From: Lachnospiraceae bacterium
GTDB lineage: Bacteria; Bacillota; Clostridia; Lachnospirales; Lachnospiraceae
Assembly: GCA_017620155.1 (NCBI GenBank)
Contig: JAFZQY010000018.1
Location: 1-34,191 of the forward strand
Direction of reading: 5' to 3'
DNA length: 34,191 nucleotides
Position 1 is the first letter of the stretch; every line of letters starts with the position of its first letter. Positions 1 through 34,191 of the stretch are shown here, in pieces. Both the position numbers and the translations under genes were made by a program. The notes beneath the pieces are model-generated. The model searched no databases, had not been told where the DNA came from, and worked only from the letters and a program-made list of their open reading frames with translations.

Positions 1-1
1 G

Positions 2-2257
2 CTTAAGAGCGGGGAATGCAGGAAAGTCAGATGCGGGGATAAGAAATATTCCGTAGTTATACTTACATGTAACGGCGTGATGACGGATTCACTGGAAGTG
101 GGCGGTATCACAATTTCGGCAGGCGGCGATTCCAGGGCTCCTGAATATGTCGGTGACGGCTCGATCGAGATGGATGTAGCGAAGTTTGTCCCTTTCACCG
201 ATACGCTCGCCGTATATAACGAATGCTATATAGGACATGACAAGTGCTTCTCCAAGAACGGTGCACGCATCTCCCTGGACTTCAAACTCTCTTACAGGGA
301 AAACCAGATCAGGCTCACGATGGAGCAGGAGGAAGCGGAACTTACGGTCATCAAGAGGAAACCCAAGAAGACCCTCTTTGATAATCCTGCACAGGTTGCT
401 GTTAATGAAGTCATATTTGAGTATTACAACGGCATAGGATGGAAGAAACTTAAATTCGATTCCGAGTATTCCGGGCTATTCGAAAATACCGAGAACGGAA
501 ACATTCATATGAGTTTCTTATGCCCGGATGACTGGAAGGAAACGGAGAACGGTCCTTACAGCGGAAGATGCATCCGCATGAGAGTGGTACGCGCAGATAA
601 CTGCTATATGAGACCCGCTATCCACACCTATCCCGTCATAGAGAACATCAAATGCTCCTACAGCTACGAGGGCAAGTTCGTATCACCGCTTAAACTTGAG
701 AAGATAGCCGGAACCGTCAAAGAGGATATCACGGACAGACTGGGGAAGGGAAAAGCTTTCACGATTCTGTCCGGCAGCGAGTATGCTAACGATATGCTCT
801 ATATAGGACTTGACAGGAAACTTGAGGAAGGCCCGATAAGCATATATTTCCAGCTGGCCGATACCAATAACCAGAACGGCGTGAAGTTCCGCATGGAATA
901 CAGCACTTCCTCAGGATTCAAGGAGATGCGTTTCAATGATCTGACTGAGGAATTCACCAGATCGGGTACGATCATGTTCCTGCCCCCGTCCGATATGGCG
1001 GAGCGGATCATCGAGGGTAACCGTCTCTACTGGATCCGTTTTATCAGATCCACGGCCCAGAAATCGGAAGGCTCGGATGCATTCCTGCCGCGTATTGCGA
1101 AACTGTGCTTAAATGCCGTATCGGTAACTAACGTACAGACCGGCGATGAGACAGACTTCTATGTGGATGAAGTCATGCCCAATATGAGGTATGTCCTGGG
1201 ATCGGATAACATACTTGATGCCGAGGTATGGGTCAACGAGATGGGCTCGCTCCATTCCGAAGAGATGGAGAGGATGATAGGAGAAAATCCCGAAAGGGTA
1301 CGCCCCGAATATGATTTCCTCGGAAGGATATCCGCATTCTATGTGCTCTGGGATGAGACCGACAGTTTCGAAGAGGCTCCCTCCAGAAGGTGCTATCGAA
1401 TCGACAGGATGAGAGGCACTCTGCATTTTGCGGACGGAACATATTGTGATATGCCAAGAGTCACCGACAACGTGGCATTTAAGGTACGAATAAGATCCAC
1501 GGACGGCGAGCACGGCAATGTTCCGGAGTATGAGATAAACGGATTCCTCGGAGATGCTCCGTATGTGGATTCCGTGGGCAACCCTATCAGATCACACGGC
1601 GGATCCAATCTTGAGACGTTGGACCATGCGCTGCTTCGTGGCGCAGGCATGATGAACTCCAGAGGCAAACTAGTCAGCGAGCGTGATTATCTGCGTCATA
1701 TCATGGAGTTCTCCGACAGCATAGACAGAGCCAGAGTAGTGCCCGGTGAGACCATAGACGGCACAGGACAGCCTTCGGATATATCGATAGTCCTGCTGAT
1801 GAAAGACTTCGCGGACGGAGCTTTTTCATTCCACAGGATAGCCGCTCTTCTGAAAAAGGAACTCTTAAAGAACTGTGAACTGACGGTTTCGGAAGATAAC
1901 CTCCATATCGTGGAACCGATCTTCGTGGACATATCCGTAAATGTATGGGCTACATGCATGAACATGGACGACAGCTTTGAAGTTCAGTCGGATGTGAAGA
2001 ATGTGCTCAACAGTTACTTAAATCCTACCCGAACCGATACCGATGACGGATGGAACATAGGCGTGATTCCCAAGGAATCACAGCTTCTTATGAGACTCGG
2101 AGTCTTAAGGAGCCGTGCGATCATCCAGCGTGTGACCATGATCGGACACTACGTGGATGCAAGCGGAGAACATGAACTGGATACCAAAGATATAGAAGTC
2201 TCTCCCTTCATGGTCATCAGGAACGGAGAGCATAAGGTGTATGTCACCAATAAATGA
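2..2257 (+). CDS. CIS baseplate J-like wedge protein, first copy (5' partial)
   Basis: The frame is open to the left edge (codon phase starts at base 2), so the GTG at 77 is internal and the true start lies outside the window. The visible part is about 751 residues. Counting from the GTG, the last ~220 residues look like the C-terminal half of baseplate assembly protein J family members: a GGSNLETLDHA stretch near 508, an SERDYLRHIM stretch near 535 (the usual 'R-x-DYE' position), then DARV/P-like text, an alpha/beta block and a DGWNIG motif near 653 that corresponds to the GW-x-G motif of these proteins. The middle is beta-rich (YYNGIGWKKL near 115). In contractile injection systems two such proteins (Afp11/Afp12 type) form the baseplate wedges around the spike. 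The next gene, another J-like protein, follows after 13 bases with a GAGG site. Family call is from sequence pattern; which wedge subunit it is remains inferred. Confidence 0.8.
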   Translation, partial: LKSGECRKVRCGDKKYSVVILTCNGVMTDSLEVGGITISAGGDSRAPEYVGDGSIEMDVAKFVPFTDTLAVYNECYIGHDKCFSKNGARISLDFKLSYRENQIRLTMEQEEAELTVIKRKPKKTLFDNPAQVAVNEVIFEYYNGIGWKKLKFDSEYSGLFENTENGNIHMSFLCPDDWKETENGPYSGRCIRMRVVRADNCYMRPAIHTYPVIENIKCSYSYEGKFVSPLKLEKIAGTVKEDITDRLGKGKAFTILSGSEYANDMLYIGLDRKLEEGPISIYFQLADTNNQNGVKFRMEYSTSSGFKEMRFNDLTEEFTRSGTIMFLPPSDMAERIIEGNRLYWIRFIRSTAQKSEGSDAFLPRIAKLCLNAVSVTNVQTGDETDFYVDEVMPNMRYVLGSDNILDAEVWVNEMGSLHSEEMERMIGENPERVRPEYDFLGRISAFYVLWDETDSFEEAPSRRCYRIDRMRGTLHFADGTYCDMPRVTDNVAFKVRIRSTDGEHGNVPEYEINGFLGDAPYVDSVGNPIRSHGGSNLETLDHALLRGAGMMNSRGKLVSERDYLRHIMEFSDSIDRARVVPGETIDGTGQPSDISIVLLMKDFADGAFSFHRIAALLKKELLKNCELTVSEDNLHIVEPIFVDISVNVWATCMNMDDSFEVQSDVKNVLNSYLNPTRTDTDDGWNIGVIPKESQLLMRLGVLRSRAIIQRVTMIGHYVDASGEHELDTKDIEVSPFMVIRNGEHKVYVTNK

Positions 2258-2270
2258 TCAGTGAGGCAAC

Positions 2271-4361
2271 ATGCTTAGTGTAGAGGAACTTACAAGCAGA
2301 ACATTTGAAGAGCGCATGGATGATGTCATGCGGGAACTTCCCTTAAGAAGCTCCGAATGGACCAATTACAATCCTTCGGATCCCGGTATCACCATCCTTG
2401 AGAACCTGACAGCTTTTTCCGCTCTTCAGGGAGCGGAAATCACGACTCTCAGTTACCGTGCCCGCATGGCACTGCTCAAGATGGCAGGTTTTGTGCCCGC
2501 ACGCGGTAAGTGCTCCAGAGTTTTGCTTTCGGCTGACGAACTGGATTCACCTCATGTATTCCCCTCGGGACAGAGGTTCCATCTTGGCAATATCTGTTTT
2601 GAGACCAACAGAGAGACGCTTGCCGGAGCCTGCAGACTTACCGGTGTGTACGCATATGAAAATGAAGAGTTCAGGGACATAAGCTTCGTACTGGATAAAG
2701 AACTTTCGGTCCCGGCCAGGATATTCGGAGAAGAACCCAAACCCGGCAATGCGGTCTACTTTGTTTTTGACGGTGATGTGACGGACTTAAAAGAGATCAT
2801 CATGTATGTCCGCATGTACGCCAATGCGAAGAGAAATGAAACCGTTGACCGTACCGAGCACATTTTTGCCGATACGAAGTGGGAAGTATTCACGGAAGCC
2901 GGCTTCGAGGAAGTAAGCGTCAGAGACTACACCGGATCCTTCGTATCAAGCGGCGAGATCAGGCTGTCCTTAGCCGATTGCGGTACTGCCGTCTATACGG
3001 ATACTCCGGAATTCGGTTACTGCATAAGATGCACGCTTTTGCGCGCAGATTATGATATCGTGCCGAGGATGACTAACCTTTGCGGATTCCTTTTTGAAGT
3101 ATGGCAAAAGGACACACTGGTACACAGCGTAAGCTATAACCGCGCCGACAAGATAAATGTCAGATCACCCATAGGTGAAGATGTGTACTATCTGGTATTC
3201 GGTAAGGAGCAGAAAGGCTCATCCTACCGCAAATACGAGATGGTCATGTCCGACGATCTGACAGGACGGTTCTGCAAGTATTCCGAAAAGCGCGGGAGCA
3301 TAGATATCAGATTCAATGAAACCGCATACGGCTATGCTCCGTATAAGTGCAAGGAATGTGTTCGCGTGCTCATATATAACGAGCAGATGATGCGTTCCTA
3401 TGCGGTAGGCCGCGTGATCGGTTTTGATGATCAGGAACTTAATCTGCCGGTATCGAACGTGGTACATGAGAGTTTCTTCCTGATAGCCAGACGAAAGGAC
3501 GAGGAAGGATACCTGTATGATTTCGTCCGTCCCGAGAGGAAGATAGAAGGCGGTCTCTACTATCATCTTCTGGAAAAAGAAGGCCGCATCATAATCGAAG
3601 ATCCGGGCGATTTCATCGACGCAGAACTTTTCATGGGCGGTGTGGCCGTAACAAACGGTGATTACGGAAATATAACATCCGGCAATCATATCCTGATCGA
3701 CGATGAAGATATAGATGCCACTTTCATGAATCCGGGCGACGGCACCGGAGGCTGCTACAGAGAAACTCTCGAACAGGTAAGAGCGCGTTTCTTACGTGAC
3801 ATGAAGACGCCTTTTACGGCAGTATGTGCAAGCGACTACGAATCACTGGTCCGTACGACTCCGGGACTGTGCATCCGTAAGACCAAAGCCGTCACGGATG
3901 AGCATGAGAATATGGTCAGGGTCGTGGTCATGCCCGATACCGGCGATAACCAGCCCAAACTTAATGACATCTACATAGATAAGATAACCCAGAGACTGGA
4001 GGAGCGCAGGCTCATCACCACGGGATTCCAGATCAAACAGCCTGCATATGTGGCAGTGGGAGTGAAATGTACGGTATATGTGAAGAAGCATTTTACGGAC
4101 TGCCGCAGGATGATAGAAGACAGGATAAAAGCATGTGTGGATTACATCCATTCCGATCGCAATTTCGGAGACAGACTTATGTTCGAGGATGTTTTCCATG
4201 CGATAGAAGATCTGCCCTGCGTAGAGTATGTATATGAACTCTCACTCCACTCCGAGAACAACAAGTTGGCACAGGTTAAGGAGAACGATATCATACCCAG
4301 ATACGACTGCATATGTTATCCCGGAACCATTCAGCTTAATATAGTAACATCAGAAAAATAG
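2271..4361 (+). CDS. CIS baseplate J-like wedge protein, second copy
   Basis: This 696-aa protein opens with a near-signature start for the 'putative baseplate assembly protein' family: acidic helix, SSEWTNYNPSDPGITILENL (residues 27-46), then a helix ending LLKMAGFVPARG. The same family elements return at the C-terminus: CYRETLEQVRARF (about 495), ASDYESLVRTTPGLCIRK (about 521), VVVMPDTGDNQP, then a VAVGVKCTVYV strand and a final NFGDRLMFEDVFHAIEDLPCVEYV block. The protein is expected to build the wedge part of the CIS baseplate that links tube and sheath. The start at ATG 2271 has GAGG at 2263-2266. It sits between the first J-like gene and the gpI-like gene with short gaps, as expected for one operon. 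Cytoplasmic; no signal peptide or TM. The family assignment is strong; the exact equivalent among Afp11/Afp12 is not resolved here. Confidence 0.88.
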   Translation: MLSVEELTSRTFEERMDDVMRELPLRSSEWTNYNPSDPGITILENLTAFSALQGAEITTLSYRARMALLKMAGFVPARGKCSRVLLSADELDSPHVFPSGQRFHLGNICFETNRETLAGACRLTGVYAYENEEFRDISFVLDKELSVPARIFGEEPKPGNAVYFVFDGDVTDLKEIIMYVRMYANAKRNETVDRTEHIFADTKWEVFTEAGFEEVSVRDYTGSFVSSGEIRLSLADCGTAVYTDTPEFGYCIRCTLLRADYDIVPRMTNLCGFLFEVWQKDTLVHSVSYNRADKINVRSPIGEDVYYLVFGKEQKGSSYRKYEMVMSDDLTGRFCKYSEKRGSIDIRFNETAYGYAPYKCKECVRVLIYNEQMMRSYAVGRVIGFDDQELNLPVSNVVHESFFLIARRKDEEGYLYDFVRPERKIEGGLYYHLLEKEGRIIIEDPGDFIDAELFMGGVAVTNGDYGNITSGNHILIDDEDIDATFMNPGDGTGGCYRETLEQVRARFLRDMKTPFTAVCASDYESLVRTTPGLCIRKTKAVTDEHENMVRVVVMPDTGDNQPKLNDIYIDKITQRLEERRLITTGFQIKQPAYVAVGVKCTVYVKKHFTDCRRMIEDRIKACVDYIHSDRNFGDRLMFEDVFHAIEDLPCVEYVYELSLHSENNKLAQVKENDIIPRYDCICYPGTIQLNIVTSEK

Positions 4362-4379
4362 TACACAGGAGCATACCCG

Positions 4380-5438
4380 ATGGCAGAAGGAATATGGTAT
4401 TCCCTGAAATATAACAGAATAAAGAATGCCTGCATCAAGGGCATGACCTATGACGAAAACGGGACCATCAGTCTGGATGAGAGCGCACACGAGCACAGCA
4501 TTTTTTTCCGGCCGCTTGACGGTGTCGCAGCCGGCTCCGGATGGGGCCGTATATGCGCCGGCCTGGTTTCGTCGGAGGAAATGGTATGTTATACTTATAT
4601 ATTGGCCACTGATGCGACAGAGGTCATATCAGATGAGGGTATAAGCCGCAGTATAGAGGATATGCTGTGCGATCCGGACATCGATACTTACACCAAGATA
4701 AACCTCATGACTCAGAGCGGGGCGAAGAGATTCGTAAACTGCGAAGACGAGCTCCTGTATGACTTAAACGGACGTTATCTGTATATAGCCATCGAAATGA
4801 TGGGATACGGGTCGGCTTCGATAAGCGGTATCAGAGTCAATGCCACTGGTGACAACTTCATGGCGACCTTCCCTCAGGTTTATCAGGAGAGGAACAGTTT
4901 CTTCCACAGATTCATGTCGGTCTTCTCGAGCATATACAACGATATCGGTGAGGAGAACGAGAAGCTCTACGAGATACTGGATCTGGATAAGTGCTCTCCC
5001 GAACTTCTTGAGATGTACGGATCCTGGTTCGGCATAGATCTGATCGGCGGATTCCTCTCGGAAGATGTGCTCAGGACGATCGTCAAGGAAGCTTATCAGC
5101 TCAACCGGATGAAGGGCACCAGGAAGGGCATAGAGCGCATCCTGGAGATCATACTCGGCGAACCTGCAGTTCTCTTCGAGAACCACATGCAGGGCGGCGG
5201 GGTATATGATGTTACGGTTCTCATCAGGAAGAAACTGACCGAGGAATTAAGACACCAGCTGACCTTCATGCTTGACCAGTTCAAACCCTTAAGGGTTCGC
5301 ATCCGTCTGCTTCAGATGGAGAACGATGCTGTCATGGACGGCAACTCATACCTGGATATGAATGCCACCATTCCGGGTGAAAAGAATGTAGTACTGGATC
5401 AGGAGACTCTGTATGACGGGGTCATAACCCTGACATGA
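4380..5438 (+). CDS. Phage tail protein I (P2 gpI-like) / CIS baseplate component
   Basis: This is a 352-aa protein. Residues about 159-312 match the phage tail 'protein I' pattern used in phage-tail-like systems: FPQVYQ (164-169), a helix with FFHRFMSVFSSIYND, then ELLEMYGSWFGIDL (about 208-221), LRTIVKEAYQLNRMKGTRKGI (231-251, the conserved 'YR.KGT..gl' element) and a C-terminal strand with FKPLRVRIRL (301-310). Residues 1-155 form a beta-rich N-terminal region that I do not recognise. The start ATG 4380 has AGGAG at 4367-4371, eight bases upstream. In P2-like phages gpI is a baseplate wedge/adaptor protein; the same role in a CIS is inferred from position directly after the two J-like wedge genes. 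It ends 17 bases before the STAS gene. Confidence 0.85.
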   Translation: MAEGIWYSLKYNRIKNACIKGMTYDENGTISLDESAHEHSIFFRPLDGVAAGSGWGRICAGLVSSEEMVCYTYILATDATEVISDEGISRSIEDMLCDPDIDTYTKINLMTQSGAKRFVNCEDELLYDLNGRYLYIAIEMMGYGSASISGIRVNATGDNFMATFPQVYQERNSFFHRFMSVFSSIYNDIGEENEKLYEILDLDKCSPELLEMYGSWFGIDLIGGFLSEDVLRTIVKEAYQLNRMKGTRKGIERILEIILGEPAVLFENHMQGGGVYDVTVLIRKKLTEELRHQLTFMLDQFKPLRVRIRLLQMENDAVMDGNSYLDMNATIPGEKNVVLDQETLYDGVITLT

Positions 5439-5455
5439 AAGATTGAGGAGAAATT

Positions 5456-5755
5456 ATGACAATTCAAGAGATCAAAGGCGAAAACACCGTACAGCTCAAT
5501 GTTGAGGGACGTATCGATGCAATGACGGCGACGGAATTCCAGAATGAGATACTCAAAGCATTCCAGAAGTCGTCTAACGTCATCATCGACATGCGTAATG
5601 TACAGTACATCTCGAGTGCGGGACTTCGCGGGCTGATGATCGGACATAAGACAGCTGGTTCAAAAGGAGGCAGATTCACACTGATCAATGTGGGTGAGTC
5701 TGTCAATGAAGTCTTACGCGTGACGGGACTTGATAAGGCGCTCAATATACAATGA
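5456..5755 (+). CDS. STAS-domain protein embedded in the CIS operon
   Basis: The protein is a single 99-aa STAS domain of SpoIIAA/RsbV type. The conserved NVEGRID strand is at 15-21 and the YISSAGLRGL loop at 51-60; by alignment with SpoIIAA Ser58 and RsbV Ser56 the phospho-acceptor would be Ser54. GAGGAG at 5444-5449 is a good ribosome site for ATG 5456. Its stop codon overlaps the start of the ABC ATPase gene by four bases (ATGA), so the two products are likely made in fixed ratio. Known STAS proteins either sequester RsbW-type kinases after dephosphorylation, or bind and activate an ABC ATPase as MlaB does with MlaF. Which role applies here is open; the overlap with an ABC ATPase favours the second, the GHKL ATPase two genes on keeps the first alive. 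Confidence 0.92.
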   Translation: MTIQEIKGENTVQLNVEGRIDAMTATEFQNEILKAFQKSSNVIIDMRNVQYISSAGLRGLMIGHKTAGSKGGRFTLINVGESVNEVLRVTGLDKALNIQ

Positions 5756-6477
5756 TCACATTTGAACATATCAGTCACCGGTATGAGACCGATGAGGGAG
5801 AGACCGTTGTATATAAGGATTTCAACGAACAGATCGCTGACGGTGAGTTCATAGTACTTACCGGCAGGAGTGGCAGCGGCAAGACGACTCTCCTTAAGAT
5901 GATCTTAAAAGAGATCGAGCCCGATGAAGGGATCATACGCATCGATGACAAGAGCATAAGAGATATCAGACGCCGGGACATTCCTTTTTACAGGAGAAAT
6001 ATCGGGGTCCTGTTTCAGGATTTCAAACTGATACCCGACGTGAACGTATATGACAATCTGTATTATGCGATACTGGCTACCGGGGGATCGGGTAAGGATG
6101 CCGAGAAGAAGATCACACATGTGCTGACGATGCTCGGTATAGACCGGTTCCATAAGCGCTTCCCGAGAGAAATGTCGGGTGGCGAACAGCAGAAGGTATG
6201 TCTGGCCAGGGCGGTGATCAATCATCCGAAGATCCTGCTGGTCGATGAACCTACCGGGAATCTGGGCCCCTTGGATTCCGCGGACATGGTCAGACTGCTG
6301 GATATCATACATGCCCAGGGGATCACGGTGATCATGGCGACACATGATATAAGTGTGGCGGATTCACCCGAGAGACGGCGGATTAATCTGGATGAAGTGA
6401 ATCCCGAGTCAGAGATGACGACACCCGAGAAGGCGGCATCGGAATCCGATGATAATGTGGAGGTTAACATAACATGA
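5752..6477 (+). CDS. FtsE-like ABC ATPase without an FtsX partner
   Basis: This is a 241-aa ABC ATPase. Motifs seen: Walker A GRSGSGKTT (38-46), Q-loop VLFQDFKL (Q89), signature MSGGEQQK (141-148), Walker B ILLVDEP (161-167), H-loop ATHD (H198). The RRRDIPFYRRNIGVLFQDF stretch (73-91) is typical of FtsE. The D-loop, normally NLDP, reads NLGP (170-173), so the usual aspartate is missing. After about residue 207 there is an extra acidic, low-complexity tail. FtsE normally works with the permease-like FtsX to transmit ATP hydrolysis across the membrane to wall hydrolases; no FtsX or other permease follows. Instead it overlaps by ATGA the STAS gene upstream and the membrane GHKL ATPase gene downstream. 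Inference: it drives or gates a membrane or wall process linked to the injection system, with the neighbouring TM proteins as partners. Confidence 0.9.
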   Translation: MITFEHISHRYETDEGETVVYKDFNEQIADGEFIVLTGRSGSGKTTLLKMILKEIEPDEGIIRIDDKSIRDIRRRDIPFYRRNIGVLFQDFKLIPDVNVYDNLYYAILATGGSGKDAEKKITHVLTMLGIDRFHKRFPREMSGGEQQKVCLARAVINHPKILLVDEPTGNLGPLDSADMVRLLDIIHAQGITVIMATHDISVADSPERRRINLDEVNPESEMTTPEKAASESDDNVEVNIT

Positions 6478-7358
6478 CAAGAACACAGAAACTCGCTATA
6501 TGCCTATCTTGCATATTTTATGTGGCGACGATATTCGGCTTTTTCTATCTGGATCTGCCGATCATCATAGCTCTGTTCGTGCTCTTTACATTATCCATCC
6601 TGCTCTTTGCCTATCTGTGCTACCACGTTCAGCGCGACTACACCGGCGCCGATCATCTGCAGCAGGAGATAGGTGTGCTTAATGCCGAGATCGCCAGATT
6701 AAAGGGTGAGAACGAAGCGAATATAAACGAGAAGAATTCCGAACTCTATAAGAAACAGCTCGAGATCGACAATCTGAACACTAAGATAACGGAGACAGAG
6801 GCGGCTCTCGAAGAGGCGAAGAACGCCGCTACAGAGCAGCCTGTTGCAGAGCCTTCACGCTCTAATGACGAACTCATGGAAAGCCTTCTGCCTCCCGATG
6901 ATGAAGATCCGGCTGTGACCGTGGATATCATCGATGTGGCGAGACAGGCCATCGCAGATCTGCGCGACCAGGCCAGGGAGGCAGGGCTTATCATCAATAT
7001 CTCCAGCGCATCGGATAAGCTGATGGTACATGCGGGCAGGAAACGTCTGCTCATCATGTTCAGGAACATCATAGATAACTCGATCAAATACATGCAGACC
7101 GCAGGGTCACTCGTGATCACGATATCCGCGATCGAAGATGATATCTTCATCGTGCTCAAGGACACCGGCAAAGGTCTGCCCGAGAACGAGACCAGGCACA
7201 TATTCGAACTTAACTTCCAGGGTTCCAACCGCATAAGCGGAAACGGGCTCGGATTAACACAGGCCAAGGCTATCGTGGAGCATTACGGCGGGACGATATA
7301 TGCCAGAAGCCCCGAAGGCAGCGGAATGGGCATATACATACAGCTGCCCACCACATAA
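6474..7358 (+). CDS. Membrane GHKL (histidine-kinase-type) ATPase lacking a DHp histidine
   Basis: This is a 294-aa protein with two TM helices (about 8-27 and 29-50), a coiled coil (about 60-118, heptad-like Leu/Ile/Glu/Lys), an acidic Pro-rich linker (121-150) and a C-terminal GHKL ATPase domain (150-294). ATP-site motifs are intact: N-box RNIIDNSIKY with N198/N202, G1 DTGKGL (230-235), G2 GNGLGL (256-261). The usual phospho-acceptor element of histidine kinases (His-Glu/Asp-x-Arg/Asn in a dimerisation helix) is absent, although the segment DVARQAIADLRDQA (154-167) resembles what normally follows it. The start overlaps the FtsE-like gene by ATGA. It may be a kinase that phosphorylates a separate protein (for example the STAS protein, as RsbW does), or an ATP-dependent conformational switch. 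No response regulator is nearby. Confidence 0.85.
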   Translation: MTRTQKLAICLSCIFYVATIFGFFYLDLPIIIALFVLFTLSILLFAYLCYHVQRDYTGADHLQQEIGVLNAEIARLKGENEANINEKNSELYKKQLEIDNLNTKITETEAALEEAKNAATEQPVAEPSRSNDELMESLLPPDDEDPAVTVDIIDVARQAIADLRDQAREAGLIINISSASDKLMVHAGRKRLLIMFRNIIDNSIKYMQTAGSLVITISAIEDDIFIVLKDTGKGLPENETRHIFELNFQGSNRISGNGLGLTQAKAIVEHYGGTIYARSPEGSGMGIYIQLPTT

Positions 7359-7379
7359 GGAGGCTGAAGGAGAAAAGAT

Positions 7380-8138
7380 ATGAAGAGAAATACTCCCATT
7401 TTTATAGCTTTGGCAGTCTTCTTTGTGATAGTGGCCGTAGGAGCGCTCCTGCTTCTGTCCAGAGACGGATCCGTATTTAACCGCAGTAACCCTGATTACG
7501 GTTCGGAACCTGCTGTCATGACACAGACGGTGATCGCTGAAGAACCGCAGGAAACCACGCCCGCAGTATCTGAGCCTGAGCCTGAACCCGAGCCCGAACC
7601 TGAACCGGTAGTGGCAGAAGAGGCCGAGGAAGCAGAAGTTGAGATGCCCGAACCCGAGCAGGTATTTGAGATCAGGTACTTTACTCTTGAGACGAATAAC
7701 TCCACTACGATCTTAAGACTCAGAGCCGAACCTTCCGAGGAAGCGGAGATCATCAAGAAGATGTATCCGGGATCGCACGGCGTCGTCCTTCAGCCGGGTA
7801 ATGAATGGTGTCATGTGATGATGAATTCCGGCCTTGAAGGATATTGTGCTACGGAATTCCTGACTCTTACGGAAATTACCGAGGATGCATTCCCGGCAGA
7901 TCTCGTTGAAAGAGTGGAAGCACCCGTGGAGGAACTGAATGTTCCTGCGTTCACGACTCTTCTGATAGATAAGACATCTGAAGATATAACCGAGGACATA
8001 CTTACTGATGAAACTGAGGCCTTAGATGCTGAGCCGGCAGAAGGCACGACAGAAGCAGCACCGGCAGATACTGCAGCTACTCCCGCTGCAGATGCGGCTG
8101 CTCCTGCAACTGATTCAACAGTGGAGGCTGCGCAATGA
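7380..8138 (+). CDS. Membrane-anchored extracytoplasmic SH3-domain protein
   Basis: This is a 252-aa protein. It has a short basic N-terminus and one hydrophobic helix (about 8-28), with no clear signal-peptidase site, so it is likely a signal anchor with the rest outside. There follows an acidic Pro-rich spacer with an EP repeat (about 65-76), a bacterial SH3 domain (about 97-163, with TILRLRAEPS at 110-119 and the EGYCATEFL end at 154-162), then a Glu/Thr/Ala-rich tail (about 170-252). Bacterial SH3 domains commonly bind peptidoglycan or its peptides. Two purine-rich sites (AAGGAGG near 7358, AAGGAG near 7368) precede ATG 7380. The gene sits inside the CIS operon, and its stop overlaps the next start by ATGA. 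Inference: it may tie the CIS or its regulatory ATPases to the cell wall; direct evidence for that is absent. Confidence 0.8.
   Translation: MKRNTPIFIALAVFFVIVAVGALLLLSRDGSVFNRSNPDYGSEPAVMTQTVIAEEPQETTPAVSEPEPEPEPEPEPVVAEEAEEAEVEMPEPEQVFEIRYFTLETNNSTTILRLRAEPSEEAEIIKKMYPGSHGVVLQPGNEWCHVMMNSGLEGYCATEFLTLTEITEDAFPADLVERVEAPVEELNVPAFTTLLIDKTSEDITEDILTDETEALDAEPAEGTTEAAPADTAATPAADAAAPATDSTVEAAQ
7572..7607 (+). repeat. Hexanucleotide tandem repeat encoding (Glu-Pro)6
   Basis: Six consecutive copies of a GAR-CCY hexamer encode alternating Glu-Pro in the spacer between the membrane helix and the SH3 domain. Changes in copy number would keep the frame and only alter spacer length, a rigid rod-like element expected to span part of the wall. 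Confidence 0.8.
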
Positions 8139-8368
8139 ATCTTGAGCAGAGGCTCTTTAAGGATAACAAGCAGAAAGAGATCAAGAAGAAACAGACTGCT
8201 TTCCGTGAGGATGAAGAGGATGTTGAGACCTACATGTACGCTGTTCGTAAGCCCATGGAGTTCATCAATGAGAACACTCACGGGATGTTCGATATAAGCA
8301 ATCAGTCAGGCATAAACACGGCCAAGAGTGTATTTGACCGGGGCGCAGTATTTAAGACCGGTATATGA
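8135..8368 (+). CDS. Small orphan protein of the CIS operon
   Basis: This 77-aa protein is not one I recognise. The first 30 residues are highly charged and Lys-rich with a likely helix (NKQKEIKKKQTAF), followed by an acidic patch (REDEEDVE), then a more ordered part with MEFINENTHGMFDISNQSG. There is no signal peptide, TM or cysteine. The start ATG 8135 overlaps the stop of the SH3 gene (ATGA), which supports it as a real gene, and its end lies 32 bases before the AAA+ ATPase. It could be an adaptor between the membrane proteins upstream and the CIS particle or the ATPase downstream, but this is only inferred from position. Confidence 0.7.
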   Translation: MNLEQRLFKDNKQKEIKKKQTAFREDEEDVETYMYAVRKPMEFINENTHGMFDISNQSGINTAKSVFDRGAVFKTGI

Positions 8369-8400
8369 CCCGGTGTTGACAGCCGCTTAAGGGTAAGGAT

Positions 8401-10851
8401 ATGGCAAGATTCAATGATGAATTAAATACAAAACCCTTCAAGAGTTACAGCGAATATATGCAATATATATTCGATTGCGTAAACTCCAGCCTGGATGTAT
8501 ACATATCCGGGCTGAAAGTCATATACGCAAACGGTGAGGGCGGATACAAGAACATCATGTATCCCGATATCGAACTCGCAGGGGACACCTGCCGTAACAG
8601 ACTGACCGAGTCCTATAAGACGGGTTCATCCGAAGGCAGCTCCGCGAAAGAAAGCCCCGCCGGGGATAAGTCGGCAGATGACGATGAAGACAGCCTTTTC
8701 GGTGATGATTTCTTTGGTTCTTCTTCGGGTTCGGATGGCGGCTCTTTTGATAAAGACGATGACGATTTTGATGAAGACGATGAGCTTGATGCCAGTCTTC
8801 TGGAACTCCTCGGCGACTTCGCATCCGGGAATATCGACTCCGATGAACCCGGTGAAGAGGAGTCTGCCGAAGTCTGGGATGAGATTAAGAAGGATTCTGA
8901 TCTTCCCATCGTAAGCAGACTTCGTGTTATAGATGAGCGTGCGAAACTGACCGTTGAGAACGGTATCGACCTTCCTTTCTACGATCTGTGCAGCAGGCTT
9001 AAGTTTGAACCCTTTACTCAGTTCTGTTTCGCCTGCGGTATCCTGTCAGCAACACAGACAGATTACGCCGGCGTATTCCATATCATCAATGAGAATGCCG
9101 GCCTGTCCGCGCCTACCATAGAATCGGCCGCCAAGGTATTCTTCGGATCGGCTTTCTCGATCACCAGCGCATTCGGTGACATGAGTGCATGTCTCGAGCA
9201 GCTCCAGCCCGTGCTGCCTCTTCAGGTCATCGACAGCATGCCTTTCTCTACGATAGTATCACCCGATAAGCGTATGATCGACTTCCTCTTCGGTCGTAAT
9301 CCTCTTACGATCGATGAGAACTTCGAAAGATTCATATACATGATGACCGACGATGCGCCTCTTGATCCCGTCATGGCCAACGAAAGCCGCTTAAATGCGA
9401 TGAAGATTTCCTACAATGACGGCGTCCGTATCTTTTACTATTACGGCGACGACGGCAGCGGACGTAAGTTCTTTGTTAAGCATTTCTGCCGCGAGAACGG
9501 CCTGCGTGCGATCGCCATCGATTGTAAGAAACTTTTCATTTATGATTTTTCCTTCGTGGAAAAGGCGCTCTGGAGTGTTACCAGAGAGTGTATCCTCTCA
9601 AAGTCATGCTGCTGTCTGACCGAACTTACCTATCATGATGAGGAAAAAGAGAAGTTCTTCGGATACATGGACCTCGCATTCTCAAAGCTTACCGAAAAGG
9701 ATATCCTCGTGTTTGCGATGAGTAAGCTCTACATAGATTTCAGAGAGGTCACCAAGAGCCAGTTTACGGATCTTGAGCTGCCTACACCCAACACCGGTGA
9801 GAGACTGACCTGCTGGGAATACTTCTCCAAGGGATTCGATCTGGCTGATGAAGTCGATCTGCTCGAGATGTCGACGAAGTTCCTGTTCACATCGGGCAAG
9901 ATCCATGACGCCCTGATCAAGGCCAAATCCCTCTCCAACATGGATAACGAGGAGAAAATATCGAGGGCCAACCTCTTCAAGGGCTGTTATGCCCAGATGA
10001 GTTCGGAACTGTCACAGAAGGCCACGAGAGTAGAAGCCAAGTTCGGTTTCGATGACATTGTCATGAACCCGACCCAGCGTGAGACCATAGAGCATGCGAT
10101 AGAGCAGATGACCTACAGGAAGCAGGTATACGAGTCATGGAACTATACGAAGAAGTATCCGTACGGACGCGGACTTACGGTCCTGTTGTTCGGTGCTCCC
10201 GGTACCGGTAAGTCCATGATGGCGCAGGTTCTGGCACATGAACTTAACCTCGAGCTTTACCGCGTAGATATATCCAAGGTTGTAGATAAGTATGTCGGTG
10301 AGACTGAGAAGTCCCTGTCGATGATATTCAGGGAAGCCAAAAAGTGTAATGTCGTCCTGTTCTTCGACGAGTGCGATACCATATTCGCAAAGCGTTCCGA
10401 CGACGGTGGAAGTAACCAGGCATCGGCCAATAACAAGACGGCTCTCTTGCTTCAGGAGATGGAAGCATACGACGGCGTCTGTGTACTGGCTACGAACTAC
10501 AAGCACAACATCGATCCCGCATTCTTCAGACGTATGAAGTACATCGTTGAGTTCCAGTTCCCCGATGTCGATACACGTGAGATGCTGTGGCGTACGACCA
10601 TACCCAAGGACACACCTCTTTCGGATGATGTTGACATCAGATTCCTGGCAGAGAAGTATGAGTTTGCCGGCGGTAATATCAAGAACTGTATCCTGAACGC
10701 CGCTTTCCTTGCCGCTGCTGATCCTACAGCAAACGGTCAGGTGTGCATGAGACATTACCTGAATGCCATCAAGTACGAGTTCGTCAAGGTCGGCAAGGTC
10801 TTCACGAAGTCCGACTTCGAGCCCTACGCCGAGGACGTAGGATTGGCGTGA
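8401..10851 (+). CDS. CIS-type AAA+ ATPase with degenerate first AAA module
   Basis: This is an 816-aa protein. Layout: N-terminal helical part (1-68); acidic Ser/Gly/Asp linker (about 70-160); a winged-helix-like domain (about 170-285, LKFEPFTQFCFACGIL); a degenerate AAA module whose P-loop reads GDDGSGRK (349-356) and which has no convincing Walker B acidic pair; and an intact AAA+ module with Walker A GAPGTGKS (598-605), Walker B VVLFFDE (651-657), sensor ATNYKHNID near 698 and an FFRRMK arginine stretch near 709. This winged-helix plus double-AAA plan is that of the ATPase found in extracellular CIS clusters (Afp15-type), thought to act in assembly or disassembly of the particle. AAGG lies a few bases before ATG 8401. 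It is the last gene of the CIS run; 564 non-coding bases follow. Confidence 0.9.
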   Translation: MARFNDELNTKPFKSYSEYMQYIFDCVNSSLDVYISGLKVIYANGEGGYKNIMYPDIELAGDTCRNRLTESYKTGSSEGSSAKESPAGDKSADDDEDSLFGDDFFGSSSGSDGGSFDKDDDDFDEDDELDASLLELLGDFASGNIDSDEPGEEESAEVWDEIKKDSDLPIVSRLRVIDERAKLTVENGIDLPFYDLCSRLKFEPFTQFCFACGILSATQTDYAGVFHIINENAGLSAPTIESAAKVFFGSAFSITSAFGDMSACLEQLQPVLPLQVIDSMPFSTIVSPDKRMIDFLFGRNPLTIDENFERFIYMMTDDAPLDPVMANESRLNAMKISYNDGVRIFYYYGDDGSGRKFFVKHFCRENGLRAIAIDCKKLFIYDFSFVEKALWSVTRECILSKSCCCLTELTYHDEEKEKFFGYMDLAFSKLTEKDILVFAMSKLYIDFREVTKSQFTDLELPTPNTGERLTCWEYFSKGFDLADEVDLLEMSTKFLFTSGKIHDALIKAKSLSNMDNEEKISRANLFKGCYAQMSSELSQKATRVEAKFGFDDIVMNPTQRETIEHAIEQMTYRKQVYESWNYTKKYPYGRGLTVLLFGAPGTGKSMMAQVLAHELNLELYRVDISKVVDKYVGETEKSLSMIFREAKKCNVVLFFDECDTIFAKRSDDGGSNQASANNKTALLLQEMEAYDGVCVLATNYKHNIDPAFFRRMKYIVEFQFPDVDTREMLWRTTIPKDTPLSDDVDIRFLAEKYEFAGGNIKNCILNAAFLAAADPTANGQVCMRHYLNAIKYEFVKVGKVFTKSDFEPYAEDVGLA

Positions 10852-10960
10852 GAGAGGTACGCCGTGGATGGATCCTGGCGTAGTACAGTTGCTAAGCTTC
10901 CACGAATACAGTATCAACGCAGGACGCTTTCGGTGCGTGGGTGCTTTCGCTGCGTGACGT

Positions 10961-11022
10961 TTTCGTGGCTCATGCGGCAGTTTTATGACCGGTTTCGTGG
11001 CGCAGGCGGCGGTTTTATGACC
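10961..11022. repeat. Degenerate 30-bp tandem repeat
   Basis: Two 30-bp copies (10961-10990 and 10993-11022) differ at three positions and are separated by GG. Each ends in TTTTATGACC. Shorter, weaker copies of the CTTTCG-x-TGCGTG part appear just before, at about 10927-10957. The second copy ends inside the left arm of the first inverted repeat that follows, so the half-site TTATGACC occurs here once without a partner and once with one. Confidence 0.75.
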
Positions 11023-11318
11023 CAAACACCGTGAAACATGACGATTGGGTCATAAGCCCTAAGTGATCTCATGACCCAAACCCCATCGAATCTGCCATTT
11101 GAGTCATAAGCTTGCTTAGTATCTGCTCCGGTTATCTTCATATCTGAGCGGATTCGACCGGAAACATCGGAATATCATGACCTAAACCGCATAGAAAAGT
11201 TTATTTGGGTCATAACACCGATCCGATCAAAGACTATATGGTGAAAAAATCCGATGTGGCATGAACTTCAAACAGGTTTATGACTTACAGGCGGAAAAGT
11301 GCTTCTCAGGTCATAAAC
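11015..11318. repeat. Array of four 39-41-bp inverted repeats (ATGACCCAAA type)
   Basis: Four units have left arm TTATGACCCAAA-like and right arm TTTGGGTCATAA-like. Unit 1 is 11015-11055 (11 of 11 arm bases pair), unit 2 is 11069-11109 (10/12), unit 3 is 11175-11215 (10/12, one further G-U possible) and unit 4 is 11276-11318, with a slightly different arm GTTTATGACtT/AGGTCATAAAC (10/11). Outer span from TTATGAC/TCATGAC to GTCATAA is 41, 41, 41 and 39 bp. Another small inverted repeat, TCCGGT/ACCGGA, lies at 11127-11162. This fills most of the non-coding stretch 10852-11415. It could be repeated protein-binding sites, RNA hairpins at the end of the CIS transcript, or a REP-like element. I see no run of T typical of an intrinsic terminator. 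Confidence 0.85.
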
Positions 11319-11330
11319 TCCGACTTTATC

Positions 11331-11370
11331 TTTTGTTGGAATAATGTTGGAATGGGACATGTAATATACA
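11331..11370 (+). promoter_or_regulatory. Putative regulatory region with TGTTGGA direct repeat, upstream of surface protein operon
   Basis: TGTTGGA occurs at 11334-11340 and again at 11345-11351, 11 bp apart start to start, in a TTTTGTTGGA context. A TATACA-like box is at 11365-11370. The same direct repeat with the same 11-bp spacing lies upstream of the third surface protein gene (25357-25374). The repeat-to-box distances do not fit a standard sigma-A promoter, so an activator site or an alternative promoter is more likely. The gene starts 46 bases after the box. Confidence 0.5.
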
Positions 11371-11415
11371 GCATGAGATTCTGCAATCAAGTTTTATGAA
11401 TCGGATGAGATCATT

Positions 11416-14400
11416 GTGAAAGTAGTCAAGAGTTTCAAGGGCCTGAAAAAGTGGGCTAAAACAACCTTTATCGCCCTGCTCACCATATGTATCATCACCA
11501 CGACAACAGGCGTGGGTTCACTGATCGCGTATGCGGATCCAACCGGAGATCCGGCATCTACAGGTGAGCCGACGCCCGGTTCTACTGATCCTGCAACAGG
11601 CACAACGCCCGGTTCCACAGGTACCGAAACAGGCTCGGGGTCCGGTTCCACAGATCCTGCAACAGGCACAACGCCCGGTTCCACTGACCCCGAAACAGGC
11701 TCGGGATCCGGTTCCTCCGGCACAACAACAGACCCTACATCCGGTGCCACAGATCCTGCAACAGGCACGACGCCCGATTCCACACCCGCATCGGATCCTT
11801 CTGAAACTCCTGCTGATCCTCATACTCATTCATATACGGTGACAAGTAAGACTCCGAATGATGAATCGACTCATACAATCGTGCAAACCTGTTCATGCGG
11901 AGATACGATAAGTACGGTCGAGTCTCATAATATGTCAGGCGGAGCATGTACTGTCTGCGGATATTTAGATCTGTCTTATAGCGGAACAGACTCCGAAACA
12001 AGCTCCGGGACAGACTCTGGAACAGATTCTGGTACAGCTTCTGGAACAGGCTCGGCAACCGGTTCTGTCTCACCAGATTATCAGACTCAGACACGTGGCC
12101 TTACGTCAACTCCGATGCTGGGAGCATACAACTCCCCGGGTACACGTTTTTCCGGTGGATATACGGATGATCAACCCGCAGCATATTCAGATACTATTAT
12201 CTATAACGGTAGTGATCAATTATCTGGTCTATTTAATGTGGGGACAGCCAAAACATCCGTAAACGTCGGCGTTAACAGCGATGGACCTTTTACACATAAC
12301 TTAACAGCAGATACCGCTGAGTTTTATTATTTGGGAGGAAGCAGGAATAATTCATTCACTAATGGGATTCAGACCAATGTTGCGGTAAATGCCGGGAGCT
12401 ATAGGATGGATCGCAGTGCTGTTTTCACTAAGGATAATACATATCCTTACCAAGGGCATCAAACAAGCTTTAATGGATCCTTCTGGAATTATATCGCTCC
12501 ACGTCCTATTACTCCGGATTATGGCGTTACAGTTTCTTCAGTTGTATATAATGCAGCCACAAATTCTGCGACTGCCACAGTTACATATAATTCCTCAAGT
12601 GTCTCCAATTTGAATTATACTATTTCACTTAATACGATCCCTTCGCTTATCGATCTGAGTACAAGCACGACAGCAAGTATTCCCGGTGCCGTGACTGTTA
12701 CAGGCAGAAACAATTTTACCGATTCGGTTACTCTTGATGCTACTGTATCAGCCATACCGCTGAAATATGACGATCGAGATCTTAATACTACACAATCCTA
12801 TGTGGACCAGGTAAGACTCTCCTCATCGGTTTCCGAAGTTCAGATATCTTTAGAACAGAGCGGTCCGTTCAGTGATTCGACCCTGTACGCGGTTCCAACC
12901 GATACAGCTCAGAGTTTCCCTGTATACCTTAAGACATCCACAGGCCTGATAATTAAGCAGACTGCAGGCCCGCTGCAGATCACCGAGACCATTCCCGTCA
13001 GATATGACGGAGCATACAAGGTCGATGAATATACCGATAAGGTGGATATCACCGCCGAAGGGTATTTGATCAGCACATCTGAAGAAGGTCCGTTCACAGA
13101 GAAATATACTCACACCAGAATAGGTGAGAAACAGGCCTTTTATCTGTATTTCCTGGATAAGAGTAACCCTAACGGTACACCGACCAAAAAACTGATCACC
13201 GATATTACCATAGTAAAGGGCGCTGAAGCTCAGATACCGATCAGATATGACGGAAAAGAGACCAAGAAGCCTTCCTATACTGATAAGGTCACAATTACGG
13301 CTCAGGGCTATCAGATAGGAACATCTGCGGAAGGTCCTTTTAGCAAGGAGTATGTTCACAGAAAGGTTGGCATGGATCAGAACTTCTATCTGTATTTTGT
13401 GGATGAGAGTAACCCGTCCGCAACTCCTGTCAAGAAGCTGATCACGGATATAAACATAGTTGCCGGTGTTGCGGAAGCTGATGAAGGTGCCCCTACCGGT
13501 TACATCAAGGTTGACACCTACGCTTCCGATAAACTTGCGAAGGATAAGAATGCGGTTTACATAACACAGGAGAAGAGGCTGATCGAGATCGGTGCCGTGG
13601 ATGAAAGTGGTTCATCTGTTAAGATCGAGTATTTCACGAGCGACAAATACTATGAGACCAGATCCGAGATAGAAGGTGCGGTGACCGAAGCCGCTGATCC
13701 CGGTATGGATAAATCTCAGATTGATAAAAATGCCAAATGGAAGACATACTACAGCGATGGCATGCCGACGCTTACCGAGAATACCGGAGAATACATCTAT
13801 GCCAGAATATCGGATGAATCCGGTAATACAAGATATCTGTCCACCGGCAGGATCATCTATGATACCAAGGCTCCGACTGTGAACACCATCATGCTGGCAG
13901 AAGGTAATGATGGAATCCTCTCGGTGCTTACCGGTAAGGACAACCTGAGCGGCATATACAGATTCTATCTCAGATATATAGAGAAAGATAAAAAAGACAA
14001 GACACCGACAGCTCTTGAGATCATAGGAGACAACTGGTATATAGAGAATCTGACGGGGGATGAACTTGCCGCCGGCGGATCATTCAAGATGCCGACGCTG
14101 GATCCGAAGAAGACATATATATTCTACGGAGTGGCTGTAGACAAGGCCGGTAATATCAGTGAAGTCAAGGAATACGAGACCAAGGGCAAGGCTTCTGCCG
14201 ATAATTCGGCTTCAAAGAACAGCATAGACGATCCGAACGCCGGAAGCGGTCTTACACCCGCACCTAACGGCATAGCAGGATCGGGTACACCCGAACCCAA
14301 GCCCAAGCCAACTTCGGGACCCGAGGCATCATCGGGGGCAGCAGGCACACCTGACAGCCCGGCTTCAGGATCGGGAAGTGCTTCCGGAACAGCAGCGACT

Positions 14401-15171
14401 CCCGTACCGTACATTGCGGATGCGACCGGAGATACCCAGATCGGTCTGAACAAGACCGGCGGCTGGGACAAGATTGAATCAGAAGTGGCCATGGCCCTAT
14501 CCGGGACCAGAATGAGCGTGGAAATGAGCGGATCGACTGTGGTACCGGATTCCATGATAAAAACGCTCAAGGACAAGGATGTGAGTGTCACGCTGAAGAT
14601 GGCTGACGATATCGAGTGGATCATCCGTGGAGAGGATGTTACTCAGGCTAAGGGCACGGATATCGACCTGCGTGTACGCAGGGATACCCAATCGATACCC
14701 AGGAGACTGCTAGATGATATGGCAGGCGATCAGCTCCATACTGAGATAGATATAGCACATGGTGGGGATTTCGGATTTGCAACGACATTAAGGATCCCGT
14801 TCGGCGAAAAGAATGCCGGCAAATACGGCAATCTGTTTTACTATGATACCGATGCAGGAGAACTGAAACTGCTTCAGTCTGCAGTGATCGGAAATGACGG
14901 ATATGCGGAGTATAAGCTGGATCACGCTTCGAATTATACCGTTGTCGTGAATACTGTGAATATGGCGGAAGCTCTGGGACAGGGCGAGATATCCGTTAAT
15001 ACTCTGACGTCGAATGTAGCAAGCAGTACATTGTCACTTCTTCCCGAGAACGGAAGATCGATATTGGGCATGAGGATTTGGCTCTTCGTAGTGGCGATCA
15101 TCTGTGCCATTATGTGTCTGGCCATACTTCTCGTTCCGTCATTCAGACATGAACAGGAATACCTTGAATAG
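11416..15171 (+). CDS. Giant exported repeat protein, C-terminally membrane anchored (paralog A)
   Basis: This is a 1251-aa protein. Signal peptide about 1-41 (basic MKVVK start, hydrophobic core FIALLTICIITTTT, likely cut after AYA). It is followed by a Thr/Gly/Ser/Pro linker with 22-residue repeats (about 45-125), a His-rich and four-Cys segment (HTHSY, CSCGD, CTVCGY; about 136-190), a beta-rich middle, two ~80-residue repeats (about 526-605 and 606-685, each with YTDKV-x-ITA, GPF and FYLYF), an Ig-like part with APTVNTI, a Pro/Ser/Gly linker (about 940-1000), a conserved C-terminal module (about 1015-1190) and one TM (about 1220-1242) with tail HEQEYLE. There is no sortase motif. The start is GTG 11416, supported by the matching N-terminus of the next gene (MKVVKNYKGLKKW). 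Function unknown; a cell-surface structural or adhesive role is inferred. Confidence 0.85.
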   Translation: MKVVKSFKGLKKWAKTTFIALLTICIITTTTGVGSLIAYADPTGDPASTGEPTPGSTDPATGTTPGSTGTETGSGSGSTDPATGTTPGSTDPETGSGSGSSGTTTDPTSGATDPATGTTPDSTPASDPSETPADPHTHSYTVTSKTPNDESTHTIVQTCSCGDTISTVESHNMSGGACTVCGYLDLSYSGTDSETSSGTDSGTDSGTASGTGSATGSVSPDYQTQTRGLTSTPMLGAYNSPGTRFSGGYTDDQPAAYSDTIIYNGSDQLSGLFNVGTAKTSVNVGVNSDGPFTHNLTADTAEFYYLGGSRNNSFTNGIQTNVAVNAGSYRMDRSAVFTKDNTYPYQGHQTSFNGSFWNYIAPRPITPDYGVTVSSVVYNAATNSATATVTYNSSSVSNLNYTISLNTIPSLIDLSTSTTASIPGAVTVTGRNNFTDSVTLDATVSAIPLKYDDRDLNTTQSYVDQVRLSSSVSEVQISLEQSGPFSDSTLYAVPTDTAQSFPVYLKTSTGLIIKQTAGPLQITETIPVRYDGAYKVDEYTDKVDITAEGYLISTSEEGPFTEKYTHTRIGEKQAFYLYFLDKSNPNGTPTKKLITDITIVKGAEAQIPIRYDGKETKKPSYTDKVTITAQGYQIGTSAEGPFSKEYVHRKVGMDQNFYLYFVDESNPSATPVKKLITDINIVAGVAEADEGAPTGYIKVDTYASDKLAKDKNAVYITQEKRLIEIGAVDESGSSVKIEYFTSDKYYETRSEIEGAVTEAADPGMDKSQIDKNAKWKTYYSDGMPTLTENTGEYIYARISDESGNTRYLSTGRIIYDTKAPTVNTIMLAEGNDGILSVLTGKDNLSGIYRFYLRYIEKDKKDKTPTALEIIGDNWYIENLTGDELAAGGSFKMPTLDPKKTYIFYGVAVDKAGNISEVKEYETKGKASADNSASKNSIDDPNAGSGLTPAPNGIAGSGTPEPKPKPTSGPEASSGAAGTPDSPASGSGSASGTAATPVPYIADATGDTQIGLNKTGGWDKIESEVAMALSGTRMSVEMSGSTVVPDSMIKTLKDKDVSVTLKMADDIEWIIRGEDVTQAKGTDIDLRVRRDTQSIPRRLLDDMAGDQLHTEIDIAHGGDFGFATTLRIPFGEKNAGKYGNLFYYDTDAGELKLLQSAVIGNDGYAEYKLDHASNYTVVVNTVNMAEALGQGEISVNTLTSNVASSTLSLLPENGRSILGMRIWLFVVAIICAIMCLAILLVPSFRHEQEYLE
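11577..11783 (+). repeat. 66-bp in-frame tandem repeat in surface protein linker
   Basis: A 66-bp unit containing GATCCTGCAACAGGCACAAC begins near 11577 and repeats with the marker at 11587 and 11653; a partial third copy has the marker at 11753. Each unit encodes 22 residues of Thr/Gly/Ser/Pro linker. Copies are nearly identical in DNA, which points to recent expansion. Confidence 0.8.
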
Positions 15172-15174
15172 AAA

Positions 15175-18100
15175 ATGAAGGTTGTAAAGAATTATAAGGG
15201 CTTAAAAAAGTGGGCCAAAACGACATTTGTAGCCCTGCTCACCATATGTATCATCTTCACATCCACAGGCGTGGGTTCGCTTATCGCATATGCGGGTCCG
15301 ACCGATGATCCCGCAACATGTACTCATGATGCCGGGTATGATTGCGTATACAGTGCTTCGGATGCGGAAGATAAGCACGGATGCATCTGCAAAAGCTGTC
15401 ATGCCAATCTGGGGGATGAGTCCTGCCGTTATGAATATCAGACCAAGGATGAATCATCTCACATCAGGTATTGTACGCTGTGCGGAGCAACTGCCGAAGT
15501 GCCTCATAATATGTCCGGTGGCACCTGTACTCAGTGCGGATATACGGATCTGTCTTATTCATCTCAACCTGATAACGATACCAACACAAATACCAACACA
15601 AATACCAACACAAATACCAATACAAATACCAATACAAATACCAATACCGATACCAATTCTAATACTGATTCTGCTAACGGAAGTGATCCCGATATGGGTG
15701 ATGATACCGGGACGGGTACGCATACTCATTCATACAGGACTCTGTATGTGTCCAATAATAACGGTACGCATACCGAAGTCGAGTACTGTGACGGGTGCGG
15801 AGATACCATCGAGAGCCCCTATTCCGAAACCTGCAATTATGTGGACGGGGTATGTACCAGATGCGGTTATGAAGAACCGACTCCTGTTTTATCATCAAGA
15901 CCAACCAACAGGAAACTTGGTGCTACGCCCAGGCTTCTGGGGGATCCTGCCGGAACGGGCGGAGCTACTGATATTAATGATAACTCACATGAACTAATTG
16001 ATCGGTTCTTCACGGAATATAAACCGAGAATTCTGGTGGCGTCCAGAACGTATAACGGAATTTCTAGAGATTATTTTGAATTCGGAATACCAAATTTTGA
16101 CCCAATTGAAGGTGATAACATTCTTCAGAATGAACTTGGACAGGGCCCCTACCAAATTGAGGGGAGTGTAGCATGGCATAGATACATAAACAATGAAGAG
16201 ATTTTGCCCGTCAATACTATGTCTGAAGATTCTTATCCAGGAAATGCCTGGTTTGGTGGTACTCAGGCGGGTAATTATAAAGTAAGGGTAGAGTTTACAG
16301 TAAAGAACAGCAGCGATGAAAGATACCATCTATATTCGGATTATAACCACACCATTACCCCCGCAAATATTGGGGACGCAGTGGTGAATCCCCCTACGCT
16401 GTACTATGACCAGTATTTGCAAGGACAAAGATTTGAACTTGCATGGGACGGAACAACATTGGTAGAAGATACCGACTATACTGTAACGTATACGGATATT
16501 CCTGATGTTATGGATACCACTGTTTCTCCCTGGGGTCAGTACGAAGTAAGGATCGTAGGAAAAGGAAATTATACCGGAACTAAATTAGGGATTGTCCAAG
16601 CTCGAGGTGTTTTCCGTGTAAACGGTCAATGGCAGCCTGGCCGCGAATTTAGCAGCACAGGTCCGGCTTACATAGAGGCTTTGCCTACTCAGGGAAGCAC
16701 AAATAAATATCAAATATCATTAAGTCAGAACGGAGACTATACGGATAGCATAACTCTTAAGAATGTTGTCGAAGGAACTGATTATTTCCTGTATTGTAAA
16801 CTTGGGTCGGATTCAAGGGTTATAAAATTTTATTTATTCCCGACAATAACTCCAAAACCACTTACACACAATGATATCACCATAAGTAATTCAAGTGCTC
16901 TGTATAGTGCATATCACGCATATAAGAATAGCAGTGGTAATGTCGTCTCCTTCCCTTTCACCCCCACGGATAACGGAACTTACCCTAGCTCCACCACATT
17001 GGTGATCGGTGAGGATTTTACAGTGGATGATTCCGATGTTCCGAATGGTTCGGTTATTCCCGAGGCTTCCGGCACGGGTGATCAGAAAACATACAATGTG
17101 ATCATAAAAGGAAAGGGAGCATATAGTGGCAGTGTCACAAGAACTGTTACCACTCCCGTTATTAATGTGAATAAATCCGGCACAGCAGACAATGCAAATC
17201 CGGATAAATACTATGATCAACTTACGCTTACCGCTAAGGATGCAAGTAATAACACATGGCAGGTCTCGACTTCACCGGACGGAACCTTTAGTAACAGTTT
17301 GACCATTGAGGCTCCAAAGAATGAAACGCTCATTCTCTATTGCAAGGAACCCAATAACCCTATTGTCTATAAGAAATCCGTACCCGTAAATGTCGTCGAG
17401 ATCCCTGTCAAATACGGTGACAGCACGACCAAACTCAACAGATACACGCAAAGTGTCGATATCACGGCTCAGGGATTTACCATATCGGATTCAGCTGACG
17501 GAACATTCAATGACTCATATACGTTTCGCTATGACCACAACGGAGCCGGTAACAACAGCAGCACTATCGATCAGACCCTTTATTTCAAACCGAATGGCTC
17601 TCCCGGTACCGTGATCCCCAAGCGGATCTCCGGATTTACCGTAGTGCGTGAAACAGTTCCCATCCGGTATAACGGAGCGCAGAACCCGAATCCCGACGGA
17701 TATGAGGATCAGGTGGTCATAACCGCACAGAGGTATCTGATCGGTACCTCCACAAACGGTCCTTTCAGCGATAAATACACTCATACCAAGATCGGAGAGA
17801 AGCAGGCCTTCTATCTGTATTTTGTGGAGAAGGCAGATCCTGATCGTGCCCCTCAGAAGATACTCATTTCCGATATAACCGTATATAAGGCCGATGAAGT
17901 GGGTATCCCGGTTAAATACAACGGCAGCCTGACGAAGAAGACTTCCTATGTCGACAAGGTCACCATATCCGCAGACAACTATCTGGTCGGAACCTCCATG
18001 GATGGTCCTTTTTCATCCGGATATGATCATACCAAAACCGGTAAGGATCAGAGCTTCTATCTGTACTTTGTAGACAAGAACGATACTTCGGCAACTCCGG

Positions 18101-19806
18101 TCAAGAAACTCATCACCGGTATCACCGTGGTATCCGGCACATCGGAGGCGGATGAAGGTGCGCCCACAGGCTCCATCACGGTGGACACATATAAGTCGGA
18201 TAAGATCGCCCAGTACAAGGATGTCGTATACATCACCAAGGACAAGAAGGAGATCGATATCAAGGCTGTGGATGATGACGGATCACCTGTCACCATCGAG
18301 TACTTCACCAGTGAGAATTTCTATGTGACCAGATCCGAGATCGAGGGTGCCGTGACTGACAAGAAGGCCAAATGGAAGACCTACTACAGTGAGGGCAAAC
18401 CGACTCTTACCGAGAACACCGCTGAGTATATCTATGCGAGAGTTTCGGATGCATCCGGTAATACCAGATATCTCTCAACGGGCAAGGTCATATACGATAC
18501 CAAGGCTCCGACCGTGAATACGATCGCGCTCGCAGATGAAAAAGGTGAGACGGTCGCAGTCATGACCGGTAAGGACAACTTAAGCGGTATCTGGAGATTC
18601 TATCTGAAGTATGAGGAGAAGAATAAAGGCAACAAGACTCCTACGGCCGCGGAGGTCATAGCGGAGAATAAGTATATAGAAGAACTGACCACGGACGATT
18701 TAAGCGCAGCCGGCAGACTGAAGGTATCGGGGCTTGATCCCGATAAGGAGTATCGTTTCTACGGTGTGGCCATAGATAAGGCAGGCAATATCGGCGAAGT
18801 CCTCGTTTATGATGCCAAGGGTAAGGCAAGTGCGGATAATTCCGCATCCAAGAACAGCATCAGTGATCAGCAAGGAAGCGCAGGCAATGGTGCGGCTGCA
18901 TCCAACGGAATAGCAGGATCCGGAAGCACTAAACCCACTCCTTCATCCGCTACGAGCAACTGGGCTAACCTGCCTGAATCAACATCGCAGACCAATCCTC
19001 TTGACCGTGAGATCAATCGTACACCGTATATCAGCGAAGCCACAGAGGGGACCAGAACAGGCCTCTTAGAAACCGGTGGCTGGGACAAGATAGAGAATGA
19101 AGTTACCAATGCACAGTCCGGTACCAGGATGAGTGTGGAAATGAGCGGATTATCCGTGATCCCCGGCTCCATGATTAGCACGCTTCAGAACAAGGATGTC
19201 AGTGTGACTATAAAGATGGCCGATGGCATCGAGTGGGTCATCGCAGGAACCGATGTAGACAGAGCGATCGGATCGGATATCGATCTTCGGGTCATTAAGG
19301 ACAGCAAGACCATACCCTACGAACTGCTGAGCGCTATAATCGATGCTTATCCTCATACCGAGATAGATATTGCACATGACGGGGAGTTTGGCTTTACCGC
19401 TACGCTTCGTGTTCCTTTCGGCGAGTCGAGCGCGGGAATGTACGGTAATCTGTATTACTATGATGAGGCTGCCGGAGAACTTAAGCTGCTTCAGTCTTCT
19501 CTGATAGGAAACGACGGTTATGCCGCATTCAGGATGAGTCACGCTTCGGATTATTCCATAGTCGTTAAGTCCGTGGACATGCTGGCAGCGTTGGACGAAC
19601 CGGCTGTAACTGCCGTATCGACTATCGATGAACAAACCGTCGATATATCGGATGCCAAAGCGGAACTGTCACTTCTCCCGCAATCCGGCAGGTCGATACT
19701 GGGGATGAGAATATGGCTCTTCGTGATGGCTCTCATCTGTGCCGCCATGTGCCTGGCCATTTTATTTGTACCTTCATTTCAGCGGGAAACAGTGTATAAT
19801 GAATAG
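15175..19806 (+). CDS. Giant exported repeat protein, C-terminally membrane anchored (paralog B)
   Basis: This is a 1543-aa paralog of the preceding protein, starting three bases after it. The signal peptide (about 1-41) and the last ~530 residues are closely similar to paralog A. Differences: more Cys motifs near the N-terminus (CICKSC, CTLCG, CTQCGY, then CDGCG and CTRCGY), a Thr-Asn repeat linker (about 135-162), a longer beta-rich middle, and three instead of two ~80-residue repeats (about 741-826, 828-908, 911-988). The C-terminal module (about 1300-1470) ends in one TM (about 1511-1533) and tail RETVYNE. The four- and eight-Cys segments look like zinc-ribbon knuckles, unusual for exported proteins. 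There is no clear ribosome site before ATG 15175, so translation is probably coupled to paralog A. Role unknown; surface structural or adhesive function inferred. Confidence 0.85.
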   Translation: MKVVKNYKGLKKWAKTTFVALLTICIIFTSTGVGSLIAYAGPTDDPATCTHDAGYDCVYSASDAEDKHGCICKSCHANLGDESCRYEYQTKDESSHIRYCTLCGATAEVPHNMSGGTCTQCGYTDLSYSSQPDNDTNTNTNTNTNTNTNTNTNTNTNTDTNSNTDSANGSDPDMGDDTGTGTHTHSYRTLYVSNNNGTHTEVEYCDGCGDTIESPYSETCNYVDGVCTRCGYEEPTPVLSSRPTNRKLGATPRLLGDPAGTGGATDINDNSHELIDRFFTEYKPRILVASRTYNGISRDYFEFGIPNFDPIEGDNILQNELGQGPYQIEGSVAWHRYINNEEILPVNTMSEDSYPGNAWFGGTQAGNYKVRVEFTVKNSSDERYHLYSDYNHTITPANIGDAVVNPPTLYYDQYLQGQRFELAWDGTTLVEDTDYTVTYTDIPDVMDTTVSPWGQYEVRIVGKGNYTGTKLGIVQARGVFRVNGQWQPGREFSSTGPAYIEALPTQGSTNKYQISLSQNGDYTDSITLKNVVEGTDYFLYCKLGSDSRVIKFYLFPTITPKPLTHNDITISNSSALYSAYHAYKNSSGNVVSFPFTPTDNGTYPSSTTLVIGEDFTVDDSDVPNGSVIPEASGTGDQKTYNVIIKGKGAYSGSVTRTVTTPVINVNKSGTADNANPDKYYDQLTLTAKDASNNTWQVSTSPDGTFSNSLTIEAPKNETLILYCKEPNNPIVYKKSVPVNVVEIPVKYGDSTTKLNRYTQSVDITAQGFTISDSADGTFNDSYTFRYDHNGAGNNSSTIDQTLYFKPNGSPGTVIPKRISGFTVVRETVPIRYNGAQNPNPDGYEDQVVITAQRYLIGTSTNGPFSDKYTHTKIGEKQAFYLYFVEKADPDRAPQKILISDITVYKADEVGIPVKYNGSLTKKTSYVDKVTISADNYLVGTSMDGPFSSGYDHTKTGKDQSFYLYFVDKNDTSATPVKKLITGITVVSGTSEADEGAPTGSITVDTYKSDKIAQYKDVVYITKDKKEIDIKAVDDDGSPVTIEYFTSENFYVTRSEIEGAVTDKKAKWKTYYSEGKPTLTENTAEYIYARVSDASGNTRYLSTGKVIYDTKAPTVNTIALADEKGETVAVMTGKDNLSGIWRFYLKYEEKNKGNKTPTAAEVIAENKYIEELTTDDLSAAGRLKVSGLDPDKEYRFYGVAIDKAGNIGEVLVYDAKGKASADNSASKNSISDQQGSAGNGAAASNGIAGSGSTKPTPSSATSNWANLPESTSQTNPLDREINRTPYISEATEGTRTGLLETGGWDKIENEVTNAQSGTRMSVEMSGLSVIPGSMISTLQNKDVSVTIKMADGIEWVIAGTDVDRAIGSDIDLRVIKDSKTIPYELLSAIIDAYPHTEIDIAHDGEFGFTATLRVPFGESSAGMYGNLYYYDEAAGELKLLQSSLIGNDGYAAFRMSHASDYSIVVKSVDMLAALDEPAVTAVSTIDEQTVDISDAKAELSLLPQSGRSILGMRIWLFVMALICAAMCLAILFVPSFQRETVYNE
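15577..15659 (+). repeat. 12-bp tandem repeat encoding (Asn-Thr)n
   Basis: A 12-bp unit of the form AATACCAACACA repeats about six to seven times with a few third-position changes, encoding an Asn-Thr run in the linker after the signal peptide and Cys motifs of paralog B. Copy-number changes would keep the reading frame. Confidence 0.85.
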
Positions 19807-19808
19807 TA

Positions 19809-21662
19809 ATGAAGGAAGAGACTACGTTTAAAGAATTGGTAAATAATAACCGGCCCTTCAATAAAAAGAGGACCGGTATTATTTCGCAGATCATAAAACC
19901 GCTTTTCTGGTTTCTCATCATCCTGATCTTTTTTGAGCAGGCTTTTTTGCTTGCATTCTTTCTCAGCGGACATATCAAGACCAAACAGGTAGGTGCGATA
20001 AATCTGGTGAATTATACCGCGGAAATGCTGGAGGGGTATAAAGCTATCGGATGGCTTACGGAATACTGGCTTGAGCACTACGATGAAATGGAACTGATCT
20101 ATGACAAGACGAGACTTTCGGTTCAGATAGACAAGATCGAAAAAGAATTCACCGAAATGGGGACGTTTAAGTCCGTAACTTACGAAAACATCAACAGACA
20201 GGATCCCGAAATACAGAAATTATATGCCGAGGTATGCTACGCAAGGCTGATCAGTGAATTTGACAGTCTGAAGTATTCATTTATGCCTAAATATCTCTTT
20301 GCTTTTGTGATAGACCCCGAAGAGGAAAAGGGCACGTTCCTTATTACCGGTGCGTACCCCGATGAAAAGAGGGTAAGCGACGGTGGAGATATATACGAAC
20401 TGGGTTACGAGATTCCCTATGAGAGGGGGATGTATCCGCAGCTCGATGTATTACTCCATTTTGATGACGCTGATCAGGAATACGGAATCGGGGACTTATG
20501 GAAATTTGAGTTCAAGAACGGCGACGGTTCCGTTCACATGTTCGGCCCGGTTTATTCTCCGCAAGGCGAGATGGTAATGATAGTGGGCGCATCCTATGAC
20601 TGGTTTGATTTCGTATCCAGCGGCGTGGATATGAGCTTCATTCTTCTGCTCGCATCCTCGGTAGTACTCATCCTGATCCTGAGACATACCGGTAAATTGC
20701 TCAGAAAGAACGTGGTCGATCCCGTAAGTAAGGAACAGACGGTTCTTGACAATTACAGTCAGGATAAGGACCCCGAAAAAGCGATCAATGGGCTTGCTGA
20801 AGTTGTGTCCAATAACGAGATAGAAGCGCTGGCAGTGAATTTTTCATCCATGATCACGGAGCTTGACAGATACATGGATGAGATCCGTCACATGACTGAG
20901 GAGAAGGAACGTATAGCCGCCGAACTCTCTATGGCCGAGAAGATTCAGGCCGGTATGCTGCCTTCCGATTTTCCTGCTTTTCCCGATCATGATGAGTTTG
21001 AACTCTATGCGATCATGGATCCTGCCAAGGAAACCGGTGGTGATTTCTATGATTTCTTCCTGATCGATGATGATCATATCGCACTCGTTATAGCCGATGT
21101 ATCCGGCAAGGGTATGCCTGCGGCATTGTTCATGATGAACGCCATGACGCTCATCCGCACGAGAACTAAGATGAATATGGGCGATCCGGGTCAGATCCTT
21201 GCGGATGTAAATAACCTGCTGTGTGAACGCAACGACCAGAACATGTTCGTTACGGTATGGATGGCCGTGCTCGATCTGAAGACCGGTAAGGGCGTAGCCG
21301 TAAATGCCGGGCATGAGGATCCCGTGATCAGGAGAGGCGATGGGGCATATGAGATCGTTATATATGATCATTCCATGGTCATGGGCGCCCTTAAAGACAT
21401 GGAATATCCGGATCATGAATTTGAACTTAACCCGGGTGATACCATCTATGTATATACTGACGGTGTGCCTGAAGCGATAAATGAGGCTGAAGAATTCTAC
21501 GGAACGAACCGGCTTAAGGAGAAGCTCAATGAATTTGCCGATCTTAGCATGACAGACCTGCTTCCCGCAATCAGGAAGGACATAGAGGACTTCGCGTGCG
21601 GGGCAGAGCAGTTCGACGATATAACCATGCTCGGATTCAAGTATTTTCGTTATAAGGACTGA
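19809..21662 (+). CDS. Membrane SpoIIE/PP2C-family serine phosphatase
   Basis: This is a 617-aa protein. TM1 about 32-54; an extracytoplasmic sensor region of about 220 residues (55-274) that I cannot assign; TM2 about 275-292; a HAMP-like/coiled-coil linker (293-385) ending EKIQAGMLPSDFP (377-389), the usual lead-in to SpoIIE phosphatase domains; PP2C domain 400-612. Metal-site motifs are present: GGDFYD (410-415), ADVSGKG (429-435), NAGH (499-502), YTDGVPEA (549-556), DDIT (603-606). Such enzymes dephosphorylate the serine of STAS proteins. The next gene, five bases on, starts with a STAS domain, its likely substrate. The start ATG 19809 follows the surface protein stop by two bases with no obvious ribosome site, so expression is tied to the surface proteins. 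Confidence 0.92.
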   Translation: MKEETTFKELVNNNRPFNKKRTGIISQIIKPLFWFLIILIFFEQAFLLAFFLSGHIKTKQVGAINLVNYTAEMLEGYKAIGWLTEYWLEHYDEMELIYDKTRLSVQIDKIEKEFTEMGTFKSVTYENINRQDPEIQKLYAEVCYARLISEFDSLKYSFMPKYLFAFVIDPEEEKGTFLITGAYPDEKRVSDGGDIYELGYEIPYERGMYPQLDVLLHFDDADQEYGIGDLWKFEFKNGDGSVHMFGPVYSPQGEMVMIVGASYDWFDFVSSGVDMSFILLLASSVVLILILRHTGKLLRKNVVDPVSKEQTVLDNYSQDKDPEKAINGLAEVVSNNEIEALAVNFSSMITELDRYMDEIRHMTEEKERIAAELSMAEKIQAGMLPSDFPAFPDHDEFELYAIMDPAKETGGDFYDFFLIDDDHIALVIADVSGKGMPAALFMMNAMTLIRTRTKMNMGDPGQILADVNNLLCERNDQNMFVTVWMAVLDLKTGKGVAVNAGHEDPVIRRGDGAYEIVIYDHSMVMGALKDMEYPDHEFELNPGDTIYVYTDGVPEAINEAEEFYGTNRLKEKLNEFADLSMTDLLPAIRKDIEDFACGAEQFDDITMLGFKYFRYKD

Positions 21663-21667
21663 GTAAT

Positions 21668-23551
21668 ATGAATATCGAGATACAGGAACTTGAAGACGGC
21701 TTGTTTAAGCTGATACCGTCAGGCAGAATCGATACCAATACTTCCGCGGAACTCAGAACCGCCTTATCCGGAATATATGAGAAGGCGAGAAAAGTCCTGA
21801 TAGATTTTCGCGAGGTTGCCTATATTTCTTCTGCGGGACTCCGCGAACTACTGGTATGCAGGAAGCGATACCAGAAAGACGCCATGTCCGTGGAGAACGT
21901 CTCACCGGCGGTATATGAAATCTTTGAGACCACCGGATTCGATACGATAATTCCCCTTAAAAAAGCAGAGCGCGACATGAGCACGTATGTGCAGATGTCG
22001 ATCAAACAGTTCCTTGCCAGCAAGGTATCGGAGAACCCCGATAAGGTAGTTCTTGTCGGAGAGTGCGGTGAATATACCTGGAAAGATATCGATAAGGGGT
22101 CACAGATACTGGCCGATGACCTGGCCAGGATGGGAGTTGGTCCCAGATCCCATGTCGGTCTATGCGGACTTAATTCAGTCAACTGGATCCTTGCTTTTTA
22201 CGCACTTCAGAAACTGGGCGCCATGTCCATGCTCATCAATCCCAATCAGCGTGCCGTTGAGATTGCATCGGTTGCAAAGGTCGGAGACATTGCCACGCTC
22301 ATATACGGCGAACTTCCCGAGATGGGCGATGATGAGGATAATTTTCTGGGCGCTATCAGAGACGCTGAAGGTTCGCCTGTTAAATCCTTTTTTTCCATAA
22401 GAAACAGTATAGACATAAAGACAAGATTCGACGAATATGATGCTGTCGCAGGCAAATATAAGGAGCATGTGGAAGCTGACGATCCCTGCGTTGTGATATT
22501 CACGTCCGGTTCTACTGGGCGTCCCAAAGGCGTGCTTCTTTCTTCGTATAACATACTTAATGCAGCAAGCGGAAACTGTGAGGACCAGACGATTAATCCG
22601 GACGACAGAACATGCCTGATCCTTCCGCTTTTCCACATATTCGGTCTGGTTGCCGGCCTTCTTGCAAACGGGATGGCAGATTCCACCATATATATTCCGA
22701 AGGATATCAGGACAGGAACGCTGCTTGAACTCATAAGCAGCAGGAAGTGCACGATTTTCCATTCCGTACCGACCATGCTCATAGCGCTCATGAATAATCA
22801 GGATTTTCAGCCTGAGAAACTGGCGTCGCTGCGCTGTACGATCATATCGGGGGCGGCTGCTACCGAGTCTCAGATACTCATGTTCCAGAAGGCCATGCCG
22901 AATAATCACTTCCTGTCATCATACGGTCTTTCGGAGATGGCACCGGTTAGCATCACACCGTATGACGATACCAATGATCATGTGCTTCATACGGTTGGAA
23001 AGCCCGTGCGTCATATCAATATCAAGATCCGGAACATGGAGACCGGGGAGGACTGCCTGGTGGGAGAATCCGGTGAGATACTCGTGCAGGGCTTCAACCT
23101 GATGACCGGATATTATAAGGTTCCGATCGAGGACCAGTCGATAGATGACGAAGGATGGCTTCACACCGGCGACCTGGGGTACATGACGGAGGATGGATAT
23201 GTATGTCTCTCCGGCAGGCTTAAGGAACTCATTATCAGGGGCGGTGAGAATATCATGCCCGGGGAAGTGGAGAGTGCCATTTCCGCATGCGATATTATCG
23301 ATAATGTCAAGGTCATCGGCGTTCCGAGCGATTTCTTCGGCGAGGAAGTCGGAGCGTGCATCAAATTAAAGCCAGGTTGCGTATTCGACGAAGATAAGAT
23401 GAGAGAAGAGTTGAAGGTCAGGCTTGCGAAGTTCAAGATCCCTCAGTATTTCCTGGTATATGACGCATTCCCGATGCTGGGCACCGGCAAGATCGATACC
23501 GTGACGCTTAAGAAGGATGCGCTTGCCAAACTGGCAGACAAAAAAGGATAG
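21668..23551 (+). CDS. STAS domain fused to acyl-CoA synthetase / AMP-dependent ligase
   Basis: This is a 627-aa protein. Residues 1-100 are a complete STAS domain with PSGRID (17-22) and YISSAGLREL (52-61); the aligned phospho-acceptor is Ser55. From about 108 the chain is a full ANL-superfamily adenylating enzyme: P-loop FTSGSTGRPKG (278-288), YGLSE (419-423), GWLHTGD (496-502), hinge GRLKELI (516-522) with RGGENIMPGEVE following (524-535), and the C-terminal catalytic lysine in GTGKID (K608). It should activate a carboxylic acid with ATP and probably transfer it to CoA; the substrate cannot be told. Length beyond the STAS part (about 520) is normal for the family. It follows the PP2C phosphatase by five bases, so phosphorylation control of the synthetase is the natural reading, though unproven. 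No frameshift or stop separates the two parts. Confidence 0.93.
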   Translation: MNIEIQELEDGLFKLIPSGRIDTNTSAELRTALSGIYEKARKVLIDFREVAYISSAGLRELLVCRKRYQKDAMSVENVSPAVYEIFETTGFDTIIPLKKAERDMSTYVQMSIKQFLASKVSENPDKVVLVGECGEYTWKDIDKGSQILADDLARMGVGPRSHVGLCGLNSVNWILAFYALQKLGAMSMLINPNQRAVEIASVAKVGDIATLIYGELPEMGDDEDNFLGAIRDAEGSPVKSFFSIRNSIDIKTRFDEYDAVAGKYKEHVEADDPCVVIFTSGSTGRPKGVLLSSYNILNAASGNCEDQTINPDDRTCLILPLFHIFGLVAGLLANGMADSTIYIPKDIRTGTLLELISSRKCTIFHSVPTMLIALMNNQDFQPEKLASLRCTIISGAAATESQILMFQKAMPNNHFLSSYGLSEMAPVSITPYDDTNDHVLHTVGKPVRHINIKIRNMETGEDCLVGESGEILVQGFNLMTGYYKVPIEDQSIDDEGWLHTGDLGYMTEDGYVCLSGRLKELIIRGGENIMPGEVESAISACDIIDNVKVIGVPSDFFGEEVGACIKLKPGCVFDEDKMREELKVRLAKFKIPQYFLVYDAFPMLGTGKIDTVTLKKDALAKLADKKG

Positions 23552-23557
23552 GCAGAC

Positions 23558-24319
23558 ATGTATTTAGGCTCAAAGAAAAGAATCCTGTCCACGGCACTGA
23601 TTCTGTGTGTCGTGATCAGCATAATATCGGATCTGCTCTCGGCATCGGTCAGATATATCATCAAAAATGTGGACCCCGCCCTGCCGGATATGATGGATCC
23701 GACCCTCTGGAAAGCGGAGAGCGTGATAGCCATATTTGAGATACTTCTCATAGCGGCTGTCTTTGCCACTTACCACAAAAGGCTGGACAGATACATCAAT
23801 ATGATACCCGCCGAGGACCGTAAGCAGCTTGGCATACTTCAGGAAGAGTCTTTCGGGAAAAATATCTCTGCGCTCACAGCTGAGGATATCTCCAAACTCA
23901 TGAAGATATGGGCGGTCATCCTGGTCGGAGCGCAGACTGCCTACTATATCTCGTCATCTTTATACCGTTCGTTCATCATTCAGCTGTCCGAACTGGTTGA
24001 CATAAGTAATGCGCCGTACGATTATTTCGTATCCATATATAACAATACCCACGGCTTCAAATATCTGGGAATGGTCATCGCGATCCTTTTAGGGATCACG
24101 ATCACGGGCATCTTTCTTGAGAACAATCTCTTAAAAGTTGTAAGCGTACTCTATGCGATCGTTTTCCTGATTGCTTTCATGACGCTCAACATGCAGTCGA
24201 TGTCCATATTCGGACATACGGTCGGCATAGTCTGGACTTCCGTCCTTTATCATGTAATCGATCAGGTCGGTATCGTTGTCCTGGCTCTGTATCTGCGCCG
24301 TAAGTATCCCGGAGTGTGA
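23558..24319 (+). CDS. Six-TM membrane protein of unknown function
   Basis: This is a 253-aa protein with about six TM helices (roughly 9-28, 55-71, 116-134, 168-187, 190-210, 223-245) and a cytosolic or loop segment (72-112) rich in charged residues. I do not recognise the family. It starts six bases after the STAS-synthetase stop, and its own stop overlaps a possible GTG start of the next gene. Its place between an acyl-CoA synthetase and a DUF218 protein suggests a membrane or envelope role in the same pathway; nothing in the sequence proves it. Confidence 0.75.
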   Translation: MYLGSKKRILSTALILCVVISIISDLLSASVRYIIKNVDPALPDMMDPTLWKAESVIAIFEILLIAAVFATYHKRLDRYINMIPAEDRKQLGILQEESFGKNISALTAEDISKLMKIWAVILVGAQTAYYISSSLYRSFIIQLSELVDISNAPYDYFVSIYNNTHGFKYLGMVIAILLGITITGIFLENNLLKVVSVLYAIVFLIAFMTLNMQSMSIFGHTVGIVWTSVLYHVIDQVGIVVLALYLRRKYPGV

Positions 24320-25341
24320 GAACTCCCATGAGTCTTAAGAAGAATCCTTATTCATATATGAATATAGTGATCGCATCCGTGATCATTTTTCTTTTTGCGA
24401 TAATAGTTGGACGCATATCCATAATCCCGCTGGAGACGGCGGGAACAGGTGATGCGCTCATACGCAGGGTGGCCGTGTTTCTGTGGCAGTTCAGCCGCGA
24501 TCTGATGCTCCCCATATGTCTGCTCATATTGTTCGTGTGCATAAGTAACGTGGTTCTGCTTCTTAAGGAGGGATACCGCGTTAACAATCTGCTTGGATTC
24601 ATATTCGGCAGCATGTATCTGATCGGCGTGAATCTACTCTGGAAGCCGATAAGCACGCTTCCCGAAGTCTTAAACCCTGTATTGATATTCATAAGGCTCT
24701 GCGTATGCTACCTCGAGTGCACGGTCCTTGCGATATGCGTGATGGGGTATCTGACCGCGCTCCGTGAGCCTGAGTATGACAGGGATTACTGCATCATCCT
24801 CGGCTGTTCCATAAGTAAAAAAGGTAAGCTGCGGCCTCTCATCAAAGGCAGGGTCAACCGCGCGATCCATTACGCCTGGGAGCAGGAGATAGAGACAGGC
24901 AAGAGCCTGATCTATATCCCGTCAGGCGGTCAGGGCCCGGATGAACCGATAAGCGAAGGATCCGCGATGGAGATGTATCTGCTAAGCCACGGCGCCGAGG
25001 AGAACGAAGTCTGCGCCGAGAAAGAGTCGCGTAACACTTTAGAAAACATTCTTTTTAGTAAGAAGTTGATTGAGACAATGGTGCCAGGCACCAATGAAGG
25101 CACCATCGGTCGCACAGCACGCGTTGCTATCGTCACATCGAACTTCCACGTCCTGCGCAGCGGGCTTCTGGCTCACCGCGCGGGACTTGACGCCATAGTC
25201 ATCGGCTGCGATACCAAATGGTACTTCTGGCCCAACGCGTTTCTGCGGGAGACCATAGCGATACTTGCAATGTATCCATGGGTCCATCTGTCTGCAGTGC
25301 TTGTCTTTGCGCTGTTTTCCGCAATAATTTATTTTTTTTAA
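24316..25341 (+). CDS. YdcF/SanA-like DUF218 membrane protein
   Basis: This is a 341-aa protein. About four N-terminal TM helices (15-35, 65-83, 92-108, 122-148) are followed by a DUF218 domain (158-310): ILGCSI (161-166), SGGQGPDE (203-210), SRNTLEN (238-244), TSNFHVLRS (274-282); then a last hydrophobic helix at the C-terminus. DUF218 proteins (YdcF, SanA, ElyC) are linked to envelope and lipid-carrier or peptidoglycan homeostasis, chemistry mostly unsettled. GTG 24316 overlaps the previous stop; ATG 24328 (residue 5) is an equal candidate, with GGAG 13 bases upstream. Residues about 255-266 look like a small insertion between two conserved motifs and coincide with a DNA palindrome. It ends in an AT-rich stretch before the next promoter region. 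Confidence 0.85.
   Translation: MRTPMSLKKNPYSYMNIVIASVIIFLFAIIVGRISIIPLETAGTGDALIRRVAVFLWQFSRDLMLPICLLILFVCISNVVLLLKEGYRVNNLLGFIFGSMYLIGVNLLWKPISTLPEVLNPVLIFIRLCVCYLECTVLAICVMGYLTALREPEYDRDYCIILGCSISKKGKLRPLIKGRVNRAIHYAWEQEIETGKSLIYIPSGGQGPDEPISEGSAMEMYLLSHGAEENEVCAEKESRNTLENILFSKKLIETMVPGTNEGTIGRTARVAIVTSNFHVLRSGLLAHRAGLDAIVIGCDTKWYFWPNAFLRETIAILAMYPWVHLSAVLVFALFSAIIYFF
25077..25095. repeat. Near-perfect palindrome inside the DUF218 gene
   Basis: The core TGGTGCC-A-GGCACCA (15 bp, seven-base arms around one base) reads through in frame; a further GGCACCAT copy follows at 25099-25106. It encodes the MVPGTNEGT part of a segment that looks inserted between the conserved SRNTLEN and TSNFHVLRS motifs. 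It may be the footprint of a small mobile palindrome. Confidence 0.5.
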
Positions 25342-25350
25342 AAAAATACT

Positions 25351-25438
25351 ATATTTTGTTGGACATTTGTTGGACAGTGCCTGATATGGTATATAGCGTA
25401 AGCTAAAATCATAGTAGCTGTATACTACACAGGAGGAG
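25351..25438 (+). promoter_or_regulatory. Putative promoter region with TGTTGGA direct repeat and strong ribosome site
   Basis: TGTTGGA occurs at 25357-25363 and 25368-25374, 11 bp apart, as upstream of the first surface protein operon. A TATATA box is at 25390-25395. The ribosome site AGGAGGAG is at 25431-25438 for ATG 25443. A T-run/A-run (about 25330-25347) just upstream could act as an UP-like or bent element. The leader TATACTACACAGGAG resembles the sequence before the acyltransferase gene (ATACTACACGGAG at 28401-28413). Confidence 0.5.
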
Positions 25439-25442
25439 CAAC

Positions 25443-28388
25443 ATGAAAAAAACATTATCACTTATCCTGGCTTTCGTGCTCGCGACAACAGTATTCGTGA
25501 GCGATGTGATCGGACTTACCATGATCGCAAGAGCCCAGGAGATCACTGAAGAGGCGGAGGAAGTCGTTGATCCCGGTGATCCCGCTACCGAATCCCAGCA
25601 GTCGGAAGAGTGGGATGCTCATATCACCGAGATGATGCTTCAGCAGCAGCAGGCCGAAGCCGAGCGTCAGCAGGCTATGGAACAGGCAGCCAGAGAGGCT
25701 GAAGAAGCCGCTAAGCAGCAGGAGGCTGATGAAGCCGCTCAGGAAGCTAAGCGCAAGGCTGAGGAAGAAGAAGAAAGGCAGCGTAAAGAGGCCGAGGAAG
25801 CTGAAAAAGCAGCTGAGGAAGCCCGCAAGGCTGAGGAAGATCAGAAGTATTCACTTGTAGCAACTCTTCAGTCAAGCATGACTAATATAGTGACTGTACT
25901 TGATTTCGGATCTGCCCAGATCGGAACAGACAGAGATTACTTCCCGTTAAACATCAGCAACACAGGCAATAATGCGGTAGATCTTATATGTACCGAGACC
26001 ATGGATGCCGACGGCGCTTTCAGCGTATCGCTCCACGGCGATAAGACTCATCTTGAACCCGGCGAGACAGCCAGATTCAATGTATCGATGAAGTCCTCTC
26101 TTCAGGCCGGATCTTATTCCGCAAACCTGCTTTTTGCAGATAAGACCAGAGATCCCAATTTCGTAAATGCATTAATGATCCAGCTCAGAGGTACTGTTAC
26201 ACCCAAGCAGGCAACAGTAACAGGCGTTACCATTACTCCTTCCAAGGCTACGCTTGCAGTAGGCAACAGTTATCAGTTCTATGCAAATGTAACCGGAACG
26301 GGTGATTACAACAACGGTGTTAACTGGACGATCGCCAATCAGCAGTCAACCGGTACATATATATCCGGTACAGGTAATCTGACCATCGCGGCAAACGAGA
26401 CTTCATCCGCGATCACGGTTATGGCAAGCAGCGTTATGAATGCGCAGGTATCCGGATATGCTACCGTAACACCTCAGCGTAACAGCTATAATGTAAGTGC
26501 CAATGTTGATCCCGTAGGCGGCGGAAACGTAAGCGGCGGCGGTGCCGTATCCCAGGGAGGATCGGTAACCCTTTCGGCCGTACCCAACAAGAACTTCTAC
26601 TTCGTAGGCTGGGTACGTGACGGCCAGGTCGTATCAAACTCCACCAACTACACTGTATCCAATGTACAGTCCAACGTAGGCATAACAGCCAAATTCGCAC
26701 AGACATATGTTACAGTAAAAGCAGAAGCCAACAACCCCAACGGAGGTAACGTTGTGGGTGGCGGCACGATCACATACGGCGGAAGCACCACACTTTCCGC
26801 AAAGGCATACAGCGGATATGTATTTACCTGCTGGAAAGAAGGCAATAACGTAGTCAGCAGAGATGCTTCGATCAAGCTTGATAACCTTACGGTAGACCGT
26901 AAGCTCACAGCTGTATTCGACAAGACTGCACATACCGTTGTGCTCAACAGCTATCCCGCTGAAGGCGGTAAGGTAGAAGGCGGCGGAACATTTGCCATCG
27001 GACAGGGAACCACCATCAAGGCTACTCCCGCAAACGGATACAGATTCGTGTGCTGGATGATCAATAACCAGGTTGTAAACAGAGAAGCTACATGCAAAAT
27101 CGAAAAGGTTGAGTATGATTGTACAGTAACAGCTGTTTTTGAAAAAGAAGGCATCACCGCATATGAGATTTCATCAGGTGTAGCTACCACAGGCGGAACC
27201 ATCAGCCCCAGCGGTAAAGTAAATGTTGCTCAGGGTACCAATATCACATACACTATCACTCCCAAGGCAGGGTTTGCGATCCTCGCAGTCGCAGTCGACG
27301 GACACCAGATCGGAGCAGTAGGAACATATACATTTACCAATGTACAGGGTCCTCACACCATTTCGGCAGCTTTCGTACAGACCAATGCAGGCCAGCAGGC
27401 AGCTGCACAGTCAGGCAAGCCGGTTCAGACTCAGAAGGTTGAGCCTGTAGCCAAGACCGAAACCAATACCGCAACCGCACAGTCTACCGTAAGCATCGCT
27501 CAGGCAGCTTCCGGAGAGGGCGGAGACACATATGTAGAAGAGATGCCCGATCTTGAGTCGATCGAGATCCCTACCGACGAAGAACTCGGTGTGGTCGATG
27601 AAGTATTTGAACCTCAGGTATATTCAGAAGTAACACAGATGCTCGGCATGTCCATAAACGATGTTGAGGCCATGGTCGTAAGCGGCAACAAGATGCCCGT
27701 ACTGGATGCGGCTTTCTATACCGGAGCACTCGGTGCATATGTTCAGAACGACTATGAACCCACGGGCATGAGAAGTGTTGATTACCAGAACATGTCCAGA
27801 GAAGAACTTATGCTCGTATCTGACGACGAGATCAACCCTTCACTTCCCGATCTCGATGTAGTTGTTGAGAAGATGCTTTCCACAGATGATGTAATGAGCA
27901 TGGCCAAGGGCGGACAGGTAGGCGTATCCGTAAGCCTTACCAAGGTAGCAGAGCCCGATGCCGTAACTCAGAGGATCATGAAGAATGCAGTAGGCCAGAA
28001 ACCTGTTGAGTACTTCGATCTGACGATGCTCAAGACCAGCGGCGGATATACCGAGAGGATCACAGAACTTCCTACTACCATGGAAGTAGTCGTAGAGATC
28101 CCCGAAGCCGTATATCAGAGTGGCAAGACCTACTCGGTACTCAGGATCCACAATGGAGAACTCACAGTTCTTCCCGACCTTGATGACAATCCGAGGACGA
28201 TCACATTCCGTACCGACAGATTCTCATCATATGCGATCGCCAAGGAAGTAGCTTCCTCCAGAAGCCTGATAGGCTGGCTCGCAGGCGGTGCCATCGTGGC
28301 ATTCGGTATCGCAGCTACATGCTTCCTGATACTGATCGTACATCAGCACAACTATCGCAAAGCAAGACGCAAAGCTAAGGCAAAATAA
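25443..28388 (+). CDS. Exported InlB-repeat surface protein with coiled coil and C-terminal TM
   Basis: This is a 981-aa protein. Signal peptide about 1-31 (MKKTLSLILAFVLATT, likely cut near ARA-QE). An acidic start, then a Glu/Ala/Lys/Gln coiled coil (about 62-134); a beta domain of the 'choice-of-anchor'/Hydin type (150-252, LDFGSAQIG); a Big2-like Ig domain (about 253-345); and three to four divergent InlB B-repeats (about 347-420, 421-493, 497-567 and weaker 571-646) with the GG-x-V-x-GGG and F-x-x-W or F-x-CW motifs. A Gln/Thr linker follows, an unassigned acidic region (about 690-830), and a C-terminal module with IHNGELTVLPDL and FSSYAI, similar in plan to that of the two giant surface proteins. 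One TM (about 941-966) and a basic tail end the chain. There is no sortase motif. Likely a wall-spanning, membrane-anchored surface protein; ligand unknown. Confidence 0.87.
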   Translation: MKKTLSLILAFVLATTVFVSDVIGLTMIARAQEITEEAEEVVDPGDPATESQQSEEWDAHITEMMLQQQQAEAERQQAMEQAAREAEEAAKQQEADEAAQEAKRKAEEEEERQRKEAEEAEKAAEEARKAEEDQKYSLVATLQSSMTNIVTVLDFGSAQIGTDRDYFPLNISNTGNNAVDLICTETMDADGAFSVSLHGDKTHLEPGETARFNVSMKSSLQAGSYSANLLFADKTRDPNFVNALMIQLRGTVTPKQATVTGVTITPSKATLAVGNSYQFYANVTGTGDYNNGVNWTIANQQSTGTYISGTGNLTIAANETSSAITVMASSVMNAQVSGYATVTPQRNSYNVSANVDPVGGGNVSGGGAVSQGGSVTLSAVPNKNFYFVGWVRDGQVVSNSTNYTVSNVQSNVGITAKFAQTYVTVKAEANNPNGGNVVGGGTITYGGSTTLSAKAYSGYVFTCWKEGNNVVSRDASIKLDNLTVDRKLTAVFDKTAHTVVLNSYPAEGGKVEGGGTFAIGQGTTIKATPANGYRFVCWMINNQVVNREATCKIEKVEYDCTVTAVFEKEGITAYEISSGVATTGGTISPSGKVNVAQGTNITYTITPKAGFAILAVAVDGHQIGAVGTYTFTNVQGPHTISAAFVQTNAGQQAAAQSGKPVQTQKVEPVAKTETNTATAQSTVSIAQAASGEGGDTYVEEMPDLESIEIPTDEELGVVDEVFEPQVYSEVTQMLGMSINDVEAMVVSGNKMPVLDAAFYTGALGAYVQNDYEPTGMRSVDYQNMSREELMLVSDDEINPSLPDLDVVVEKMLSTDDVMSMAKGGQVGVSVSLTKVAEPDAVTQRIMKNAVGQKPVEYFDLTMLKTSGGYTERITELPTTMEVVVEIPEAVYQSGKTYSVLRIHNGELTVLPDLDDNPRTITFRTDRFSSYAIAKEVASSRSLIGWLAGGAIVAFGIAATCFLILIVHQHNYRKARRKAKAK

Positions 28389-28423
28389 AGTTAAGCCGGA
28401 ATACTACACGGAGATGAAGTGAC

Positions 28424-29638
28424 TTGAAAGAGGCATTATTCAGCAAAGACAGAGTAAACACAGGACGGCAGAGAGAGATTGACGCGCTTAAGGCATTCTC
28501 GATCATAATGATGATCATAACCCATTGCATAGATGACCTCTATGCGGGATATGCAGAGAATGCCCTGGCGGTCATCATCAATGACTACCTCGCACAATCG
28601 GTAGGCGCCTCAGGATTCATGATCTGTATGGGGATCGGGATCATCTATTCCCGCAGCTATAACCCCGAAGATCATGCCAAAAGAGGAGTGAGCCTCCTGA
28701 TCACAGGTCAGCTTTTAAACCTCTTCAGATACGGACTCCCGTATATAACCGGATATATTATTTCAGGCAACCCCGTTATGAAGGCCGGAACATTTCTGGT
28801 CTTCAGCGGGGATATCCTGCAATTTGCAGGCCTCTTTTTCTTATGCATGGCACTCTTCAGGAAACTGAAGCTTAAGTCATGGCATATTTTCGTCATAGCG
28901 ATCGTGCTCAACCTGATCGGTATGGCTCTGAAACTGCGTATCAGTACAGGCTTCTACGCACTGGATCAGCTTTTCGGACTGTTTGTATTCACGAACAGCG
29001 AGAGCTATTTCCCTCTTTTCCACTGGCTCATATATCCTGCATTCGGCATGCTCTACGGTGAGCAGCTGATGCATGTTAAGGACAAGAAGAAGTTCTACAG
29101 CATCCTCATCGGTCCTCTTGCCGTTATATTTGCTGTATACTACTACATAGGGATATGTGTCGATCAGCCTGTATTTACCGTGTTTTCAGAATGGCGGACA
29201 TTCTGCTGCGTAAACATATTCGATGCCATAATGCATCTGTTCTGCAACACGCTGATGATCACGCTCGGATTTTTCCTGACATTTAAGTTATCCGAAAAAG
29301 GTGCTGCGCCGATCAGATTCATTGCAGGCAACATTAACAGGTACTATTGCATACACACCGTGGTGGTGTATTTCCTCGAAGTATTCTTGATTGAAATAGC
29401 TGAGATCGAAGTGAATGCACTGATCTGTTATTCACTGGCGTTTTTCGTTATCGCCATATGTACGATCTGCGTGATCATTTACGGAAAATATATGGCTGCC
29501 GGGTGTCATGAGTTTTTCGGCAGAAACATATATTTCTGGTATGGAGTAGTGGTCGGGATGTCCATAGTTCTATGCATATGGGCTTCGCTCGGGACGGCCG
29601 AGTTCCCGAACCTGCTGAACGATTATCTTGATCTGTAA
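28424..29638 (+). CDS. AT3-like multi-pass membrane acyltransferase
   Basis: This is a 404-aa protein with about ten hydrophobic helices. The N-terminus, REIDALKAFSIIMMIITHCID (17-37), carries the K/R-x10-H motif of acyltransferase-3 (OafA-like) enzymes as K23 and H34. A related reading is the HGSNAT/DUF1624 group, which has a similar N-terminus. Such enzymes move an acetyl or acyl group across the membrane onto extracytoplasmic sugars or other envelope acceptors. The start is a TTG at 28424 with GGAG at 28410-28413; no ATG gives a better reading. It lies 35 bases after the surface protein gene and 29 bases before the dCache phosphatase. With the STAS-controlled acyl-CoA synthetase upstream it may belong to an envelope acylation pathway; acceptor and donor are unknown. 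Confidence 0.75.
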   Translation: MKEALFSKDRVNTGRQREIDALKAFSIIMMIITHCIDDLYAGYAENALAVIINDYLAQSVGASGFMICMGIGIIYSRSYNPEDHAKRGVSLLITGQLLNLFRYGLPYITGYIISGNPVMKAGTFLVFSGDILQFAGLFFLCMALFRKLKLKSWHIFVIAIVLNLIGMALKLRISTGFYALDQLFGLFVFTNSESYFPLFHWLIYPAFGMLYGEQLMHVKDKKKFYSILIGPLAVIFAVYYYIGICVDQPVFTVFSEWRTFCCVNIFDAIMHLFCNTLMITLGFFLTFKLSEKGAAPIRFIAGNINRYYCIHTVVVYFLEVFLIEIAEIEVNALICYSLAFFVIAICTICVIIYGKYMAAGCHEFFGRNIYFWYGVVVGMSIVLCIWASLGTAEFPNLLNDYLDL

Positions 29639-29667
29639 TCCATGACTTATTACAGGACGACTGATTT

Positions 29668-31842
29668 ATGAAGAAGATTAAGAATCTGGTGATCGGGGGT
29701 ATTCAGAACAAGGTTTTTAACCTGATCCTGATCACGGTCATATTGATGATAGGCGTTTTCACCGGAGTGGCTATCTATCAGTTCCGGACATTCAACCGGA
29801 TCTTTGAAGAAACCCACCAAAGACAGAAGACCGCCGTGCTTACGATATCATCCGATACCATGGATGCCGTCATAGACTCAAGCCTGAGCAATACTACGGA
29901 TATGGAGGCATACATAGCCGATGATGTATTCCGTGAGCTCAGGAATGAAGTGAATCTGCTCGCAGAGTATGCCACGGATATCGCCGAGAATCCGGGGGAC
30001 TATCCCGAGGCACATCTGTCACGTCCGCAGAAGGGATTACAGGGCACTACGGCGGTTCAGCTGGTCACGGCATCGGGCGTGGATATCGATGATCATGATG
30101 TAGTCCATGATGTCAGGCTCTTTGGCAACATGTCCGGCGTTCTGACAGCGACCTACGACAGCATGGATATCAATTCCTGTTATATGTCCACACCGGCAGG
30201 GATCATGATAGTAGCCGATCCGTATTCCGGAGACCGCATAGATGCCGACGGCAACTACCTGACCATAGAATCTGAGCAGCGCCCCTGGTATATAGGCGCC
30301 GTCGAAGCGGGGGATGTATATTTCTCCGATATCATGACGGATACCTTTAACGGCCGCAAGACCATAGTCTGCTCCAAACCCGTATATTATCGGGACGGTG
30401 AGCTTGCCGGAGTCATAGGCATCGACCTTTATCTGGATTCTATCGCAGATTCCGTAGAACAGTCCGCGAGCGAAGGCTCGTTCGTATTTATTGTAAACGA
30501 CAGCGGGCATGTCATTTTTTCTCCCAAGACCGAAGGGGCGTTCAAGGCGACTCCCGAGACGGCCGAAGTAGATCTGCGTAAGTCGGAAAATGCCGAACTT
30601 GCAGATTTTATAACGGATGCTATCGAAGGGAAAACAGATGTAAGACAGCTCGATGCGGACGGCGGTACCTGGTACATGTCGGGAACCAAGATGCCTACGA
30701 TCGGATGGGCGCTCATTAATGTCGTGGACAAGTCCGTGACGGACAGACCTACCGATCTCATGGAAGAGCAGTATGAGAAATATCTTGAAGAAGCTGCAGT
30801 CGGCTACCGCGACAGTCTTTCACATTCCAATGCGACCATACTTGTGCTTCTCGGACTGGTATTACTGATGAGCCTGGCTATGGGACTTTCTCTGGCTAAA
30901 AGGATCGTCCGTCCTCTTAACGGTCTGACCAAGAGGATCGGCGAGATCAGCGAGGATAATCTCCAGTTCATGATGGAGGACCAGTTCCGTACAGACGATG
31001 AGATAGAAGTGCTGGCACAGTCCTTTGCGGATCTATCGCGTAAGACGATCCAGTATGTAAACGAGGTGACCAGAGTCACCGCCGAAAAAGAGCATATCGA
31101 GGCTGAACTTGATATGGCCAAGGCTATTCAGGCAAGTCAGCTTCCCAATATATTCCCTCCTTATCCGGAGCGTGAAGAATTCGAGATCTATGCCTCCATG
31201 ACGCCTGCGAAGCAGGTCGGCGGCGATTTCTACGATTTCTACATGATCGACGACGATCATATCGCTTTAGTCATGGCGGATGTATCCGGCAAGGGGGTTC
31301 CGGCGGCACTGTTTATGATGATCTCCAGGATTTTGATCAAGAATCGCATCTGTACAGGTGAAAGTCCCGGCGAAGCATTGTATAATGTAAACAACCAGCT
31401 GCTGGAAGGTAATGAAGCCGAACTGTTCGTAACGGTATGGCTCGCGGTGATCGAGATCTCCACAGGCAAGGGCATATCGGTCAATGCCGGACATGAGCAT
31501 CCCGCTCTGAAACATGCGGGTTCTGACTATGAACTCGTGACATACAGGCATTCACCCGCCGTATCCACCATGGAAGGCATAAACTTTAAGGAGCGTGAGT
31601 TTACGCTTGAGCCCGGTGACAGCATCTTCGTATACACTGACGGTGTAGCCGAGGCCACGGATATTGAAGACCAGCTCTTCGGTACGGACAGAATGCTTGA
31701 AGCACTGAATTCAGATCCCGATGCAGGTGCGGAGCAGACACTAAAGAATGTGATGGATCATATAGAAGAGTTCGTCGCAGGTGAAGAACAGTTTGATGAT
31801 ATTACCATGTTAGCGTTTAAGTACTTAGGCTCAAAAGGATAA
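29668..31842 (+). CDS. dCache-HAMP-SpoIIE/PP2C sensor phosphatase
   Basis: This is a 724-aa protein. TM1 about 17-37; extracytoplasmic double-Cache sensor (about 55-385) with the typical RPWYIGAVEAGDVYFSD (205-221), KPVY (237-240) and FIVNDSGHVIFSP (274-286) elements; TM2 about 389-408; HAMP 409-465; linker DMAKAIQASQLPNIFPP (482-498); PP2C domain 505-718 with GGDFYD (518-523), ADVSGKG (537-543), NAGH (606-609), YTDGVAEA (656-663), DDIT (710-713). dCache domains usually bind small molecules such as amino acids. The enzyme should dephosphorylate STAS antagonists in response to an external ligand. The RsbW-like kinase gene follows after four bases and a STAS gene after that, so this is a ligand-sensing input to a partner switch. 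It is clearly paralogous to the 19809 phosphatase in the catalytic part. Confidence 0.95.
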   Translation: MKKIKNLVIGGIQNKVFNLILITVILMIGVFTGVAIYQFRTFNRIFEETHQRQKTAVLTISSDTMDAVIDSSLSNTTDMEAYIADDVFRELRNEVNLLAEYATDIAENPGDYPEAHLSRPQKGLQGTTAVQLVTASGVDIDDHDVVHDVRLFGNMSGVLTATYDSMDINSCYMSTPAGIMIVADPYSGDRIDADGNYLTIESEQRPWYIGAVEAGDVYFSDIMTDTFNGRKTIVCSKPVYYRDGELAGVIGIDLYLDSIADSVEQSASEGSFVFIVNDSGHVIFSPKTEGAFKATPETAEVDLRKSENAELADFITDAIEGKTDVRQLDADGGTWYMSGTKMPTIGWALINVVDKSVTDRPTDLMEEQYEKYLEEAAVGYRDSLSHSNATILVLLGLVLLMSLAMGLSLAKRIVRPLNGLTKRIGEISEDNLQFMMEDQFRTDDEIEVLAQSFADLSRKTIQYVNEVTRVTAEKEHIEAELDMAKAIQASQLPNIFPPYPEREEFEIYASMTPAKQVGGDFYDFYMIDDDHIALVMADVSGKGVPAALFMMISRILIKNRICTGESPGEALYNVNNQLLEGNEAELFVTVWLAVIEISTGKGISVNAGHEHPALKHAGSDYELVTYRHSPAVSTMEGINFKEREFTLEPGDSIFVYTDGVAEATDIEDQLFGTDRMLEALNSDPDAGAEQTLKNVMDHIEEFVAGEEQFDDITMLAFKYLGSKG

Positions 31843-31846
31843 AAGT

Positions 31847-32260
31847 ATGAAAGAATTGACCATTGAGGCAAAAGTGGATAATCTGGATAAGGTACTTTCC
31901 TTTGTGGACGAGCAGCTGGAGACGGCCGGATGTTCCATAGGCATGCAGACCCAGATCGACATAGCGGTGGAGGAGGTATTCGTCAATATCGCCCAATACG
32001 CCTATGATCCGGACTCGGGACCTGCCAAGATATCCATAGATATCGTCGGAACCAATCCGGTAAAAGTGAAACTGACATTCAATGATACAGGAGTTCCGTA
32101 CAATCCTCTTGCAAAAGAGGATCCGGATGTGACCATGAGTGTAGAGGAACGTCCGATAGGCGGCCTCGGGATCTTCATGGTCAAGAACATCATGGATGAT
32201 GTTCAATATGAATACAAAGAAGGACATAACATCTTCACTATCACCAAGAATCTAGAATAA
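31847..32260 (+). CDS. RsbW/SpoIIAB-like anti-sigma-type serine kinase
   Basis: This is a 137-aa single-domain GHKL kinase. N-box EEVFVNIAQYAY (42-53, N47), G1 NDTGVPYNPL (79-88, D80), G2 GGLGIF (105-110). This is the form that phosphorylates STAS proteins on serine and holds a sigma factor or other target when the STAS partner is phosphorylated. It starts four bases after the dCache phosphatase and is followed by a STAS gene, giving the phosphatase-kinase-antagonist order of a partner-switching module. No sigma factor gene is seen in the window, so the final target may be elsewhere or non-sigma, for example the STAS-synthetase or the STAS protein of the CIS operon. Confidence 0.93.
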   Translation: MKELTIEAKVDNLDKVLSFVDEQLETAGCSIGMQTQIDIAVEEVFVNIAQYAYDPDSGPAKISIDIVGTNPVKVKLTFNDTGVPYNPLAKEDPDVTMSVEERPIGGLGIFMVKNIMDDVQYEYKEGHNIFTITKNLE

Positions 32261-32276
32261 AGGGAGGAAGCAACAG

Positions 32277-32576
32277 ATGCTCAACATTACCAAGGAATCA
32301 AACGGAACGGATCTTACTATCACACTGGAGGGTAGATTGGATACCGCCACATCCCCCGATCTTGACGCACAGCTCAGATCTGTAATAGACGGAGTAAAAT
32401 CACTGACATTCGATATGGACAAGCTTGCATATATATCCAGTGCCGGCTTAAGAGTGCTTCTGTCCGCCCAGAAGATCATGAACAAGCAGGGTAGCATGGT
32501 CATCAAAAATGTGGCTCCTGATGTAATGGAGATCTTCGAAGTGACCGGCTTCTCGGACATCCTGACCATAGAGTAA
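32277..32576 (+). CDS. STAS-domain anti-sigma-factor antagonist
   Basis: This is a 99-aa STAS domain of RsbV/SpoIIAA type: ITLEGRLDT (15-23), YISSAGLRVLL (52-62), aligned phospho-acceptor Ser55, and a final FEVTGFSDIL helix. GGGAGG lies just before ATG 32277. It is the natural substrate of the RsbW-like kinase immediately upstream and of the dCache PP2C phosphatase before that. It is similar in length and motif to the lone STAS protein of the CIS operon (5456-5755), so cross-talk between the two is possible. Confidence 0.93.
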   Translation: MLNITKESNGTDLTITLEGRLDTATSPDLDAQLRSVIDGVKSLTFDMDKLAYISSAGLRVLLSAQKIMNKQGSMVIKNVAPDVMEIFEVTGFSDILTIE

Positions 32577-32586
32577 GGAGGTCCTT

Positions 32587-33216
32587 ATGCAAACTGAAAA
32601 GATAATAGTTACCAGCACGGGCGATGGGTTAGACGAAGCGCTCGAGGCTACCACTCGCTTCGCTGATGAGGAAATGATGGATTCTAAGAGTGCGCTCCGC
32701 TTCAGGCTTCTGGCTGAGGAGACTCTTGGCATGGTTCAGGCCATCACCTCCGGATTCAAGGGCGTATTCTGGATAGAAGAGAACGACGACGATGAGTATC
32801 TGATGCATCTGACGGCCAAGACCGCGATGGATTATGAGAAAAAGAAAGAGCTCATCGATGCTTCCACAGAGAAAAAGAATCTCGCGGCCAAAGGCTTTAT
32901 GGGCAAAATCCGCGAGATGATCGAGAACGGCATTCACAGCATAGATGAAGCCGGTTCTCTTCAGGTTGATTATGAAGGGGCCCCCGTTATGTACGGTTCA
33001 ATGGGCCTGTGTGATGTTGATTCCTCCACGGCATATATGTGGTCACTTAATCAGTACCGCAGTACCATGAAGGATCAGCTCGACTCCGACTCGGGCGTTC
33101 GCAGCGCGTGGGATGAACTGGAGAAGTCCATCGTAGCCAATATCGCGGATGATGTCCGTGTATCGGTGGCCGGCGACAAGGTCGAGATGGTCATCATGAA
33201 AAAAGCAGACAGATGA
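32587..33216 (+). CDS. Uncharacterised protein, possibly a degenerate GHKL/RsbW-like fold
   Basis: This 209-aa protein is not one I recognise with certainty. Residues 36-55 (LRFRLLAEETLGMVQAI) resemble an RsbW N-box helix, but the Mg-binding Asn is replaced (Met49). There is then a strand (GVFWIEEND, EYLMHLTAKT), a charged helical insert (80-125), and a last strand pair (VRVSVAGDKVEMVIMKK) as at the end of GHKL domains. No G1 DxG motif is seen. The ribosome site TAAGGAGG overlaps the STAS stop codon, so it is co-translated with the partner-switch genes. A nucleotide-free STAS- or kinase-binding role is possible. Its stop codon TGA directly abuts the stop of the convergent TetR gene. Confidence 0.7.
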   Translation: MQTEKIIVTSTGDGLDEALEATTRFADEEMMDSKSALRFRLLAEETLGMVQAITSGFKGVFWIEENDDDEYLMHLTAKTAMDYEKKKELIDASTEKKNLAAKGFMGKIREMIENGIHSIDEAGSLQVDYEGAPVMYGSMGLCDVDSSTAYMWSLNQYRSTMKDQLDSDSGVRSAWDELEKSIVANIADDVRVSVAGDKVEMVIMKKADR

Positions 33217-33813
33217 TCACTGCGTGAACTGATCAATTATTGAACGTATCGATCTGAACAGATCGGGTTTGAGTTCGTCGAGAGTTACGGGAGAACTGTA
33301 CATTATCGCACTGTATCCCGTTGCTCCGACAAGCTCTACTATAAGAAACAGCATCATTTCCGGCGAGCGGATTCCGCGGCCGGATTCTTTTATCATATTG
33401 TCATATATATCCCTGAAATCCACTCCGTCATCGGACGTGGTGAGTACCCTCTTGAAAACTCCCCAGCTTAAATCCTTGCTTATCAGGCTTACCAGCGCCT
33501 TATTGGCTGAAAGAGCGTCAAGAACGTGATCGCATATGAATATTATGCGATCGCTTAAGTCTGTGATATCGGGCCTTTTCTTAAGCTCGTCATAGGCATT
33601 TACGAACAGCTGGCCGGTCTTATGAACGATCAGCCTGTCCTTGATATCATATTTATCCTTGAAATACAGATAAAAGGTGCCCTTGGCAACGCCGGCGCGC
33701 TCAACGATGTCCGCGATGGATGTCTGCGGCAGTCCTTTCGTGGTGAAGAGCTCGAATGCAGTATCCAGCAGGGATTCTCTTTTTTTCTGCTTGTTAAGAT
33801 CCGCTTTTCCCAT
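33217..33813 (-). CDS. TetR/AcrR-family repressor
   Basis: This is a 198-aa protein with an N-terminal TetR HTH (about 11-56: LLDTAFELF, TSIADIVERAGVAKGTFYLYFKDK) and an all-helical ligand domain (about 60-198). Its ribosome site AAAGGAG lies just before the start (start codon 33811-33813 on the minus strand). It is divergent from an MMPL/RND exporter gene. The intergenic region holds TGACC-N3-GGTCA palindromes, the kind of short operator TetR repressors bind, so it very likely represses the exporter and itself. It converges on the partner-switch operon with no bases between the stop codons (TGA-TCA at 33214-33219). Confidence 0.93.
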   Translation of the reverse strand: MGKADLNKQKKRESLLDTAFELFTTKGLPQTSIADIVERAGVAKGTFYLYFKDKYDIKDRLIVHKTGQLFVNAYDELKKRPDITDLSDRIIFICDHVLDALSANKALVSLISKDLSWGVFKRVLTTSDDGVDFRDIYDNMIKESGRGIRSPEMMLFLIVELVGATGYSAIMYSSPVTLDELKPDLFRSIRSIIDQFTQ

Positions 33814-33850
33814 GGGAATCTCCTTTAAGTTTTCCCCAGTATCATACCAA

Positions 33851-33856
33851 ATTATA
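33851..33856 (-). promoter_or_regulatory. Probable -10 box of the TetR gene
   Basis: On the minus strand this reads TATAAT, about 38 bases before the TetR start codon. A weak -35 (TTCTCA on the minus strand, 33873-33878) lies 16 bases further up. The first operator (33887-33899) is just upstream of it, which would permit autoregulation. Confidence 0.5.
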
Positions 33857-33885
33857 AAGAAAAAATAAAATGTGAGAATTGATTA

Positions 33886-33914
33886 TTGACCGATGGTCAG
33901 TTTTGAGATATAAC
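33886..33914 (+). promoter_or_regulatory. Sigma-A-type promoter of the exporter gene
   Basis: TTGACC (33886-33891), 17-bp spacer, TATAAC (33909-33914). The first TetR operator overlaps the -35 box and the start of the spacer, so repressor binding would block RNA polymerase. A start site is expected near 33921. Confidence 0.75.
33887..33899. promoter_or_regulatory. TetR operator 1
   Basis: Palindrome TGACC-GAT-GGTCA, perfect five-base arms. It overlaps the -35 box of the exporter promoter. Confidence 0.75.
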
Positions 33915-33928
33915 AGGATTATAGAAAA

Positions 33929-33941
33929 TGACCAACGGTCA
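33929..33941. promoter_or_regulatory. TetR operator 2
   Basis: Palindrome TGACC-AAC-GGTCA, perfect arms, 42 bp (about four helical turns) from operator 1 and just downstream of the expected start site. Confidence 0.75.
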
Positions 33942-33977
33942 TAAATGATTCGAGAGCAATAATCATAATTGATCTGA

Positions 33978-33990
33978 ACGCCAACGGTCA
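33978..33990. promoter_or_regulatory. Possible TetR operator 3 (left arm degenerate)
   Basis: ACGCC-AAC-GGTCA shares its right arm and centre with operator 2 and is followed by the same TAA; the left arm has three mismatches. It lies 49 bp from operator 2 in the leader of the exporter. Confidence 0.45.
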
Positions 33991-34015
33991 TAACCAGTCA
34001 GGAGGGAAAATTATT

Positions 34016-34191
34016 ATGAAAGGATTTGCAAAAGGAATAGTAAAGTCAAGATTCGTGATCCTTATCTTATCGATCGCTTTGCTCATTCCGGCAGCAATCG
34101 GGTACTTCAATACCCGCATCAATTACGATATCCTCACATATCTGCCGTCCGAGATCGAGACGATGCAGGGGCAGGATATCCTGGAGGAGCA
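34016..34191 (+). CDS. MMPL/RND-family exporter (3' partial, N-terminus only)
   Basis: The first 58 residues are visible before the window ends. The basic start MKGFAKGIVKSR and a TM helix (about 13-31, VILILSIALLIPAAIGY) are followed by NTRINYDILTYLPSE, the exit from TM1 typical of MMPL/RND-type 'predicted exporters' of Firmicutes, and METMQGQDIL-like text. AGGAGGG at 34000-34006 is the ribosome site for ATG 34016. It is divergent from TetR with operators in between, as for drug or lipid exporters controlled by a dedicated repressor. The substrate cannot be told from this fragment. Confidence 0.75.
   Translation, partial: MKGFAKGIVKSRFVILILSIALLIPAAIGYFNTRINYDILTYLPSEIETMQGQDILEE

Follow-up and report, generated by a model that had tools for sequence, protein, structure and literature searches.

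Conserved signalling genes between the baseplate and AAA+ ATPase genes of a Lachnospiraceae contractile injection system: a possible partner-switching module

The nearest precedents for the genes described here are Bordetella BtrUVW and the MlaB-MlaF pair. BtrUVW, a set of STAS protein, serine kinase and SpoIIE phosphatase, is tied to an injection machine and controls type III secretion, and the btr locus also holds an ECF sigma factor and an ABC transporter, BtrN, whose function is given as unknown in the locus table (PMC7498569). MlaB is a STAS protein that works with an ABC ATPase: its phosphosite residue lies where the two proteins touch in the complex with MlaF, and the alanine variant of this site is still bound yet non-functional, phosphorylation of MlaB being described there as unproven (PMC7367683). 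Among extracellular contractile injection systems (eCIS), the AAA+ protein Pvc15 of PVC loads effectors (PMC11495950), and the regulators named in a survey are transcriptional, namely GerE/LuxR, BTAD and RfaH, sometimes plus a histidine kinase (PMC8213781). The eCIS locus described here differs from the btr locus as presented, which serves a type III system and shows neither a STAS gene beside a lone ABC ATPase nor an ABC-RsbW fusion (PMC7498569), and from Mla, which moves lipids, in that its ATPase is FtsE-derived and its STAS contact is putative.

The window, the whole stretch of 34,191 nucleotides from a Lachnospiraceae bacterium that was analysed, begins within a CIS cluster and holds its baseplate end only. 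Five ORFs on one strand, for a STAS protein, an FtsE-lineage ABC ATPase, a membrane GHKL ATPase, a membrane SH3 protein and a 77-aa protein, lie between the genes for gpI and the CIS AAA+ ATPase (Table 1). Their junctions are spaced by -4, -4, +21 and -4 bp, giving ATGA overlaps at three of the four. The sequence-only reading had recognized this run and named its families, and both calls held, the SH3 call with a score of 22.9 bits, under the gathering score of 27. To our knowledge, little is known about the timing, placement and release of eCIS particles, and these genes provide named proteins through which such control can be studied; they probably decide when or where the injection machine is used. 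The earlier statement that no described set has this combination agrees with an open-access literature search. No paper on a Lachnospiraceae CIS was among the matches listed in broad searches, in which the one candidate, PMC10266427, just cites a CIS paper, and PMC12067865, which contains both CIS and FtsE words, is a review on mycobacterial peptidases.

Table 1. Features of the window discussed in the text, with profile matches and remarks
Feature	Position	Strand	Evidence
Baseplate J-like protein 1	77..2257	+	5' part lost at contig start; Pfam Baseplate_J E 1.9e-4, TIGR02243 6.6e-11
Baseplate J-like protein 2	2271..4361	+	Pfam Baseplate_J 2.7e-9; TIGR02243 2e-28
gpI-like baseplate protein	4380..5438	+	Tail_P2_I 5.9e-10; NF053768 CIS12 1.5e-18, below cut-off
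STAS protein, RsbV/SpoIIAA-like	5456..5755	+	STAS E 1.9e-17
FtsE-lineage ABC ATPase	5752..6477	+	ABC_tran 1e-37; TIGR02673 FtsE 223.8 bits; no adjoining FtsX gene
Membrane GHKL ATPase	6474..7358	+	HATPase_c 3.1e-21; hydrophobic span 5-53; no conserved phosphoacceptor His
Membrane-anchored bacterial SH3 protein	7380..8138	+	SH3_3 E 9.5e-5; hydrophobic span 1-33 (hydropathy scan)
77-aa small protein (o77 family)	8135..8368	+	Conserved C-terminal motif in alignments
CIS AAA+ ATPase	8401..10851	+	AAA 5.4e-28
SpoIIE-type phosphatase, candidate partner	19809..21662	+	SpoIIE 6.9e-50; hydrophobic spans
dCache-HAMP-SpoIIE phosphatase, second partner-switch cassette	29668..31842	+	SpoIIE 1.6e-43, dCache_1 4.9e-19
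RsbW-like HATPase_c_2 kinase, second cassette	31847..32260	+	HATPase_c_2 2.8e-21
Second STAS protein, second cassette	32277..32576	+	STAS 1.2e-16

The remainder of the machine is seen in a genome of the same genus (G041), in which a Pvc16 cap, DUF4280, a sheath (Phage_sheath_1 1e-17), a gp19 tube (Phage_T4_gp19 6.6e-32), two CIS_tube proteins, Phage_base_V and gp25 are followed by J and gpI in one cluster. J-like protein 1 of the window is 73% identical to residues 300-1025 of the full-length G041 gene, and the AAA+ ATPase is 59-86% identical to six close orthologues from five genomes. The pair used as the eCIS criterion, a Pvc16-type cap and an AAA+ ATPase, is found as Pvc16_N at 3.7e-26 in G041 and as the AAA+ gene of the window. 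The predicted machine is like Afp, PVC and their kin in having sheath, gp19, CIS_tube, Phage_base_V, gp25, J-like baseplate, gpI, cap and AAA+ genes in one cluster, but in the Lachnospiraceae cluster gpI is separated from AAA+ by as many as five signalling genes. A prophage origin was rejected: no capsid or terminase family was found in the 22 window genes scanned or in 16 upstream G041 ORFs (all seven of L036 and nine of the 14 of L166), the 77-aa protein had no match in phage records, and for the J protein three weak relatives turned up on viral contigs. Many record titles of the 80 loci compared below name rumen or other ruminant gut sites, in contrast to the depletion of eCIS from mammalian microbiomes reported in the survey (PMC8213781).

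We compared the best 80 of 444 relatives, picked by likeness to J-like protein 2, with family profiles made from matches in these same loci. The gpI-AAA+ interval was present in 64, the other 16 being excluded, and for seven of the 64 the AAA+ match was truncated or weak, at less than 700 bits (L059, L076, L084, L099, L111, L112, L114). STAS was found in 61 of these intervals, GHKL in 58, SH3 in 52, the 77-aa family in 51, FtsE in 50 and all five in 33; the exact order and strand of the window recurred in 30. Each of the 61 STAS genes is the first gene after gpI. STAS and FtsE are neighbours in all 48 intervals that have both, the 52 intervals with GHKL and SH3 all have this pair side by side on one strand, and the 77-aa family directly precedes AAA+ in 50 of 51. 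The 77-aa protein, which had been called an orphan, is therefore a member of a family that is conserved next to AAA+, although it gave nothing above the cut-off in Pfam (NeuB at 0.013) and no match in NCBIfam or PHROGs, and its motif was found in no other window protein.

At a threshold of E 1e-25, the GHKL profile matched six of 150 genomes of the family, exactly the six with a close AAA+ gene (Fisher 7e-11), one of the matches (G146) being partial at 101.6 bits. The genome and locus sets overlap (G041 is L058, G452 is L073, G231 is L080 and G355 is L082). Among 28 CIS genomes taken order-wide, STAS follows gpI in eight of the nine nearest and in none of the 19 more distant, so that CIS in general do not include the block. 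Its assignment to the CIS stands in a narrower form: the block is a trait of this CIS lineage, in Lachnospiraceae and relatives. Chance clustering was rejected because the exact order is repeated so often, and a recent insertion beside an unrelated operon because many species share the gene order. Smaller sets occur as well. FtsE is missing from 14 of the 64 intervals, being located behind AAA+ in L098, L106, L107 and L110; STAS stands alone in L124, L129 and L135; and STAS-FtsE occurs without the GHKL-SH3 pair in L080, L082 and L132. STAS pieces suspected in L075, L087, L092 and L101 were discarded, none being on the + strand.

The STAS protein scores 71.5 bits against TIGR00377 (anti-sigma antagonist), above its cut-off. 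At least 95% of 71 STAS rows retain S53 and S54, and Ser54 matches in alignment the DS[AT]GL motif Ser of TM1442 and the anti-sigma-B antagonist, a position which we take to be the phosphosite of RsbV/SpoIIAA-type proteins. The only GHKL protein of the block itself is histidine-kinase-like, and the RsbW-like gene of the window lies about 23 kb away. In relatives, an RsbW-like domain is found in 11 of the 64 intervals, two fusions included, and occurs together with the membrane GHKL in nine (11 with fusions). STAS, FtsE and RsbW are consecutive in L115, L123, L126, L130, L131, L040 (G006) and L039 (G129), and in L118 and L120 the FtsE-like ATPase is fused to a C-terminal RsbW-like domain, found by Pfam in L120, to which L118 is 85% identical. 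SpoIIE was seen at six of the 80 loci in the available locus DNA, together with RsbW inside the interval in two of 64 (L111, L112), and the window has two SpoIIE genes, the first of which is a candidate member of the module (Table 1). Two loci of family f17, L241 and L242, have STAS-RsbW after gpI; a third, L174, has STAS there, then two other ORFs and then SpoIIE and RsbW. Any link between the CIS and the second cassette of the window, with phosphatase, kinase and STAS genes at 29668..32576, is putative.

The five-gene set reads as a partner-switching module, extended in some loci by an RsbW-like kinase, which in two is fused to the FtsE-like ATPase. As in SpoIIAA/SpoIIAB/SpoIIE and RsbV/RsbW/RsbU, there is a STAS protein with Ser at the presumed phosphosite, and GHKL and SpoIIE family proteins are candidates for its kinase and phosphatase, but no sigma-factor family was found by Pfam in the 22 window genes scanned, and the block has an added membrane GHKL and ABC ATPase. 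Our preferred reading, to which we give a probability of about 0.45, is a dedicated partner-switching module of one eCIS lineage, in which a phospho-controlled STAS protein sets an FtsE-derived ABC ATPase that acts on CIS assembly, docking or release. GHKL-type kinases, namely the membrane GHKL paired with SH3 and, in some relatives, the RsbW-like protein, would phosphorylate Ser54, and SpoIIE-type phosphatases would reverse this. The output would be the ABC ATPase encoded beside STAS and not a sigma factor; STAS, or the kinase released by it, may set the state of the ATPase, as MlaB does with MlaF, and the ATPase would then act at the envelope, where the machine is assembled, docked to the membrane or released. 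A more specific version, in which the GHKL kinases sense the wall and phosphorylation of STAS gates an ATPase that docks, fires or releases the CIS, would amount to a post-translational control circuit encoded within an eCIS operon, and we hold it only tentatively. Control of an ATPase by partner switching, as suggested by the fusions, would broaden the classic regulatory scheme. A relay from kinase to STAS to ABC ATPase, as proposed from the first reading, fits the two fusions and the constant STAS-FtsE adjacency better than unrelated genes do, but other relatives have simpler forms of STAS plus RsbW-like kinase, with or without SpoIIE. FtsE is missing from intervals in which STAS usually stays, suggesting that FtsE is not the sole possible target. 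Further points against the preferred reading are the rarity of SpoIIE at these loci, the joint presence of RsbW-like and membrane GHKL proteins in some intervals, the histidine-kinase likeness of the membrane GHKL, the H-loop Gln described below, and the MlaB findings on the alanine variant and phosphorylation.

The strongest rival, which we nevertheless consider unlikely, is ordinary transcriptional partner switching, in which an RsbW-like anti-sigma factor is made by STAS to let go of a sigma factor whose gene lies elsewhere, turning on the CIS operon, while the FtsE-like ATPase and GHKL-SH3 do separate envelope jobs. The anti-sigma antagonist profile, the RsbW-like and SpoIIE genes beside STAS in relatives and the transcriptional nature of the named eCIS regulators (PMC8213781) are all in keeping with it. 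However, the lack of a sigma factor extends from the window genes scanned to the eight of 12 unclassified interval ORFs put to Pfam, and fusion of RsbW to FtsE in two loci also argues against this rival.

In its ATPase domain, which has conserved N, G1 and G2 boxes, the membrane GHKL is similar to the catalytic domains of histidine kinases. No phosphoacceptor His is conserved before the ATPase domain, the maximum per column being 22 of 59 rows at residues 50-100, two at 100-150 and 11 at 150-190, and an ordinary histidine kinase was rejected since there is no conserved H-box. A simple hydropathy scan gave one long hydrophobic span (Table 1), which can be read as the two TM helices claimed earlier, and a second stretch at residues 210-228, which lies inside the ATPase domain. 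The SH3 protein had been thought to hold the whole complex at the wall; it pairs instead with GHKL, in forward or inverted order. On an FtsE tree the inverted order requires six changes, four of them forced, the true number being lower because loci without visible GHKL were scored as not inverted. A GHKL-SH3 fusion suspected from long ORFs in L123 and L126 was rejected; neither matched SH3, and what makes them longer precedes the usual start. This constant pairing, its repeated inversion and the loci with STAS-FtsE alone would suit a GHKL-SH3 pair that is a separate wall-state sensor, anchoring or licensing the CIS at the envelope, with STAS-FtsE as a second unit. We find this improbable, as GHKL is kept within the interval at most loci and tracks the close AAA+ gene across the family genomes, and no response regulator was found among the 22 window genes scanned.

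The TIGR02673 score of the ABC ATPase is under the cut-off of 264.85 bits, whereas the genome's true FtsE scores 275.6. In a midpoint-rooted tree of 19 of the 56 CIS FtsE rows, with the distant L039 and L040 left out, the CIS rows cluster with the genome's own FtsE and away from 17 of its other ABC ATPases. Most CIS rows have the Walker A, signature and Walker B motifs. The sole FtsX_ECD match in the genome (88.63% complete) adjoins the true FtsE on another contig, and there is no FtsX in the window. We compared the three FtsX-cavity regions named for pneumococcal FtsE (PMC7468199) by identity to the genuine FtsE consensus, using 26 genuine, 56 CIS and 17 other rows. Identity was 0.45 in CIS rows vs 0.12 in other ABC ATPases at R2; 0.56 vs 0.37 at R3, where genuine FtsE has 0.95; and 0.17 vs 0.18 at R4, where genuine FtsE has 0.71. 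Of the 26 FtsE-specific positions, 21 are not kept. These comparisons indicate that the CIS ABC ATPase is of FtsE ancestry but, unlike FtsE in FtsEX, keeps the FtsX cavity in part only, making FtsX less likely as its partner. That the ATPase joins the housekeeping FtsX and, with STAS in control, opens peptidoglycan locally so that the machine reaches or leaves the surface is accordingly the least probable rival, for although its grouping with FtsE, the single FtsX and the R2 and R3 values lean that way, R3 falls short of genuine FtsE, and R4 and most FtsE-specific positions are lost. Ten FtsE rows come from loci that have an RsbW-like gene, whether separate or fused to FtsE. In seven of them Gln replaces the H-loop His, evidence against a hydrolysing motor in these cases; L039 retains the His. 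In the tree used to count inversions, the long-branched own FtsE falls next to L040 and L039.

The cluster is of the eCIS type. The window spans an entire contig from a genome that is 88.63% complete and 6.58% contaminated, and it begins inside the CIS cluster, so that its upstream part is absent from the contig. The missing part is present in a genome of the same genus (G041), where it encodes a Pvc16 cap, DUF4280, sheath, gp19 tube, Phage_base_V and gp25 proteins and also two CIS_tube proteins. Between the genes for the gpI-like baseplate protein (gpI) and the CIS AAA+ ATPase (AAA+), the ORFs confirmed five genes where the sequence-only reading had placed them (5456..8368). Their junctions are, in order, -4, -4, +21 and -4 bp, which fits the ATGA overlaps claimed at three of four junctions, the remaining one being a gap. 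Profiles bore out the STAS, GHKL (an HATPase_c domain) and SH3 assignments, the SH3 match being weak. FtsE is indeed the nearest family of the ABC ATPase described as FtsE-like, but the score lies under the FtsE cut-off. For the 77-aa protein (o77), Pfam gave no match over a cut-off, and NCBIfam and PHROGs gave none at all, but the name orphan does not suit a protein found in 51 of the 64 gpI-to-AAA+ intervals analyzed below. Gaps do not exceed 32 bp anywhere between the first baseplate gene and AAA+, and a 564-bp gap lies directly behind AAA+. Between 4000 and 12500 we counted 3 terminator-like sites, versus 6.0 in shuffles, and 16 promoter-like sites, versus 11.0 (sd 3.8); one weak promoter-like match touches the STAS start.

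A search with an alignment of seven baseplate proteins yielded 444 relatives from named genomes; the counts in this paragraph refer to the best 80 of these 444, nearly all of which bear the names Lachnospiraceae, Butyrivibrio, Pseudobutyrivibrio or Eubacterium. A gpI gene was followed by an AAA+ match in 64 of the 80 loci, seven of the 64 AAA+ matches being cut or weak. STAS was present in 61 of these intervals, GHKL in 58, SH3 in 52, o77 in 51 and FtsE in 50; an RsbW-like gene was present in 9 (11 counting two fusions) and SpoIIE in 2. The co-occurrence that the sequence-only reading proposed to look for was found: all five genes lie in 33 of 64 intervals, and 30 of these repeat the window's order and strand exactly. 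Directly behind gpI, 61/64 intervals have STAS, which adjoins FtsE wherever both occur (48/48), GHKL likewise adjoins SH3 (52/52), and o77 directly precedes AAA+ in 50/51. SH3 was not found in 6 further GHKL intervals of the 64.

In the reverse direction, we searched 150 genomes of the family with profiles of o77 (E 0.01) and GHKL (E 1e-25, a threshold of our choice). Matches to o77 came from 4 genomes, with an internal stop in one of them; GHKL matched in 6, one of these matches being partial. Exactly the same 6 genomes carry a close AAA+ orthologue (Fisher 7e-11 for GHKL), which ties the block to this CIS lineage. In G129 and G006, GHKL is either on a different contig from the gpI cluster or at a great distance from it, and the profile found no GHKL in G104 and G085, whose CIS are more distant. 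Across the order, the baseplate protein was matched with an E value no higher than 1e-20 in 28 of 392 genomes, and we read the gene layout of all 28, the window included. STAS lies directly behind gpI in eight of the nine nearest CIS genomes (G000, G452, G355, G231, G166, G411, G177 and G456; the ninth, G350, has no STAS there) and in none of the 19 more distant ones, some of whose contigs are short (6.6 kb in G210). Because of this distribution, we conclude that the signalling module is a property of one CIS lineage. The order is gpI–STAS–Pvc16–AAA+ in G104 and gpI–Pvc16–AAA+ in G085, and G445 has STAS, SpoIIE and RsbW-like genes elsewhere in its CIS cluster.

The ABC ATPase derives from FtsE. 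In a tree of 19 of the 56 CIS-FtsE rows, the FtsE of the window's source genome and 17 other ABC ATPases of that genome, the CIS rows formed one clade (100/99) that joined the genome's FtsE (99/99), with the 17 others apart. A single true FtsE is encoded in this genome, next to its single FtsX_ECD protein. Of the 64 rows, 62 carry Walker A, 63 the signature and 57 the Walker B pattern. We took the FtsX-cavity regions from the description of pneumococcal FtsE in PMC7468199. Identity to the genuine FtsE consensus, given for CIS rows, genuine FtsE and the other ABC ATPases of the genome, was 0.45, 0.57 and 0.12 in R2, 0.56, 0.95 and 0.37 in R3, and 0.17, 0.71 and 0.18 in R4; by sequence, the cavity regions appear to be retained in part.

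The STAS rows retain S53 and S54, and Ser54 aligns with the Ser of DS[AT]GL in TM1442 and in a sigma-B antagonist, which we take to be the phosphosite. An RsbW-like gene lies beside STAS–FtsE in seven loci (L115, L123, L126, L130, L131, L039 and L040), and in two others it is fused to the ATPase gene (see the table). The H-loop His is replaced by Gln in 7 of 10 rows with an RsbW-like gene in the locus or fused, versus 0 of 53 without (the unreadable row L108 was left out). Gln is present in both fusions and in five loci where the RsbW-like gene stands apart; L076, L039 and L040 retain His despite having an RsbW-like gene. All Gln rows fall within one clade of nine, whose other members, L121 and L134, have His, and therefore a single event may account for the change. 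In another family, f17, the order is gpI–STAS–RsbW in two loci (L241 and L242) and gpI–STAS–two ORFs–SpoIIE–RsbW in a third (L174). SpoIIE was found in just 6 of 80 loci (DNA examined, best 80 of 444), which counts against partner switching. The window also encodes, farther along, a second STAS and an RsbW-like protein as well as two SpoIIE proteins, all candidate members of the module. Three of their genes (dCache-SpoIIE, RsbW-like and STAS) are consecutive near the contig end. Elsewhere in the window, a gene that fuses STAS to an AMP-binding (acyl-CoA synthetase-like) enzyme starts 5 bp behind a SpoIIE phosphatase gene.

The N, G1 and G2 boxes of the GHKL protein are intact; the protein also has a hydrophobic span of 49 residues and likely contains a coiled coil. 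Among solved chains, histidine kinases are the nearest to it; the alignment rows show no conserved phosphoacceptor His. The GHKL–SH3 pair may be a sensor that faces the wall and whose output is kinase-like.

Our best reading, tentative at a probability of about 0.45, is that the FtsE-derived ABC ATPase would be the output of a partner switch dedicated to the CIS, which would control CIS assembly, docking or release. The two nearest precedents are MlaB–MlaF (PMC7367683) and the BtrUVW system of type III secretion (PMC7498569), for whose locus an ABC transporter of unknown function is listed too. The regulators of eCIS named in the relevant passages of PMC8213781 are transcriptional. No paper in the open-access collection searched combined 'contractile injection' with 'STAS' as whole words, and gene transfer agents are the subject of the sole paper there that has both 'contractile injection system' and 'partner-switching' (PMC11150451), in agreement with the earlier statement that no described gene set of this kind was known.

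Fusions and neighbouring features in the window and in related loci
Feature	Location	Positions	Source
FtsE-like ABC ATPase–RsbW-like (HATPase_c_2) fusion	L118	13570-14751	metagenome assembly
FtsE-like ABC ATPase–RsbW-like (HATPase_c_2) fusion	L120	13760-14965	metagenome assembly
Weak promoter-like match	window	5430-5457	
First large protein	window	11416-15171	
Second large protein	window	15175-19806	
STAS–AMP-binding fusion	window	21668-23551	
dCache-SpoIIE, RsbW-like and STAS genes	window	29668-32576	
Tandem CIS-type AAA+ genes	L041 (G146)	13550-19493	
GNAT acetyltransferase, ~284 aa	L124	16112-16969	
GNAT acetyltransferase, ~284 aa	L115	14798-15649	

Several other features were seen around the CIS. 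The 564-bp gap behind AAA+ is followed by two large proteins that match no Pfam family and have hydrophobic stretches close to either end; weak relatives lie behind AAA+ in many Butyrivibrio loci. Between the two tandem AAA+ genes of G146 lie STAS and a partial match to GHKL, and the 20 kb examined there gave no baseplate match. A second, more distant AAA+ often follows the first (L086, L094, L095, L130 and others), and a paralogue of this kind lies on contig C25 of the window's source genome, a contig with no CIS baseplate match. The GNAT genes lie near AAA+, and several other loci have ORFs of similar length behind AAA+. Many rumen and gut records occur among L056-L135 (best 80 of 444 baseplate relatives), in contrast to the depletion of eCIS from mammalian microbiomes reported in a survey (PMC8213781).
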